A DNA stretch of 64,000 nucleotides from Allobosea sp. ASV33 (GTDB taxonomy: Bacteria > Pseudomonadota > Alphaproteobacteria > Rhizobiales > Beijerinckiaceae), in the NCBI RefSeq assembly GCF_016428755.1, contig NZ_JAELTI010000002.1, positions 1 to 64,000 on the forward strand, read 5' to 3'. Numbering within the stretch: position 1 is the stretch's first letter; each line of letters opens with the position of its first letter. Under the pieces are notes generated by a model. That model was not told where the DNA came from. It worked only from the letters and a program-made list of their open reading frames with translations, and made no database searches. The translations under genes and the position numbers were made by a program. Shown here in pieces: positions 1 to 64,000 of the stretch.

Positions 1-1
1 G

Positions 2-304
2 TTCGCGATCGAGCAGGAAGCCAAGGGCAAGGGCCTCGTCGAGGCGACATTGGAGGCGGCGCGCCAGCGCCTGCGGCCGATCCTGATGACCTCGCTCGCC
101 TTCGTGCTCGGCGTCACGCCTTTGGCCGTTGCCACGGGCGCTGGATCGGGGAGCCAGAACTCGATCGGCATCGGCGTGATGGGCGGCATGATCGCCGCGA
201 CGGTGATCGGCGTGTTCTTCGTGCCGCTGCTCTATGTCGGTGTCGTCAGCCTCGTCCGGCGCTGGCGCGGCGACGAACCGGCCCCGGCGACCGCCGCCGA
301 GTGA
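2..304 (+). CDS. RND multidrug efflux permease, C-terminal fragment (AcrB/HAE1 family)
   Basis: Only the last 100 residues are in the window; the 5' part lies to the left, and the reading frame is open from base 2. RND permeases are trimeric inner-membrane proton antiporters that export drugs and other hydrophobic compounds through a periplasmic adaptor and an outer-membrane channel. The visible part contains the family's late signature [19 protein letters not shown], followed by [18 protein letters not shown] and a last membrane helix ending in [10 protein letters not shown], which matches the end of AcrB-like proteins. A short hydrophilic tail follows. The substrate cannot be told from this piece. 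Confidence 0.9.
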
Positions 305-364
305 ATGACGGGGGCGCGGCCGGCGATGGCTGCGCCCCGCTTTCGATGGTGCTAGATTGCCGCG

Positions 365-631
365 ATGACCGACTTCCCCGACATCATCCGCTCGCCCCTG
401 TCGCAGACCTTCACCCATGACGGCATTACCGTGCGCGTGGAGATCTACAAGATCGGCGGCACCGACGGCTGGACCCTCGAACTCATCGACGAGGAAGGCG
501 GCTCGACCGTCTGGCAGGACGCCTTCGCAACCGACGCCGATGCCTTCGCCGAGTTCACCGACGGCGTCGAGCAGCTCGGCCTCGACCGCCTGATCGACCC
601 GGACGACGACGACCTCGCCACCGTGCACTGA
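365..631 (+). CDS. Conserved small acidic protein of unknown function
   Basis: The gene encodes 88 residues with a strongly acidic C-terminus (DPDDDDLATVH). I do not recognise a named family. The composition looks like a folded, soluble cytoplasmic protein with a central beta-rich stretch (VRVEIYKIGGTDGWTLELID). There is no signal peptide or membrane segment. It starts 60 bases after the efflux gene and ends 17 bases before the next small gene, so the two small genes probably share a transcript. Codon use has the high third-position G+C of the surrounding core genes, which supports real coding. Confidence 0.7.
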   Translation: MTDFPDIIRSPLSQTFTHDGITVRVEIYKIGGTDGWTLELIDEEGGSTVWQDAFATDADAFAEFTDGVEQLGLDRLIDPDDDDLATVH

Positions 632-648
632 GCGGGCGCGGCTTCGCC

Positions 649-933
649 ATGCGCTATACCGACGAACTCGATGCGCTCCGTGCGGCTCGCGACGACCTTC
701 GCCGCCGGATCGCCGAGCGGCTGGCGCTCGAAGCCGGCGCCCCCTGCGACGGGCCATCCCTGGAAGCCTGGCTGACTGCCGCGGACGAGGCGATCGAGGC
801 TTGGGAGAACGAGGGCGAGGAAGCGCAGGATCCCCGCGCCTTCCGGCCGATTGGGCCGTTGCAGGACCTGCTGGCGGACCATGCCGCGCTCGTCGAGCGG
901 ATCGCCGATGCGCTGGACCGGCGCCTGTCCTAG
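649..933 (+). CDS. Small helical protein of unknown function
   Basis: The gene encodes 94 residues that are predominantly helical, charged and alanine/leucine rich (for example DELDALRAARDDLRRRIAER), without Cys clusters, signal peptide or membrane segments. I do not recognise a family. It lies 17 bases downstream of another small gene on the same strand and looks co-transcribed with it. Reading-frame composition fits the host. A helical-hairpin protein is an inference from composition only. Confidence 0.6.
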   Translation: MRYTDELDALRAARDDLRRRIAERLALEAGAPCDGPSLEAWLTAADEAIEAWENEGEEAQDPRAFRPIGPLQDLLADHAALVERIADALDRRLS

Positions 934-963
934 AACTCGCGGGTTTTCCAAAGAATTGCGCCG

Positions 964-1049
964 TGATCCGGACGCAGCGAAGCGGAGATCCGGGATCCAC
1001 TGTAGAGCTCGACACTCTACGATGGATCCCGGGTCAAGCCGGGATGACG
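964..1049. repeat. Dispersed intergenic palindromic repeat, copy 1
   Basis: This stretch contains GATCCGGGATCCACTG and GATGGATCCCGGGTCAAGCC and ends in GGGATGACG. The GATGGATCCCGG...GGGATGACG end recurs at 6014-6111, and a diverged version with GATGGATTCCGG...GGAATGACG is at 30866-30960. The ends are inverted relative to each other, so the element can fold into a long hairpin. Such short non-coding repeats are common in Hyphomicrobiales genomes. The rest of the spacer, 934-1302, shows nothing else recognisable. Confidence 0.6.
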
Positions 1050-1302
1050 ACGCACCCGCAATTTGCAGCGGTGATCGCCGCAATTGGCAGAAACTCAGGA
1101 ATATCGTGCAGATTTCGTGCAGGCGGCCGTCCTGCGCGATCGCGATCGAATGACGGGACATCCGATGCTCGGCCAAACCGCCTTCAAATCGACTTCCGCC
1201 TGAATTAGGCTGAAGTTCGGTCTTGAGCACTTTCGAGACCCTCACCTAGCCTGCATCGCAACGGCTGCCACAAGGCCGAGCGGGAAACGACAGGAGGCTG
1301 CG

Positions 1303-2505
1303 ATCGCCCTGCCCTGGCACAGGCTAAGCCCGGATGAGCTAGCGCTGCTCGAGGCCACTTTCTGGTCAGGAGGCGCCGCCCGCCATGCGCTGGCCGATAG
1401 CCTGCAGTTTTCCCGAAGCAAGACCAATGCGATCGCGGCGGGCCTGATCGAGGAAGGCCTGCTCGACGAGGCCGGCGTCCAGCATTCCACTGGCGGGCGG
1501 CGGCCCGAGACCCTCTGCGTCCACCGCCGCATCGGCGTGCTCGTCGGCATCGATATCGGCGCGACCAGCCTCGATATCGCGCTTCTCCGCCCCGATCTCG
1601 GCATCATCGCTCGCCATGCGCAGGAGGCCGATGTCGAGGCCGGCCCCGGCCCGATCATGGCGCGGCTGCGGTCTCTCCTGCCAGCGATGCTGGCGCAGAA
1701 CGGCATCGCGCCGGACCGCGTGCTCGCGGTCGGCATCGGCGTGCCCGGCCCGGTCAATTTCGCCGCCGGCCAGCTCGTCAATCCGCCGCTGATGCCGGGC
1801 TGGGACAGCTATGCCATCCGCGAGGACCTGCGCGAGATCACCGATGCGCCGATCTTCGTCGACAACGACGTGAACCTGATGGCGCTCGGCGTGCTCTGGC
1901 GCCAGCGCAAGCAGATCGAGAATTTCCTCGTCATCAAGGTCGGCACCGGCATCGGCTGCGGCATCGTCTGCCATGGCGAGCTTTATCGCGGCTCGACCGG
2001 TTCGGCCGGCGACATCGGCCATATCTGCGCCGATGTCGCCGGCCCGCTCTGCCGCTGCGGCAATCGCGGCTGCGTGGAGGCAATGGCCGCGGCGCCCGCC
2101 ATCGTCGCGATGGGGCTGGAGGCGGCGCAGTCCGGTCGCAGCCCCGCCTTAGCCGAACGCCTCGCCGCGAAGGGCCTGCTGGATGCCGCCGATATCGGCG
2201 CGGCCAGCCGGGCCGGCGATGCCGAGGCCGACGCGATCGTACGCCGGTCCGGCCGCTTGATCGGCCAGGTGCTCGCCGCGCTGGTCAATTTCTACAACCC
2301 CTCGCATATCTTCATCGGCGGCGGCGTCTCGGCGATCGGCCCGATGTTCCTCGCCGCGATCCGCCAGAGCGTGAGCCAGCGTTCGCTTGCCCTCTCGACC
2401 CGCCATCTCGAGATCACCTCGGCCCCGCTCGGCCCCGAGACCGGGCTGATCGGCGCCGGCGTGCTCGCCATGCGCGAGGCGCTGCGCAGCGGAGGCCCGG
2501 CATGA
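1303..2505 (+). CDS. ROK-family transcriptional regulator / sugar kinase-like protein
   Basis: ROK repressors pair an N-terminal winged helix-turn-helix with a sugar-kinase-like domain and usually control neighbouring sugar genes. The kinase-like part shows the phosphate-binding start VGIDIGATSLDIALL, the catalytic-type DNDVN, the GTGIGCGIV loop and the ROK zinc motif CRCGNRGCVEA. The first ATG/GTG/TTG in frame is the GTG at 1537, which would delete the HTH. Open frame continues upstream and encodes a plausible HTH (LSPDELALLEATFWSGGAAR, then SRSKTNAIAAGLIEEGLLDE). A strong Shine-Dalgarno CAGGAGG at 1291-1297 sits 5 bases before an ATC codon at 1303; CTG at 1309 is the alternative. The stop overlaps the next gene by 4 bases, so it heads the sugar-transporter operon and probably regulates it. 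Confidence 0.8.
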   Translation: MALPWHRLSPDELALLEATFWSGGAARHALADSLQFSRSKTNAIAAGLIEEGLLDEAGVQHSTGGRRPETLCVHRRIGVLVGIDIGATSLDIALLRPDLGIIARHAQEADVEAGPGPIMARLRSLLPAMLAQNGIAPDRVLAVGIGVPGPVNFAAGQLVNPPLMPGWDSYAIREDLREITDAPIFVDNDVNLMALGVLWRQRKQIENFLVIKVGTGIGCGIVCHGELYRGSTGSAGDIGHICADVAGPLCRCGNRGCVEAMAAAPAIVAMGLEAAQSGRSPALAERLAAKGLLDAADIGAASRAGDAEADAIVRRSGRLIGQVLAALVNFYNPSHIFIGGGVSAIGPMFLAAIRQSVSQRSLALSTRHLEITSAPLGPETGLIGAGVLAMREALRSGGPA

Positions 2506-4010
2506 ACGCGACCGCAGGCCTCGCCGTCGCCTTCGACGGCATCGTCAAGCGCTTCGGCCCGGTCGAGGTGCTGCACGGCGTCTCCTTCGACCTCGAACCC
2601 GGCAAGGTCTACGGCCTGCTCGGCGAGAACGGCGCCGGCAAGTCGACCCTGATGAAGATACTCTCCGGCTACGAGCAGCCGAGCGAAGGCCGGATTCTGA
2701 TCGACGGCGCGCCCGTCGCCTTCACCGGATCGCGCGAGGCTGAAGCCGCAGGCATCGTCCTGATCCATCAGGAGTTCAACCTCGCCGATGACCTGACCAT
2801 CGCTGGCAACATCTTCCTCGGTCATGAGCGCCGCAAGGGCTGGCTGCTCGACGAGGAGGCGATGCGCCGCGAGGCCGAGGCTGCGCTCGCCCAGGTCGGG
2901 CTGGCACGGACGCCGGATACGCCGGTGCGCCGTTTGATCGTCGCCGAAAAGCAGCTCGTCGAGATCGCCAAGGCGCTCTCGCGAAAGACCCGCCTGCTGA
3001 TCATGGACGAGCCCACCGCGACGCTGACCCCGTCCGAGGCGGGGCGCCTCTTCGCCCTGATCGAGCGGATGCGGGCGGAAGGCATCACCGTCGTCTACAT
3101 CTCGCACAAGCTCGACGAGGTCGAACGCATCACCGACGAGGTCATCGTCATGCGCGACGGCCGTTTCGTCGGCCGGGCGGCGACTGTATCGCTCACTCGC
3201 CACGCCATGGCGACGATGATGGTCGGGCGCGAGATCGCCGATCTCTTTCCCGAGAAGATCGCTGCCGATCCCACTGTCCCACCGGCGCTATCGGTCGAGA
3301 GCTTCTCGGTGCCGGGCTGGGCCAGCGACATCTCGTTTGCGGTGCGACCGGGCGAAATCCTCGGCTTTGCCGGGCTGGTCGGCGCCGGGCGGACCGAGCT
3401 TTTCGAGGGCATTCTGGGCCTCAGGTCGGGCAGCGGCATGATCCGACGCGACGGCAAGCCGATCCAGCTCAATTCGCCGCGCGACGCCACCCGCCATGGG
3501 CTCGCCTATCTGAGCGAGGATCGCAAGGGCAAGGGCCTGCATGTCGACTTCCCGCTACGGCCCAACCTCACCCTGATGGCGCTGGAGCGCTATGCGAAAC
3601 CGCTGCTCGACCATGAAGCGGAGCAGCGCGCGCTCGAAACCGCCGTCGGCGAATTCGGCATCCGCGCCGGCTCGCTCGACATGAAGGCCGCCTCGCTCTC
3701 GGGCGGCAACCAGCAGAAGCTCGCGCTCGCCAAGGTGCTGCATCCCGCGCCGCGCGTACTGGTGCTCGACGAGCCGACGCGCGGCGTCGATGTCGGCGCC
3801 AAGCGCGAGATCTACTTCCTGATCCAGAAACTCGCGGCCCAGGGGCTCGCCCTGATCGTCATCTCCTCGGAGCTGATCGAGCTGATCGGCCTCGCCCATC
3901 GCGTCGCGGTGATGCGCGAGGGCCGGCTCGTCGCGACGGTGGAAGGCAGCGAGATGACCGAAGCGACGATGATCGCCCATGCCACGGGGACCCGCCATGT
4001 CGCAGCCTGA
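2502..4010 (+). CDS. Sugar ABC transporter, duplicated ATP-binding protein (RbsA/XylG/MglA type)
   Basis: This 502-residue protein carries two ABC ATPase domains in tandem, the normal layout for ribose/xylose/galactose-type importers. The first domain has Walker A GENGAGKS near residue 42 and Walker [10 protein letters not shown]. The second has the signature [15 protein letters not shown] and Walker [15 protein letters not shown], while its Walker A is degenerate (GLVGAGRTE), as is typical of the family. The ATG overlaps the ROK stop (ATGA), and the downstream permease begins inside its 3' end, giving a translationally coupled operon. The exact sugar is unknown; the downstream dehydrogenase suggests a polyol, inositol or rare sugar. 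Confidence 0.93.
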
Positions 4011-5010
4011 AGCCGCAGAGCGCGCCGAGGCCCGCACCCGCGAGGCAGCCGTCCCGCTCGGCGATCGTATCGCCGCCTTCGGGCCCGTCATTGGCCTCGT
4101 ACTGCTCTGCGCGGCCGGCGCGATGCTCAACAGCGATTTCGCCACGCTCGACAACGCGCTGAACGTGCTCACCCGCACGGCCTTCATCGGCATCATCGCC
4201 GTCGGCATGTGCTTCGTCATCATCCTCGGCGGCATCGACCTCTCGGTCGGCTCGATGGCGGCGCTGATCGCGGGGTGCGTCATCCTCTTCATCAACTGGG
4301 CGGCCGACGCCTTCGGCTCGCCGCTGCTGGCGGTGATCGGCGGGGCCGCACTCGCGGTCGTGCTCGGCGGCGTCTTCGGCCTGCTGCACGGCCTGCTGAT
4401 CGCGAAGGGTCGGATCGAGCCCTTCATCGTCACTTTAGGAACGCTCGGCATCTACCGAGCATACCTCACCTATTTCGCCGATGGTGGCGCTCTCACGCTC
4501 GACAACGCCTTGGCCGATCTCTACGCGCCGGTCTATTACGCCAGCTTCCTCGGCGTGCCGATCCCGGTCTGGGTCTTCCTGCTGGTCGCGCTCACCGGAG
4601 CGCTGATCCTGAACCGCACGATCTTCGGCCGGCATGTCCAGGCGATCGGCTCGAACGAGACCGTCGCGCGCTATGCCGCAGTCGATGTCGAGCGCGTCAA
4701 GATCCTGACCTACATGCTCCTAGGCCTCTGCGTCGGCATCGCCACGCTGCTCTATGTGCCGCGCCTGGGCTCGGCCTCGCCGACCACCGGCCTGCTCTGG
4801 GAGCTGGAGGCCATCGCCGCGGTCATCGTTGGCGGCGCGGCGCTGAAAGGTGGCCATGGCAGCATCACCGGCACGGTCATCGGCGCGATCCTGCTCTCGG
4901 TGATCAGCAACATCCTCAACCTGACGAGCCTGATCAGCGTCTATCTGAACGCCGCCGTGCAGGGCTTCGTCATCATTACCGTCGCGTTTTTGCAGAAAGG
5001 CCGCCGCTGA
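3997..5010 (+). CDS. Sugar ABC transporter permease (RbsC type)
   Basis: This inner-membrane permease of the BPD_transp_2 family has many hydrophobic helices. Family hallmarks include [16 protein letters not shown] and, later, [20 protein letters not shown], and [23 protein letters not shown] before the last helices is a classic RbsC/XylH signature. I place the start at 3997 (MSQPEA), overlapping the ATPase gene by 14 bases; an in-frame ATG at 3979 is the alternative. It would form the membrane channel used by the RbsA-type ATPase and the binding protein encoded 25 bases downstream. Confidence 0.93.
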
Positions 5011-5035
5011 AGGCGGTCAACCAGGGAGAGAAGCG

Positions 5036-5998
5036 ATGTCCATGCAGACCAGACGCAGCCTCATGCTTGCCACCGCCGCGGGCCTCGCCTTCGCCGCCAC
5101 GGGTGCGGCGGCGGAGCCCGTCAATCTCGGCGTGTCCATCCCCGCCGCGACGCATAGCTTCATGGGCGGCATCAACTATTGGGCGAACCAAGCGAAGAAG
5201 GATCTCGAGGCCAAGCACAAGGACCTCAAGATCACCATCCGCACCGCCGCCAACGCCGTCGAGCAGGCCAACCAGCTCCAGGACCTGAGCACGGTCACCA
5301 AGATCAACGCGCTCGTCGTCTTCCCCTTCGAATCGGCGGCGCTGACCCGGCCGGTCGCCAATGTAAAGGCCAAGGGTGCCTATGTGACCGTGGTCGACCG
5401 CGGCCTGACCGACACCTCGGCGCAGGATGCCTATGTCGCCGGCGACAACACCGCTTTCGGCAAGATCCCGGCCGAATACATCGCCAAGACGCTCGGCGGT
5501 AAAGGCAATGTCGTGGCGCTCCGCGGCATTCCGACCACGCTCGACAACGAGCGCATGGATGCCTTCAACGCCGTGCTGAAGGGCCATCCCGACATCAAGC
5601 TGCTCGACGCCAAATATGCCAACTGGAACCGCGACGACGCTTACAAGGTCACGCAGGACTTCCTGACCCGCTTCAAGGATATCGACGCCTTCTGGGCCGC
5701 CGACGATGACATGGCCTTCGGCGCCATTCGCGCCATCGACCAGGCCGGCCGCAAGGACATCAAGGTGATCTTCGGCGGCGCCGGGGCCAAGGACATGGTC
5801 AAGATCATCCTCGAGGGGAAGGACCCGCGCATCCAGGCCAATGTCAGCTACTCTCCAAAATTCATCTATGAATCGATCAAGTTGACGGCGGAAGCTCGCC
5901 TGAAGGGCGAGAAGTTGCCGGCCACCACAATCATTCCCTCGGTGCTGATCGACAAGAGCAACGCCAAGGAGTTCTACCACCCCGACTCGCCGTTCTGA
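5036..5998 (+). CDS. Sugar ABC transporter periplasmic substrate-binding protein (RbsB type)
   Basis: This 320-residue protein begins with a Sec signal peptide ([20 protein letters not shown], cleavage near AAA-EP) and belongs to the Peripla_BP_4 family. The mature protein starts with [15 protein letters not shown] and has the family's [16 protein letters not shown] and [20 protein letters not shown] segments. A GGGAGAG-like ribosome site precedes it. An ATG two codons in (5042) is an equally possible start. It captures the sugar for the permease/ATPase pair encoded just upstream. The ligand cannot be named from sequence alone. Confidence 0.92.
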
Positions 5999-6013
5999 GC
6001 GAGCTGAACACGT

Positions 6014-6111
6014 CGTCATCCCAAGCTTGAACCGGGATCCATCGAAGGGCGCCAGCGCTCTGGGATGGATCCCGGATCGGCATCGCCCGAGGCGGCTTGT
6101 CCGGGATGACG
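6014..6111. repeat. Dispersed intergenic palindromic repeat, copy 2
   Basis: It starts CGTCATCCCAAGCTTGAACC and ends GGCTTGTCCGGGATGACG, so its two ends are inverted relative to each other, with GGATCCATC and GATGGATCC inside. It belongs to the same family as 964-1049 and 30866-30960. It fills most of the gap between the binding-protein gene and the oxidoreductase gene, and it argues that the dehydrogenase start lies after it. Confidence 0.65.
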
Positions 6112-6147
6112 GAGCCTTTTGACATATGTTCCGCGAGTGCTGCCGGC

Positions 6148-7305
6148 ATGAACCAGGATCCTCCGCGCAAGCTGCGCTATGCCATGATCGGCGGCGGCCG
6201 CGATGCCTTCATCGGCGCCGTGCACCGTCATGCCATTGCACTCGATGGGCAGGCGGAGCTGATCGCAGGCGCCCTGTCCTCGACACCGGAACGCGCCCGC
6301 GAATCCGGCCGCGCGCTCGGCCTCTCTGAGGCGCATAACCACGCAAGCTGGCAGGCCCTGCTCGAAGCCGAGGTCGCCCGCCCGGCGACGGAGCGCGTCG
6401 AGCTCGTCGTCATCGTCACGCCGACCGACACGCATTTCCCGATCGCACAGGCCTTCGCTGAAGCCGGCTTCCATGTCGTCTGCGACAAGCCGCTGGCCCA
6501 TACCGGCCAGCAGGCGACGACGCTGGTCGAGACGGTCGCTAAGCGCGGCACCGTCTTCGGCGTCACCTACAACTACACCGGCTACCCGATGGTCCGGCAG
6601 GCGCGCGAGATGGTGCGGTCGGGCGCGCTCGGCCGCATCCGCAAGGTCGTGGTCGAGTACAATCAGGGCTGGCTGGCGACCGCGCTGGAGGCGACCGGCA
6701 ACAAGCAGGCGAGCTGGCGCACCGATCCGGCGCGCAGCGGCATCGCCGGCGCGCTCGGCGATATCGGCTCCCATGCCGAGAACCTCGTTGCAACCGTGAC
6801 GGGGCTTCAGATCGAGGAACTCGTGGCCGATCTCGGCGCGCTCGTTCCCGGCCGCGTGCTCGACGACGATGCCAGCATGCTGCTGCGCTTCAAGGGCGGC
6901 GCGCGCGGCGTCCTCGTCGCCTCGCAGATCAATGCCGGGCTGGAGAATGATCTGCGCCTGCGCGTCTCCGGCGAAGACGGCACGCTGGAATGGCGGCAGG
7001 AGGAGCCGAACCGGCTCGTCCATCATCGTCGCGAGGGGCCGACCGAGATCTTCACGCGAGCCTCGCCCTGGCTCTGCGAATCGGCCCGCCGCGCCGGGCG
7101 GATTCCGGCGGGGCATCCGGAAGGCTTCATCGAGGCCTTCGCCAATATCTATCGCGGCGTCTTCGCCGATATCCGCGCCCACAAGGCCGGCACGACAGCC
7201 GATCCGCTCGATGCCGACTATCCGACGGTCAGCGACGGCGCGCGCGGTGTGCGCTTCATCGAATGCGCGGTGGCGTCCTCGGCGGAGCGGCGCTGGCTGC
7301 CCTTC

Positions 7306-7314
<9 letters not shown>
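6148..7314 (+). CDS. Gfo/Idh/MocA-family NAD(P)-dependent oxidoreductase
   Basis: These enzymes oxidise or reduce sugars, inositols and related polyols. The N-terminal Rossmann fold shows the nucleotide-binding loop [20 protein letters not shown], and the catalytic-region motif CDKPLAHT corresponds to the family's EKP (here DKP). A GFO_IDH_MocA C-terminal domain follows, with [18 protein letters not shown] chose ATG 6148, because the earlier in-frame ATGs at 6097 and 6106 start inside or against the end of the dispersed repeat. Its position after the ABC genes suggests it processes the imported sugar. Its 3' end overlaps the 3' end of the convergent glycerol kinase gene by 9 bases, so little room remains for a terminator. 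Confidence 0.88.
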
Positions 7315-8808
<1,494 letters not shown>

Positions 8809-9026
8809 GTCGGTTCCCTGCCCGTCTTTGTGCTGGCGGAGACTGGCCGATCAGCCGGTTCCCGCGCAAGCGGGCAACTGCGGGGCCAACCGGCAAGTTT
8901 CCTGCGGGACAAGGTTCTGCTTGGCATGTCGCTTGCCCTGTAGTTAGCTCATGAAGAAGCAGGGTCGTGCGGGGCCGCGACCCCTGCCCGCGCCGTTGGC
9001 ATCGGGCAGGTTGAGGGATTGGATCG

Positions 9027-10148
9027 GTGGCGGTCGAGGACCGGCAACAACGGGGAGTCGCGCCTGCGGCGCGACCACAGCGATATGACGCCGATCCGCA
9101 ACGGGCCGGCGCCGTTCCGGTTGGCGCGCCCGCGCCCTTCAAGAGCTTCGTTCAGCCCGCCCCGCGCCCGCCGGGCGCGACTTATGCCGCGCTCGATCTC
9201 GGCACCAATAACTGCCGCCTCCTGATTGCCCGCCCGGCCCAGCACGGCTTCCGCGTCGTCGATGCCTTCTCGCGGATCGTGCGCCTCGGCGAAGGCCTGG
9301 CCGCCAGCAGCCGCCTCGCCGATGCCGCCATGGATCGCGCCGTCGAGGCCCTGAAAATCTGCCGCGGCAAGATGGCGAATCGCGGCGTCACGCGCGCGCG
9401 CCTCGTCACGACCGAGGCCTGCCGCGCCGCCACCAATGGGCTCGACTTCATCCGGCGCGTCGCGGCCGAGGCGGAGCTGGCGCTGGAGGTCATCGACCAG
9501 CGCACCGAAGCCGCGCTCGCCGTCTCCGGCTGCGCCGCGCTGGCGGATCCGGCGGCGGAAAGCGTCATCGTCTTCGATATCGGCGGCGGCTCGACCGAGA
9601 TCATCTGGCTCGGCGGCCGCAGCGAGGCACGCGATCCTGCCGCCCGCATCCGCGAATGGGCGTCGCTGCCGATCGGCGTCGTCACCGTCGCCGAACGCTA
9701 TGGCGGCATCGAGGTCAGCCGCGAGCTGTTCGAGCGCATGGTCGAGGACTGCACGCAGGCGCTCGCGCCCTTCGCCAAGAAGGCAGCCGGTGCCAAGGAC
9801 GGCCGCAGCTTTCACCTGCTCGGCACCTCCGGCACGGTCACGACCGTCGCCGGCATCCATCTCGACCTGCCGCGCTATGACCGGCGCGAGGTCGACGGGC
9901 TGTGGATGCACCAGCGCGACATCCTCACGGTGATCGACCGCCTGATCGAGATGGACTATGCCGCCCGTGCGGCGAATGCCTGCATCGGCCGCGAGCGTGC
10001 CGATCTGGTGCTGGCCGGCTGCGCGATCTTCGAGGCGATCCGCCGCGCGTTCCCCAGCGAGCGCGTGCGCATCGCCGATCGCGGCCTGCGCGAGGGCATC
10101 CTGCTGCGCATGATGCATGAGGACCGCGCCTGGTGGCGGCGGAAATAG
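9027..10148 (+). CDS. ppx: Exopolyphosphatase / guanosine pentaphosphate phosphatase family protein (Ppx/GppA)
   Basis: Ppx/GppA enzymes hydrolyse terminal phosphates of polyphosphate or of pppGpp. The ASKHA-fold phosphate loops are clear: AALDLGTNNCRLLIA near residue 55 and the second loop VIVFDIGGGSTEIIWL. The gene starts with GTG at 9027 after a GAGGG site; the first 50 or so residues are proline/arginine-rich and poorly conserved, so a later start is possible. The 373-residue length matches short alphaproteobacterial forms that lack the C-terminal HD-like domain of E. coli Ppx. It is 10 bases upstream of rlmE and is likely co-transcribed with it, an arrangement I know from related genomes. 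Confidence 0.88.
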   Translation: MAVEDRQQRGVAPAARPQRYDADPQRAGAVPVGAPAPFKSFVQPAPRPPGATYAALDLGTNNCRLLIARPAQHGFRVVDAFSRIVRLGEGLAASSRLADAAMDRAVEALKICRGKMANRGVTRARLVTTEACRAATNGLDFIRRVAAEAELALEVIDQRTEAALAVSGCAALADPAAESVIVFDIGGGSTEIIWLGGRSEARDPAARIREWASLPIGVVTVAERYGGIEVSRELFERMVEDCTQALAPFAKKAAGAKDGRSFHLLGTSGTVTTVAGIHLDLPRYDRREVDGLWMHQRDILTVIDRLIEMDYAARAANACIGRERADLVLAGCAIFEAIRRAFPSERVRIADRGLREGILLRMMHEDRAWWRRK

Positions 10149-10158
10149 GTTCGAGACA

Positions 10159-10902
10159 ATGAGCACCGGAAAATCGGGCGGCAACACCGGCGGCAAGCCT
10201 GCCGGCGCGCGCGACATGCGCGTCAAGGTCAAGAAAGCCGGCAAGCTCAAGCATTCCTCGCAGCTCTGGCTCGAGCGCCAGCTCAACGACCCCTATGTGA
10301 AGCGGGCCCGGGAGATGGGCTATCGCTCGCGCGCGGCGTTCAAGCTTGAGGAGATGGACGACCGCTACAAGTTCCTGAAGACCGGCCAACGCCTGGTCGA
10401 TCTCGGTTGCGCGCCCGGCGGCTGGTGCCAGATCGCGGCCAAGCGCATCGGACTGGAGCAGGGCAAAGGCTATATCGTCGGCATCGACCTCCTGGCCGTC
10501 GATCCGATCCCCGGCGTCGACCTGATCCAGATGGATTTCATGGCCGAGGAAGCGCCCGCGCTGCTGACGCAGCGCCTCGGCGGCCGGGCCGACGGCGTGA
10601 TGTCCGACATGGCCGCCAACACCACCGGCCACAAGAAGACCGACCATCTCAAGATCATCGCGCTGGCAGAGGCGGCGATCGAATTCACGCATGATGTGCT
10701 GGCGCCGGGCGGCTTCTTCCTCGCCAAGCTTTTCCAGGGCGGCGACAGCGCCGAGCTTCTGGCTACGTTGAAGCGCGACTTCACAACCGTGCGCAACGTC
10801 AAGCCGGCGGCGAGCCGGGCGGATTCGTCGGAGCTCTACGTGCTGGCGACGGGGTATCGCCGGAAAAACATCAAAGATGGCGGGCACGACGAAGCCGAAT
10901 GA
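10159..10902 (+). CDS. rlmE: 23S rRNA (uridine-2'-O)-methyltransferase RlmE (FtsJ/RrmJ)
   Basis: RlmE methylates the 2'-hydroxyl of U2552 (E. coli numbering) in the A-loop of 23S rRNA late in large-subunit assembly. The SAM-binding motif LVDLGCAPGGWCQIAA is canonical, as are YRSRAAFKLEEMDDRY, the catalytic-region DGVMSDMAANTTGHKKTDH and GGFFLAKLFQGGD. I chose ATG 10159 because the open frame upstream overlaps ppx. Its stop overlaps the next gene (ATGA). Confidence 0.95.
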   Translation: MSTGKSGGNTGGKPAGARDMRVKVKKAGKLKHSSQLWLERQLNDPYVKRAREMGYRSRAAFKLEEMDDRYKFLKTGQRLVDLGCAPGGWCQIAAKRIGLEQGKGYIVGIDLLAVDPIPGVDLIQMDFMAEEAPALLTQRLGGRADGVMSDMAANTTGHKKTDHLKIIALAEAAIEFTHDVLAPGGFFLAKLFQGGDSAELLATLKRDFTTVRNVKPAASRADSSELYVLATGYRRKNIKDGGHDEAE

Positions 10903-11852
10903 CGGCTGGCCTGCCTCATTTTGCTGGGATCGCTGCGTTCGACGACTGGCGCAGCCGACCTGCGGATTGGCTGCCTGCGGCACTCGATATCGCCAGAGCG
11001 GCAGGACTGCCTACCGCCGATATTACCACCTTCACGACGGGAACCAACCTCGTCATCGGCCTCGGCCCGACGCTGATCCTGAAGATTTTCCCGCCGCTGC
11101 TGCGTAGGCAATTCATCGCGGAGCGCGCCTCCTTGGAGCTGCTCGCGGGCAGACTGCCATTGCCGGTTCCAGAGTTGATCGCCGAAGGCGAGCGCGACGG
11201 CTGGCCCTGGCTTGCGATGACAAGGCTCCATGGAACGCTCGGCTTTGAGATCTGGCCGAGCCTTTCCGAGATCGCGAAAGAGCGCGTTCTGGCCGAGATC
11301 GGCTCGACGATCGCAGCGGTTCAGGCAGTTCCGGCAGGCCCCATTGTCGCGCTTGGTCCCGACTGGCCCGACTTCATCAAGAGACAGGTCGAATCCTGTC
11401 GTGCCCGCCAGATCAGACTTGGCTTGCCGGAACGCTATCATGACGAGCTCGACGCGCTGCTGATGGTAGCGCCGACGGCCATCCCCCTCGACATCAACCC
11501 GGTCCTGCTCACGGGCGAGTATATCCCCGAAAATTTCCTGCTTCGGGAGCATAGCGATGGCTGGCATCTCGCCGGCCTGTTCGACTTCGGCGACGTCTTC
11601 GCCGGCTTCGGCGAATATGACCTGCTCGGCCCCAGCGCCTTCATGACCGAAGGCCGGGCGGGTCGTGTGCGGGCCCTTTTCGCCGGATATGGCTACGGGC
11701 CAGATCGCATCGATGATGCGCTGGCGCAGCGACTGCTGATCCTCACCTTCCTGCACAGGGCCAGCGATCCGATGGGCAAGATCGCGATCCCCGATTGGCC
11801 ATCGAAGGCGAGGACGCTGGAAGAGCTCGGCCGAATGATGTGGCCAAGATAG
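10899..11852 (+). CDS. Aminoglycoside phosphotransferase-like (APH/CHK) kinase-fold protein
   Basis: This 317-residue protein looks like the protein-kinase-like APH fold. It has an ATP-lobe start (TGTNLVIGLGPTLILKIFPP), a central helical lobe, and a metal-binding segment AGLFDFGDVFAGFGEYDLLG equivalent to the family's DFG/DxD. The usual catalytic loop HGDxxxxN is altered to TGEYIPENFLL, so the catalytic aspartate position holds glutamate while the asparagine is kept. The substrate is unknown, and resistance should not be assumed. It is translationally coupled to rlmE by a 4-base overlap, an odd place for a drug-modifying enzyme. Confidence 0.75.
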   Translation: MTAGLPHFAGIAAFDDWRSRPADWLPAALDIARAAGLPTADITTFTTGTNLVIGLGPTLILKIFPPLLRRQFIAERASLELLAGRLPLPVPELIAEGERDGWPWLAMTRLHGTLGFEIWPSLSEIAKERVLAEIGSTIAAVQAVPAGPIVALGPDWPDFIKRQVESCRARQIRLGLPERYHDELDALLMVAPTAIPLDINPVLLTGEYIPENFLLREHSDGWHLAGLFDFGDVFAGFGEYDLLGPSAFMTEGRAGRVRALFAGYGYGPDRIDDALAQRLLILTFLHRASDPMGKIAIPDWPSKARTLEELGRMMWPR

Positions 11853-11889
11853 CTCGAAACGCGATCGCTGGGCCGAGGCGCGTCGTCAC

Positions 11890-13329
11890 TCAGTCCAGCG
11901 GCTTCTGCTCCGCGATCGCCTCGGCGGTGACCTTGCGCGCGCTGACCGGCACATGGCCCGAGACTTCGGCACCGGCATTCGGGTCGAGCTGCATCATCCA
12001 CAGCGCCGACGAAGCGGATACGAGGCCGACGATCAGGAAGGCCGGCCAGAAATCGCCCGCCGCGAGCGTCTTGCCGCCATGAAGCATATGCGTGCTCTCC
12101 AGGGCGAAGGCGCCGATCGTGACGCCGATGCTTAGCGAGAGCTGCTGGGCGACGCTCGACATCGAGGTCGCGCTCGACATCTCGCGGTTTGAGACGTCGG
12201 CATAGCTCAGCGCGTTGATGCCGGTGAATTGCAGCGAGCGGAAGCAGCCGCCGACCAGCAGCACGGAGAGCATGATCGCGTGCGGAGTCGTCGGCGTGAA
12301 CAGTCCGGAGGCCGCGAGGAAGGCGGCGCCGATCACGGCGTTGACGGTCAGCACTCCGCGGAAGCCGAACCGCGCCAGGATCGTCTTCGCCAGCGTCTTC
12401 ATGATCAGCGCGCCGGCGGCCGAGGCGAAGGTGATCAGTCCGGACTGCAATGCGTCCAGCCCGAAGCCGAGCTGCAGCATCAGCGGTAGCAGGAAGGGAA
12501 TTGCGCCGATGCCCGTCCGGAAGACCGAGCCGCCGATCACGCCGATCCGGAAGGTCGGAATGCGGAACAGCGAGAGGTTGAGCACCGGATAGGGCACGCG
12601 CTGCGCGTGGAACCAATAGGCCAGCAGCGCCGCCGCGCCGCCGATCACGCAGGCATAGGACACCGCTTCCGGCACCAGATGGCGCCCGCCGGTGTTGAGC
12701 CCGAGCATCAGCGCGGCAAAGCCGAACGAGGACAGCAGGAAGCCGCGGATGTCGAGCGGCGGCACATCCTCCTCGCGGATATCCTCGAAGAACAGGCTCG
12801 CCAGCACGATGCCGACGAGGCCGATCGGGATGTTGATGAAGAAGATCCAGCGCCAATCGAAATAGGTCGTGATGAAGCCGCCGAGCGGCGGTCCGACCAC
12901 GGGGCCGACCAGCGCGGGAACCGTCAGATAGGCGAGCGCGCCGACGATCTCGGACTTGCTGACGCTGCGCAGGATGACGAGGCGCCCGACCGGCACCATC
13001 ATCGCCCCGCCCATGCCCTGGATGAAGCGCGCGCCGACGAAGGCCCCGAGCGAGCTCGACACCGCGCAGAGGATCGAGCCGACCATGAAGACGACGAGCG
13101 CGGAGCGGAAGATCGTGCGGGCGCCGAAGCGATCCGCCATCCAGCCGGAGATCGGGATGAAGACCGCGAGGCTGACGAGATAGGAGGTCAGCGCCAGCTT
13201 CAGCGCGATCGGATCCTCGCCGAGCGATTTCGCGATCACCGGCAGCGAGGTCGCGATCACCGTCGAATCGGTGTTCTCCATGAACAGGGCACAGGCGACG
13301 ATCAGAGGCAGGAGTTTGGCGCGCTGCAC
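11890..13329 (-). CDS. MFS multidrug exporter, DHA2 (EmrB/QacA) family
   Basis: This 479-residue inner-membrane protein has the hydrophobic pattern of about 14 helices. The DHA2 motifs DSTVIATSLPVIAKSLG (motif D1, helix 1), SGWMADRFGARTIFRSAL (motif A, loop 2-3) and PALVGPVVGPPLGGFI (motif C, helix 5) are all present. FDWRWIFFINIPIGLVGI after motif C is typical of EmrB-like pumps. It probably exports hydrophobic compounds by proton antiport. No periplasmic EmrA adaptor gene lies beside it, so it may act alone. It converges with the upstream kinase-like gene with a 37-base gap. Confidence 0.9.
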   Translation of the reverse strand: MQRAKLLPLIVACALFMENTDSTVIATSLPVIAKSLGEDPIALKLALTSYLVSLAVFIPISGWMADRFGARTIFRSALVVFMVGSILCAVSSSLGAFVGARFIQGMGGAMMVPVGRLVILRSVSKSEIVGALAYLTVPALVGPVVGPPLGGFITTYFDWRWIFFINIPIGLVGIVLASLFFEDIREEDVPPLDIRGFLLSSFGFAALMLGLNTGGRHLVPEAVSYACVIGGAAALLAYWFHAQRVPYPVLNLSLFRIPTFRIGVIGGSVFRTGIGAIPFLLPLMLQLGFGLDALQSGLITFASAAGALIMKTLAKTILARFGFRGVLTVNAVIGAAFLAASGLFTPTTPHAIMLSVLLVGGCFRSLQFTGINALSYADVSNREMSSATSMSSVAQQLSLSIGVTIGAFALESTHMLHGGKTLAAGDFWPAFLIVGLVSASSALWMMQLDPNAGAEVSGHVPVSARKVTAEAIAEQKPLD

Positions 13330-13604
13330 GGTCAGGACCTTCCACGCCCGATGACATCAGGCGCGTTTGAAATCATAAGCTCGGCTATTAATCGCATGTG
13401 CGGCGGGTGACGAGAGCGAAATCGAGGTTTGGCCGCCCGATCCATGCGTTTCCGCCATGCGTCGGGATTATGGCTCGGCGACAGACACAAGGCCGCCATG
13501 CGTTCGCCTCACTCCTTCGGTCTCGGCAGCCGCCCCATTTCTACCCTGCCTGGTTGTGCCGGGCCGTCGCGAGGGGCGCGCGTCGCCAACTGCGGAGAAG
13601 TACG

Positions 13605-13922
13605 ATGACGCATATTTCAGATGTTTTTGCCGGTCCTCGCCGGCTTTCGCTCGGCACACGGATCGCAGCCCTGGCGGTATTCGCCGGGCTCTCCTACGGG
13701 GCGGCGGCGACGGCCCCTGCAGCGGCCGCTCCAGCCGACTGGCGCGCGGCCTGTCCGTTCAAGACCGTTCCGGGCGGAGCGGCGGCCAGCATCCAGTACG
13801 ACGCCTGCGTCCACCTGCAGAGCTGCCAAAACCTGGCCAACGCCGCCGGTCGCGAATTCTTTGATTGGGGCTGCTTCGGGGTGAAGCCGGAGAGCGTCAT
13901 GCAGCCCGGATCCGGGCGCTGA
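13605..13922 (+). CDS. Small secreted cysteine-containing protein of unknown function
   Basis: The reading frame is open further upstream, but ATG 13605 follows a good ribosome site (CGGAGAAG) and gives an obvious Sec signal peptide: LGTRIAALAVFAGLSYGAAA, with cleavage near AAA-APADW. The mature part is about 65 residues with four cysteines (ACPF, DACV, QSCQN, GCFG) that could form two disulfides in the periplasm. I do not recognise the family. The 275 bases upstream (13330-13604) and the 264 bases downstream (13923-14186) hold nothing I can name. Confidence 0.65.
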   Translation: MTHISDVFAGPRRLSLGTRIAALAVFAGLSYGAAATAPAAAAPADWRAACPFKTVPGGAAASIQYDACVHLQSCQNLANAAGREFFDWGCFGVKPESVMQPGSGR

Positions 13923-14153
13923 TCGCCGGTGCCAGAGGCTGGTGCGGCCAGGGCGGTTCGCCGCCGCGGCCGGTCGCCTTGGCAGGCCTGCTCGGGGCGC
14001 GGACCCTTCGGTTTCGCGCTCCGAACGCCCTGCCATGCACGCCCGGCCGTTTTGCACTGCAAAAGAATCCTGACCGTGCACTAGCGGTGCCGCTGCGCCC
14101 ATGCTAACGGGCCTCGTCAACTCGGCACCGGGCCTCTTGCCCTGCCCCCTTGA

Positions 14154-15680
<1,527 letters not shown>

Positions 15681-15693
15681 GTCCGTGATAGCT

Positions 15694-15735
15694 TCGTGCA
15701 GCACTGGCCTGATCGATTCAGGCAAGGCTGCACGA
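15694..15735. other. Nested inverted repeat between guaB and the MAPEG gene
   Basis: The outer arms TCGTGCAGC (15694-15702) and GCTGCACGA (15727-15735) are perfect complements. Inside them lies a second perfect stem, GCCTGA (15707-15712) and TCAGGC (15718-15723), with loop TCGAT. RNA from this spacer would fold as a two-tier hairpin with a small internal loop. There is no run of Ts after it, so it is not a classical intrinsic terminator. It may stabilise the guaB message or modulate the downstream gene, whose ATG is 14 bases away. Confidence 0.55.
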
Positions 15736-15749
15736 GGCGACGGGCGACC

Positions 15750-16160
15750 ATGACTCTCAAGCTGATCTATCCGACTCTGGCGATGATCTTCTGGATCTTC
15801 GTCGTCGGCATCGTTCTGAGCCTGCGTCGCAAGACCGCCTTCACCAGCGGCGCCGTCCGCCCCGACGAGGTCTCGGTCTCGACCGAGCGCTACCCCGTCC
15901 CAGCGCGGCTCGCATCGGCGAATTTCTCCAACCAGTTCGAAACGCCGGTCATCTTCTTCGCGCTCATCATGATCGCGATGGCGACCGGCGCCACGAGCTA
16001 TGCGATGGCGATCCTCGCCTGGCTCTATGTGGCGACCCGCGTCATCCACACCCTGATCCATCTCGGGCCCAACAAATTGCCCTTGCGCGGCGCGGTCTAC
16101 GGCATCGGCGTGATCGCGCTCGTCGGCATGTGGCTCGGCGTCCTCCTCGCCGTGCTCTGA
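15750..16160 (+). CDS. MAPEG-family membrane protein
   Basis: This integral membrane protein has about 136 residues and four predicted helices. It resembles the MAPEG superfamily (membrane-associated proteins in eicosanoid and glutathione metabolism), with the typical ASANFSNQFETPVIFFALI and VATRVIHTLIHLGPNKLPLRG segments. Bacterial members are mostly uncharacterised, and some have glutathione transferase or peroxidase activity. ATG 15750 gives a start just before the first helix (LIYPTLAMIFWIFVVGIVLS). The nested hairpin directly upstream may cover its ribosome site. Confidence 0.85.
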   Translation: MTLKLIYPTLAMIFWIFVVGIVLSLRRKTAFTSGAVRPDEVSVSTERYPVPARLASANFSNQFETPVIFFALIMIAMATGATSYAMAILAWLYVATRVIHTLIHLGPNKLPLRGAVYGIGVIALVGMWLGVLLAVL

Positions 16161-16301
16161 GCGGCGCTTGCGTCCCCGCTCCCGTTAAGCATTCCGCCCA
16201 TTTCCCCAGGCCGAGCGCCCGGAAGCGTTGAAGCTTAACGAAAAGTAAACTACACCCCGAATGGCGGCGGACGGTGGACAAGCGTAGTTTGGAGTGACGC
16301 G

Positions 16302-17399
16302 ATGTTGCGTGTCCGTGAAGTCCCGGCGCGGGTTTTCGCCCGCGACGGTGAGGTTCTGGCTGCCGCTTCCGGCAAGGCGAAGATCGCAAGGCGCAACCCC
16401 GCGGGCCGCCTGCTGGCGCTCGCCGCGCTCGGGGTCGCGCTCGGCTCCGGCGGTATGGTGCTGACGGCCTCGATGGTCCTCGCCGAGAACGACGAGGCGC
16501 GCGAGGCCAACATCCGCGAAGTGGCGCGCCAGAACGAGCAGACGCGCCTGCGCAACGCATCTTACGCCTCGACGCGCCCTGCCCCGCAGCCGACCGCCTA
16601 TGCGCCCGCCGGCAACGGCTGGCGCCTGCCGCTGATGCAGACGCTGCCGGACGGCCGCCTGGCGCAGCCGCAGATCGATCTCAACCCCTTCCGCAAATCG
16701 TCCGGGAAATCCGCCGACCGGCAGCGCAGGATTGCCGGTACCACCAGCGCATCGCTCGATGCGGTGACGGGAGCGGCGGACCGCGCCCAGACCTTCTGCG
16801 TGCGCCTCTGCGACGGCTTCCACGCGCCCATCGGCTATGTCCGCTCGTCCGGTGACCTGAAGGCCCACGAGGCGATCTGCAAGGCGATGAATCCGGGCGT
16901 TCCGGTCAAGGTCTTCCGGGCGGCGGCCGGCATGACCGGCATCGCCGATGCCGTCGCCGCCGACGGCAAGCGCTACAGCGCCCTGCCGATGGCCTTCAGC
17001 CATGAGAAATCGGCCGATCCCGCCTGCCGCCCCGCGATCGTCCAGGCCGGCGAACGCCGCGTCTCCTTGCTGCGCGACATCACCTTGCGGCCGGGCGACA
17101 GCGTCGTGCTCGACGGCAAGGTCTCGACGTTCACCGGCGGTTCGAGCTGGCCCTATAGCCGGCGCGACTTCCGCGATTTCCGCACCGCCTCGGAGCTGAG
17201 CAAGAGCCAGCGCAAGCAGATCGACGAACAGGTCGGCATTTCCCGGATGGAGGCGCAGGCCCGCAGCGTCCGCCGCCAATTGCGCGTCCGCGAGGCGCAG
17301 TTGCAGGATGACGCCTTCGCCAGCGACGCGATCCTGCGCGGCACGGTCGAGCCGACGATGCGCGAGCCGGTGCGCCTGATCCCGCTGCCGGTGCGATAG
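16302..17399 (+). CDS. DUF2865 domain protein
   Basis: This 365-residue protein has an N-terminal hydrophobic anchor (LLALAALGVALGSGGMVLTA, residues about 35-55). A low-complexity linker leads to the DUF2865 core around FCVRLCDGFHAPIGYVRSSG, KAHEAICKAMNPGVPVKVF and DPACRPAI, with four conserved cysteines (FCVRLC, AIC, PAC) that are probably disulfide-bonded in the periplasm. A charged, helical C-terminal region follows (SELSKSQRKQIDEQVGISRM). DUF2865 is largely restricted to Hyphomicrobiales, and its function is not known to me. A plausible role in the envelope is inference from topology. Confidence 0.82.
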   Translation: MLRVREVPARVFARDGEVLAAASGKAKIARRNPAGRLLALAALGVALGSGGMVLTASMVLAENDEAREANIREVARQNEQTRLRNASYASTRPAPQPTAYAPAGNGWRLPLMQTLPDGRLAQPQIDLNPFRKSSGKSADRQRRIAGTTSASLDAVTGAADRAQTFCVRLCDGFHAPIGYVRSSGDLKAHEAICKAMNPGVPVKVFRAAAGMTGIADAVAADGKRYSALPMAFSHEKSADPACRPAIVQAGERRVSLLRDITLRPGDSVVLDGKVSTFTGGSSWPYSRRDFRDFRTASELSKSQRKQIDEQVGISRMEAQARSVRRQLRVREAQLQDDAFASDAILRGTVEPTMREPVRLIPLPVR

Positions 17400-17878
17400 G
17401 CCATTCCAGGCGTCCGGTTGGGTCGGCCGGAACCATCATGCTCGCCGTCCTGGCGAGCATTCGCGTCTTGAACGCCCCGTCGCATGAAGGAAGACGGGGA
17501 TGGTCGGGGCAAGCCCGGCCATGACGAGAGCGCGGCATTCACGGTTTCCGGCCTCTTCGCCGTCCGAAGCTCCGCCACAGCAACGGTAGAACCGGCCGGT
17601 AACGATCCGGACGCCAATCCCTGGCGGTCTTCGATACCAGCGCCGGTTCGTCTCAGCCGCGGCAAGTCGCCTCATCCGAAAGACGTACGACCAAGCGTCG
17701 CCGGAAATCTGTCCGTCTTTCCAAGGCAATACCTGATTTATTAGAATTCATCAAAATATAAACTGACTTGAAACCGCTGTAAGTCATTGATATCAAAAGA
17801 TTACTTTATTGACGCTCCGCGGGCCGCATTTTATCGCTCGCCCGTCGCGCTGATCGCGCCCACCGACGGAGCAGAAGA
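17400..17878. other. 479-base spacer: hairpin, repeat remnant and AT-rich promoter region
   Basis: Three things are visible. First, a perfect 9-bp hairpin at 17438-17460 (ATGCTCGCC, loop GTCCT, GGCGAGCAT) sits 38 bases after the DUF2865 stop without a T-run. Second, around 17500-17527 there is a GGGGCAAGCCCGGCCATGAC stretch that looks like half of a dispersed repeat. Third, 17735-17815 is markedly AT-rich for this genome and lies before the ferric-iron gene; it includes TTGAAA (17768), a 17-base gap and TATCAA (17791), a possible sigma-70 promoter. An iron-responsive operator may be present, but I cannot match one convincingly. Confidence 0.45.
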
Positions 17879-18889
17879 ATGATCGCAAAGACCTATCTCC
17901 ATGCCCTTGCGCTGTCCTCCTGCCTGCTGGCCGCTCCCGCCTTCGCACAGGGCGTGAACCTCTACACGACCCGCGAGCCCGCCCTGCTCAATCCGGTGCT
18001 GGAAGCCTTCACCAAGGATACCGGCATCAAGGTCAATGCGGTGTTCCTGAAGGACGGCCTGCAGGAGCGCGTCCGGGCCGAGGGCGCCAACAGCCCGGCC
18101 GACGTCATGCTCATGGTCGATGTCGGCGAGATCAACGCCGCGGTCGATGCCGGCATCACCCAGCCGATCAAGTCCGACCTCGTCGACAAGACCGTTCCGG
18201 CGCAGCTTCGCCCCGACAACAACTGGGTCACCCTGACCAAGCGCGCCCGCGTCGTCGTGGTCTCGAAGGAGCGCATCAAGCAGGACGCGATCACCTACGA
18301 GGACCTCGCCGATCCCAAGTGGAAGGGCAAGTTCTGCATCCGCGCCGGCCAGCACCCCTATAACAACGCACTCTTCGCGGCCTATCTCGCCCATCACGGC
18401 GCCGAGAAGACCGAGACCTGGCTCAAGGCCCTGCGCGCCAATGCCGCCCGCAAGCCCGGCGGCGGCGACCGCGACGTCGCCCGCGACATCCAGTCCGGCC
18501 TCTGCGACATCGCCATCATCAACACCTACTATATCGGCCTGATGAGCGAGGCGAAGAACGAGCAGAAGGGCTGGTTCGACGCGATCAAGCCGCTCAAGAC
18601 CACCTTCGCCGGTGGCGGCACCCACGTGAACGTCTCGGCCGCCGCTCTGGCCAAGAACGCGCCGAACAAGGAGAACGCGGTCAAGCTGGTCGAGTACATG
18701 CTCGGCGACAAGGCGCAGGCGCTCTATGCGAACGGCAATTTCGAGTTCCCGGTCAATGCGGCCGTGACCGACTCCGCCGCCGTCAAGCTGCTCGGCGCCG
18801 TCACGCCCGACCAGTTGCCGCTCTCCGAGGTCGCCAAGCAGCGCAAGGCCGCGGCCAACCTCGTCGACAAGGTCGGCTTCGACAATTGA
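17879..18889 (+). CDS. Ferric-iron ABC transporter periplasmic binding protein (FbpA/FutA type)
   Basis: This 336-residue protein has a signal peptide (ALALSSCLLAAPAFA, cleavage before QGVNLY). The mature protein begins VNLYTTREPALLNPVLEAF, a hallmark of ferric-binding proteins. GKFCIRAGQHPYNNALFAAY, GGGDRDVARDIQSGLCDIA and the iron-ligand-like NTYYIGLM pair of tyrosines fit the FbpA/AfuA family. It binds Fe3+ in the periplasm and hands it to the permease encoded next, whose TTG start overlaps its stop by 4 bases. No ATPase gene is adjacent. Confidence 0.9.
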   Translation: MIAKTYLHALALSSCLLAAPAFAQGVNLYTTREPALLNPVLEAFTKDTGIKVNAVFLKDGLQERVRAEGANSPADVMLMVDVGEINAAVDAGITQPIKSDLVDKTVPAQLRPDNNWVTLTKRARVVVVSKERIKQDAITYEDLADPKWKGKFCIRAGQHPYNNALFAAYLAHHGAEKTETWLKALRANAARKPGGGDRDVARDIQSGLCDIAIINTYYIGLMSEAKNEQKGWFDAIKPLKTTFAGGGTHVNVSAAALAKNAPNKENAVKLVEYMLGDKAQALYANGNFEFPVNAAVTDSAAVKLLGAVTPDQLPLSEVAKQRKAAANLVDKVGFDN

Positions 18890-20571
18890 GCCTGAGCCAC
18901 CCGCTCGACGCCAAGCGACGGTCGCCATTCCGGTGGCGGCCGTCGACCCGTTTTGCCTATGCCGCGATCGGCGGGGCGGCGCTCGTGGCGCTGCCGCTGC
19001 TCGCCCTCGTAGCCACAGCCTTTTCGTCACGGCAGGCCGCGGAGATCTGGCCCCATCTTGCCGCCAATGTCCTGCCCGCAGCCCTCGTCCAGACCGCCCT
19101 GCTCCTCGCCGGTGTCGGCACCGCCTGCGCCGTCATCGGCGTCGGCACCGCATGGCTGGTGACGCAGCATGACTTCCCCGGTCGGCGCTCGCTCGAATGG
19201 CTGCTGGTGCTGCCATTGGCACTGCCGACCTATCTCACCGCCTATATCTACGTCGAATTCCTGGGCTTCCAGGGCCCTCTCCAGAGCGGCTTGCGTGCGG
19301 CCACCGGCTGGCGCTCGCTGCGCGACTACTGGTTTCCCGATCCGCGCAACCTGCCGGGCGCGATCGCGATCATGGCCGTTGTCCTCTACCCTTATGTCTA
19401 TCTCAGCACGCGCGCGCTCTTCAGCGTGCAGGGCGCCAGCATCGTCGAAGCCGCCCGCAATCTCGGCGCCGCTCCAGGCCGCCTGTTCTCGCGCATCGGC
19501 CTGCCGCTGGCGCGCCCGGCGCTCGCCGCCGGCCTGACGCTCGTCCTGCTGGAGACGTTGAACGATATCGGCGCCACCGAATATCTCGGCGTGAGGTCGC
19601 TGACGCTGTCGATCTACACGACCTGGGTCAATCGCGGCTCGCTGGCCGGAGCCGCCCAGATCGCCTGCGTCATGCTGCTGATCGTCTTTGCCCTGATCCT
19701 CGTCGAGATGAAGCTGCGCGGGCAGCGCCGCTTCGCCCTGCCCGTCCGCCAGCCCCGCCCGGTCGCACGACGGCCGCTGCGGGGGCGCTCCGCAGCACTG
19801 GCCGCCCTCGCCTGCGCCCTGCCCGTTCTCTTCGGCGCCGCGCTGCCGATCGGCTATCTCGTCACCGAGATCCTGCAGCGCGGCCTGCTGGCGCAGTTCG
19901 ACGCATCGCTGGTGAGGCTGCTCGGCAATGCGCTGCTGCTTTCGGGACTGGCGTCGATCCTCGTGGTCGCCCTCGGCCTCGGCATCGCCACGGCGGCCCG
20001 CTCCGGCCGCGAAACCTGGCTGAGGCCCCTCGCCCGCATTGCGAGCCTCGGCTACGCCGTGCCGGGCACGGTTCTGGCACTCGGCCTGCTGATCCCGCTC
20101 GCCGCCTTCGACAACCTGCTGGCCGACGCGGTGGCTGCCCTGTTCGGCGTCAAGCCGGGCCTGATCCTGATCGGTTCCGGCGCCGCCCTGATCATCGCCT
20201 ATACCGTGCGCTTCCTCGCCATCGGGGTCTCCGGCGTCGAGAGCGGGCTGGCTCGCGTCTCTCCGCGGATCGACGATGCTGCGCGTGCGCTCGGCGCGGC
20301 AGGGCCGGAAGTGTTGTGCCGTATCCATTGGCCGTTGGCCCGCCCGGCCATAGCCGCAGCGGCGCTGCTGGTCTTCGTCGATTGCCTGAAGGAACTGCCG
20401 GCAACCCTGCTTCTGCGCCCTCTCAACCTCGACACATTGGCGACGGTGGTCTACGGCCATGCTGCGCGCGGCGTCTTCGAGGACGGTGCGCTGGCGGCAC
20501 TGCTGATCATCCTCGCGGGCCTCTATCCGGCCTTCATCCTCGCCAAAACCGGCACAGACCGGGCGGGATAG
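18886..20571 (+). CDS. Ferric-iron ABC transporter permease (FbpB type, fused two-domain)
   Basis: This 561-residue permease carries two BPD_transp_1 units, as in FbpB/SfuB. Each half has an EAA-type coupling loop: SIVEAARNLGAAPGRLFSRI in the first and PRIDDAARALGAAGPEVLCR in the second. The start is TTG at 18886 inside the TTGA that also supplies the fbpA stop, so translation is coupled. The downstream gene is an AsmA protein and not the expected ATPase, so the ATP-binding subunit must be encoded elsewhere. Confidence 0.9.
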   Translation: MSLSHPLDAKRRSPFRWRPSTRFAYAAIGGAALVALPLLALVATAFSSRQAAEIWPHLAANVLPAALVQTALLLAGVGTACAVIGVGTAWLVTQHDFPGRRSLEWLLVLPLALPTYLTAYIYVEFLGFQGPLQSGLRAATGWRSLRDYWFPDPRNLPGAIAIMAVVLYPYVYLSTRALFSVQGASIVEAARNLGAAPGRLFSRIGLPLARPALAAGLTLVLLETLNDIGATEYLGVRSLTLSIYTTWVNRGSLAGAAQIACVMLLIVFALILVEMKLRGQRRFALPVRQPRPVARRPLRGRSAALAALACALPVLFGAALPIGYLVTEILQRGLLAQFDASLVRLLGNALLLSGLASILVVALGLGIATAARSGRETWLRPLARIASLGYAVPGTVLALGLLIPLAAFDNLLADAVAALFGVKPGLILIGSGAALIIAYTVRFLAIGVSGVESGLARVSPRIDDAARALGAAGPEVLCRIHWPLARPAIAAAALLVFVDCLKELPATLLLRPLNLDTLATVVYGHAARGVFEDGALAALLIILAGLYPAFILAKTGTDRAG

Positions 20572-20667
20572 CCGGCTTCCCGGCCTCGACAAGCCCTTCG
20601 CATCGGCCTAAACCCTGTCCCGCCAGGGGGCTGGCTGACTTTCGGCCCGGTGCCGATTCGGAAGTCC

Positions 20668-22422
20668 ATGACCAGACGTGCTGCGATCATCGCCTTCAGC
20701 CTCGTCGTCGCCATCGGCCTGCTCGGTTTGCAGTCGTGGGATGTCGCGGTCGGCCGCGTCCAGCGCGCCGCCGTCAGAGCGATCGAGGAACGGACCGGCT
20801 TCGTCGTCAAGGCGCTCGATCGCGCCGAAATCGCCTTCCTGCCGCTGCCCCGCATCAGCCTGTCCCAGGTCGCCTTCACCCAGCGCGACGGCACGCTCGC
20901 GGGCGAGGCCGTGCGGGTCAAGGCGCAACTGCGCCTTCTGCCGCTGCTGGGCGGGCATATCAGCTTCGACCGGGTCGACCTCGTCGCGCCCCGGATCGAC
21001 GTCGCCGTTCCCGCCGGCAGCGACGGCGTCGCCGAATGGCTGAGCCCGCCGCTCGCCGAGTTCGAGCGCCTGCAAAGCCAGAGCAAGATCGTCATCCGTT
21101 CCGGTTCGCTCTTCCTGCGGGCGAACGACGCGATCCAAAGCGTCGTGCGCGATCTCGACCTCGTCATCGACGCGCGCGACTTGAACGAGCCGCTGGCCCT
21201 GTCCGGCTCGCTGAACTGGCGTGGCGTGCCGACCGAGGTCAACCTGCTCTGGCCCATGGCCGGCGGCAACGCGAAGGCATCCCTCTCGGCGACCTCCCCG
21301 CTGCTGAAGCTGCGCTTCGATGGCGCCCGCTCCGGCCCGGGCGAGCCGGTGATCAGCGGGCTGCTCGCGCTCTCAACCCCATCGCTTCCTCGGCTGCTCG
21401 GCTGGTTTGGCGAGGAATCGCGGCTGGCATCGGCGCTCGGTGCCGTCGCCGTTTCGGCCGATATCCAGGTGAAGCCGCATGAGGTTTCGTTCAACAACGC
21501 CGTCGTCAATCTCGACGGAGAGCGGCTCGACGGCGTCATGAAGCTCGCGGAAACCGGCGGACGCTTCGCGCTCTCGGGTACGCTGGCCGGCGCGACGCTC
21601 GATCTCGGCCGGCTCGTCGACCGGCTGCCGATCCCGGCCGTCGATGCAGCGGATACCGCCCCCTTCGATCTCGACGCCTGGACCGCGCGCGACATCGACC
21701 TGCGGGTCTCGGTCGATGCCGCTCGCCTGAAGGGGGCGCGCTTGAGCGATGTCGCGACCTACCTGCTCGTCAAGAAGGGGCGTTTCGAGACAGGCCTGCT
21801 TCGGGCCGGCGCCTATGGCGGCAGCGTCAAGAGCCGCCTGCTCGCGATCGGCGTTCCCGCCGGCGTCGACGTCAAGATCCAGGCCGGGCTCGACAAGGTG
21901 AATATCGGGCAGGCCGCGTCCGACCTGCCGCAACTTGCGCGCCTCAGCGGCACCGGCGGCGCCCAGCTCGCGCTCGACGGCGTCGGCCGGACCTTCGACG
22001 AATTGATCGGCTCCTTCACCGGACGCGTCAATCTCGCCGCGCGGCAGGGCGAGATCGGCGGCATCGCGCTCGCCGAGTTGCTCCGCCGCGCCGAGCGCAG
22101 TCCGGTCCAGACCCTGCGCGACTGGCGGCAGGGCAAGACGCCCTACGAGAGCATAACCGCCAATGCCGGCATCGCCGGCGGCCTGCTGGCCCTGACCGAG
22201 GCGCAGATGAGCGGCGCCAACTACCGCTTCAACCTCGCCGGCAGCGCCGCGTTGCGCACGCGCCTCCTCGACATGACCGCGCTGCTCGCCTCCGTGAACG
22301 GCGCCCTGAAGCTGCCCTTCGTGCTCAAGGGCTCGGTCGATGCGCCGGCCTTCGAGATCGAGCCCGACGCCGTCCTCAGCCCGACCGGCGCCTCCCTCGT
22401 GCCGACGCAGTTCACGCGCTGA
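20668..22422 (+). CDS. AsmA-family envelope protein
   Basis: AsmA-like proteins are anchored in the inner membrane by one N-terminal helix, extend into the periplasm, and are linked to lipid transport and outer-membrane homeostasis. Here the anchor is AAIIAFSLVVAIGLLGLQSW, followed by the family start ERTGFVVKALDRAEIAFLPL and RISLSQVAFTQRDG. The C-terminal AsmA_2-like part contains LDGVGRTFDELIGSFTGRVN and MSGANYRFNLAGSAALRT. It is about 584 residues. ATG 20668 is preferred; GTG 20650 is possible. It is not obviously linked to the iron genes upstream. Confidence 0.85.
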   Translation: MTRRAAIIAFSLVVAIGLLGLQSWDVAVGRVQRAAVRAIEERTGFVVKALDRAEIAFLPLPRISLSQVAFTQRDGTLAGEAVRVKAQLRLLPLLGGHISFDRVDLVAPRIDVAVPAGSDGVAEWLSPPLAEFERLQSQSKIVIRSGSLFLRANDAIQSVVRDLDLVIDARDLNEPLALSGSLNWRGVPTEVNLLWPMAGGNAKASLSATSPLLKLRFDGARSGPGEPVISGLLALSTPSLPRLLGWFGEESRLASALGAVAVSADIQVKPHEVSFNNAVVNLDGERLDGVMKLAETGGRFALSGTLAGATLDLGRLVDRLPIPAVDAADTAPFDLDAWTARDIDLRVSVDAARLKGARLSDVATYLLVKKGRFETGLLRAGAYGGSVKSRLLAIGVPAGVDVKIQAGLDKVNIGQAASDLPQLARLSGTGGAQLALDGVGRTFDELIGSFTGRVNLAARQGEIGGIALAELLRRAERSPVQTLRDWRQGKTPYESITANAGIAGGLLALTEAQMSGANYRFNLAGSAALRTRLLDMTALLASVNGALKLPFVLKGSVDAPAFEIEPDAVLSPTGASLVPTQFTR

Positions 22423-22498
22423 TCCAGCCCTTTCGCGTTTCTCCGAAATCCGCTCTCATGCGGCCGCGACATGTTGCGGCAGCGGGAAGGATCTGGCG

Positions 22499-23677
22499 AT
22501 GAAGATGTGGATCATGGGCGCGCTGGCGCTCGCAGGATGGATGACAGCAGGCATGGCCGAAGCGCAGGAACCGACGGTCGAGAAGAACGTCTTCGAGCTC
22601 GCGAGCTTCACCACCCAGAGCGGGCGCACGCTGAAGAATGTCCGCGTCGGCTGGGAGAGCTACGGCACGCTCAACGCCGACAAGTCCAACGCCGTGCTGA
22701 TCTGCCACTTCTTCTCCGGCAACTCGCATGCGGCCGGCAAATATGCCGCCAGCGACGCGGCGCCGGGCTATTGGGACGCGATCATCGGCCCGGGCAAGGC
22801 GATCGACACCAACAAATATTTCGTCCTGTCCTCGGACACGCTGGTCAATCTCAGCACCGGTGATCCCAAGACCATCACGACCGGCCCGGCCTCGACCAAC
22901 CCCGATACCGGCAAGCCGTATGGGCTCGACTTCCCCGTCGTCACGGTCCGCGACTTCGTCGAAGTCCAGAAGGCGCTGGTCGAAAGCCTCGGCATCAAGA
23001 AGCTCGCGCTGGTCGCCGGCCCCTCGATGGGCTCGCTGCAGACCTTCGAATGGGCGGCGAGCCATCCCGAGATGGTTGCCAAGGCCATGCCGGTGATCGG
23101 CGCCGGCGAGGCCGATGCCATGCTGATCGCCTGGCTCGACGTCTGGGCCGCGCCCATCCTCGTCGATCCCAACTGGAACAACGGCGACTATTACGGCAAG
23201 ACCCCGCCGCTGGCCGGCCTCGCCAAGGCACTGACGGCGGTGACCCTGCAGGCCAATCACCAGGACTGGGCCAATGCCACCTTCGGCCGCCGCCCGGCCA
23301 AGGAGGGAGAGGAGCCCGGCAAGGCGCTCGCCAACAAGTTCCAAGTCCAGAGCGTGCTCGACAATGCCGGCATGGCCCGCGCGAAAATCTCCGACGCCAA
23401 CCACTTCCTCTACCTGGTCAAGGCGAACCAGCTCTTCGCCGCGGGCGGCACCTCGCTCGCGGACGGCATGGCGAAGATCAAGGCGCCGATGCTGCTGATC
23501 ACGCAGCCGAAGGACCTCGTCTTCACGCCCGACATGGTCGCCACCACGGTTAAGGCGGCGAAGGATGCCGGGCGCGACATCACCCACGCCACCATCGACG
23601 GCAGCCGCGGCCATCTCGACGGCGTGATGTCGATGAAGCAGGCCGAAGGCGCGATCCGGGCGTTTCTCGAGAAGTGA
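22499..23677 (+). CDS. Secreted MetX-like alpha/beta hydrolase (putative esterase/acyltransferase)
   Basis: The fold is that of homoserine O-acetyltransferase (MetX). The oxyanion region ICHFFSGNSHAAGKY, the nucleophile elbow GPSMGSLQTFEWA (Ser), the acid segment TQPKDLVFTP (Asp) and the terminal histidine in SRGHLDGV are visible. Unlike cytosolic MetX, it begins with a clear signal peptide (WIMGALALAGWMTAGMAEAQ), so the enzyme works in the periplasm or outside and is unlikely to make methionine precursors. An esterase or hydrolase role is more plausible. ATG 22499 follows a GGGAAGG site. Confidence 0.82.
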   Translation: MKMWIMGALALAGWMTAGMAEAQEPTVEKNVFELASFTTQSGRTLKNVRVGWESYGTLNADKSNAVLICHFFSGNSHAAGKYAASDAAPGYWDAIIGPGKAIDTNKYFVLSSDTLVNLSTGDPKTITTGPASTNPDTGKPYGLDFPVVTVRDFVEVQKALVESLGIKKLALVAGPSMGSLQTFEWAASHPEMVAKAMPVIGAGEADAMLIAWLDVWAAPILVDPNWNNGDYYGKTPPLAGLAKALTAVTLQANHQDWANATFGRRPAKEGEEPGKALANKFQVQSVLDNAGMARAKISDANHFLYLVKANQLFAAGGTSLADGMAKIKAPMLLITQPKDLVFTPDMVATTVKAAKDAGRDITHATIDGSRGHLDGVMSMKQAEGAIRAFLEK

Positions 23678-23689
23678 CGGGCGTGGCCC

Positions 23690-23775
23690 GGGCATCTCAT
23701 GAAGGAGGAGCGCGGGAGCCTCCTTCGGAATGAGATTCTCGGGTCTCCACTGCGCTCCGCCAGAGAATGACGACC
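23690..23775. repeat. Dispersed repeat remnant downstream of the MetX-like gene
   Basis: The stretch contains GAAGGAGG...CCTCCTTC as an inverted pair and then ATTCTCGGGTCTCCACTGCG leading to AGAGAATGACG. This matches the general design of short non-coding repeats ending in AATGACG that are scattered in Hyphomicrobiales genomes. It differs in sequence from the GGATCC family seen elsewhere in this window. It separates two convergent genes and may help terminate transcription. Confidence 0.4.
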
Positions 23776-23784
23776 AACGGTCAC

Positions 23785-24396
23785 TTAAGCCGCGGCCGGC
23801 TCCTCCATCCGGTGAACGATCCGGTCGATCAGGCCCCATTCCAAGGCCTCTTCCGCTGTCATGAAGCGGTCGCGGTCGAGCGTGCGCTCGACCTCCTCGT
23901 AGCTGCGCCCGCAATGCTCGGCATAGAGCCGGGTCAGCCGATGCTTGGTCTGCCGCATCTCCTCGGCATGGATGAAGATGTCGGAAGCCTGCCCCTGGAA
24001 GCCGCCGAGCGGCTGATGCACATGCAGGCTCGCATTGGGGAGCGCCCCGCGCTCGCCCCGCTCCCCTGCCATCAGCAGGAACGAGCCCATCGAGCGCGCC
24101 GTGCCCATGCACAGCGTATGCACCGGCGAGCGGATGTAGCGCATCGTGTCGTACATGGCGAAGCCGCTGGTTACCACGCCGCCCGGCGAGTTGATGTAGA
24201 GATGGATCGGCTTCTTCGGGTTCTCCGCCTCCAGGAACAGGAGCTGCGCGCAGACCAACGCGCTCATCGCGTCGTTGACCTCGCCATTGAGGAAGATGAT
24301 CCGCTCGCGCAGCAGCCGCGAGTAGATGTCGAACGAGCGCTCGCCGCGGCTCGACTGTTCGACGACCATAGGGACGAGTTGCATCGCTTCGCGCAT
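23785..24396 (-). CDS. clpP: ATP-dependent Clp protease proteolytic subunit (paralogue)
   Basis: ClpP is the serine protease barrel that works with ClpX or ClpA. All three catalytic residues are recognisable: Ser in [17 protein letters not shown], His in [14 protein letters not shown] and Asp in [20 protein letters not shown]. The protein is 203 residues, the usual size. The nucleophile motif reads TARSMGS, not the commoner AASMGA, and no tig, clpX or lon flanks it, so this is more likely a secondary ClpP than the housekeeping copy. It has no propeptide-like extension. Confidence 0.93.
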
Positions 24397-24445
24397 CGGC
24401 GAACTCCAAAGTCTCAGGGAAATGGATGGTGGTTTTCGCGCCGCC

Positions 24446-24805
24446 TCAGGCGGCGGCGCGCATGACCGGCGGCGCGTTGCTGTTCGCCGGGATCGGATCC
24501 AGCCCGACGCGGCGATCGGTCAATTCATGGATCACTTGCAGGCTGCTTCCGCCGGCCTCGCTGGCGTCGATACGGAACGTGACCACGCTTTCGAGAAAAG
24601 GCGGTTCGCTGTCGCGCATCCGGTAGCGCAGCGCCTCTCCCGGTGTGACGACGCTCGGCTCAGGATCGGCCAGCTCCGCATCGGGCAGCCAGTGTTCGCG
24701 CAGGCCCGGAGTGCTGAGCGCGCGCCAGAGTTTTTCAGGCGGCTCGTCGAACCGGAACGCGAAGACGAGACGGGCAGCCGCCGCTTCCTTGCCGTCGCCG
24801 CTCAT
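24446..24805 (-). CDS. SRPBCC (START/AHSA1-like) domain protein
   Basis: This protein of about 119 residues has the beta-grasp/helix pattern of the AHSA1-type SRPBCC family: the start [20 protein letters not shown], a central [20 protein letters not shown] and the end [14 protein letters not shown] 24805 overlaps the stop of the upstream ArsR regulator (ATGA), and such ArsR-SRPBCC pairs are a common two-gene unit. The ligand is unknown; these domains bind hydrophobic small molecules. The last residues (PPVMRAAA) are unstructured. Confidence 0.82.
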
Positions 24806-25116
24806 TGGTCCATCTCCTTGAGCAAGGTCCTGAGATCGTCGATCCGCGCCGGCCAGAGGGCGCGGTATTTCGTCAGCCATCGCGCGACGAGCGCGAGCCC
24901 CTCCGGATCGACCCGGTAATTCACAAAGCGCCCCTGCCGCTCCTCGCTGACCAGCCCCGCGCCGCGCAGGACCGCGAGATGCTGCGACATCGCCGGCTGG
25001 CTGAGCGCCATGCCTTCGCGCAGCGCGCTCGCGTTCATGCTGCTCGCCGCCAGCTTGTCGAGGATGGCGCGGCGGGTCGGGTCAGCCAGCGCCTTGAAGA
25101 TCTCGTTCTCGATCAT
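24802..25116 (-). CDS. ArsR-family winged-helix repressor
   Basis: This 104-residue regulator has the classic fold: IFKALADPTRRAILDKLAAS, then the recognition-helix region LSQPAMSQHLAVLRGAGLVS, and the wing EERQGRFVNYRVDPEG. The metal-binding ELCVCDL motif of true ArsR/SmtB sensors is absent, as in the subgroup linked to SRPBCC proteins. It therefore probably senses something other than arsenic. A perfect 26-bp palindrome starts 3 bases upstream of its start codon and is the obvious autoregulatory operator. Confidence 0.9.
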   Translation of the reverse strand: MIENEIFKALADPTRRAILDKLAASSMNASALREGMALSQPAMSQHLAVLRGAGLVSEERQGRFVNYRVDPEGLALVARWLTKYRALWPARIDDLRTLLKEMDQ

Positions 25117-25119
25117 GGC

Positions 25120-25145
25120 ATCACATAAGCATCTGCTTATGTGAT
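25120..25145. promoter_or_regulatory. Perfect 26-bp palindromic operator of the ArsR/SRPBCC operon
   Basis: The arms ATCACATAAGCA (25120-25131) and TGCTTATGTGAT (25134-25145) are perfect inverted repeats separated by TC. The gene's ATG (minus strand) ends the palindrome side at 25116, so the site occupies the place of the ribosome site. Binding of the ArsR protein here would block transcription from a promoter immediately upstream. The transcript may be nearly leaderless, because no Shine-Dalgarno sequence fits beside the start. Confidence 0.8.
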
Positions 25146-25279
25146 ACGCAATAGCCCATTCTCACGACCGGGAAGTGGGCGTGATCGCGGCGTGCGACCT
25201 GCGGGCCTGTCCCGATGGCATTGGGATCTCGATCAACCTCCGGGCCGGAACCATCCCCGCCCGGAGACCTTGATCGCAT

Positions 25280-26488
25280 TTACGCGTGGTGCCGGAAGGC
25301 CAGCACGGCGTTCAGGCCGCCGAACGCGAAGGAGTTCGACAGCGCATGCCTCACCGAGACGGGCCGCGGCCCTCCGGGCACGACATCGAGCCCGCATTCC
25401 TCGTCGGGTTCGGTGCAGTTCGCCGTCGGCGGCACGATCTGGTGATGCAGCGAAAGCGTCGTGACGAGCGCCTCGAACGCCCCGGCGGCGCCCAGGCTAT
25501 GGCCGAGCACGCCCTTGGTCGACGAGACCAGGGGCAGGCTTGCCGCTGGGAAAACCGCGCGAATGGCCCTGCTCTCGATGGCGTCGTTCATCAGCGTCCC
25601 GGTGCCGTGGGCATTGACGTAGTCGACATCCTCGGGCGCGATGCCGGCACTGGCCATCGCGCGCTGCATCGCCATCTCGGCGCCGTGCTGGTCGGGAGAG
25701 GTCAGGTCCCCCGCATCGGCATTGGCGGCGAAGCCGACGAGCTCGGCATAGATGCGCGCGCCCCGCGCCACGGCCCGTTCCCACTCCTCGAGGACCAGGA
25801 TGGCGCTGCCCTCGCCGAGGACCAGGCCGCTGCGGTTGCGCGAGAACGGCCGGCAGGTGTCGCGCGACAGGATCCGCAGGGCATTCCAGGCGACCAGCGT
25901 GCCATGCGTGATGCAGGCTTCGGCGCCCCCGGCAAGGGCGACGTCGCAATCGCCGTGCAGGATGGACCGGAAGGCCAGGCCCAGCGCATGGGTCCCCGAC
26001 GCGCAGGCGCTGGCGACCGCGAAGGTATTGCCGTGGAGGCCGAGATCCATCGAGATCTGGCTCGCCGAAGCATTGGCCATCAGCTTGGGGACCGTGAGCG
26101 GGTGGACCCCGCGCGCCTGCTCGGCATAGATCCGGTGGAAGCTGTCATCGACCGTGTTCATGCCGCCGACGCCGACGCCGATGATCACATCCGCCTGCGC
26201 GAGCGCCGGATCACCGCGTTCGAAGCCCGCATCCGCGACCGCTTCCCGGGCGGCGACGACCGCGAACTGCGCGATGCGATCGAGCGCTCCCAACTGCTTG
26301 GGCGTGAAATGGGCATTGGCATCGAAGTCCTGGACCTGCGCGGCGATCGGACAGGGAGGACTATCCGTGCGCGGCAGCACCAGCGGCCCGATCGCGCTCT
26401 CCCCGGCAAGGACGCGCTGCCAGGTCGCCGCCATGGTCAATCCCGCCGGGGATACGGCGCCAAGGCCCGTAACGGCAATGCGCCTCAC
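25280..26488 (-). CDS. Beta-ketoacyl-ACP synthase, FabF/NodE-like
   Basis: This 402-residue thiolase-fold condensing enzyme extends an acyl chain on an acyl carrier protein. The Cys-His-His triad is intact: Cys in VASACASGTHALGLA, His in YVNAHGTGTLMND and His in GVLGHSLGAAGAFEAL. Its start overlaps the stop of a dedicated ACP gene (26485-26742) by 4 bases, so the two act together. With no accC, fabD or fabG nearby, this is not the housekeeping FAS cluster but a specialised fatty-acyl or polyketide-like step. NodE of rhizobia has the same ACP/ketosynthase pairing, but no other nod genes are present. Confidence 0.88.
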   Translation of the reverse strand: MRRIAVTGLGAVSPAGLTMAATWQRVLAGESAIGPLVLPRTDSPPCPIAAQVQDFDANAHFTPKQLGALDRIAQFAVVAAREAVADAGFERGDPALAQADVIIGVGVGGMNTVDDSFHRIYAEQARGVHPLTVPKLMANASASQISMDLGLHGNTFAVASACASGTHALGLAFRSILHGDCDVALAGGAEACITHGTLVAWNALRILSRDTCRPFSRNRSGLVLGEGSAILVLEEWERAVARGARIYAELVGFAANADAGDLTSPDQHGAEMAMQRAMASAGIAPEDVDYVNAHGTGTLMNDAIESRAIRAVFPAASLPLVSSTKGVLGHSLGAAGAFEALVTTLSLHHQIVPPTANCTEPDEECGLDVVPGGPRPVSVRHALSNSFAFGGLNAVLAFRHHA

Positions 26489-26742
26489 GCCGGCGCCTGC
26501 TGACCGATTGCCTCCTCGACGATGCGCGCGATATCGCCGACCGTCTTCATCGCCCGGAGCTTAGGATCATTGGCATCGAAGGGGACGCGGACCTTGAAAC
26601 GCTCCTCGATGGCGAAGATCGTCTCCAGGACATCGAGGGAATCGTAGCCCGCCTCTTCCAGATTGGTCTGTTCGGTGACCTCGGAGGGGTCGCGGTTGAT
26701 CTGCCCCGCCACGATTTCCCTTACGATATCAAGACTTTGCAT
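26485..26742 (-). CDS. Acyl carrier protein (phosphopantetheine-binding)
   Basis: This 85-residue acidic protein has the pantetheine attachment serine in LEEAGYDSLDVLETIFAIEE, where GYDSLD replaces the commoner GADSLD of housekeeping AcpP. The segment FKVRVPFDANDPKLRAMKTV and the closing helix VGDIARIVEEAI fit the four-helix ACP fold. It is coupled to the ketoacyl synthase gene downstream and is presumably its dedicated partner. The final product is unknown. Confidence 0.88.
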   Translation of the reverse strand: MQSLDIVREIVAGQINRDPSEVTEQTNLEEAGYDSLDVLETIFAIEERFKVRVPFDANDPKLRAMKTVGDIARIVEEAIGQQAPA

Positions 26743-27119
26743 TATGAACCTGCATGACGATGCCGCGGGCGGCCATTTCCTCGATGGAACGAGTCATGTG
26801 CTTACAAGGCAAGGCGCGCGCTGCTGACCAACGCCCTGTCGCTTCCCGCACGACCTGTTCCGTGTTCGGAGGCAGGGGCAGGTTTCGTGCCAATCAGTTT
26901 TTACGTCCGGCGGCCGGGTGGAAATGTACGCGGCGGCGGAAAACGTCAGCGATATCAGAGAGAAAGGAGCATTCAACGTTCTGGCATCATCGCCGGTGAT
27001 CGACCTGCAGCAAAGCGAGCCCCGACATTCCATGTCGCGAGCATCACAATTTGATGGAAGCTCGCCCGAATGTCGAAACCATCGGATCGTTGCGCTGCGC
27101 CGAGCGCAAGCGGCGAGAT
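26743..27119. other. 377-base spacer upstream of the ACP gene
   Basis: I see no convincing gene here. The stretch is less G+C-rich than its neighbours (for example AATCAGTTTTTACG near 26894 and the block 26939-26985) and probably contains the promoter of the acp-ketosynthase operon on the minus strand. Short open frames on either strand lack ribosome sites and host-like codon use. Confidence 0.5.
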
Positions 27120-27752
27120 CTAGCCGCCCTGCGCGGCGGCCTTGATCCCGTCGATCACGAACTGCACGGCCAGCGCAGCCAGGATCACCCCAAGCAGGCG
27201 CGTCAGCACGATATTGCCGGTGACGCCCAGCAGCTTCGCGATCGGCGTCGCCGTCAGGAACACCAGGAGGCAGGAGAACACCACCAGCCCGCAGATCACC
27301 GCGAGCGTGGCCAGCAGCAGCGGATCGCCATGGGCGCGGCCGGCGAGCAGGATCATAGCGGTCAACGCCCCTGGCCCCGCCATCAGCGGAATCGCCAGCG
27401 GAAAGGCCGCGACATTGCGGATATGATCCTGCGTGATCGCGGTCTCCGCCGTCTGCTGCTTGCGCTCGGTCCGGCGCTCGAACACCATCTCGAAGGCGAT
27501 CCAGAACAGCAGCAGCCCGCCCGCGATGCGGAAGGCCGGCAGCGAGACGCCGAGCGCCTTCAGCACGACATCGCCCGCAACGGCGAAGAAGGCCATGATG
27601 CAGAAGGCGATGATCGAGGCCCGGATCGCAACCTGCTTCCGCTCGCTCTCCGACATCCCACGCGTCAGCGACAGGAAGATCGGCGCAAGCCCCGGCGGGT
27701 CGAGCGTCACCAGCATGGTGACGAGCGCGGCAGTGGCGAATTCGACGAACAT
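27120..27752 (-). CDS. MarC-family integral membrane protein
   Basis: This 210-residue protein has six predicted membrane helices and MarC/UPF0056 signatures: ALVTMLVTLDPPGLAPIFLS at the N-terminus, RIAGGLLLFWIAFEMVF in the middle and FPLAIPLMAGPGALTAMILL, followed by GVILAALAVQFVIDGIKAA at the end. The family was once linked to antibiotic resistance but its function is not established. It is transcribed divergently from gyrA across about 210 bases, where TTCAGT-AAGTC-ACTGAA (27839-27855) forms a small inverted repeat. Confidence 0.88.
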   Translation of the reverse strand: MFVEFATAALVTMLVTLDPPGLAPIFLSLTRGMSESERKQVAIRASIIAFCIMAFFAVAGDVVLKALGVSLPAFRIAGGLLLFWIAFEMVFERRTERKQQTAETAITQDHIRNVAAFPLAIPLMAGPGALTAMILLAGRAHGDPLLLATLAVICGLVVFSCLLVFLTATPIAKLLGVTGNIVLTRLLGVILAALAVQFVIDGIKAAAQGG

Positions 27753-27963
27753 GGCGCCACATCAGCATGCCGCAAGCCCGCCGTCACGCACCAAGAAAGG
27801 CCGGAATATGGCGGCGTATCGCAACGCGCCTCGAAAACTTCAGTAAGTCACTGAATTCGCTGGCGGAATTTTTGCTTGGACAGAGTCCGCTTTCGCTGGC
27901 GTCTGCGGCCGGAATCGGATAGCCAGAAGGCTGAAAAACCAGCAGGAATCGGGACATTTCCCC

Positions 27964-30771
27964 TTGAGCGACGATACCGACGACAAGCGCGACGGAGCCC
28001 CGGACTTCGGCGGCGACATCAAGCCGATCGCGATCACCGACGAGATGAAGAAGAGCTATCTCGATTACGCCATGAGCGTGATCGTGAGCCGCGCTCTGCC
28101 CGATGTCCGCGACGGCCTGAAGCCGGTCCACCGCCGCATCCTGTTCTCGATGCACGAGAACAAGAACGTGCCCGAGCGGCCCTATACCAAATGCGCCCGC
28201 ATCGTCGGCGACACGATGGGTAAATACCATCCGCACGGCAATCTCGCAGTCTATGACGCGCTGGTGCGCATGGCGCAGGACTTCTCGCTCCGCCTGCCGC
28301 TGATCGACGGCCAGGGCAATTTCGGCTCGATGGACGGCGACAGCGCCGCCGCCGATCGTTACACCGAGGCCCGCCTCGACAAGGCGGCGATGCCGCTGCT
28401 GGAAGACCTCGACCTCGACACGGTCGATTTCCAGCCGAACTACGACGGCAAGGAGCATGAGCCGACGGTCCTGCCGGCGCGCTATCCGAACCTCCTCGTC
28501 AACGGCGCCGGCGGCATCGCCGTCGGCATGGCCACCAACATCCCGCCGCATAATCTCGGCGAGGTCATCGACGCCTGCGTCGCCTTTATCGACGATCCCG
28601 AGATCTCGATCGACGACCTGATCGAGATCGTCCCCGGCCCGGATTTCCCGACCGGCGCCTCGATCATGGGCCGCAGCGGCATCCACTCGGCCTATCACAC
28701 CGGCCGTGGCTCGATCGTGATGCGCTCGAAGACGCATATCGAGGAGATGCGCAAGGAGCGCGAGGCGATCGTCGTCACCGAGATTCCCTATCAGGTGAAC
28801 AAGGCGACGATGGTCGAGAAGATCGCCGATCTCGTGCGCGAGAAGCGCATCGAGGGCATCTCGGACCTGCGCGACGAATCCAGCCGCGAGGGCGTTCGCG
28901 TCGTCATCGAGATCAAGCGCGACGCCGTCGCCGATGTCGTGCTGAATCAGCTCTACCGCTTCACCCCGCTGCAGACGTCCTTCGGCGCCAACATGGTGGC
29001 GCTGAACGGCGGCCGCCCGGAAGTCCTGAACCTCAAGGACTTCATCACCGCCTTCGTCGAGTTCCGCGAGCAGGTCGTCTCGCGGCGCACGCGCTACCTC
29101 CTGAACAAGGCCCGCGAGCGCGCCCATGTGCTCTGCGGCCTCGCCACGGCGGTTGCCAATATCGACGAGGTCATCCGCCTGATCCGCACGGCGCCGACGC
29201 CTGCCGCCGCGCATGAATCGCTGATGGCGCGCGACTGGCCGGCTGAGGATATCGCGCCGCTGATCGCGCTGGTCGACGATCCGCGCCACCCGATCAATCC
29301 GGACGGTACCTATCGGCTCTCGGACGCGCAGGCGAAGGCGATCCTCGAGCTGCGCCTGTCGCGCCTCACCGCTCTGGGTCGCGACGAGATCGGCGACGAG
29401 CTGGAGAAGCTCGCCAAGGAGATCGCGGATTATCTCGACATCCTGCGCTCGCGCGCCCGCATCCAGTCGATCGTCAAGGCCGAGCTCGCCGAGGTGAAGA
29501 CTGCCTTCGCCACGCCGCGCCGCACCGAGATCCAGGACTGGGGCTCCGACCTCGACGACGAGGACCTGATCGCCCGCGAGGACATGGTCGTCACCGTCAG
29601 CCATGGCGGCTACATCAAGCGCGTGCCGCTCTCGACCTATCGGGCGCAGCGCCGCGGCGGCAAGGGCCGCTCCGGCATGGCGACCAAGGACGAGGATTTC
29701 GTCGCCCGCCTCTTCGTCGCCTCGACCCATACCCCGGTGCTGTTCTTCTCCTCGGAAGGCCAGGTCTACAAGGAGAAGGTCTGGCGCCTGCCGCTCTCGG
29801 CGCCGAACGCGCGCGGCAAGGCACTGGTCAACATGCTGCCGATCGAGGCCGGCGAGCGCATCACCACGATCATGCCGCTGCCGGAGGACGAGGCGAGCTG
29901 GGAAACGCTCGACGTGATGTTCGCTACCGCCTCGGGCGGGGTGCGCCGCAACAAGCTCTCCGACTTCGTCAACGTCAACCGCGCCGGCAAGATCGCGATG
30001 AAGCTCGACGAGGGCGACCACATCGTCGACGTGCAGATCTGCACCGAGAACGACGACGTGCTGCTGACGACGGCCGACGGCCAGTGCATCCGCTTCGCGG
30101 TGCCGGAGGTGCGCGTCTTCAAGGGCCGCGACTCGACCGGCGTGCGCGGCATCAACCTGGCCAAGGGCGACAAGGTCATCTCGCTCGCGATCCTGCGCCA
30201 TCTCGACGCCACACCGGACGAGCGCGCCGCCTATCTCAAGCGCGCCGCAGCCAACCGCCGTGCGCTCAACGGCGAGGCCGACGAGGCGACGGAGGCCGTT
30301 CCGGCGGTCGAGGCCGATGCCGAGGAGAGCGCCTCGGGCGATATCGAGCTGGGGCAGGAGAAATACGCCGCCATGGGCGCGGCCGAGCAGTTCATCCTGA
30401 CGATCTCGGAGAAGGGCTACGGCAAGCGCACCTCCTCCTTCGAGTACCGGGTCACCGGGCGCGGCGGCAAGGGCATCGTCGCCATGGTCGTCAACGACCG
30501 CAACGGCAAGCTCGTCGCCTCCTTCCCGGCAGTGGACTCGGACCAGCTCATGCTGGTGACCGATGGCGGCCAGCTCATCCGCGTGCCGGTCGATGCCGGC
30601 CCGAACAACCGTATCCGCATCGCCGGGCGCTCGACCCAGGGCGTCACGGTGTTCAACACCGACAAGGACGAGAAGGTCGTCTCGGTCGAGTGCATCAACG
30701 ATGATGGCGAAGGCGGCGAGAACGGCGAGGCTGGCGACGAAGCTCAGGGCGCCGAGAGCACGGAGGGCTGA
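27964..30771 (+). CDS. gyrA: DNA gyrase subunit A
   Basis: GyrA is the breakage-reunion subunit of gyrase (A2B2), which introduces negative supercoils. The 935-residue protein starts with TTG ([11 protein letters not shown]). The N-terminal winged-helix/tower domain includes the catalytic tyrosine in [11 protein letters not shown]. The C-terminal beta-pinwheel has the GyrA box [15 protein letters not shown] and the tail is acidic ([19 protein letters not shown]). An acidic insertion around residues 770-795 is typical of alphaproteobacteria. In the quinolone-resistance region the sequence is [19 protein letters not shown]: the position of E. coli Asp82 is Asn and that of Ser83 is Leu, while Asp87 is kept. 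Confidence 0.97.
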
Positions 30772-30865
30772 TCCCTCAGCCTCTTGCGGCCATGGCTTCA
30801 GGCTATCTCTGAGGCCGTGGCGCTTGCGGTGTAGCGGGAGCGTCAGGTTCGCGACGGGACCTTGT

Positions 30866-30960
30866 CGTCATTCCGGGCTTGGCCTGGAATCCAGCGTGAA
30901 GCGCCGAGCCCTGCGATGGATTCCGGATCGGCGCCGCTTCGCGGCTTGTCCGGAATGACG
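30866..30960. repeat. Dispersed intergenic palindromic repeat, copy 3
   Basis: It begins CGTCATTCCGGGCTTGGCC and ends GGCTTGTCCGGAATGACG, with GATGGATTCCGGATCGGC inside. This is the same family as 964-1049 and 6014-6111 but diverged by several substitutions that keep the arms complementary (CGTCATTCC against GGAATGACG). Compensating changes in both arms suggest that folding is maintained. It lies in the gyrA-aat spacer. Confidence 0.65.
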
Positions 30961-30990
30961 CTGGGTTTCCGTCGCGCAACCTCACCCCGC

Positions 30991-31087
30991 CGTCGTTGTC
31001 AGCGCAGCGAAGCCATTATTGGGGACCGGGTGAAACGTCGTACTCAGCCCCTGGATTGTTTCGTCGCTGATGCTCCGCGCAATGACG
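30991..31087. repeat. Second, unrelated dispersed repeat in the gyrA-aat spacer
   Basis: The segment runs from CGTCGTTGTCAGCGCAGCGA to CTCCGCGCAATGACG, with TGGATTGTTTCGTCGCTGAT in its right half. The right half matches the general type TGGATTGCTTCGTCGC...CGCAATGACG, scattered in many proteobacterial genomes, and the left half is its partly decayed inverted partner. Together with copy 3 of the GGATCC-type repeat it fills most of the 371-base spacer. Confidence 0.5.
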
Positions 31088-31142
31088 ACCGGCCTGGCAA
31101 CCCTCGTTTGACAGAAGCCCCGCCCCGCGCTCCCATCCGCCC

Positions 31143-31814
31143 ATGAAGGCTCGTTCCGTGCCAGTCCGCACCCCCGCGATCACGCCGGAGATCATGCTGC
31201 GCGCCTATGCCGCCGGCATCTTCCCGATGGCGGAGAGCGCCGACGATCCCGGGCTGTTCTGGGTCGAGCCGGAAATCCGCGGCATCATCCCGCTCGACCG
31301 CTTCCATCTCTCGGCGCGGCTTGCCCGGACAGTCCGCGCGGACCGTTTCGAGATCCGGGTCGACAGCGCCTTCGATGCCGTCATCGCGGCTTGCGCCGAG
31401 GCCAAGCCGGATCGCGCCGAGACCTGGATCAACGCGCGCATTCGCGAGATCTTCGGGGCGCTCTTCGCGCTCGGCCATGTCCACACGGTGGAGTGCTGGC
31501 GCGAAGGCCGCCTCGTCGGCGGGCTCTACGGGCTTTCGCTGGGCGGCGCCTTCTTCGGCGAGAGCATGTTCCACCGCGAGACCGACGCCTCGAAGGTGGC
31601 GCTGGTCCATCTTGTCGCCCGGCTGAAACGGGGCGGCTATCGCCTGCTCGACACGCAGTTCCAGACCGGCCATCTCGCGCAGTTCGGCACGATCGAAATC
31701 CCGCGCGACGATTATCGCCACCTGCTCGACGAGGCGCTGCGCCACCGGGGCGACTGGAACGCCTGGCCGGCATCGGCGCCGGTCAGCGGCCGGGAGGCTC
31801 TGGCTCAGCTCTGA
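31143..31814 (+). CDS. aat: Leucyl/phenylalanyl-tRNA-protein transferase
   Basis: Aat transfers Leu or Phe from tRNA to N-terminal Arg or Lys of proteins, marking them for ClpAPS degradation by the bacterial N-degron pathway. The family signatures [57 protein letters not shown] and [20 protein letters not shown] are all present, and the length of 223 residues is normal. It converges with DUF2155 and NDUFA12 genes; an aat-DUF2155-NDUFA12 neighbourhood is familiar in alphaproteobacteria. Confidence 0.96.
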
Positions 31815-31837
31815 AGCGCGGCCGCCGGCCGGCGGAA

Positions 31838-32479
31838 TCAGGCGCCGCCGCTGGCCGCCGGATCACGGCCGGGCGCAGGATTGGTCGGGAAGAAGCGCTG
31901 GCTCGGCCGCTGCGGCTGCACCGGCACGCCACGCGGCGGCTCGACATCGATGCGCCCGCCAGGCGGCGGCGGAGGCTGCTGCCCGGGCGGAGGCAGGTTG
32001 GGGTCACGAGGCGGCGTCCGCGGCTTGCGCTGTTCTTCGGGCGGCGGCGGAGCCTCCGGCTCCTTGGGATCGACGACGAGCTCGGTTCCGCCTTTGCAAT
32101 CGGTCAGCCAGGCATCGTAGATCGCATGCTCGACGCCGTGCAGGCCGGGGCTCGCCGCATACATCCAGCCGGTGAAGATGCGCCGGTACTCATTCTTGAC
32201 CGTGACCTCGTCGACCTCGACGAAGGCGTCGGTCTGCGGCGCCTCGGTCGGCGGACGCGTCCAGCAGACGCGCGGCGTGAGCTGCAGCGCGCCGAACTGC
32301 ACGGTCTCGTCGATCGCGACCTCGAAGGAGATGATGCGGCCGGTGATCTTGTCGAGCCCGGCGAAGACCGCGGTCGGATTGCGGATGCGATCGGCCTGGG
32401 CCGGCCCTGTAGCCGTCAGCGTCGCCATCGCGCTCGCGGCGAGGCCTGCCAGGATCGGGAAACGAAAGAACGACGGCAT
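31838..32479 (-). CDS. DUF2155 domain periplasmic protein
   Basis: This protein of about 213 residues starts at ATG 32479 with a signal peptide (PILAGLAASAMATLTATGPA, cleavage near AQA-DRI). The DUF2155 core follows: VFAGLDKITGRIISFEVAID, LQLTPRVCWTRPPTEAPQTD and FTGWMYAASPGLHGVEHAIYD, with two cysteines. The C-terminal third is a proline-rich tail (EPEAPPPPEEQRKPRTPP and similar) that is probably disordered. The domain is widespread in alphaproteobacteria and usually sits beside NDUFA12, as here. Its function is not known to me. Confidence 0.88.
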   Translation of the reverse strand: MPSFFRFPILAGLAASAMATLTATGPAQADRIRNPTAVFAGLDKITGRIISFEVAIDETVQFGALQLTPRVCWTRPPTEAPQTDAFVEVDEVTVKNEYRRIFTGWMYAASPGLHGVEHAIYDAWLTDCKGGTELVVDPKEPEAPPPPEEQRKPRTPPRDPNLPPPGQQPPPPPGGRIDVEPPRGVPVQPQRPSQRFFPTNPAPGRDPAASGGA

Positions 32480-32666
32480 GCGTGCGCGAATCTCTTCGAC
32501 GGCGCGGAAGGACCGCGATGGCGCGCAGTAACACGGCAAAGGCAGCGGAAAAAGGGCACCGCCCCCAAAACCTTGGGGTAGGCCGGCGGCGCCACCCTCC
32601 GAAAGCAAAAAGCCGCCCCAAAAGGAGCGGCCCGGTATGTCGCGGCGTGCCTCGGCGAACCTTGTC

Positions 32667-33077
32667 TCAGCGGCCCGGCGTCCAAGCCTCGTAGTCGCCG
32701 GTCGCGGCCGGGCGCTCGCCCTCGGCGAGGGTCGAGCCCTGCGGACGATAGGCCAGCGCGGTGCCGGTCCAGTTCTGCTGGTGCGGCTGCTGCCACTCGC
32801 GCGGCTGGTAGCTTTCCTCGGAGGGCGCGACGTCGACCGTGTGGTGCAGCCAGCCGTTCCAGCCCGGCGGCACCTTGGAGGCCTCGGCGTCGCCCTTGTA
32901 GATCACCCAGCGGCGCTGGAAGCCGAGCGCCTTGTCCTTCACCCCACCCGCGGTGCGGTAATAGACATTGCCGAACTCGTCCTCGCCCACCCGCTCGCCG
33001 AAGCGCCAGGTATGGAAGCGGGTGCCGATCGTCTGGCCATTCCACCAGGTGAAGATCTGCAGCAGCCAGTCCTTCAT
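32667..33077 (-). CDS. NADH:ubiquinone oxidoreductase accessory subunit, NDUFA12 family
   Basis: The NDUFA12/B17.2 family is a supernumerary subunit of respiratory complex I in mitochondria and alphaproteobacteria. The motifs FTWWNGQTIGTRFHTWRFGE, RWVIYKGDAEASKVPPGWNG and WLHHTVDVAPSEE, and the C-terminal YEAWTPGR, are diagnostic, and the size of 136 residues fits. I chose ATG 33077 (MKDWLLQIF) over the earlier in-frame codon at 33104. It is presumably transcribed with the DUF2155 gene 187 bases downstream. Confidence 0.93.
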   Translation of the reverse strand: MKDWLLQIFTWWNGQTIGTRFHTWRFGERVGEDEFGNVYYRTAGGVKDKALGFQRRWVIYKGDAEASKVPPGWNGWLHHTVDVAPSEESYQPREWQQPHQQNWTGTALAYRPQGSTLAEGERPAATGDYEAWTPGR

Positions 33078-33970
33078 TGTCCTCAGTCCGTGCGCGCAGT
33101 GCAAAACAATCGCGCGACTTATGGCTCCCGCACCGCCTACTGTCCAGTCCGCGATAAGCCGACCGCGCCGAAACCGCGCGGTTTCTCACCCGGATCGCAG
33201 CGCATCAGGCTCATGATGGCCGGGACATCGCGATCAGCGGCTCGGAGCCGGCGGGTCTCCAGGACTGGATCACGCTGCAGCCGGCATGGCCCAGGCAACC
33301 CAACGTCGCTTTAAGCCGATCGCTCAATCTCGGCGCGCAGCGAGTCGCTCGCCACGATTCGGCCGCGATTCGGGACCGGCGTCGAAGCCTGCATTCTCAC
33401 GGAAACGGCCCGAGATCAGCCACTTCCGGGCGGCTTTGAAAGCGCTGCACGCGGCTGGCCTTCGGCGCATCGGCTTCACCACTCGTCAACCATGAATAGC
33501 GGGGATTTTAGGGACTGCGCTTCCTCCCACACTGTGGCAATCTTGCCGACGCGCATCCGATTCCCCGGCGATTTCCGGGGCTTAGCGACGGCCTTGCAAC
33601 TTATCCCCATAACCCACATATCCCTACCAGATGTCGTGTCCACAGGGATCGCGGGGCACTATTCCTTGACGACCGACTGGGATCTGCACTAGATTTTGAC
33701 CATCGCATGACGGCCGGCGGCACCCCCTCTGGATGACTGCGAAACCCTAGTTTTCCAGTGTGTTCCGGGCCTGCCGCCGCATCCGCCATCACCAGCGGAA
33801 GCGAACGGATTTGCGCGGGCATTTTGGGCGCGTCCGGGACCATCGGCGGGGCTACACCGCCGGGACCCACAGGGCATCGAACCGAGTTTGGGCTGACATC
33901 AGGAGCCGGTGATCAACCGGCCGCGCGTGGCTTGCGAAGCAGGCCCGCGGCAGATCAAGGGACGAAGATC
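33078..33970. other. 893-base spacer before nrdJ
   Basis: From 33078 to about 33600 I find nothing beyond the presumed promoter of the NDUFA12 gene; short open frames there have no ribosome sites. The nrdJ side holds a probable sigma-70 promoter (33666-33695, listed separately) and a leader of about 270 bases. A TTATCCCCA at 33601-33609 differs by one base from a DnaA box. There is no clear match to an NrdR box or a cobalamin riboswitch. Confidence 0.5.
33666..33695 (+). promoter_or_regulatory. Probable sigma-70 promoter of nrdJ
   Basis: TTGACG (33666-33671) matches the -35 consensus at five of six positions, and TAGATT (33690-33695) matches the -10 at four of six, with an 18-base spacer. 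Transcription would start near 33702, leaving a G+C-rich leader of about 270 bases before the nrdJ ATG at 33971. Confidence 0.45.
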
Positions 33971-36900
33971 ATGCGCATCGAGCGCCGCTACACCACCGCC
34001 GGACAGTCGCCCTATTCCGCGATTCCGTTCCGATCGGCCGTCAGCGAGATCAAGAACCCGGACGGCTCCGTCGTCTTCCGGCTGGAAGGCATCGAGGTCC
34101 CCGAGACCTGGTCGCAAGTGGCGAGCGACGTGCTCGCGCAGAAATATTTCCGCAAGGCCGGCGTGCCAGCGCGCCTGAAGAAGTTCGAGGAGAACGACGT
34201 TCCCTCCTTCCTCTGGCGCTCGGTCGCCGACGAGGCGGCTCTCGCCGAATTGCCCGAGGGCGAGCGCTACGGCTCCGAAATCTCCTCCAAGCAGGTCTTC
34301 GACCGCCTCGCGGGCTGCTGGACCTATTGGGGCTGGAAGGGCGGCTATTTCTCCTCCGAGGAGGATGCCGCGGCCTTCCATGACGAGCTGCGCTTCATGC
34401 TCGCGACCCAGCGCGTCGCGCCGAACTCGCCGCAATGGTTCAACACCGGCCTGCACTGGGCCTATGGCATCGACGGCCCCAGCCAAGGCCATTTCTACGT
34501 CGACTTCAAGACCGGCAAGCTGGTGAAGTCGAAGTCGAGCTACGAGCATCCGCAGCCGCATGCCTGCTTCATCCAGGGCGTGCAGGACGATCTCGTCAAC
34601 GAGGGCGGCATCATGGACCTCTGGGTCCGTGAGGCCCGCCTGTTCAAGTATGGCTCAGGCACCGGCTCGAACTTCTCGATGCTGCGCGGCGAAGGCGAGA
34701 AGCTCGCCGGCGGCGGCAAGTCCTCGGGCCTGATGTCCTTCCTCAAAATCGGCGACCGCGCCGCCGGCGCCATCAAATCGGGCGGCACCACCCGCCGCGC
34801 CGCGAAGATGGTCGTGGTCGATGCCGACCATCCCGATATCGAGGCCTATATCGACTGGAAGGTGAAGGAGGAGCAGAAGGTCGCCGCCCTCGTCACCGGC
34901 TCCAAGACCGTCAAGAAGCATATGAAGGCCGTGCTCAAGGCCTGCGTGAACTGCGAGGGTGATGGCGACAGCTGCTTCGATCCCGAGCAGAACCCGGCGC
35001 TGAAGCGCGAGATCAAGCTCGCCCGCAAGGCGCTGGTGCCGGACAACTACATCAAGCGCGTCATCCAGTTCGCCAAGCAGGGCTACAAGGATATCTCCTT
35101 CGACACCTATGACACCGACTGGGATTCCGACGCCTATCTCACCGTCTCCGGCCAGAACTCGAACAACTCGGTCTCGCTGACCGACGACTTCCTCCGCGCC
35201 GTCGAGAACGACAATGACTGGAATCTGACCGCCCGGACCACCGGCAAGGTCCACAAGACGCTGAAGGCCCGCGACCTCTGGGAGAAGATCGGCTACGCCG
35301 CCTGGGCCTCGGCCGATCCCGGCCTGCACTTCAACTCGACGATGAACGACTGGCACACCTGCCCGGCTTCCGGCCGGATCCGGGCGTCCAACCCGTGCTC
35401 CGAGTACATGTTCCTCGACGACACCGCCTGCAATCTGGCCTCGGCCAACCTGCTGCAGTTCTACGACACGGAAACCAAGGCCTTCGACGTCGCGGCCTAT
35501 GAGCATCTCTGCCGGCTCTGGACCGTCGTGCTCGAGATCTCGGTGACGATGGCGCAGTTCCCGAGCCGCGAGATCGCCGAGCTCTCCTACGAATACCGCA
35601 CGCTCGGCCTCGGCTACGCCAATATCGGCGGCCTGCTGATGACCATGGGCCTCGGCTACGACTCCGACGAGGGTCGTGCGCTGGCCGGTGCGCTCACCGC
35701 GATCATGACCGGCGTCGCCTATGCGACCTCGGCCGAGATGGCCGGCGAGCTCGGCCCCTTCCCCGGCTACAAGAAGAACGCCAGCCACATGCTGCGCGTC
35801 ATCCGCAACCACCGCACGGCGGCCCATGGCCTCGCAGACGGTTATGAAGGCCTGAGCGTCACCCCGGTCCCGCTCGACCACGCCACCCTCGCCCGCCTCG
35901 GCGGCTCGGCCGTCACCATGGCGGAGCGCTCCCGCATCGTCTGGGACGAGGCGCTCGAGCAAGGCAAGCGCTACGGCTATCGCAACGCCCAGGCCACCGT
36001 GATCGCGCCGACCGGCACGATCGGCCTCGTCATGGATTGCGACACCACCGGCATCGAGCCCGATTTCGCGCTGGTGAAGTTCAAGAAGCTCGCCGGCGGC
36101 GGCTATTTCAAGATCATCAACCGCGCCGTGCCGGACGCGCTGCGGGCGCTCGGCTACCGCGAGGCCGATATCGCCGAGATCGAGGCCTATGCCGTCGGCC
36201 ACGGCTCGATGAAGCAGGCGCCGGGCGTCAACCCCTCGACGCTGCGCAGCAAGGGCTTCACCGACGAGAAGATCGAGGCGATCGAGAAGGGGCTGAAGAG
36301 CGCCTTCGACATCAAGTTCGTCTTCAACAAGTGGACGCTGGGCGAGGATTTCCTCACCGGTACGCTCAAGGTCCCGGCCGAGAAGCTGAACGACATGTCG
36401 TTCGAGCTCCTGCCCTTCCTCGGCTTCAGCAAGGCCGAGATCGAGGCCGCCAACGTCCATGTCTGCGGCGCGATGACCCTGGAAGGCGCCCCGCACCTGA
36501 AGACCGAGCATTACAACGTCTTCGATTGCGCCAATCCCTGCGGCCGCATCGGCAAGCGCTATCTCTCGGTCGAGAGCCATATCCGCATGATGGCGGCGGC
36601 GCAGCCCTTCATCTCGGGCGCCATCTCCAAGACCATCAACATGCCGAACGACGCCACGGTCGAGGACTGCAAGAGCGCCTATATGCTCTCCTGGAAGCTG
36701 GCGCTGAAGGCGAACGCCCTCTACCGCGACGGCTCCAAGCTCTCGCAGCCGCTGAACTCGGCGCTGATCTCGGATGAGGACGAGGACGCCGACGACGCCG
36801 TCGAGACGCTGGTCGCGGCGCCGATGGCGGCGCGCGCCACCCAGATCTCGGAGAAGATCGTCGAACGCATCGTCGAGCGCATCGAGCGCAAGCGCGAGCG

Positions 36901-37705
36901 CGAGAAGATGCCGGATCGCCGCACCGGCTACATCCAGAAGGCCACGGTCGGCGGCCACAAGGTCTATGTCCATACCGGCGAGTATTCGGACGGGCGCCTC
37001 GGCGAGATCTTCATCGACATGCACAAGGAGGGTGCGGCCTTCCGGGCGATGATGAACAACTTCGCCATCGCGGTCTCGCTCGGCCTGCAATACGGCGTGC
37101 CGCTGGAGGAGTATGTCGAGGCCTTCACCTTCACCCGGTTCGAGCCCTCGGGCTTCGTCGCCGGCAACCAGTCGATCAAGAACGCGACCTCGATCCTCGA
37201 CTACGTCTTCCGCGAGCTCGCGATCTCCTATCTCGGCCGCAACGACCTCGCCCATGTCGACCCCAGCGAGATCGGCCATGACGTGATGGGCAGCGGCGTC
37301 GGCCAGGACAAGGCGCCGGATGCGACCCCGGTCACCTCGACCCCCCTCGCCTCCACCGGCTTCCGCCGCGGCAAGCCGATCAACCTGCTCGCCATCCAGG
37401 GCGGCGGCCAGGGAAGCCACGCTGCGAACGACGCGGTCGCCCGCTCGGTCGCTTCCGCGACCGGCCTCGCCACCGCCGGCGCCACCGCGCTGAAGGAAGA
37501 GCCCGAGGCTTATGGCGAAGCGGAAATGGCCAAGCTCGGCTTCGCGGCGCCCGCCGCCCAGCCGACCCAATCGGAGCGCCGGGCCGAGGCGATCATGAAG
37601 GGCTATGTCGGCGACTCGTGCGGCGAATGCGGAAACTTCACGCTGGTCCGCAACGGCACCTGCCTGAAGTGCAACACGTGCGGGAGCACGACTGGGTGCT
37701 CGTAA
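33971..37705 (+). CDS. nrdJ: Adenosylcobalamin-dependent (class II) ribonucleotide reductase
   Basis: NrdJ reduces ribonucleotides to deoxyribonucleotides using a thiyl radical generated from adenosylcobalamin, without oxygen or an iron centre. The 1244-residue protein has the catalytic barrel segments [59 protein letters not shown] (active-site cysteine region) and [20 protein letters not shown]. The long C-terminal extension ends in a Cys-rich ribbon: [20 protein letters not shown], then [11 protein letters not shown] 33971 follows GACGAAGATC, and upstream codons are not conserved-looking. Full length for Hyphomicrobiales. It ties the cell's DNA synthesis to B12 supply, relevant to the riboswitch unit near 51 kb. 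Confidence 0.97.
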
Positions 37706-37731
37706 GGGGCATCTACGACCTGAAGGCAGAC

Positions 37732-37808
37732 CCAAAGTTCTGTTTTGAGCAGCCAAAGTTTTGTTCCAGCGCACGCTTTGGTTGTGTGAGTGGAACCAAA
37801 GTTTGCCT
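37732..37808. repeat. Regular array of four CCAAAG units after nrdJ
   Basis: CCAAAGTTCTGTTTT (37732), CCAAAGTTTTGTTCC (37753) and CCAAAGTTTGCC (37796) are direct copies, and CTTTGG (37776-37781) is an inverted one. Successive units are spaced about 21, 23 and 20 bases, close to two helical turns each. The array begins 27 bases after the nrdJ stop and ends just before an intrinsic terminator. It could be a protein-binding array, or part of a hairpin-rich 3' end; I cannot tell which. Confidence 0.45.
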
Positions 37809-37842
37809 TATTGACGCACCAGAGCACCGCAATTGACACATC

Positions 37843-37872
37843 AGCCTGCCGCACCTCGCGGCAGGCTTTTTT
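37843..37872 (+). terminator. Intrinsic transcription terminator
   Basis: A perfect 10-bp stem AGCCTGCCGC (37843-37852) / GCGGCAGGCT (37858-37867) with loop ACCTC is followed by six Ts (37867-37872). It is oriented to end plus-strand transcription and most likely terminates the nrdJ message 140 bases after its stop. It also shields the minus-strand defence genes beyond from read-through. Confidence 0.9.
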
Positions 37873-37904
37873 CTGGCCGTCGGTGGTGAGGGTTCGGCGA
37901 GGCT

Positions 37905-38060
37905 TGCGACGATGCAGGTGTTCTCGCGACGGTGCTTGGAGCCGTTGATCGAGGCCTGCGGGTCGTGCTGGTGACGGACGCCTTGTAAAGCTCATCTGAC
38001 GCAACGCACGACGCGCTGATGGAGCTGTATGTGAACTGACGCCGCGAGTATCGCAAGGCG
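37905..38060 (+). pseudogene. Remnant of an isochorismatase-family cysteine hydrolase
   Basis: In the frame that starts at 37914 the translation reads AGVLATVLGAVDRGLRVVLV, then TDAL, a TAA stop at 37986, SSSDATHDALMELYVN, a TGA stop at 38037, and RREYR. This is the C-terminal part of the isochorismatase fold, where a conserved DAxCSSS...THDALxxLY motif is expected; the cysteine codon position has become TAA. Two in-frame stops and the missing N-terminal half show it is dead. It lies at the left edge of the defence island, so the island probably replaced the rest of the gene. Confidence 0.7.
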
Positions 38061-38073
38061 AAACCAGCAGACA

Positions 38074-40683
38074 TCAACTCTGCGGCCGTATCAGCCGTAA
38101 GCGTTCCAATTCTTCCACAATTATCGGGCCAAGATGCAACGCGCCTATGTCCGGTATGCCCGCAAGCCAGTTCCGCGCTGCGTCCGGGGTCAGGCGACTG
38201 TCCGGAAACTCCGACTGGAGCGCGGCAGCCGCAATCCGAGACAAGCCCAATTCCATGAACGACCAGCCGGACTTGGTCGAGATGCCCAACTCCAGCGCCA
38301 ACGGGAAGTCGTAGATGTTGCCGACCATCTGATCTTGATCGGCTTCGCGCAGGACCATCGCGAGAATATCGACATAAGCCTTACCGAGCTGGACAAAGCG
38401 AAACCGAACCTGATCCTCGATTAGATCGAACTCTCGTCGAATGACATCGTCGACGACAATCTTGCCCGGATCCCTCACTCTGCTGCGGGGGTTCTGCTCC
38501 CGCTTGATCCTGTTGGCCTCGCGCCTCTTGTCATTGCGCCTTTCCTGACGCCTGACCGCTTTCGCCAACAACACCGGATATGGCAGCCCCCGCATCCAAT
38601 CGAGTGCCACGCCCGAAACCAGACGAGCGAAGTTCTCGCTGCCTTGATTTACCTCCCTGTCAATCCTCGCGAAGATAGACGAGTACGACGTCGAAGCCGT
38701 CCCTTCCAGCGGATTGACAGGCATTAGCGAAAGCGCGTCGCCAGTCGTGGCCTTCTCCAGCATATCGTCATAGAGTCGGCGGAGCCCGAAGGGGTCCACG
38801 GTCCAGTTCGTTGCGAGTAGGCTCGCGGGTAACGCAACACGCTTGCTGGCTGCGATGCTCAGTCCACTTAGGGTGTCCCGTAGGCCTGCACCGAGACTGC
38901 CAAGAGTGCGGTCGATATATTCTCGAACATTGTCCTTAGCGGCTCTTGCGATCAGAAGGCCGGCAGCCGCCCTCACACGCGTGGCATCGTCGTCATTGGG
39001 CACCTCGCGCGGCATTGCCCCCCCGAGCGCCGCAACGAGGCGGTCAGGCACATCGGATGCCGTTCGAAAGAAGGCAGATTCCACCTCGTAGCCGACAAAG
39101 GCGTCGAGGGGCTTCTCCGGCCAATCCGCATAGTCAACGAGGAACACGTTGCCCACGATATCCTTGGACATTCGTCCCGCTCGTCCGGCGAAGTTCCACA
39201 GTGCGGCGGGATCAAGAGGCTTCCCAGTTCCCCTAGTAGGCGTGTCGATGAAGACGTTCTTGGCAGGAAGATTTATGCCCTCAAAGAGCGTGGTGGTGCA
39301 GGCAAGGAACTTGACGTGGCCGTCCCTGAACGCCCCCTCCACGGTCTCGCGCAGGAGCGTCGGCATCTTTCCATAGTGGAACGCCACACCCTTCCGGATC
39401 ATTCCCGCGAGGGTATAGTCGGCATGGATATGCTGTTTCACGAAATCTGCGATGTCGACCAAGGCCGGGTTCGGGTCGTCCACCCTTCCGTGCGTTAGTT
39501 GCCTGGCGACCTTCTCCGCGTCGGTCGGGCCAGTAGCGTAGACGAGCGAGCCGCCCTCCAATCCGAGCTCCAACGCTGCGGCCGCAAGACGGCTCTCTGG
39601 TACGTCGAACCCACGCTCGCTCTTCAGATTGCCCAGAGGACGCGGTCCTTCCGGAGTTAGCAAATCTAGAATGAGCAAATTCGAAGCTTCGGCCTTCCTG
39701 ACCTGGATCCTGTTTTGGATGACGGACGGAAGCTCAGAGCGCGCCACGTTCATATCGGATACACCGATCGTAGGCCCAATTGCCTCGAAGCCCCTTGCGC
39801 CGGGTGCCAGCAAGATAAGGCGAGTGGCGGCATGCCTGCGAACCGCCTGCTCGATAGCGTCCTGAAGAATCATACCACGAGACCCGTCGGACAGATTCTG
39901 CGCCTCATCCACGACGATGAGGTCGAACGTGATGGAGGACACCGCGAGGAGGACTTGCAGGCGCTCTTGCGTGAGTACGAAGACCTGTCTGGCTGGCGCG
40001 GAGGCGTCGACCGTCGGCACCGTAGAGACCCTGACTGCTTGCCCTTCGCCTAGGCGTTTCTGAATCTTGGCGCTGACCTCGGATAGCAACGCACGGGTCG
40101 GAGCGACATAGACGGCACAAAACGAATCGGCCTTCTCGATCCGTCGGCACAGATGCTCGATGACCAGAAACGACTTGCCAGCGGAGGTTGGCGCCGACAC
40201 GGCAATCGCTTGGGCCCCGGGCAGTTCGTCCCACGTGTCCTTCTGGAAGTCCGTCAGCGGCAACCAATCGGATCCGACCCGGACGCTGTTCATCTCACGG
40301 GAAAGCGTTCGTCGAAGTGCGTCAAGGAACGACGATCCGGTTTCGGGCCCGGGCCGGGCGACGCGATCCAGCGCCGGGAAGTTGCCGAGATCTGTGAGGA
40401 TTCGGCGCCCACGTTCGTAGGCGCCATCGTTATCGGCGGCGACGATTAGAGCATTCAAGGCTATGGACTGGGCCATTCGTCGATAGCCGAGATGTTCCGT
40501 CTGCACGAACACCCCGGCACAGTAGAGGAGCTTGTGCAGCTCCTCGTCAGAGGGGGGCTCCGACGCCCGCTCGAGCCCGGCGGCAATCGACTGCACGGCT
40601 CCGGAGCGCTCCAAGCGCCCAAGGATGTCTGAGAACTCTTGGTGGCCTGCCATGCGGATCGAGAGGTCCAATGCGAAGCTCAT
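38074..40683 (-). CDS. hamB: Hachiman anti-phage system helicase HamB
   Basis: This 869-residue superfamily 2 helicase has a Q-motif-like LTDFQ near residue 143, Walker A SAPTSAGKSF (163-172), motif Ia YVAPTRALL, motif II VVDEAQN (DEAQ 259-262), motif V TTTLFEGINLPA (463-474) and motif VI FAGRAGR (498-504). A long N-terminal helical region and a C-terminal half of about 350 residues without known domain match Hachiman HamB. In Hachiman the helicase is thought to guard DNA and license the partner nuclease HamA when damaged or phage DNA is sensed. The ATG is 2 bases after the hamA stop, so the genes are coupled. G+C is lower than in flanking core genes, a sign of transfer. Confidence 0.85.
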   Translation of the reverse strand: MSFALDLSIRMAGHQEFSDILGRLERSGAVQSIAAGLERASEPPSDEELHKLLYCAGVFVQTEHLGYRRMAQSIALNALIVAADNDGAYERGRRILTDLGNFPALDRVARPGPETGSSFLDALRRTLSREMNSVRVGSDWLPLTDFQKDTWDELPGAQAIAVSAPTSAGKSFLVIEHLCRRIEKADSFCAVYVAPTRALLSEVSAKIQKRLGEGQAVRVSTVPTVDASAPARQVFVLTQERLQVLLAVSSITFDLIVVDEAQNLSDGSRGMILQDAIEQAVRRHAATRLILLAPGARGFEAIGPTIGVSDMNVARSELPSVIQNRIQVRKAEASNLLILDLLTPEGPRPLGNLKSERGFDVPESRLAAAALELGLEGGSLVYATGPTDAEKVARQLTHGRVDDPNPALVDIADFVKQHIHADYTLAGMIRKGVAFHYGKMPTLLRETVEGAFRDGHVKFLACTTTLFEGINLPAKNVFIDTPTRGTGKPLDPAALWNFAGRAGRMSKDIVGNVFLVDYADWPEKPLDAFVGYEVESAFFRTASDVPDRLVAALGGAMPREVPNDDDATRVRAAAGLLIARAAKDNVREYIDRTLGSLGAGLRDTLSGLSIAASKRVALPASLLATNWTVDPFGLRRLYDDMLEKATTGDALSLMPVNPLEGTASTSYSSIFARIDREVNQGSENFARLVSGVALDWMRGLPYPVLLAKAVRRQERRNDKRREANRIKREQNPRSRVRDPGKIVVDDVIRREFDLIEDQVRFRFVQLGKAYVDILAMVLREADQDQMVGNIYDFPLALELGISTKSGWSFMELGLSRIAAAALQSEFPDSRLTPDAARNWLAGIPDIGALHLGPIIVEELERLRLIRPQS

Positions 40684-40685
40684 GC

Positions 40686-41759
40686 TCAGTCCTCGCTCCC
40701 GGTCTCGTCGTCACCGATATCGATGTCATCACCGTCCAGTGGCAGATCCCGCTCCGTCACACCCATTGCCCCGTAAAATGCCTTGCGGAGAGCCCGCACG
40801 TCGGGAACCGCCACGAAGAGGACAATGGCCTTCGCCGGATCCGCGCTATGCTTCAATAGCTGCTTTCTCGCGACCATACGGAGGGCGCCGTGGTCGGCGG
40901 AGTACCGTTCGGCGAAATCGCGCTCGTGAATATCCGCGGATTGGTCATCTCGTATAGGCAGGCGCTGGCCGAAGTGGCCCGGCTCCGAATAGCAGATGAC
41001 CCCAACGAATCTTTCCCGCCGAGAGAGTTTGGGGTGGCCGATGATGTCGAAGTGATCGAGGGCAAGTTGCCTTGCCTCTCCTTCAAGCGCGTCTAGGTTA
41101 CCGAGATCGGCAACGATCTCATACTCCCGAAGATATTGACGGCGGTCTGACAGAAACTCGGCAGCGGATTCCGCATAGGAAGCGACACCGCGACGCCCGT
41201 CTCCGGAAAGCTTCGATTCTAGGAAATAAACGGTCAGCGAGCCGTTCTCGTAGAGAGCGTGGATGCCATCCAGACCGTGGATGGGCATGTTGGCGGCCGT
41301 CTTGAGTGACATCTTGCTCGCCACCTGCGCAGCTTTCAGATGCTCCTGCACCAGGCTGTAGGCCAACACCTCGCCAAGCTCGCTGGCGCGGCTCGGATGC
41401 CGGGCATTGAAGTCTATGAAAAGGCTTTTCACCGCCGCGTGATAGTTCGCGACCGCAGTCATATCGCCCGCCTCGATTTCGTGGCGGAACTTCTCCTGCT
41501 TTCGCCTCGGGAGGGCGTAGAACATGCATTCTCGCCACAGGAATTCAGCGAGGTCGACGACCATCGGCTTGTCCTCGGCGAATCGGACGTGCATCAAGCC
41601 AGTGCGCGGCCCTTCCCACTCCTCATCGTAGACAGCGCGAACACAGCAATTCACGACACTGTCGATCTTGGATGGGTTTAGAAGCGTCGCAAGGGCGCGG
41701 GCGAACGCCTCACCGTCCATTATTTCGCCGTCGTGACCATCAGCGCTTCCGTCCGACAT
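40686..41759 (-). CDS. hamA: Hachiman anti-phage system nuclease HamA (DUF1837)
   Basis: This protein of about 357 residues carries the DUF1837 domain. The key block is ASELGEVLAYSLVQEHLKAA, then SKMSLKTAANMPIHGLDGIH and VYFLESKLSG. Residues E130 (LGE), D164 (HGLDG) and E181-x-K183 (ESK) line up as a PD-(D/E)xK-type nuclease site. The family's N-terminal part includes HVRFAEDKPMVVDLAEFLWRE. The reading frame is open upstream into the spacer, but ATG 41759 (MSDGSADGHDGEIMDGEAF) is the first sensible start; 41720 is an alternative. It ends in an acidic tail (DDIDIGDDETGSED) and is followed 2 bases later by the helicase gene. HamA with HamB forms the complete two-gene Hachiman system. Confidence 0.85.
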   Translation of the reverse strand: MSDGSADGHDGEIMDGEAFARALATLLNPSKIDSVVNCCVRAVYDEEWEGPRTGLMHVRFAEDKPMVVDLAEFLWRECMFYALPRRKQEKFRHEIEAGDMTAVANYHAAVKSLFIDFNARHPSRASELGEVLAYSLVQEHLKAAQVASKMSLKTAANMPIHGLDGIHALYENGSLTVYFLESKLSGDGRRGVASYAESAAEFLSDRRQYLREYEIVADLGNLDALEGEARQLALDHFDIIGHPKLSRRERFVGVICYSEPGHFGQRLPIRDDQSADIHERDFAERYSADHGALRMVARKQLLKHSADPAKAIVLFVAVPDVRALRKAFYGAMGVTERDLPLDGDDIDIGDDETGSED

Positions 41760-42108
41760 CCTTGGCTCACAAAAAGGAGCTCGGACGGCGGAACGCGCGC
41801 GTATCAGGGCGAAGCCATCTGAGAGGTTGGGGTGAGAGCATGGACCAAGCTGCGTGGACGAATTCGAATAGAGCTTACAGTCACTGGATTCGCAACCTGG
41901 GAGCGAGTCGCCGCTCGTGGGCGCTCTGAACTTGTTTGGTTTGAGACGAGAGCGATGCGGAAGCCGAGATCGCGCGCGTGCTTGATGAACGCAAGCCGCT
42001 CCAGATGCGCCGACGCGATGTTCCAGGACAGGAGGGATATTCCACACCGCGTCCGCTCGGACACGATCACCACGACTGCCTTTATCGGGCTAAGGAGGGT
42101 TGGACCGA
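41760..42108. other. 349-base spacer between the Gabija-like and Hachiman gene pairs
   Basis: It probably holds the promoter of the hamA-hamB pair. A minus-strand open frame of 89 codons (42073 to 41804) has a GTG start without ribosome site and an atypical, Ser/Arg/Pro-rich second half, so I do not call it. No clear terminator follows the helicase gene. Confidence 0.45.
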
Positions 42109-44037
42109 TCAGCCTGCCCTGACTTCCCGTACGCCGGCCTTATCGAGCAGCGCGAATATTTCACTGATCTTTGTGTTCCGATCCGAGCCGCATCGCGTCA
42201 TCACCAAGCTCTCCCTCGCGCGCGAGGCTGCCACGAAGAACACTGAGTGCCCCTCGCCGGGATCCTTGTCGAAACTCCACCACTCGGTGTCGTTCAGCCC
42301 GAGCAGAAACACCTGATCGTATTCCAGCCCCTTGCTCTTCGTGATCGTCATCAACGGTGTCTGGCCCTCCCCGCGGAAGGTCCGGATCGTCCCGGCCCAA
42401 GACCCGGCCGCGGAGCATTCGACAAGGAAGTCCCGGGTGGCATCCCGCACGCGCCGGAAGAAATCCGCCGTTCCATATTGCGGGGCGACGCCACGAAGCC
42501 GTTCCAAACCGAGGAACGATTCGACGTTCGCCAACGCACCGCGAACGTTGTCAGGCGAAGGCGCTGCGTTCGCGGCAAGTCTATGATCTCGATGGAAGCG
42601 ATCCAGACGCTCTGCCAGCTCGTTGGCGATGGCATCAGTCTCCTCGAAGGACAGGTTCTCAAGGGCAGCGATATGATCCATGGCGATCGTCCACCGAGCG
42701 CCGCCGTGCCGGTGCATCAGTAGCTCCAACATGTCCGCGACGATCCGTGAATAAGGCTCGGCCATCAGATCTTGGATCGAGGCGCCGCCGACGTCGCGGT
42801 CCTCGTTCCTCAACGCGAGCCCCATCGCTTCGAACTTGGGCCGCACGCGCTGTTCCCAATCGACAGCCTTCTGCCGAACGAGCAGCCCGATCGAGCGCGG
42901 ATCGGTGCCGGCAGCGATCGCCTGCGCCACGCGATCCGCAACGGCCTGCGCCTCCTTATCGGCGTCGTCGGCGACGAGAATCGAGCAAATCCGGTCAGGC
43001 GACATGTCCGGGGCCGGTCGGGCCACGATGAAGTCGGGCTCGTCGGGCGCTAGGTTCGCCTTCAGTGTGTTCAGGATGGCGACGATACGCTCGTTGCTCC
43101 TGTAGTTCCGGGTCAGACTCATTCGCCCGGACGCTCCTCGATCGGCGAGGAAGTCAGCTTGGAAAGCGTCGAAGACGTCCTTGCGCGCACCTGCCCATCC
43201 CATGATCCGCTGCTTGTCGTCGCCGACCGCCGTGAGGCTGGCGGACCCGCCCGCAAAAATGGATTCGATCAACCCGTATTGGGTCGACGTCGTGTCCTGG
43301 AACTCGTCGAGGAATACGTGGCCGTAGGTAGCGCGGATCGCGGCCCTGATGCGAGGATTGGCGTTGATGATGGCCTGGGCCATGCGGCCGATCATCGGAA
43401 ACCCCAATAAGGGATTTCCGCTTGTCAAGGTCGCTCGGAGCTGAACCAGTTGCAGGAACGCCGCGTGGCTCTCGATCGAAAGTGGATGCAGGCATAACGC
43501 CTGTACCGAACGAGTGAAGTCGTCCAGGCCGACGCTGTGGATCTTGGCGGCGACCGGTTTCTTGCCGATGATTGTCTTGGCCCAATGCGCGGGATGTCCC
43601 GGCTCATCCAATCCGTTGACCACGAAACGCTGGAGTTCGTTCAACGAGGCCCGGCTCGCGAAACCCGCGATTCCGTAGCTGCCGCCGAGCGCCAAATGTG
43701 ACGGAAGCGCCGCGGAGAAGCGATCTAGAAGCTGCTTGGCGAATGCGTCGAACGTCATGGAATCCAATGCACCGGCGAGAAGCCTGCCGCATCGCCGTTC
43801 CACCCGATCGCGCAAGTTCGAGGCCGCGTCCCGCTTGAAGCTGATAGCGAGTATGCGTCGCGGATGAAGGCAGCCTCCGGTTTGGAGCAGGAAGGCCGCC
43901 CGCTGCCCGAGAAGCTCGGTCTTGCCTGTGCCGGGGCCGGCGACGACCAGCGCGCTGCCCCGGGCACGGATCGCAGCCTCGGCTGCCGGCTCCATGGCCG
44001 GCACGCCGATAGGCCTCCATTTGTCGGCCTCGATCAT
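42109..44037 (-). CDS. UvrD/Rep-like superfamily 1A helicase, Gabija GajB-like
   Basis: This 642-residue protein has all SF1A motifs: Walker A VVAGPGTGKTELL (residues 32-44), motif Ia LAISFKRDAASNL, motif II VFLDEFQDTT (DEFQD 244-248), motif III AVGDDKQRIMGWAGA, motif IV LTRNYRSNERI, motif V MTITKSKGLEYDQVFLLG and motif VI FFVAASRARESLVMT. The ATG overlaps the stop of the OLD-family nuclease gene by 4 bases. An OLD nuclease followed by a UvrD-like helicase is the Gabija arrangement, in which the helicase-like partner senses or processes DNA ends. At 642 residues it is longer than the GajB I know (about 500), so I call it Gabija-like. Confidence 0.82.
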   Translation of the reverse strand: MIEADKWRPIGVPAMEPAAEAAIRARGSALVVAGPGTGKTELLGQRAAFLLQTGGCLHPRRILAISFKRDAASNLRDRVERRCGRLLAGALDSMTFDAFAKQLLDRFSAALPSHLALGGSYGIAGFASRASLNELQRFVVNGLDEPGHPAHWAKTIIGKKPVAAKIHSVGLDDFTRSVQALCLHPLSIESHAAFLQLVQLRATLTSGNPLLGFPMIGRMAQAIINANPRIRAAIRATYGHVFLDEFQDTTSTQYGLIESIFAGGSASLTAVGDDKQRIMGWAGARKDVFDAFQADFLADRGASGRMSLTRNYRSNERIVAILNTLKANLAPDEPDFIVARPAPDMSPDRICSILVADDADKEAQAVADRVAQAIAAGTDPRSIGLLVRQKAVDWEQRVRPKFEAMGLALRNEDRDVGGASIQDLMAEPYSRIVADMLELLMHRHGGARWTIAMDHIAALENLSFEETDAIANELAERLDRFHRDHRLAANAAPSPDNVRGALANVESFLGLERLRGVAPQYGTADFFRRVRDATRDFLVECSAAGSWAGTIRTFRGEGQTPLMTITKSKGLEYDQVFLLGLNDTEWWSFDKDPGEGHSVFFVAASRARESLVMTRCGSDRNTKISEIFALLDKAGVREVRAG

Positions 44038-46091
44038 GCTGCGGGCATCTCAAGTGATCTAGCGACGTGCTCGATCAAGCGCTCCAGAACTTCGGGGCAA
44101 TCCCGACGCAACGTTCTAGGTTCCAACCTCGACAGCGCGGCCAGATGGGTCGCCGGCTTCCCTCGGGATCCGAGAAAGAGATAGGCGTACCAAGGAAAGA
44201 GCTCTAACTCGGGCAGGCCGGTGTAGGCGGACACCCCATAACCGTCATCTCCGAGGCACCGTTCAGCGGCAGATTGCTGCCGCCGAGGATCGCTCGGCTT
44301 CTGAGGCCCCGTCGCCCCCTCCGGCAAGGTCTTGTATGCCTCGGGGAATGCGGACAGCATCAGCATGTCGAGGTCCAGTGGTCCGGACATAAAGATGCCT
44401 TGGCTTTCGAAGGCCTCGCTCCAGAAATTGATATCTTCGATATCCGCCGGCTCCTCGGAGGAGGACGAAAGCACTTGTTCTGCGCGCGCGATGGCTTTGG
44501 CGGCGTCTGCCCGTTCGCTTCTCGTCAGCCGGCGCCCCGATTGTTGAAGCGCCTCGGCGGCAACCTTGAATTGCCGATAGTCGCCCGAGCTGCGGCCCAT
44601 ATCCAAGTCCATGAGCGTGGTCTGAGGGATGCCCAACTGCTCCACCAGACGCCAAAAGTGATGGACGTGACGACCGCCGATCGGAACGATCGCGACGAAT
44701 GACCGGTCGATCGGGACGTCCAATGCCTCCGCGATCCGAGGGATCACGATCTCTTCGGAGGGGCCCTCCCCGAAAATGGCGTGCCGAGCGAAGTAGATCT
44801 CCGGATGAGCCCGCACGGCCTCGCGCACGAACTTGGCCGCGTCCACATCATCTGTTGGAAGCGCCAGCTTGGAGACGACAGAGGTCCCGGTCCGACTTGT
44901 CCGGCGGACGTGGCGGATCGCGGTCGGTTCAATCCGGCCGACGATCGCTGGGGCATGACTCGTCAGCACGCCCTGGACGCGAGCGGTCTTCACCAATCCT
45001 TCGAGCTGAGTGAGCAACCGAGAAAGGAAGTAAGGGGAAAGGTGATTTTCGGGCTCCTCGAAGGCGAAGATCGTCAAAGCTGGGGCGCGCGCGAAGTCCG
45101 GCTGGAAGGGTGGCGTTAGCCCCTTCCGCACGTCGTTTTCTAGGGCGAGCTTGAGATCGAGCAGCGCCTTCACGAGTGCGAAATGGAATAGCGACCTCTG
45201 CCCGTCACTGAGATCCTCGACCGACATCGTTCGGCCTGTGGCGGAAGGATCCAATAGGATCGCGGCACTTCGTACGATCTGCTGGAGATCGGGAGCAAGG
45301 ACCGAAAGCCGCGCAGTAGTTCCAGTCTCGCCGGTGTTGAGCTCTGACCAGCAAGCGTTGATCGCAGCGTTAACTCGGGTCAGGGCGCCTTCCCCGTCCA
45401 ACTCTCGGGATGCCTTGTCAATAAGCGCGCCGATCTCCTCCTTCTTCTCCCATTGGATGGCCTTCATGAGACTTCGTCCCAGGCTACGGACCGTGAGATG
45501 GGTCAAGGCGGTGACGTCGCGGGAAGCGGGGATGTACCGCACGATCACGTGTCCGCGCTCCGGAGACGTCATGCGCTTCTTCAACAGCGGATCGGCGTCG
45601 CCGAAAGGCACGTCGCCGCTGGCATGTATCCAATACAGCGTCTCCTCAACGACGCCGTCCAACGTGCCGGCCAATTGCCAAGTCGCTTCCAGTCGGACGC
45701 GCGCGAAGGGATGCCCCCCTTCGCTATCGACGATCATGTGGCGAAAGGCCGGAGGTATGGTCTTCTCGGCCTCGCCGCCCTCGACGTCGAGTTCAGGAAA
45801 CCTGAAGATGGCTTCGATGAAGAGGCGGCGTTCCGGGCGGCTATCCAGCCGCTCAGTCGGCGGCACGAAGAAGTCGCTCGGCTGGACGCTCCTCTCGTCG
45901 CGTGTCTCCCCGAAAAGCCGGAGCAACGCCTGGATAAGTGAACTCTTGCCCGCACCGTTCCGCCCGATGAAGACGCTGGTCTCGGCCTCCAAGGGCACTT
46001 CGACAGGAACTGGCCCCAGTTCGTCCTCAACCAGTAGATTGCCCGAGGCGAAGCTGCGGAAATTCCAGAGCTTCAAGGATTCGATGTGCAC
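44034..46091 (-). CDS. OLD-family ATP-dependent nuclease, Gabija GajA-like
   Basis: This 685-residue protein joins an ABC-type ATPase and a TOPRIM nuclease. It starts LKLWNFRSFASGNLLVED, as RecF/OLD proteins do, with Walker A FIGRNGAGKSS (41-51), signature LSDGQRSLFHFAL (294-306), Walker B IFAFEEPENHLSP (341-353) and the switch LTSHAP (376-381). The TOPRIM part has AIFGEGPSEEIVIPRIAEAL (acidic E442/E447) and TTLMDLDMGRSSGD (DLD 495-497). With the overlapping UvrD-like gene it forms a Gabija-like pair; GajA cleaves phage DNA when nucleotides run low. A C-terminal extension of about 150 residues makes it longer than typical GajA (about 580). Confidence 0.82.
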   Translation of the reverse strand: MHIESLKLWNFRSFASGNLLVEDELGPVPVEVPLEAETSVFIGRNGAGKSSLIQALLRLFGETRDERSVQPSDFFVPPTERLDSRPERRLFIEAIFRFPELDVEGGEAEKTIPPAFRHMIVDSEGGHPFARVRLEATWQLAGTLDGVVEETLYWIHASGDVPFGDADPLLKKRMTSPERGHVIVRYIPASRDVTALTHLTVRSLGRSLMKAIQWEKKEEIGALIDKASRELDGEGALTRVNAAINACWSELNTGETGTTARLSVLAPDLQQIVRSAAILLDPSATGRTMSVEDLSDGQRSLFHFALVKALLDLKLALENDVRKGLTPPFQPDFARAPALTIFAFEEPENHLSPYFLSRLLTQLEGLVKTARVQGVLTSHAPAIVGRIEPTAIRHVRRTSRTGTSVVSKLALPTDDVDAAKFVREAVRAHPEIYFARHAIFGEGPSEEIVIPRIAEALDVPIDRSFVAIVPIGGRHVHHFWRLVEQLGIPQTTLMDLDMGRSSGDYRQFKVAAEALQQSGRRLTRSERADAAKAIARAEQVLSSSSEEPADIEDINFWSEAFESQGIFMSGPLDLDMLMLSAFPEAYKTLPEGATGPQKPSDPRRQQSAAERCLGDDGYGVSAYTGLPELELFPWYAYLFLGSRGKPATHLAALSRLEPRTLRRDCPEVLERLIEHVARSLEMPAA

Positions 46092-46309
46092 GTTAGGTCC
46101 TCAACTCAGATAATTTTTGCAACGGACATCGTTCCTGCGATCGTGGTAGCAGCGATAGCTCTACGATTGTCTGCAATTCCGCCGGGCAGCAGCGAAAAGA
46201 CGTATCGTCAATCACCGCGCTCATCGGAGCCAGCCAAGCGCTCACGGCTTCCGTGAAATCGCCTCAAGACGAAAATCTGCGGCAATTGAATCGGTATCGA
46301 CAGCGCCTG

Positions 46310-47050
46310 TCAGCTCCTTGAGGCAATGAAAGCGAGCAAGACTACGATCGCCGGCAGGCACCACGAAACGATCGAGACGAGGCGGGCCAGGATGACCATC
46401 GAAGGACTTGACCCGGCCGTCACTGCCGCGACGTCGCCCCCCGCGGGGGGCGACGTCGCGGCGTGACCGGTGACGATGGCCGGGCGGTCCCTCCAGGTGA
46501 TCGACGTGGTCTTTCCTTGCGTGGCCCCCCCACCTCCGTTCCGATCGGGAGTGAGCTTCAGCGCAGGCCTGCGCTGGTGAAAGAATGGCGTGCGCTTGCA
46601 CCAGAGAGGGGCGACGACGGTCAGATCGATCTCGCGCGCCTGTCCCGCGTCGTAATCGAATTCGAGGCGCTTCCAGACGTCGCCCGGCACGCGGACATGG
46701 ACGGCCCACCTGTCTTCGTCATCGAGTTCGCCGTCCGCGAGAGAGGCGCCGATGTGGCTGTGCCAATCGAGGTCCGTCCGGTCTCCGGGAGCCGCTTGGA
46801 TGATGACCTCGATGCGCTCGACCGTGTGCGTCTGTCCGACCAGGCCGAGACTGCCCTCGATCGCGCCGGTCCCGAAGAGACGACGATCTTCCAGCCTTTT
46901 CTCGTCCAGTATGTGGACAGTGTGACCCTTCCGGAGGTCGCGCGCCGTCAGTCGCATGTGCTCCTGGTCGTCGCGCTCCAAGCCCTGGTCCTGATCATCG
47001 ATAAAGATCCTGCCGTCCTTGATCTCGACGGCGATGCTTTCATTGAGCAT
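46310..47050 (-). CDS. Tail-anchored protein of unknown function upstream of the OLD nuclease
   Basis: The gene encodes 246 residues behind an excellent Shine-Dalgarno sequence (GGGGAGGGGGAA just before the ATG on the minus strand). The first 160 residues are acidic and look beta-rich (for example IKDGRIFIDDQDQGLERDD, RVPGDVWKRLEFDYDAGQ). A low-complexity linker follows (TGHAATSPPAGGDVAAVTAG), and the last 27 residues form one membrane helix (LARLVSIVSWCLPAIVVLLA, then FIASRS), so it is probably anchored in the inner membrane facing the cytoplasm. I do not recognise a family. It is on the same strand and 218 bases upstream of the OLD gene, so it may be an extra component of that defence unit. 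Its linker is encoded by a perfect 38-bp palindrome. Confidence 0.65.
   Translation of the reverse strand: MLNESIAVEIKDGRIFIDDQDQGLERDDQEHMRLTARDLRKGHTVHILDEKRLEDRRLFGTGAIEGSLGLVGQTHTVERIEVIIQAAPGDRTDLDWHSHIGASLADGELDDEDRWAVHVRVPGDVWKRLEFDYDAGQAREIDLTVVAPLWCKRTPFFHQRRPALKLTPDRNGGGGATQGKTTSITWRDRPAIVTGHAATSPPAGGDVAAVTAGSSPSMVILARLVSIVSWCLPAIVVLLAFIASRS
46425..46462. repeat. Perfect 38-bp GC-rich palindrome inside a coding region
   Basis: The left arm 46425-46443 and right arm 46444-46462 are exact 19-base complements with no spacer; the centre reads CCCCCCGCGGGGGG and both arms contain GACGTC. Beyond one unpaired T, GTCAC (46419-46423) and GTGAC (46463-46467) extend the pairing. It lies inside the reading frame of the tail-anchored protein, in the part encoding the Gly/Ala/Pro-rich linker. 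There is no T-run, so it is not an intrinsic terminator. Confidence 0.8.
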
Positions 47051-47144
47051 TTCCCCCTCCCCAGCCGCAACACGCTAGCCGCGCACCCCGGCTGTTGCCA
47101 ACTCGCATCTTGACTTGGCGTGGGCAATTGTTCCTTTTTTGTTC

Positions 47145-47420
47145 TTTCGAAGGGAGCTGTCCAGTCGGGGCTGGCCGCGATTTCGGTACCGCTGCGGACG
47201 TTCCTGTCGGCAGGAGATCACGTCCTCATCACCGATTCCGTTTACGGCCCGACTCGACGGTTTGCCAACGAGATGCAGCCGAGAATGGGGATCTCGGCCG
47301 AGTAATTCGCCCCTCTCCTGGGCGCCGACATCTCCCGCCATTTCCGCCCGAAAACGCGAAGCTGCGCGACGAGTACGGCGACCAGGAGCACTCACAATCC
47401 CGCGCAAGACAGGACACCGA
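47145..47420 (+). pseudogene. Decayed cystathionine beta-lyase (MetC-like) fragment
   Basis: From about 47145 the plus strand reads VQSGLAAISVPLRTFLSAGD, then HVLITDSVYGPTRRFANEMQ, then RMGISAE, a TAA stop (47303-47305), FAPLLGADISRHFRPKTR, and then loses the frame. This is the centre of the PLP fold of cystathionine beta-lyase, where (S/Q)GLAA...AGDH(V/L)L(I/V)TDSVYGPTRRF...YYDPLxGADI is expected; the first Tyr of YYDP has become the stop. N- and C-terminal parts are missing. It differs in sequence from the intact metC-like gene at 59037. It marks the right edge of the defence island. Confidence 0.75.
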
Positions 47421-47429
47421 TCAAGGCTA

Positions 47430-48002
47430 CTATCCCTCTGGGGTCAGCGTCTTGTCGAAATGCGTAGTGCCCTCGGCGCTCGCAAACGACTCAAACCCTC
47501 GGCTGCGCCAGAAGGCAATGGTCCGGGCGGTATCGGTGTTCGCGTGAAGATACAGCGTAGCATAGGCGAGCCTCCTTGCTTCAACCTCTGCCACGGCGTT
47601 AAGCCACCGACCAATTCCGCGGCCGCGTTGGTCCTGGCGCACATACACGCGAACCAATTGCGCGATATCCTGCGGTTGCGGATAACGATCGGCGAAAGCC
47701 GCCGAGAGGTTCGGCTTCCAATCGAGGCGATAGATCCCCGCGGTTGCGACTATCTCTCCAGCGCCGTTGACTACGGTCCAGTACGCGCCCCTATGCGGTG
47801 CGGCGAACCAGCATCGCGGGTTATCTTTCAGCAGAGAGTCGAGATCGGCATGCCAATCGGCGCGATAGGCGATGCCGTAGAATTCCTCGATCACTCCGAG
47901 GCAGAAGCGGCGAGCGGCTTCACGCTCACCACGGTCCATGTCCGGCAGGGGGCGGAGAGACAGCCCGGAAGGGCTGCCAACGTTCGTCGGTGGAGTGCTC
48001 AT
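47430..48002 (-). CDS. GNAT-family N-acetyltransferase
   Basis: This 190-residue protein has the acetyl-CoA-binding motif A VYVRQDQRGRGIGRWLNAVA, preceded by the beta-strand AQLVRVYV. The segment LYLHANTDTARTIAFWRSRGF is the usual C-terminal helix-strand in front of the substrate site. The substrate is unknown. Its start is 26 bases after the last of three binding-protein genes on the same strand, so it probably belongs to the riboswitch-controlled transcript. It also borders the metC remnant at its 3' end. Confidence 0.85.
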   Translation of the reverse strand: MSTPPTNVGSPSGLSLRPLPDMDRGEREAARRFCLGVIEEFYGIAYRADWHADLDSLLKDNPRCWFAAPHRGAYWTVVNGAGEIVATAGIYRLDWKPNLSAAFADRYPQPQDIAQLVRVYVRQDQRGRGIGRWLNAVAEVEARRLAYATLYLHANTDTARTIAFWRSRGFESFASAEGTTHFDKTLTPEG

Positions 48003-48028
48003 GGTGAAGCGGTCTGCGGCAGCTCTTT

Positions 48029-49042
48029 TCAGTCGACCAGCTTCAGCCGCTTGAGACCGGCTGCCACCGTCTCGATGCCATCGATGGTACGGATCGTCGG
48101 GTTCATCGCCTGGGCGCTGAGCTCGATGAAGCGCTTGTTCTTGACGGCATCGAGCTTACCCACGACCGCATCCTTCTCCATGAAGTCGATCTTCACCTTG
48201 GGGTCGTCGGCGGGGAATTTGCGGCGGTCCATGGTGCCGACGATGATGGCGGTGGGATTATGTGAAGCGATCGATTCCCAGCTCACGGCCGGCCATTCTT
48301 CCTCGGTCTGGATCGGGTTCTTCGCACCAAGCACCTGCGTGATGTAGCCGGGCGCGCCGTTCTTCCCGGCCATCCAGGCGTCCCCATTGACGTTGGACGA
48401 TGAGAACCAGAACACCAGCGAGACAGTCGCGGCTTTGCCACCGGCAACCGACGCGATCGCCTTGGCTTCGCGCTGCTTCAGTTCCGCGACGAAGGCCTCT
48501 CCGCGATCCTGCACATCGAAGATCCGGGCCAGCTCGCCGATCTCCTGATAGATCGAATCCATCGAGAACAGCTTAGAGCGCGAGCCGTCTCGCATCGAGT
48601 TGTCCTTGGCGGCGCAATCTCCCGGGGAGACATAGGTCGCGACGCCGAGCTCCTCGAACTGCTCGCGCTTGCCGACCACGCCGTTGGGGCCGACATCGAA
48701 GACGAACTGCGCGGCAACGAGGTCGGGATCGTTCTTCACGACGCCCTCGAAGCTCGGCTGGTTGTTGGAAATACGCGGCACCTTCTCGTTGGCCGCCTTG
48801 AGGTTCTCCAGCACCGGGCCGACCCAGACCGCAGTCCCGACCATCTTGTCGGCGACGCCCAGCGACAGGAGGATCTCTGTCGAGTTCTGGCCGATCGAGA
48901 CCGCCCGCTCGGGCGCCTTGTCGAAGGTGATCTTGCGACCGCAGTTCTCCAGCGTCAGCGGGTACTGCGTCTTGCCAGCAGCGACCGCCCCCGAAGTGCC
49001 GAGTGCAAGCACGCTTATGGCGAAAGCGAAGGAGAATTTCAT
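48029..49042 (-). CDS. FecB/BtuF-type ABC periplasmic binding protein (third of three)
   Basis: This 337-residue protein has a signal peptide (FAFAISVLALGTSGAVAAG). The mature part begins YPLTLENCGRKITFDKAPER, the usual start of siderophore/cobalamin-type Peripla_BP_2 proteins, with ISNNQPSFEGVVKNDPDLV and AVSWESIASHNPTAIIVG further on. It is likely to bind an Fe-chelate, haem or corrinoid in the periplasm. It sits 17 bases after another binding-protein gene in a tight run of three, all downstream of a cobalamin riboswitch, with no permease or ATPase gene in the run. The ligand is therefore inferred to be B12-related, but this is not proven. Confidence 0.82.
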   Translation of the reverse strand: MKFSFAFAISVLALGTSGAVAAGKTQYPLTLENCGRKITFDKAPERAVSIGQNSTEILLSLGVADKMVGTAVWVGPVLENLKAANEKVPRISNNQPSFEGVVKNDPDLVAAQFVFDVGPNGVVGKREQFEELGVATYVSPGDCAAKDNSMRDGSRSKLFSMDSIYQEIGELARIFDVQDRGEAFVAELKQREAKAIASVAGGKAATVSLVFWFSSSNVNGDAWMAGKNGAPGYITQVLGAKNPIQTEEEWPAVSWESIASHNPTAIIVGTMDRRKFPADDPKVKIDFMEKDAVVGKLDAVKNKRFIELSAQAMNPTIRTIDGIETVAAGLKRLKLVD

Positions 49043-49059
49043 CGGGAATTCCTTTCCGT

Positions 49060-50031
49060 TCAGGAGCGCGGCGTCGCGGCGAGGATCGTGTCGAGCCGCG
49101 CGAGGATGAAGGGGATGTTGACCGGGTTAGGCGCGACCAGCGCGTCGTAGAGATGCGTGTCGACGATATGGGCGCGGCCGCGCGCCACGACCGGAAGCGT
49201 CCCGGCGCCCGGCAAAGGTGCCAGCAATTCGCGCACCGAAGCCGCCTTGCCGATCGGCGCCAGCAGGGCGATGTCGGCGCTGCCGATGGAACGCAGATCG
49301 GCGAGCGGGCGCATGAAGGAGCCGTTGCAGTCAAAGCCATCGGCCCTGTCAACGAGCGGCTTCAAGCCGATGCGGCGGAAGAGGTCGAGCGCGAGCGCCG
49401 TCTCGTCGACGATCGGATGGAAGGAGTTCGCCGTCACCTGGGCATAGGCGATGGTCCGGCCGCGCCGGGCGGCGTGGCGCTCGGCGAAGGCGGCGATGGC
49501 CGCATCCGCGTTCGCGACAAGCCTATCCGCTGGCTCGGGTCTACCGACGAGGCGGGCGATCAGCCGGGTCAGGTCGGCATACGGATCGCGCAGGTTCCGG
49601 CGAACGCTGACCAGCGTCGGTGCGATCTCGGCCAGTCGATCATAGTGATCGCCATAGCTGTGATAGGCCGTCGCGGCGAGGATCAGGTCGGGCTCCAGCT
49701 CGCGCAGCAGATCGAGATCGACACGCCCCGCCGGAACGCTCGCGATCTCGGGCGAAAGCGCCGGCTGGACCCAGGGGAAGTTGTGGCCGTCAAGGCCCGC
49801 GCCGTAGCGCATCGCACCAACCAGAGGTGCGTCGAGGGCACGCGCAATGGCGAGGTCGCTATAGCCAGCCGCCACGATGCGTTTCGGCGCTCCCGGGAGG
49901 GTGAGTTCACCATGGCTATGCCGGACGCGGATCGCTCCGTCATCGCCATGAGCGATACCGGTGCGGACACCGAGAAGCGCGCAGCCCACTCCCATCAGAA
50001 CGGCCCTACGCGAGATCGTTGCCGGGATCAT
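49060..50031 (-). CDS. FecB/BtuF-type ABC periplasmic binding protein (second of three)
   Basis: This 323-residue protein starts with a twin-arginine-like leader (ATISRRAVLMGVGCALLG). It shows GELTLPGAPKRIVAAGYSDL, DLDLLRELEPDLILAATAYH, YDRLAEIAPTLVSVRRNLRD and the closing DIALLAPIGKAAS of Peripla_BP_2 proteins. Sequence similarity to its two neighbours is low, so the three are not recent duplicates and may bind different forms of a ligand. It lies 23 bases after the first binding-protein gene and is evidently co-transcribed with it. Confidence 0.82.
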   Translation of the reverse strand: MIPATISRRAVLMGVGCALLGVRTGIAHGDDGAIRVRHSHGELTLPGAPKRIVAAGYSDLAIARALDAPLVGAMRYGAGLDGHNFPWVQPALSPEIASVPAGRVDLDLLRELEPDLILAATAYHSYGDHYDRLAEIAPTLVSVRRNLRDPYADLTRLIARLVGRPEPADRLVANADAAIAAFAERHAARRGRTIAYAQVTANSFHPIVDETALALDLFRRIGLKPLVDRADGFDCNGSFMRPLADLRSIGSADIALLAPIGKAASVRELLAPLPGAGTLPVVARGRAHIVDTHLYDALVAPNPVNIPFILARLDTILAATPRS

Positions 50032-50054
50032 GATGCCCCTCCGGTCCGTGGCGC

Positions 50055-51053
50055 TCAGGCCTTCTTCGGAAAGTTGCTCTCGACCATGTCGAGCAGGCGC
50101 AGCGCCGCGAGGTAGTCCGGCCGCACGGCGGATTCGTCGAGCTCCCAGCGTCGGTAGCTGATGACGGCGTCGAGCTGGCGGAAGCCCGGATCGCAGCAGA
50201 GCTGGCCCATGCTGACCGGACCGTTCGAGACCATGATGAGATTGGGCGCGGTGAAAACATCGAGCACCGAGGCGATCGGCACGATGACCCGTCCGTCCGC
50301 ATCTGGCTTGCCGCCCTGCACCTTGGCTGCGGCGTCGAAAACTTTGAAGCCGAGGCCCGCCAGAGTCCGGGCGAGCCCGCTATCGGCGGCGATGGCAAAG
50401 GGATCCTCATGAATGCCCGCAGCATTCGCCTGAAGAAGCGCGATCTCACCTTCCGGCAAGGCGACCTTGCCAGCGACCTCCTTGGCGCGCGTCTCGAAGG
50501 CCGCGACCAGTCCGCCCACCTTGTCGGTCCTTCCGGTCGCCTCAGCGATCAGCGCCAACTCCTCGCGCCAGCCCGGCAAGGTTGCGGGAACGACGAGCAC
50601 CGGCGCAATTGCCGTAAGCTCCTTCAGCACCGCCCGGCTCAGCACGCCGCCGGGATTGCGCCCGCCGGCGATGATCAGGTCGGGAGAAGCCGCCTTGACC
50701 GCATCGAGATCGACCGCATCGGGGCGCTGCGGCAGTGCGGTGCTCTTCTGCGCCGTCGCCTGCCGATTCCACAAAGGCGGGAAGCCGGTGCGGCGGTTGA
50801 TCCGACCGTCGGGGAAGCGCACATCCGCCACCGCCACCGGCGCGCCCAGCGCGAAGAGATATCCCGCGAGGCCCGCATCGAGCACCACGATCCGCTTCGG
50901 TTCGGCCGGAAGCCGGACTGGCCCCGCCTCGCCGGTCACGGTGCGGGTCTGTGCCGACGCCGGCCGCACGGATGCGAGGCTCGCCGCCCCGGCCAGGAGC
51001 GCCGCGATGGTCCGGCGCGACGGATGATATTGTCCCTTGATGCCAATCGACAT
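50055..51053 (-). CDS. FecB/BtuF-type ABC periplasmic binding protein (first of three)
   Basis: This protein has about 332 residues. ATG 51053 (MSIGIKGQYHPSRRTIAALL) has a GGGAG site, unlike the in-frame ATG at 51155, and gives a twin-arginine-like signal ending PASA-QTRTV. The mature protein has GPVRLPAEPKRIVVLDAGLA, DAVKAASPDLIIAGGRNPGG and ELTAIAPVLVVPATLPGWRE, typical of iron-siderophore/cobalamin binding proteins. It is the first gene after the cobalamin riboswitch. The leader between riboswitch and start contains GGATGC-GAT-GCATCC just before the ribosome site (51071-51085), a candidate expression-platform hairpin. Confidence 0.83.
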   Translation of the reverse strand: MSIGIKGQYHPSRRTIAALLAGAASLASVRPASAQTRTVTGEAGPVRLPAEPKRIVVLDAGLAGYLFALGAPVAVADVRFPDGRINRRTGFPPLWNRQATAQKSTALPQRPDAVDLDAVKAASPDLIIAGGRNPGGVLSRAVLKELTAIAPVLVVPATLPGWREELALIAEATGRTDKVGGLVAAFETRAKEVAGKVALPEGEIALLQANAAGIHEDPFAIAADSGLARTLAGLGFKVFDAAAKVQGGKPDADGRVIVPIASVLDVFTAPNLIMVSNGPVSMGQLCCDPGFRQLDAVISYRRWELDESAVRPDYLAALRLLDMVESNFPKKA

Positions 51054-51221
51054 CGCAAGCTCCCACGGTTCACACCCGGATGCATCGCATCCGGTGCCGG
51101 TGCCGTGAGCTTCGGGAGAGATCTCCGTCGGTCGCGGGCGCGCGGCAACATTCATCGAATGTCACCGTCACGGAGACGACCGCGCCCTGGCACACCCCGT
51201 GCCGCGAGCTCAGGTGACTGG

Positions 51222-51400
51222 AACAGGCAGGTCTCCTGGCTCCCGGGTCATCGCTAAATCCCCACCTTCCCGACTTCGCTGAACGCGTCGTCAGTGGCCG
51301 TTTCGGGGATCGGCTCGCCGGTTACAGTTGCGGGGGCAGCCGCGGTGTCGAACCGCGTTCCCTTTTCATCCGCCTCGCGGCGGAACCTGTTCCGAGCAGC
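51222..51400 (-). ncRNA. Cobalamin (adenosylcobalamin) riboswitch
   Basis: On the minus strand the conserved parts appear in the right order. They are GGTTCC near 51386, GAAAAGGGAA (about 51367-51358), GGCTGCCCCCGCAACTGTAA (about 51340-51321), the L5 sequence GCCACTG (about 51301-51295), GGGAAGGTGGGG, and the B12 box AGCCAGGAGACCTGCC (51241-51226). The B12 box and the GCAACTGTAA core are the hallmarks of the class. It lies upstream of three binding-protein genes on the same strand and should shut them off when cobalamin is plentiful. Confidence 0.95.
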
Positions 51401-51500
51401 GTTGTAGCGGCGCGCGTGACGATTGGGAAGCTCACGGCTGAATTCTCCTGGACGGCTAGATTGAGTCACCCGCGGCAACATCGCCAAACCTAGTTGACTC

Positions 51501-51520
51501 GTAATGTTATAATATTGCAC
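51501..51520 (+). promoter_or_regulatory. Zur-like zinc-repressor box overlapping a -10 element
   Basis: GTAATGTTATAATATTGCAC resembles the alphaproteobacterial Zur operator, a palindrome of the type GTAATGTTATAACATTAC; the left half is exact and the right half has a few mismatches. A perfect TATAAT (51508-51513) lies inside it, so a bound repressor would cover the promoter. It precedes a COG0523 GTPase and zinT, both typical members of zinc-starvation regulons. Confidence 0.7.
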
Positions 51521-51560
51521 TTCATGCGTCAGCCACCCGTCAGCCAGTAAGGCTTTGCGC

Positions 51561-52781
51561 ATGAACCAGTCCGACCGTCTCCCTGTCACGGTGCTCTCCG
51601 GCTTTCTTGGAGCCGGCAAGACGACCCTCCTGAATCATGTCCTGAACAACCGTGAGGGCCGGAAGGTCGCCGTCATCGTCAACGACATGAGCGAGGTAAA
51701 CATCGACGCCGACCTTATCCGCGAGGGCGGAAGCGATCTCTCACGGACCGAGGAGAAGCTCGTCGAAATGAGCAATGGCTGCATCTGCTGCACCCTGCGC
51801 GACGATCTGCTGGCCGAAGTTCGGCGCCTCGCCGAAGCCGGACGTTTCGATTACCTGCTCATCGAGGGCACCGGCATCGCCGAACCGCTGCCAGTTGCGG
51901 CGACCTTCGAATTCCGAGACGAGGACGGGCTCTCGCTGTCGGATGTGGCGCGCCTCGACACCATGGTCACGGTCGTCGACGCCGTACATCTGCTGAAAGA
52001 TTATGGCTCGCGCGATTTCCTGCGCGAGCGCGGCGAGACGGCGGGCGAAGGCGACGAGCGCACCCTAGTCGATCTCCTCGTTGGCCAGATCGAGTTCGCC
52101 GACGTCGTCGTGCTCAACAAGATCTCGGACGCCACGCCCGAGCAGTACGACGCCGTCCGCAAGATCGTGCGCGCGCTGAACCCCGACGCGAAGCTTGTCG
52201 AGGCAGACTTCGGCCGGGTTCCGCTCGACGCCGTGCTGGATACCGGCCTCTTCGACCATGAGAAGGCCAAGCAGCACCCGCTCTGGTACAAGGAACTCTA
52301 CGGTTTCAAGGACCATGTCCCGGAGACCGAGGAATACGGCGTCTCCTCCTTCGTCTACCGGGCACGACGCCCCTTCCATCCGCAGAAGTTCAACGACTTC
52401 CTGACGCAGACCTGGCCGGGACTGATCCGCGCCAAGGGCCATTTCTGGCTGGCGACGCGGCCGGACTGGGTGGGCGAGATGTCGCTCGCCGGAGCGATCT
52501 GCCGAACCGAGGCGATGGGCTTCTGGTGGGCGGCCGTGCCGCGCGCCCGCTGGCCCGAGCATCCGGAATGGAAGGCGCTCCTACACCGCCACTGGCACTC
52601 GGTCTGGGGCGACCGGCGACAGGAGCTCGTCTTCATCGGCGCGGGAATGGACGAACCGACGATCCGCGCCGGGCTCGATGCCTGCCTTCTTGGCGAGACC
52701 CCAACAATCGCCTTCAAGCCGGAACGCTACCGCGACCTGCCCGATCCGTTCCCCACCTGGCATCGCGCCGAAGCGGCCTGA
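51561..52781 (+). CDS. COG0523-family GTPase, probable zinc metallochaperone (ZigA-type)
   Basis: This 406-residue G3E GTPase has Walker [12 protein letters not shown], the metal-binding CxCC motif [15 protein letters not shown], the G-loop [17 protein letters not shown] and the guanine-specificity VVLNKISD. A CobW_C domain forms the C-terminal third ([20 protein letters not shown]). COG0523 proteins include CobW (cobalt/B12) and zinc chaperones such as ZigA. The Zur-like box upstream and zinT downstream point to zinc and not to B12, although a cobalamin riboswitch lies on the opposite strand next door. ATG 51561 has an AGTAAGG site; a TTG two codons earlier is less likely. Confidence 0.88.
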
Positions 52782-52895
52782 AGGCCGCCGATATCAGCAT
52801 TCCAAAGACCGGGCGAGCCACTGACGGACGTCGTCGCCATCCCGGATGAGCCAACCCTTCACATCACCCAACCTGCCATCGGCAAGGACCAACGC

Positions 52896-53576
52896 ATGCA
52901 CACGACAATCGCAAGATCCGCCCGGGCGCTCTCTTTGTTCTGCGCTCTTTTTCTGGCAGGCAACATCATCGCCACGGGACCTGCCCAGTCGAAATCGACC
53001 AAGGGACACGACCATGCGCACGGCCATTCCCACGGCGCGAACAGCGAGATCTACAACGGCTATTTCAAGGACGACCAGGTCAAGCCGCGCACGCTTGACG
53101 ATTGGGACGGCGAGTGGCAGTCCGTCTATCCCTATCTGCTTGACGGCACGCTGGATCCGGTAATGGCCGACAAGGCGAAGCACGGTGGCAAGAGCACTGC
53201 CGAATATCGTGCCTATTACGACGTGGGCTACAAAACCGATGTCGACCGCATCGTCATCGCGGGCCCCAGCGTGACGTTCTTCCGCGGAAAGCAGTCTGCG
53301 AAGGCCAACTACGTCACGGACGGCCACGAAATCCTCACCTACGCCAAGGGCAACCGCGGTGTCCGCTTCATTTTCAGGAAGACGGATGGCGACGAAGCGG
53401 CTCCGAAATTCATCCAGTTCAGTGATCACAACATCGCGCCTGAAATCGCCGACCATTATCATCTCTACTGGGGGAACGACCGGGCGGCGCTGTTGAAGGA
53501 GGTCACGAACTGGCCGACCTATTATCCATCGGAGCTGACGGGAAAGCAGATCGTCAAGGAAATGCTGACTCATTGA
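52896..53576 (+). CDS. zinT: Periplasmic zinc-binding protein ZinT (YodA)
   Basis: ZinT is a periplasmic zinc chaperone made under zinc limitation, thought to pass zinc to ZnuA. The 226-residue protein has a signal peptide (ALSLFCALFLAGNIIATGPA), then a His-rich loop GHDHAHGHSHG and the calycin-like ZinT domain. The domain runs from YFKDDQVKPRTLDDWDGEWQ through IQFSDHNIAPEIADHYHLYW (metal-binding histidines) to the family's conserved end NWPTYYPSELTGKQIVKEML. It follows the COG0523 gene by 114 bases on the same strand and is probably in the same Zur regulon. Confidence 0.94.
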   Translation: MHTTIARSARALSLFCALFLAGNIIATGPAQSKSTKGHDHAHGHSHGANSEIYNGYFKDDQVKPRTLDDWDGEWQSVYPYLLDGTLDPVMADKAKHGGKSTAEYRAYYDVGYKTDVDRIVIAGPSVTFFRGKQSAKANYVTDGHEILTYAKGNRGVRFIFRKTDGDEAAPKFIQFSDHNIAPEIADHYHLYWGNDRAALLKEVTNWPTYYPSELTGKQIVKEMLTH

Positions 53577-53728
53577 CGAGCCAGGGCTCGATACGCGCTT
53601 CGTCCGAACCTATTGATGCTGAGTGCGGCAACCGTGCGCCGAGATCGATCGAAGGAAACGGAGGGCGTTCGCTCAGTGGGAACATGCATTAGCATTGAGA
53701 CGAATTGGACTCACCGAGCGGACCGAAC

Positions 53729-54607
53729 TTGAACAGTCGTCAGATCGAAGTCTTTGCCGCCGTCATGAAAGCGGGAACCGTTTCGCGGGCAGCCGAAATC
53801 CTCGGGGTCACCCAACCCGGGGTCAGCCGGCTGATTGCGGAGCTCGAAAGGTCGCTGGGCTTCGCCCTGTTCGACCGGGTGCGCAATCGTATCGTGCCAA
53901 CCCCCGAAGGACGAACCTTCTTCGCCGAGGTCGAGGCCAATTTCCGCGGCATGGATCGGCTGCGCGCCAGCGCTGCCCGCATCCGCGACTACGGAGCCGG
54001 TCAGCTCCGGGTCGCGACGCTCTCGGCACTAAGCTCCTCGATCATCCCGAGCGCCGTGTTGCGCTTCCGGAATCTGCGTCCCGACGCGACCGTCACTCTG
54101 ATGGTCCTGCCCTCCCGGGACGTGCGCGACGGTGTCGCGTCCGGCATCTACGATGTCGGCCTGGCCGCCGACGAGATCGATGTCACCGGGGTGGTCCATC
54201 AGGTCTTCGTTCAGCCCCGCGCGCTCTGCGCCATCCCGCTCGGCCATCCCTTGGCCCAGCTCGAGACGATCGGCCCGCATGACCTGTCGGGCGTCGATTT
54301 CGTCGCCTACGTACCGGAGGATCGCGCCCGCCAGCGCTTCGACATGATCATGTCGGAAGCCGGGGCGGCGCCGCCCCGCGTGGTGGTCGAAACGATCTAT
54401 GCCGCGACCGTCTGTGCGCTGGTCGCGCAAGGCGTCGGCGCCGGGTTGATCAGTCCGTATGCAATTGCCGGTCATGACCAGAGCCAGGTCGTGCTGCGTC
54501 CGTTCGAACCGCCGGTGCAGAGCCGCAGCTTTCTGATCCTGCCGCCGGACAGGCCCAAATCCGAGCTCGTGCGCGACTTCATCGGCTGCCTCATGGAAGC
54601 GCGCTGA
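53729..54607 (+). CDS. LysR-family transcriptional regulator
   Basis: This regulator of about 292 residues has an N-terminal winged HTH (NSRQIEVFAAVMKAGTVSRA, then AEILGVTQPGVSRLIAELER) and a substrate-binding effector domain (LRVATLSALSSSIIPSAVLR, VVHQVFVQPRALCAIPLGHP, VCALVAQGVGAGLISPYAIA). TTG 53729 matches the usual family N-terminus; TTG 53705 is also in frame. It lies 108 bases upstream of an amino-acid ABC transporter operon on the same strand and is the likely regulator of that operon. Confidence 0.87.
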   Translation: MNSRQIEVFAAVMKAGTVSRAAEILGVTQPGVSRLIAELERSLGFALFDRVRNRIVPTPEGRTFFAEVEANFRGMDRLRASAARIRDYGAGQLRVATLSALSSSIIPSAVLRFRNLRPDATVTLMVLPSRDVRDGVASGIYDVGLAADEIDVTGVVHQVFVQPRALCAIPLGHPLAQLETIGPHDLSGVDFVAYVPEDRARQRFDMIMSEAGAAPPRVVVETIYAATVCALVAQGVGAGLISPYAIAGHDQSQVVLRPFEPPVQSRSFLILPPDRPKSELVRDFIGCLMEAR

Positions 54608-54715
54608 GATCATAACAACCGAGCATCGAGCTATGCCCTAGCTCGCATTGCACGGCTCCTCTTCCCCGTTATCCTCCCTGGAAACGCGCCAGAGACGCGA
54701 TTTCGAGGGGTATCG

Positions 54716-55531
54716 ATGAGTTCTACCATGCAGCAGGCCGCAAGGCCCGCGAGCGATGACGCACGCCCTGCGGGGCTGAAGCAGACCTCGTTGAACACTG
54801 CCACCGCGGTCGAGATGATCGGCGTGAACAAGTGGTACGGCGAGTTCCACGTGTTGCGGGACATCAACCTCAAGGTTCAGCGCGGCGAGAAGCTGGTCAT
54901 CTGCGGCCCGTCCGGCTCGGGCAAGTCGACGATGATCCGCTGCATCAACCGGCTCGAGGAGCACCAGAAGGGCCAGATCATCGTCGACGGGACGGAGCTG
55001 ACCAACGATCTCAAGAAGATCGACGAGATCCGCCGCGACGTGGGCATGGTCTTCCAGCACTTCAACCTGTTCCCGCATCTGACGATCCTCGAGAACCTGA
55101 CGCTGGCGCCGATCTGGGTGCGCAAGATGCCCAAGAAGGACGCCGAGGAGATCGCGATGCACTATCTCAAGCGCGTCAAGATCCCGGAGCAGGCGGCGAA
55201 GTATCCGGGCCAGCTCTCCGGCGGCCAGCAGCAGCGCGTCGCGATCGCCCGCTCGCTCTGCATGAGCCCGAAAATCATGCTGTTCGACGAGCCGACCTCG
55301 GCGCTCGATCCAGAAATGGTCAAGGAGGTGCTCGACACCATGGTCTCGCTGGCCGAGGAGGGCATGACCATGCTCTGCGTCACCCACGAGATGGGCTTCG
55401 CCCGCCAGGTCGCCGACCGCGTCATCTTCATGGATGCCGGCCAGATCGTCGAGATGAACACCCCCGATGCGTTCTTCAAGAACCCGCAGCACGAGCGCAC
55501 CAAGCTCTTCCTGAGCCAGATCCTGCACTGA
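54716..55531 (+). CDS. Polar amino-acid ABC transporter ATP-binding protein (GlnQ type)
   Basis: This 271-residue ATPase has Walker [20 protein letters not shown]-loop [18 protein letters not shown], signature [19 protein letters not shown], Walker [17 protein letters not shown] and the H-loop [15 protein letters not shown]. The RCINRLE and FNLFPHLT segments are typical of polar amino-acid importers. An N-terminal extension of about 25 residues precedes the domain. It is the first gene of a seven-gene plus-strand run (two permeases, two binding proteins, two enzymes). Confidence 0.93.
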
Positions 55532-55563
55532 GCAGATCCAACCTTTCCGGATCGGAGATCGTC

Positions 55564-56445
55564 ATGACTGCCATCTCGCGTCGCCGCCTTCCCCTCCTCC
55601 TCGCCGGCGCCGTCACGGTGCTCGCGGCCTTCAGCGGCCCGGGTTCGTCCCAAGCCCAGGCTCAATCCGAATGGGCCGGAAAGAAGCTCGTCGTCGGCAT
55701 CCACAACCGCACGCCCTGGGCCTATCGCGACAAGGACAACAAGGTCGTCGGCATCCATCCGGACGTGATCCGCGCCGTCTTCGCTCCGCTCGGGGTGAAG
55801 GATTTCGAGTTTGTCGTCTCGGATTTCGGCGCGATGATCCCGGGTCTGCTCGCCGGCCGTTTCGACATCATCGCGTCCGGCGTCGCGATCACGCCGCCGC
55901 GCTGCGAGCAGGTGCTGTTCAGCGAGCCGGACGTGGCCGTCGGCGACAGCCTGCTCGTCAAGACCGGCAATCCGCTGAACCTGCATTCCTACGAGGACAT
56001 CGCGAAAAATCCGAAGGTGCGCCTCGCCGGCGGCCGCGGCTCGGAGAACACCAAGAACGCCATCGCTGCGGGCGTGCCGGAATCGCAGATCGCGCTCTTC
56101 CCCAACAACGAGGCCGCCGTCAGCGCCATCCTGGCCGACCGGGCCGATGTCACGACTCTCTCGGTGCCCAGCGCCATTGGCGTCATCGACGAGCAGAAGG
56201 TCGAAGGCATCGAGCGCGCCGTGCCGTTCAAGGGGCTGATCAAGGCGAATGGCCAGCCAGCCAAGCTCTACACTGGCACGGTCTTCCCCAAGAGCAGTGC
56301 CAAGCTGCGCGACGCCTACAATGCCGAGCTAGCCAAGCTGCGGGCCAGCGGCGGCCTCAAGCCGATCATGGGGAAGTACAACTTCACGACCGATGAGGAT
56401 GCTGGTGCCATCACCACTGCGCAGATCTGCGCCGGCAACGGCTGA
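55564..56445 (+). CDS. Amino-acid ABC transporter periplasmic binding protein (SBP family 3)
   Basis: This protein of about 293 residues has a signal peptide (LPLLLAGAVTVLAAFSGPGS, cleavage near AQA-QSEW). The mature domain begins KLVVGIHNRTPWAYRDKDNK and continues FEFVVSDFGAMIPGLLAGRF, DIIASGVAITPPRCEQVLFS and LKPIMGKYNF, the SBP_bac_3 pattern. The RCEQVLFSEP segment recalls ectoine-type EhuB, but the neighbouring enzymes do not match ectoine breakdown. It supplies substrate to the two permeases encoded next. Confidence 0.9.
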   Translation: MTAISRRRLPLLLAGAVTVLAAFSGPGSSQAQAQSEWAGKKLVVGIHNRTPWAYRDKDNKVVGIHPDVIRAVFAPLGVKDFEFVVSDFGAMIPGLLAGRFDIIASGVAITPPRCEQVLFSEPDVAVGDSLLVKTGNPLNLHSYEDIAKNPKVRLAGGRGSENTKNAIAAGVPESQIALFPNNEAAVSAILADRADVTTLSVPSAIGVIDEQKVEGIERAVPFKGLIKANGQPAKLYTGTVFPKSSAKLRDAYNAELAKLRASGGLKPIMGKYNFTTDEDAGAITTAQICAGNG

Positions 56446-56462
56446 GCGGCGCGGCGAGCATC

Positions 56463-57122
56463 ATGAGCTTTCTCGACGTCCTCTCAGGCATTTTCCAGGG
56501 GCTGAACGTCACGCTGGCGGTGACGGCGCTCGGCATGCTCTATGCCGTGCCCTTCGCCTTCGCCGCCGGTATCGCCCAGCATTGCTGGCGTGGCCTCGCC
56601 TATGGCGCGATCACCACGCTGATCGAGTTCTGGCGGAGCACCTCCGTCGTTATCCTGCTTTACGGCTTCTATTACACCCTGCCGTCCTTCGGCCTGCGAC
56701 TGTCCGGCATCACTGTCGGCTCGATGGTGCTCGGCCTGCATATCGGCGCCTATGGCAGCCAGGCGGTGCGCGGCGCCTTGCAATCGCTTGACAAGGGCCA
56801 GAGCGAGGCCGGGCGGTCGCTCGGATTGCGCGGCTGGCAGATCCTGATGCTGATCGAATTGCCGCAGGCGCTGCTCGCGATGGTCCCGACCTTCATCAAT
56901 CAGTTCATCCAGCTCGTGAAGGGCACGGCGCTGGTCTCGCTGGTGACGCTGACGGACATGACCTTCCGGGCCAAGGAGATCTCCCAGCTCGTCTACGATC
57001 CGCCGAAGATCTATTTCGCGCTGCTCGTCGCCTATTTCATCCTCTGCTACCCCGCGACGATCGTCGGCCGCTGGGTCGAGCGCAAGGTCGGCGCGGGACG
57101 GAAGCTCGACCATGCTGTTTGA
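56463..57122 (+). CDS. Amino-acid ABC transporter permease (first)
   Basis: This 219-residue HisM/GlnP-type permease has about five membrane helices. The EAA loop is GALQSLDKGQSEAGRSLGLR and the LIEFWRSTSVVILLYGFYYT segment is typical. It pairs with the next permease, whose start overlaps its 3' end by 11 bases, to form the heterodimeric channel used by the ATPase upstream. Confidence 0.92.
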   Translation: MSFLDVLSGIFQGLNVTLAVTALGMLYAVPFAFAAGIAQHCWRGLAYGAITTLIEFWRSTSVVILLYGFYYTLPSFGLRLSGITVGSMVLGLHIGAYGSQAVRGALQSLDKGQSEAGRSLGLRGWQILMLIELPQALLAMVPTFINQFIQLVKGTALVSLVTLTDMTFRAKEISQLVYDPPKIYFALLVAYFILCYPATIVGRWVERKVGAGRKLDHAV

Positions 57123-57771
57123 TGCGAGCTTCGCCCTCTCCATCGTGCCGAAGATCGTCGGCGCCCTCTGGACCTCGATCCTGGTCGCGCTGTTGAGTTG
57201 CGTCGGCGCCTCGCTACTCGGCTTCACGCTGGAGATCGCGCGGCGCAGCAACCGGTTGATGCGCTATGCGATGCGCTTCCTGATCGATTTCATCCGCTCG
57301 ACGCCGCTCCTGGTCCAGCTCTATTTCTTCTACTTCGTGCTGCCGTCCTACGGCATCAAGCTGCCAGCCATCGCGATCGGAGTCATCGCGATCAGCCTCT
57401 ACTACAGCGGCTATCTGGCCGAAGTCTTCAAGGCTGGCATCGACGGCGTGAAGCCCGGCCAGTTCGAAGCCGCGCGCGCGCTCGGCCTGAAGCGCTTGCA
57501 GACCGTCGTTCTGGTGATCGCGCCACAGATGCTACGCAATATCGCCGCGCCGATGGGCAACTACTTCATCGGCATCTTCAAATCGACGCCCTATCTCGCC
57601 GCCATCGCCGTCTACGAAGCCTTCGGCGCGGCGCTCGACATCTCGTCCGACACCTTCCGCTACACCGAGCCGATGGTTGTTGTCGGCGTGATCTTCCTCG
57701 CCATCGCCCTTGTGCTCGCCTGGCTCGTCAGGCGGCTGGAAGAGCATCTGCTGCTCTCCGCAAAGCGCTGA
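57112..57771 (+). CDS. Amino-acid ABC transporter permease (second)
   Basis: This 219-residue HisM/GlnP-type permease has RFLIDFIRSTPLLVQLYFFY at the start of the conserved domain and the EAA loop DGVKPGQFEAARALGLKRLQ. It overlaps the first permease gene by 11 bases and is 20 bases upstream of an amidohydrolase gene. Equal length to its partner reflects common origin, although the sequences differ clearly. Confidence 0.92.
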   Translation: MLFDASFALSIVPKIVGALWTSILVALLSCVGASLLGFTLEIARRSNRLMRYAMRFLIDFIRSTPLLVQLYFFYFVLPSYGIKLPAIAIGVIAISLYYSGYLAEVFKAGIDGVKPGQFEAARALGLKRLQTVVLVIAPQMLRNIAAPMGNYFIGIFKSTPYLAAIAVYEAFGAALDISSDTFRYTEPMVVVGVIFLAIALVLAWLVRRLEEHLLLSAKR

Positions 57772-57791
57772 ATTCCACGAACGGACTGACC

Positions 57792-58952
57792 ATGGATACG
57801 AAGCTCCTCCCGCGTCTAACCGAATGGCGCCGCCATCTTCACGCTCATCCCGAGCTCTCCGAGAAGGAGACAAAGACCTCGGCCTTCCTCCAGGAACGGT
57901 TGCGCGAACTCGGCATTCCTTTCGAGGCTGGCATCGGCGGCGCCGGCATCGTCGCGACGCTCTCGCGGCCTGGCTCAAACCGCTCGGTCGGCCTGCGTGG
58001 CGATATCGACGCCCTGCCGATCGCAGAACGCAATGACGTGTCCTATGCCTCGCAGACCGCCGGCGTCATGCATGCCTGCGGCCATGACGGCCACTCGGTC
58101 GCTCTGCTCGGCGCGGCCGCGATGCTCGCCGCCGATCCCGACTGGACAGGCACCATCCAGTTCATCTTCCAGCCGGCCGAGGAGAATGGGGCCGGCGCCA
58201 AGGCGATGATCGCCGACGGGCTGTTCGAGCGCTTCCCGATGGAGCGCATCTTTGCCTTCCATAATTGGCCTGGTCTCGAAGTCGGAACCGTGGCGGTCCA
58301 CGACGGGCCGGTCATGGCGGCGGGCGGTCGCTGGCAAGTCACTCTGCACGGGCTTGCCGGCCATGCCGCGATCCCGCACCAGACGCGCGATCCGATCCTG
58401 GCCTCGGCCCATCTGATCATGGGCCTCCACACCATCATCTCGCGCAATGTCGACCCTTGCGATGCCGTCGTGCTCTCGATCGGCCAGATCCAGGGCGGCG
58501 TGGTCAGCAATCAGATCCCGGAGAGCGTCACCCTGGTCGGTACGCTACGCACCTATCGACAGGAGGTCCGCGAGGCCGTCATCAAGCGGATGGAGAGCCT
58601 GATCGCCGGCACATGCGAAGCCTATGGCATGCGCGCCGATGTCGAGATCCTCTCGACCGGACGACCCATCATCAACACCCCCGCAGAGGCAAAGCTCGCG
58701 GCGGCTGCCGGCGAGGCGATCGGCGCCAAGGTGCGAACCGACCTGCGCCCCAGCACCACAGGCGACGACTTTTCCTTCCTGATGAAGGACAAGCTCGGCG
58801 CCTATATCTGGATCGGCAACGGCCCGGCCGGCCCCGAGGGCGAGCTTCACAACGCCCGCTACGACTTCAACGACGCGATCCTGCCCGTGGCAATCGACTG
58901 GATGCACGAGGTCGCCAAGCGCGCGCTGCGGGACGACGGCCCCAATCCATAA
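57792..58952 (+). CDS. M20-family metallo-amidohydrolase (HipO/N-acyl-amino-acid hydrolase type)
   Basis: This 386-residue enzyme hydrolyses amide bonds, typically of N-acyl or N-carbamoyl amino acids. The dizinc-site motifs of the M20D subfamily are present: HAHPELSEKE, GLRGDIDALPI, MHACGHDGHSVALLGAA (Cys and His ligands), FQPAEENGAGAKAMIADG, LAGHAAIPHQ, and the late histidine in ELHNARYDFNDA. It lies inside the transporter operon, so it probably frees an amino acid from the imported compound; the cystathionine beta-lyase that follows hints at a sulfur amino acid. Confidence 0.9.
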   Translation: MDTKLLPRLTEWRRHLHAHPELSEKETKTSAFLQERLRELGIPFEAGIGGAGIVATLSRPGSNRSVGLRGDIDALPIAERNDVSYASQTAGVMHACGHDGHSVALLGAAAMLAADPDWTGTIQFIFQPAEENGAGAKAMIADGLFERFPMERIFAFHNWPGLEVGTVAVHDGPVMAAGGRWQVTLHGLAGHAAIPHQTRDPILASAHLIMGLHTIISRNVDPCDAVVLSIGQIQGGVVSNQIPESVTLVGTLRTYRQEVREAVIKRMESLIAGTCEAYGMRADVEILSTGRPIINTPAEAKLAAAAGEAIGAKVRTDLRPSTTGDDFSFLMKDKLGAYIWIGNGPAGPEGELHNARYDFNDAILPVAIDWMHEVAKRALRDDGPNP

Positions 58953-59036
58953 CATCCCGGCATCATCCGATGCCAGACGACAGATTGCTCCCTGATTTCA
59001 AAGCTTTGAATATCGACCCGACAAGGGAACCCGACC

Positions 59037-60221
59037 ATGCATGACCTGACACTTTGCGTTCACCACCCGGCCGTCAATGAGGAGGGCTATGCCTCGCTCG
59101 CCGTGCCGACGCACCGCGCCTCGACTATCGTCTATCCCGATGGCGCGAGCTTCATGGCGCGCAAATATCGCGGCTTCGACGGCTATACCTATGGGCTGCA
59201 CGGCACCCCGACGACCCGGGCGCTGGAAGCGCAACTGACCCAGTTGCACGATGGCATCCGCACCGTGCTGGTGCCGTCCGGGCAGGCGGCGGTCACCATC
59301 GTCATGCTGTCGGTGCTGATGCCCGGCGACAAGGTGCTGATCCCCGATCACGTCTACCCGCCGGTGCGCAGCTTCTGCGCCGAATACCTGGCGCCGCGCG
59401 GCATCGCCTATGGCGTCTACGACCCGCTGATCGGCGCCGGCATCGCCGATCTCATCGACGAGACGGTCAAGCTGGTCTGGGTCGAGTCGCCCGGCTCGAA
59501 CACGATGGAGGTGCAGGATGTGCCCGCCATCGCGGCCGCCGCCAAGGCCAAGGGTGCGCTCGTCGGCTGCGACAATACCTGGGCGACGCCGCTGATCTTC
59601 AAGCCGCTGGAGCACGGTGCCGATTTCGCCTGCGAGGCGCTGACCAAATATGTCGGCGGCCATTCCGACCTGCTGCTCGGCTCCATCACCGTCAGGGACA
59701 TGGCATTGCGCCAGAAACTGAAGGAGACCTTGCGCGGCTTCGGCGTCGGCGTCTCGCCGGACGAATGCCAGCTTGCCTTGCGCGGAATCGAGACGATGGG
59801 CTTGCGCGTCGCCCATATGGGCGGGGTTTCCGAGGATTTCGCCCGCCGCCTCGTCGATCACCCCATGGTCGAGCGCGTCCTGCATCCGGCCCTGCCGTCC
59901 TGCCCGGGCCACGCGATCTGGCAGCGCGACATGGGACGCTCCTCGGGCCTGTTCAGCCTCGTGCTGAAGCCGGTCGACGACGAGACGATGAGCGCGGCAC
60001 TGAGCGCGTTGCGCATCTTCGCGATCGGCGCCTCCTGGGGCGGCACGCGCAGCCTCGTCGCGCCGCAAGCGGTCGCGCAGGATCGGACGGCGACGGCCTG
60101 GGCCGCCAAAGGCCCGCTGCTGCGCATCAGCATCGGCCTCGAAGAGCCCGGCGAGCTCTGGGCCGATCTGAGCCGGCTGTTGTCCGTGCTCGGTCAGGCC
60201 ACCGCGACCAAGGCTGCCTGA
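59037..60221 (+). CDS. metC: Cystathionine beta-lyase (Cys/Met metabolism PLP enzyme)
   Basis: This 394-residue PLP enzyme cleaves C-S bonds of cystathionine and often of cystine or related compounds, releasing a thiol, pyruvate and ammonia. It shows YGLHGTPTTRALEAQLTQLH, the phosphate-binding PSGQAAVTIVML, GCDNTWATPLIFKPLEHGAD (PLP-ring Asp) and the Schiff-base lysine in CEALTKYVGGHSDLLLGS. PGSNTMEVQDVPAIAAAAKA is typical of MetC. In this operon a catabolic role is more likely than methionine synthesis. A different, decayed metC-like fragment lies at 47145-47420. Confidence 0.92.
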   Translation: MHDLTLCVHHPAVNEEGYASLAVPTHRASTIVYPDGASFMARKYRGFDGYTYGLHGTPTTRALEAQLTQLHDGIRTVLVPSGQAAVTIVMLSVLMPGDKVLIPDHVYPPVRSFCAEYLAPRGIAYGVYDPLIGAGIADLIDETVKLVWVESPGSNTMEVQDVPAIAAAAKAKGALVGCDNTWATPLIFKPLEHGADFACEALTKYVGGHSDLLLGSITVRDMALRQKLKETLRGFGVGVSPDECQLALRGIETMGLRVAHMGGVSEDFARRLVDHPMVERVLHPALPSCPGHAIWQRDMGRSSGLFSLVLKPVDDETMSAALSALRIFAIGASWGGTRSLVAPQAVAQDRTATAWAAKGPLLRISIGLEEPGELWADLSRLLSVLGQATATKAA

Positions 60222-60331
60222 CAGGAAGAAGCATCGATCCTGCGATGACGACACGACGCGAGGCTCGCGCCGTGAGGGGAGGCCTTTGCCTGAAGCCGGC
60301 GTTTCAAACACAAAAAGGAAGGGGAAATACG

Positions 60332-61354
60332 ATGAAGATGCTTACCTCCGGGCTGGGTGCGGCCCTCGCAGCAGCCTGCCTCCTGGCGCAGCCCGCCGCA
60401 GCGGACACGCTCAAGACGATCCGCGATCGCGGCAAGATCATCTGCGGCACCAGCACCGGCGTCGCCGGGTTCTCGACCCAGGACGCCAATGGCCGCTGGC
60501 AGGGCTTCGACATCGATATCTGCCGCGCTCTGGCGGTCGTGATCTTCAACGACACGGAGAAGGCCTCCTTCGTCCCGCTGACCTCGAAGGACCGCCTGAT
60601 CGCGCTACAGGCCGGCGAGGTCGACGTTCTGCCCCGCACGACCACCTGGACGCTGGCGCGAACCACGGGCCAAGGCGTCAACTTTACAGGTGTGAACTAT
60701 TACGACGGCCAGGGCTTCATGGTGCCTAAGAAACTTGGCGTGACCAGCGCGAGCAAGCTCGACGGCGCTTCGATCTGCGTCGCTCAGGGCACAACCAGCG
60801 AACTCAATCTCGCCGATTACTTCCGTCGGACGAAGATGAAATACGAGGTTGCGGCCTTCGGAACGGCCGAAGATGCTCTGAAGGCCTACGAGTCCGGACG
60901 TTGCGATGCCTACACCACGGACGTTTCGGCCCTATCGGCCAATCTGCTGAAGTTCAGGGATCCGGGCGACCACGTGGTGCTGCCCGAGGTTATCTCGAAG
61001 GAGCCGCTCGGTCCCTGGGTGCGCAGCGGCGACGATACCTGGTTCAACCTCGTGCGCTGGACCCTGTTCGCGCTGATCAATGCCGAGGAGCTCGGCGTGA
61101 CCAAGGCCAATGTCAAGGAACTGGCGGAAAGCTCGACGAATCCGGAGATCCGCCGCTTCCTGGGCAAGGATGGGAAATTCGGCGAAGGGCTTGGCGTCAC
61201 CAATGACTGGACGGTGCGGATCATCGCCGCAGTCGGCAATTACGGCGAGAGCTTCGAGCGCAATCTCGGCATGAATTCGCCGATGAAGCTCCAGCGCGGC
61301 CCAAACGCGCTTTGGACCGAGGGCGGACTGCAATACTCCCCGCCGTTCCGGTGA
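60332..61354 (+). CDS. General amino-acid ABC transporter binding protein (AapJ-like)
   Basis: This 340-residue periplasmic protein has a signal peptide (LGAALAAACLLAQPAAADTL). It shows TIRDRGKIICGTSTGVAGFS, LIALQAGEVDVLPRTTTWTL, TGVNYYDGQGFMVPKK, GASICVAQGTTSELNLADYF, CDAYTTDVSALSA and the ending GPNALWTEGGLQYSPPFR. These are signatures of the AapJ/BztA family, longer than ordinary SBP family 3. AAGGAAGGGG precedes ATG 60332. It is the second binding protein of the operon and has no AapQ/AapM permeases of its own, so it may feed the permease pair encoded upstream. Confidence 0.92.
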   Translation: MKMLTSGLGAALAAACLLAQPAAADTLKTIRDRGKIICGTSTGVAGFSTQDANGRWQGFDIDICRALAVVIFNDTEKASFVPLTSKDRLIALQAGEVDVLPRTTTWTLARTTGQGVNFTGVNYYDGQGFMVPKKLGVTSASKLDGASICVAQGTTSELNLADYFRRTKMKYEVAAFGTAEDALKAYESGRCDAYTTDVSALSANLLKFRDPGDHVVLPEVISKEPLGPWVRSGDDTWFNLVRWTLFALINAEELGVTKANVKELAESSTNPEIRRFLGKDGKFGEGLGVTNDWTVRIIAAVGNYGESFERNLGMNSPMKLQRGPNALWTEGGLQYSPPFR

Positions 61355-61363
61355 AACACGTCG

Positions 61364-62110
61364 TCACACCGCCCTGAGCGGAGTGACGATCAACGCCCCG
61401 TCCGGCCCCGAGGACATCGCGGCCTCGACGCCGAAGACCTCGGCGACCATGGCTGGCTCGATCACCGCCTTGGGCGCGCCGTGACAGACCAGCCGCCCCC
61501 GCCCCATCACCGCGATGCGATCGGCGAAGCGGGCGGCGATGTTGAGGTCGTGGAGGATGACGATTGTTGTCAGCCGGCGCCCGTGCGTCAGCCGACGAAC
61601 GATCTGCATCACTTCCAGTTGGTGGCGGATGTCGAGCGCGCTTATCGGCTCGTCGAGCAGGAGCAGATTGGGCTCGGATGCAAGCGCTTGGGCGAGAAAA
61701 ACCAACTGCCGTTGACCGCCGCTGAGCTCGCCCAGGTAGCGCCCGGCGAGCGACCCTAGATCGAGTTCGTCGAGCACGCCTTGCGCCATGGCGAGGTCTT
61801 CCGGCTTCACGCGCAAGCCGAGCCGACCCAGGCGCCCCAGCAGGACCGCTTCCAGAACGGTCAACGCCGCACGGCTGGAGATATCCTGCGGCATGTAGCC
61901 GATGCGCCGTTCCGCTCCGCCCTCTGCTTCGAAGACGATGCGGCCTTGTTGCGGCACCAATCCCGCGACGGCCTTGATGAGCGATGACTTGCCCGAGCCG
62001 TTCGGGCCGATGACGGCCAGGACTTCGGCGGGTTCGGCCGTGAGGTCGAGGCCCGCCAGCGCCGTCGTCGCACCGTAGCGGACGGATAGGCTTTCGATCC
62101 GGACTTTCAC
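61364..62110 (-). CDS. Iron-siderophore/haem/cobalamin-type ABC transporter ATP-binding protein
   Basis: This 248-residue ATPase of the FecE/BtuD/HmuV group has Walker A AVIGPNGSGKSSLIKAVAGL, signature YLGELSGGQRQLVFLAQALA, Walker B LLLLDEPISALDIRHQ and the switch TIVILHDLNIAARFADR. The ATG overlaps the stop of the permease gene by 4 bases. It converges with the AapJ-like gene with only 9 bases between the stops. Confidence 0.92.
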   Translation of the reverse strand: MKVRIESLSVRYGATTALAGLDLTAEPAEVLAVIGPNGSGKSSLIKAVAGLVPQQGRIVFEAEGGAERRIGYMPQDISSRAALTVLEAVLLGRLGRLGLRVKPEDLAMAQGVLDELDLGSLAGRYLGELSGGQRQLVFLAQALASEPNLLLLDEPISALDIRHQLEVMQIVRRLTHGRRLTTIVILHDLNIAARFADRIAVMGRGRLVCHGAPKAVIEPAMVAEVFGVEAAMSSGPDGALIVTPLRAV

Positions 62111-63171
62111 CAGAACGCCCTCCGGCTGCGGATGACGAGCCAGACGAAGAAGGGCACGCCGATCAGGGAGGTGACGATCCCGATCGGCACGATCGCGCCG
62201 GGCAGCACCGTCTTGCTCGCGATGGAGGAGAGCGACAGCAAGAGCGCCCCGAACAGCGCCGAGGCCGGCAGCAGGCCGCGCTGGTCCTCGCCGACCAGCA
62301 TGCGCGCGATATGCGGCGCGACGAGCCCGACGAAGCCGATCGTGCCGACGAAGGCGACGGCGACGCCGGTCAAGGCCGAGATGATGGCGAAAGACCGTAT
62401 CCGCAGGCGGGAAACATCGACGCCAAGCCCGCGCGCCCGCTCGTCGCCGAGCTTCAACGCCGTCAATCGCCAGGCATCGAGGAGCAGCAGCGGCAGCGCC
62501 ACTGCGAGCACGGCGACGATGATCCAGAGCTTCGACCAGCTTGCCTTCTGGAGGGAGCCGAACAGCCAGAACACGATCTGCTGGAGCGCTTCGGGCGATG
62601 CAACGAATTGCAGCAATGCGAGCAGCGCCTGGAACAGGAAGAGCAGCGCGATGCCCCCGAGAACCAGCATCTCCGGGGAGGATCCGCGCAGGCTGCCGAT
62701 GGCATAGACACCGCCGCAGGCGAGCGCTGCGAAGAGGAATGCCATGGTCGGGATCGCCCAGGCCTCCGGCAGCGGAATGGCGACGCCGAGCACGATGACC
62801 AGTGCGGCGCCGAAGCCCGCCCCAGCCGAGACGCCCAGCGTATAGCTCGACGCCAGCGGGTTGTTGAGGATGGTCTGCATGATGCCGCCGGAGAGGCCGA
62901 GCGCAGCCCCGACCGCCAGTGCGACGAAGGCGATCGGCAGGCGGATCGCCCAGACGATCGCATCGATCGTCCGGTCCTGCGCCAGCCCGAAGACGGATTT
63001 GGCTACGGCGCCGATAGGAAGCAGCGCCGGCCCCGTCGCAACATCGAGCACAAGGCTGATGGCGATGGCTGCGAGGCCAGACAGCAGCACCACGCGTCGC
63101 CGCAAGGCGAGGCGAGCATAGAGCGCCTCGACGCTGGCCGCTCCTGCGCCCTGGTTCCCGGTAGCGTTCAC
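62107..63171 (-). CDS. FecCD-family ABC transporter permease
   Basis: This 354-residue inner-membrane permease of the BtuC/FecCD/FhuB family has about ten helices. Typical segments are LPIAFVALAVGAALGLSGGI, NPLASSYTLGVSAGAGFGAA, GFVGLVAPHIARMLVGEDQR and the end VPFFVWLVIRSRRAFW. It overlaps the genes on both sides by 4 bases (ATGA), giving a translationally coupled binding protein-permease-ATPase operon. Confidence 0.94.
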   Translation of the reverse strand: MNATGNQGAGAASVEALYARLALRRRVVLLSGLAAIAISLVLDVATGPALLPIGAVAKSVFGLAQDRTIDAIVWAIRLPIAFVALAVGAALGLSGGIMQTILNNPLASSYTLGVSAGAGFGAALVIVLGVAIPLPEAWAIPTMAFLFAALACGGVYAIGSLRGSSPEMLVLGGIALLFLFQALLALLQFVASPEALQQIVFWLFGSLQKASWSKLWIIVAVLAVALPLLLLDAWRLTALKLGDERARGLGVDVSRLRIRSFAIISALTGVAVAFVGTIGFVGLVAPHIARMLVGEDQRGLLPASALFGALLLSLSSIASKTVLPGAIVPIGIVTSLIGVPFFVWLVIRSRRAFW

Positions 63172-64000
63172 AGCTTCGCCATCCAGGTCCCGGTGAACCC
63201 GACGGGCAAGTAGCGCTCGTGGAACTCCTTGAGCGAATTGACCGGGTCGATATCGGCGAACTGCTCGGGATAGAGCTGCTTGGCGATGTATTGCAACGAG
63301 ATCCAGTCCGTGAGCGAGCGGATCAGCGAATGCTCGACGGTGCAGACATTTCCCGCCTTGACCGCCGGCAGTTCGCTCCAGCCCGGGCGCGAGAGATACG
63401 GCCGCAGCGTCTGGCGAGCCGTGTCGAGATCGACGTCGTAGCCGAGGCGCACCGCATGCGGCCGGTTCGCCCAGGACGAGCCGGTGATGAAGATGTGCTC
63501 GGGCCGGGCGGCCAGCACCTTTTCGGGCGCGATCGGAACGAAGCCCGCCGCCTGGGCGACCGCCTCGTTGGCGATGTTATCGGCGCCGATCGAATCGAGC
63601 ATCCGGCCCCACATGGTGTTCTTGTAGGTCGAGCCGAACTCGTTGGGGCCGAGCCAACCGATCTCGATATAGACCTTGGGCTTCAGGCCGCGATGCGCCT
63701 GCGCGCGCCGTCCGATATCGGCGATGCGGTCGCGATAGAGATCGGCGAGCTCCCGGGCTCGTCCCTTGGCGCCGATCGCCTGACCGATGGCGAGCGTGCT
63801 GGCGACGTGCTTGTCGACGGTCTGTGCGTTGTAGTCGGCAACGATGATCGGGATGCCGGCGGCCTCGATTGCCGCCGTCACGGCGCCGGAGCCCTGGATC
63901 GCCCAGGGCGGGACGACGACGAGATCCGGCCTCAGCTCCAGCACGCGCTCCGGCACTAGAACTTCGTTCTCGCCCAGTCCGACATCCGGCAGCGTGTCGA
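63168..64000 (-). CDS. FecB/BtuF-type ABC periplasmic binding protein, 5' end outside the window
   Basis: The frame is open to the right-hand edge, so the N-terminus and signal peptide are missing. Upstream of the GTG at 63956 it continues DTLPDVGLGENEVLVPERVL, which fits the family. Visible motifs are LRPDLVVVPPWAIQGSGAVT, IEIGWLGPNEFGSTYKNTMW and NIANEAVAQAAGFVPIAPEK, plus AGNVCTVEHSLIRSLTDWIS. This is the ligand-binding part of the transporter encoded downstream. The ligand could be a siderophore, haem or a corrinoid. Confidence 0.9.
   Translation of the reverse strand, partial: DTLPDVGLGENEVLVPERVLELRPDLVVVPPWAIQGSGAVTAAIEAAGIPIIVADYNAQTVDKHVASTLAIGQAIGAKGRARELADLYRDRIADIGRRAQAHRGLKPKVYIEIGWLGPNEFGSTYKNTMWGRMLDSIGADNIANEAVAQAAGFVPIAPEKVLAARPEHIFITGSSWANRPHAVRLGYDVDLDTARQTLRPYLSRPGWSELPAVKAGNVCTVEHSLIRSLTDWISLQYIAKQLYPEQFADIDPVNSLKEFHERYLPVGFTGTWMAKL

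What the first reader, a model, noticed from the sequence alone, without database searches (positions are those of the whole stretch)
38074..46091. Hachiman and Gabija-like systems side by side on one strand
Four genes encode two nuclease-helicase pairs: HamA (DUF1837, with E130, D164 and ESK 181-183) with HamB (SF2 helicase), and an OLD-family ATPase/TOPRIM protein with a UvrD-like SF1 helicase overlapping it by 4 bases. The motifs are all intact. The shared logic (a DNA-sensing helicase licensing a nuclease) and the immediate adjacency raise the possibility of cooperation or of a composite module that travels as a unit.
Basis: partly seen in the sequence, partly recalled or inferred. Interest (0 to 1): 0.85.

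Follow-up and report, generated by a model that had tools for sequence, protein, structure and literature searches.

The report
Hachiman and Gabija as island neighbours
A bacterial genome carries two well-known, apparently intact two-gene anti-virus systems side by side in foreign-looking DNA, and comparison with relatives gives no sign that the two travel as one unit.

Summary
The minus strand carries gajA (44034-46091), gajB (42109-44037, 4-base overlap), hamA (start most likely 41759) and hamB (38074-40683). PADLOC places all four strongly (3e-205, 5e-179, 3e-102, 7e-285); catalytic residues are present and conserved.

The suggested composite module that travels as a unit is not supported. 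The six closest HamAB relatives found (HamB 76-83% identical) show no Gabija in the held flanks; the closest, same genus, has DRT5 upstream of hamA instead. Outside the window, 1 of 29 Hachiman-side and 1 of 12 Gabija-side neighbourhoods hold both, and it is the same locus: a Sinorhizobium meliloti plasmid with GajA 34% identical and opposite orientation. In three paired genome samples (297, 67, 385) only this genome had a hit for both, though distant Gabija types would be missed.

The block has low G+C and begins beside nrdJ, where the 16 same-genus flanks compared lack it. Best reading: two standard systems stacked in a defence island. Functional cooperation was not testable.

The parts
44034..46091 (-). 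gajA: OLD-family (class 2) ATPase/TOPRIM nuclease, 685 aa, GTG start
   Evidence: PADLOC PDLC00090 2.9e-205; Pfam PF20469 and PF13175; E442, G473, D495, D497 align with B. cereus GajA E379, G409, D432, D434 (residues named in PMC10781630, passages)
42109..44037 (-). gajB: UvrD-like SF1 helicase, 642 aa, 4-base overlap with gajA
   Evidence: PADLOC PDLC00103 5.3e-179; Pfam PF00580, PF13361; GPGTGKT Walker A and DEFQD box read in the translation
40686..41759 (-). hamA: DUF1837/HamA nuclease, 357 aa from the ATG at 41759 (longest ORF runs to 42047)
   Evidence: PADLOC PDLC00172 3.1e-102; Pfam PF08878 3.2e-29; E130, D164, E181 and K183 invariant in 14 sequences
38074..40683 (-). hamB: SF2 Ski2-like helicase, 869 aa, 2 bases after hamA
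   Evidence: PADLOC PDLC00187 7.2e-285 over residues 1-866; Pfam PF00270, PF00271
41760..42108 (-). 349-base spacer between gajB and hamA; separates the two gene pairs; no sigma-70-consensus promoter or intrinsic terminator found
37706..38073 (.). left junction: DNA homology to 16 same-genus genomes ends between 37683 and 37869

Best explanation
Two independent, standard anti-phage systems, a Gabija pair (gajA-gajB) and a type I Hachiman pair (hamA-hamB), lie next to each other in a horizontally acquired stretch beside the housekeeping gene nrdJ. Inferred from the characterised families: HamB scans DNA while holding the HamA nuclease off and releases it when it meets damaged or 3'-single-stranded DNA; the GajA-GajB complex acts on invading linear DNA, the helicase and nucleotide levels controlling the GajA TOPRIM nuclease. 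Each pair is expected to work alone; together they would give layered protection. Shown here: gene identity, order, intact motifs, foreign composition, and no conserved association in the loci examined. Inferred: activity, triggers, and independence of function.
For: Family matches over nearly full length and conserved catalytic residues. GC3 0.70-0.71 (hamAB) and 0.73-0.77 (gajAB) against 0.92 for nrdJ. HamAB without Gabija: the six relatives with HamB 76-83% identical (L110, L121, L016, L018, L017, L122) have no GajA or GajB profile hit in the held flanks, and among PADLOC families matched by 56 flanking ORFs of these six no GajA or GajB is in the 25 of 74 shown (down to 1e-24). In L110 (same genus, 83%) a DRT5 gene (PDLC02181 8e-191) lies 300 bases upstream of hamA on the same strand. 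Neighbours of other Hachiman loci include Zorya, SIR2-HerA and methyltransferase models. 1 of 29 Hachiman-side and 1 of 12 Gabija-side neighbourhoods outside the window hold both. Hits for both only in this genome: order HamB 6 of 297, GajA 5 of 297; genus 3 of 67 and 2 of 67; class HamA 13 of 385, GajA 7 of 385. Plasmids: HamB relatives in 28 records, GajA relatives in 60, of 72,556; 2 shared, 1 adjacent. Precedent: an E. coli ICE with one dedicated position that can hold CBASS, Gabija, Hachiman, Lamassu or retrons (PMC10121019, passages).
Against: A second adjacency (S. meliloti plasmid L013, 150 bases apart) was among only three HamB plasmid hits whose surroundings I fetched (3 of 28), so adjacency may be less rare than 1 of 29 suggests. 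Genomes held are one per species, so strain-level spread of the block would be missed. The searches and profiles reach relatives of this GajA; other Gabija types could be missed, and only three first-look candidates per genome were scored. Some flanks are short (L017 2.3 kb left of hamA, L121 about 0.8 kb right of hamB; L084, L087, L093, L098, L099, L128 at contig ends). No terminator was found between gajB and hamA, so read-through transcription is possible.
Confidence: 0.88

Rival explanations
1. Composite module: the two nuclease-helicase pairs are co-selected and co-regulated and cooperate, for example one exposing DNA ends or single strands that trigger the other.
For: Same strand, 349-base spacer without a detected terminator; a second Hachiman-Gabija adjacency on an S. 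meliloti plasmid.
Against: The six closest HamAB relatives found show no Gabija in held flanks and one has DRT5 in its place; orientation differs in the second case; GajA of the two cases is 34% identical while HamB is 53%; no hit for both beyond this genome in three paired samples.
Confidence: 0.05
2. Recent co-transfer: the two pairs arrived together in one event, without functional coupling, and the four-gene block may be found in near relatives not held here. This is compatible with the best explanation.
For: Both pairs have lowered G+C and GC3 and lie in one stretch with only a 349-base spacer between them.
Against: Not seen in the 66 other same-genus genomes; GC3 differs somewhat between the pairs (0.70-0.71 against 0.73-0.77).
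Confidence: 0.3
3. One or both systems are decayed and inactive.
For: Another same-genus genome (G706) holds a broken hamB remnant, so decay happens.
Against: All four window frames are open over nearly the full profile length and catalytic residues are conserved.
Confidence: 0.07

Closest known systems
Hachiman (HamAB) of E. coli ECOR31 (PMC12278908)
   Same: Two genes: DUF1837/HamA with a D-E(X)K nuclease motif and an SF2 Ski2-like helicase
   Different: Distant in sequence: phmmer of HamB reaches PDB HamB 8vx9 only over residues 404-514; HamA finds no PDB HamA chain by single sequence, and its profile only the AbpA/HamA-type chain 9wh1 at E 0.12
PADLOC models HamA1 PDLC00172 and HamB1 PDLC00187
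   Same: Strong match, HamB over 1-866, HamA over profile 7-322 of 326
   Different: None noted
Gabija (GajAB) of B. cereus VD045; class 2 OLD nuclease with UvrD-like helicase
   Same: gajA next to gajB; ABC ATPase plus TOPRIM with E, G and DxD; UvrD-like helicase
   Different: GajA is about 107 residues longer (685 against 578 in chain 8jq9_B) and distant: a profile of 9 GajA reaches 8jq9 at 2e-15, a single-sequence search at 1e-4 does not list it
S. meliloti USDA1157 plasmid accessoryA, NZ_CP021796 (L013)
   Same: gajAB and hamAB immediately adjacent
   Different: The pairs are divergent; GajA 34% and HamB 53% identical; a PDC-S73-type gene lies beyond

Membership tests
Hachiman | HamA (DUF1837, PF08878) protein | tested here: met
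   102.8 bits against cut-off 25; PADLOC 3.1e-102
Hachiman | D-E(X)K nuclease motif of HamA (PMC12278908, passages) | tested here: met
   D164, E181, K183 invariant in 14 aligned HamA
Hachiman | SF2 Ski2-like helicase HamB directly beside hamA | tested here: met
   PADLOC 7.2e-285, 2-base gap
Hachiman | DNA-damage-triggered nuclease activity and phage protection | not testable with these tools
   Needs experiment
Hachiman type II | HamC (DUF3223) beside hamAB (PMC8565338, passages) | tested here: not met
   No DUF3223 among the ten proteins scanned against Pfam; the pair is type I, which lacks it
Gabija (class 2 OLD) | ABC ATPase plus TOPRIM with E, G and DxD (PMC10781630, passages) | tested here: met
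   E442, G473, D495, D497 align with E379, G409, D432, D434 of B. cereus GajA and are invariant in 9 GajA
[quoted passage not shown]
   PADLOC 5.3e-179; DEFQD read
Gabija (class 2 OLD) | 4:4 GajA-GajB complex and phage protection | not testable with these tools
   No complex prediction on hand; needs experiment
Composite Hachiman-Gabija module | Conserved four-gene order in relatives | tested here: not met
   1 of 29 Hachiman-side and 1 of 12 Gabija-side loci outside the window hold both, in another orientation
Composite Hachiman-Gabija module | Functional synergy | not testable with these tools
   Needs phage challenge

The most novel reading that the evidence does not exclude
The two DNA-state-sensing nuclease-helicase systems form a cooperating pair, Gabija cutting phage DNA and so producing the damaged DNA that fires Hachiman, an association that has arisen at least twice (here and on an S. 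meliloti plasmid).
Probability: 0.05. Interest if true: 0.6.

Novelty: new member of a known kind. Interest (0 to 1): 0.2.

Why it matters
It adds intact members of two known defence families and an example of varying partners beside Hachiman (Gabija here, DRT5 in the closest relative, a PDC-S73-type gene, a weakly matched caspase-like gene). It also shows that adjacency of two systems with similar logic should not be read as cooperation without checking relatives.

Tried and rejected
Composite module: rejected as a travelling unit on the neighbourhood census. A role for the 246-aa ORF upstream of gajA (46310-47050): no match in PADLOC, Pfam, NCBIfam, PHROGs or plasmids and none in the loci held other than the window's own, so not counted as part. 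Viral-contig scans with single proteins, which find close relatives only, found none for GajA or HamB; the phage collection gave one partial HamB and four GajA relatives at 1e-20. A HamA structure prediction with four sequences gave mean pLDDT 35 and was not used. The promoter/terminator scan of the spacer found nothing. Trees: GajA has long branches and does not resolve the window's place. tblastn alone missed some distant Hachiman genes, so profiles were built; there, 20 of the 29 Hachiman-side loci had both Ham hits (hamB split in L015, L081, L082) and nine lacked one or both by my profiles (L083, L084, L086, L087, L088, L091, L092, L096, L111), most of them chosen by Pfam HamA hits. The profiles include sequences of loci they were run on, which lifts those scores but not the absence of the partner. 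The PADLOC check of 81 further flanking ORFs of other Hachiman loci (of 98 listed; I left out 17 hamB ORFs) shows 25 of 67 families, down to 4e-75, none GajA or GajB; weaker ones are not visible. Of 28 plasmid records with HamB only three were fetched, and of 60 with GajA only the one shared; the rest were compared by record positions alone. L113 (60-80 kb of the contig) was fetched and not analysed.

Full report
Observation. The minus strand carries four neighbouring genes between 38074 and 46091. PADLOC places them as HamB, HamA, GajB and GajA with E-values from 3e-102 to 7e-285, and Pfam agrees. The gajA and gajB frames overlap by 4 bases. HamA's E130, D164, E181 and K183 are invariant in 14 aligned sequences, matching the D-E(X)K motif described for HamA (PMC12278908, passages). 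GajA's E442, G473, D495 and D497 align with the active-site residues of B. cereus GajA (PMC10781630, passages) and are invariant in 9 aligned GajA. GajB has a GPGTGKT Walker A and a DEFQD box. No HamC (DUF3223) was among the ten proteins scanned, so the Hachiman pair is of type I in the PADLOC scheme (PMC8565338, passages).

Surroundings. To the left is nrdJ (B12-dependent ribonucleotide reductase, + strand); 29 of 31 genomes searched, the window's own included, have a match. Flanks of 16 same-genus genomes were fetched (1.2 to 14 kb downstream of nrdJ). DNA homology to the window ends between 37683 and 37869 in all 16, apart from one short unrelated match. At the protein level only short matches (60-102 aa) to the window at 50-62 kb appear, in L068, L070, L071, L073 and L077, none at 37.7-50 kb. 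The 16 flanks are also mostly unlike each other: 11 of 120 pairs share a translated match of 60 aa or more, one of them with both sides within the first 4 kb (with a 150-aa threshold 4 pairs). To the right are a 246-aa ORF without known relatives, a GNAT acetyltransferase and siderophore-binding-type proteins. The four genes have G+C 0.595-0.632 and GC3 0.70-0.77 against 0.657 and 0.92 for nrdJ. This fits horizontal acquisition at a variable junction. Of 75 ORFs from 15 of the 16 flanks (of 96 listed; I left out 21 small ones), some match defence models at 1e-15: mad3 (3 ORFs) and, in single ORFs, oligonucleotide cyclases, ThsB-like, DpdJ-like, PDC-M50B, Mokosh-type, mad8 and TniQ models; the Pfam families shown (25 of 69) are mostly ordinary ones such as transporters, regulators and enzymes.

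Does the four-gene block recur? HamB: 6 of 297 genomes of the order; 3 of 67 of the genus, one of these broken; 7 of 397 of the family at 1e-60 (G712, found, is not among the seven and may not have been drawn). GajA: 5 of 297 and 2 of 67. Class sample of 385: HamA 13, GajA model PDLC00090 7. In the three paired samples the only genome with a hit for both is the window's own. These GajA counts are of relatives of this subgroup, and only three first-look candidates per genome were scored, so other Gabija types are not counted; the literature puts Gabija near 15% of genomes (PMC10568477, passages).

Neighbourhoods. Outside the window I examined 29 loci with a HamA or HamB match and 12 with GajA (L013 counts in both) using profiles built from the loci: 20 of the 29 show both Ham genes; 1 of 29 has Gabija; 1 of 12 Gabija loci has Hachiman. 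The six closest HamAB (L110 83%, L121 78%, L016 and L018 77%, L017 and L122 76%) have none, and a PADLOC scan of 56 of their flanking ORFs lists no GajA or GajB among the 25 of 74 families shown, down to 1e-24. L110, from the same genus, has DRT5 (8e-191) 300 bases upstream of hamA on the same strand and an LmuA-like gene nearby (3e-20); L017 has a weakly caspase-like gene downstream (4e-12) and a TraG-type gene upstream; L013 has a PDC-S73-type gene. The same kind of scan of 81 flanking ORFs of the other Hachiman loci shows Zorya, SIR2-HerA and TmtA models among others, and no GajA or GajB among the 25 of 67 families shown, down to 4e-75. Among plasmids, 28 records hold a HamB relative (1e-30) and 60 a GajA relative (1e-10); two hold both, one adjacent (NZ_CP021796) and one about 23.5 kb apart (NZ_CP045378).

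The second adjacency. On the S. meliloti plasmid the two pairs are divergent, 150 bases apart. HamB is 53% and GajA 34% identical to the window's, whereas GajA relatives of 40-41% over the alignment occur in loci without Hachiman (L097, L112, L098; L098 is cut by a contig end). The best full-length GajA identity met in the searches was 43% (G218). The GajA tree has long branches and does not resolve the window's place; the HamB tree groups the window with L110, L016, L017 and L018 at 94/98, just under the tool's star. The two adjacencies therefore most likely arose separately; this is inference.

Mechanism. From work on the families: HamB surveys DNA and restrains HamA until it meets DNA damage (PMC12278908, abstract start in the listing and passages); Gabija forms a GajA-GajB complex (PMC10781630, passages), GajA being inhibited by high ATP (PMC10568477, passages), and in Pseudomonas it acts on linear DNA not engaged by RecBCD (PMC12407980, preprint, passages). 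The window proteins should work likewise; this is inference. Papers seen on combinations: Gabija and Hachiman each with CRISPR-Cas in S. thermophilus, with synergy at some phage doses, and a Hachiman plus type II RM island (PMC12322248, passages); Hachiman with CBASS III in P. aeruginosa, marginally additive with one phage (PMC12735699, passages). In the listings and passages seen I met no test of Gabija together with Hachiman; the searches were made, over open-licence PMC papers only. Precedent for exchangeable systems at one position, Gabija and Hachiman among them: PMC10121019 (passages).

Conclusion. Real, intact-looking, and ordinary: two known systems in one island.

Noticed in passing
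window 37706 onward; L065-L080: The DNA directly after nrdJ is mostly unlike among the window and 16 same-genus genomes; some flanks carry defence-like genes. Possible variable insertion spot.
   Followed up: partly
window 46310-47050, minus strand: 246-aa ORF upstream of gajA with a hydrophobic C-terminal end, no match in PADLOC, Pfam, NCBIfam, PHROGs or plasmids.
   Followed up: partly
L110:5815-7407 (+) and 2494-3780 (-): DRT5 reverse transcriptase directly upstream of the closest hamAB, and an LmuA-like gene nearby: another partner beside Hachiman.
   Followed up: partly
L111 about 8978-10335: Broken hamB remnant in another same-genus genome, G706.
   Followed up: no
L017:6305-8233 (-): Weakly caspase-like protein next to hamAB, with a TraG-type conjugation gene on the other side.
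   Followed up: no
window 48029-51155, minus strand: Three periplasmic siderophore-binding-type proteins in a row.
   Followed up: no
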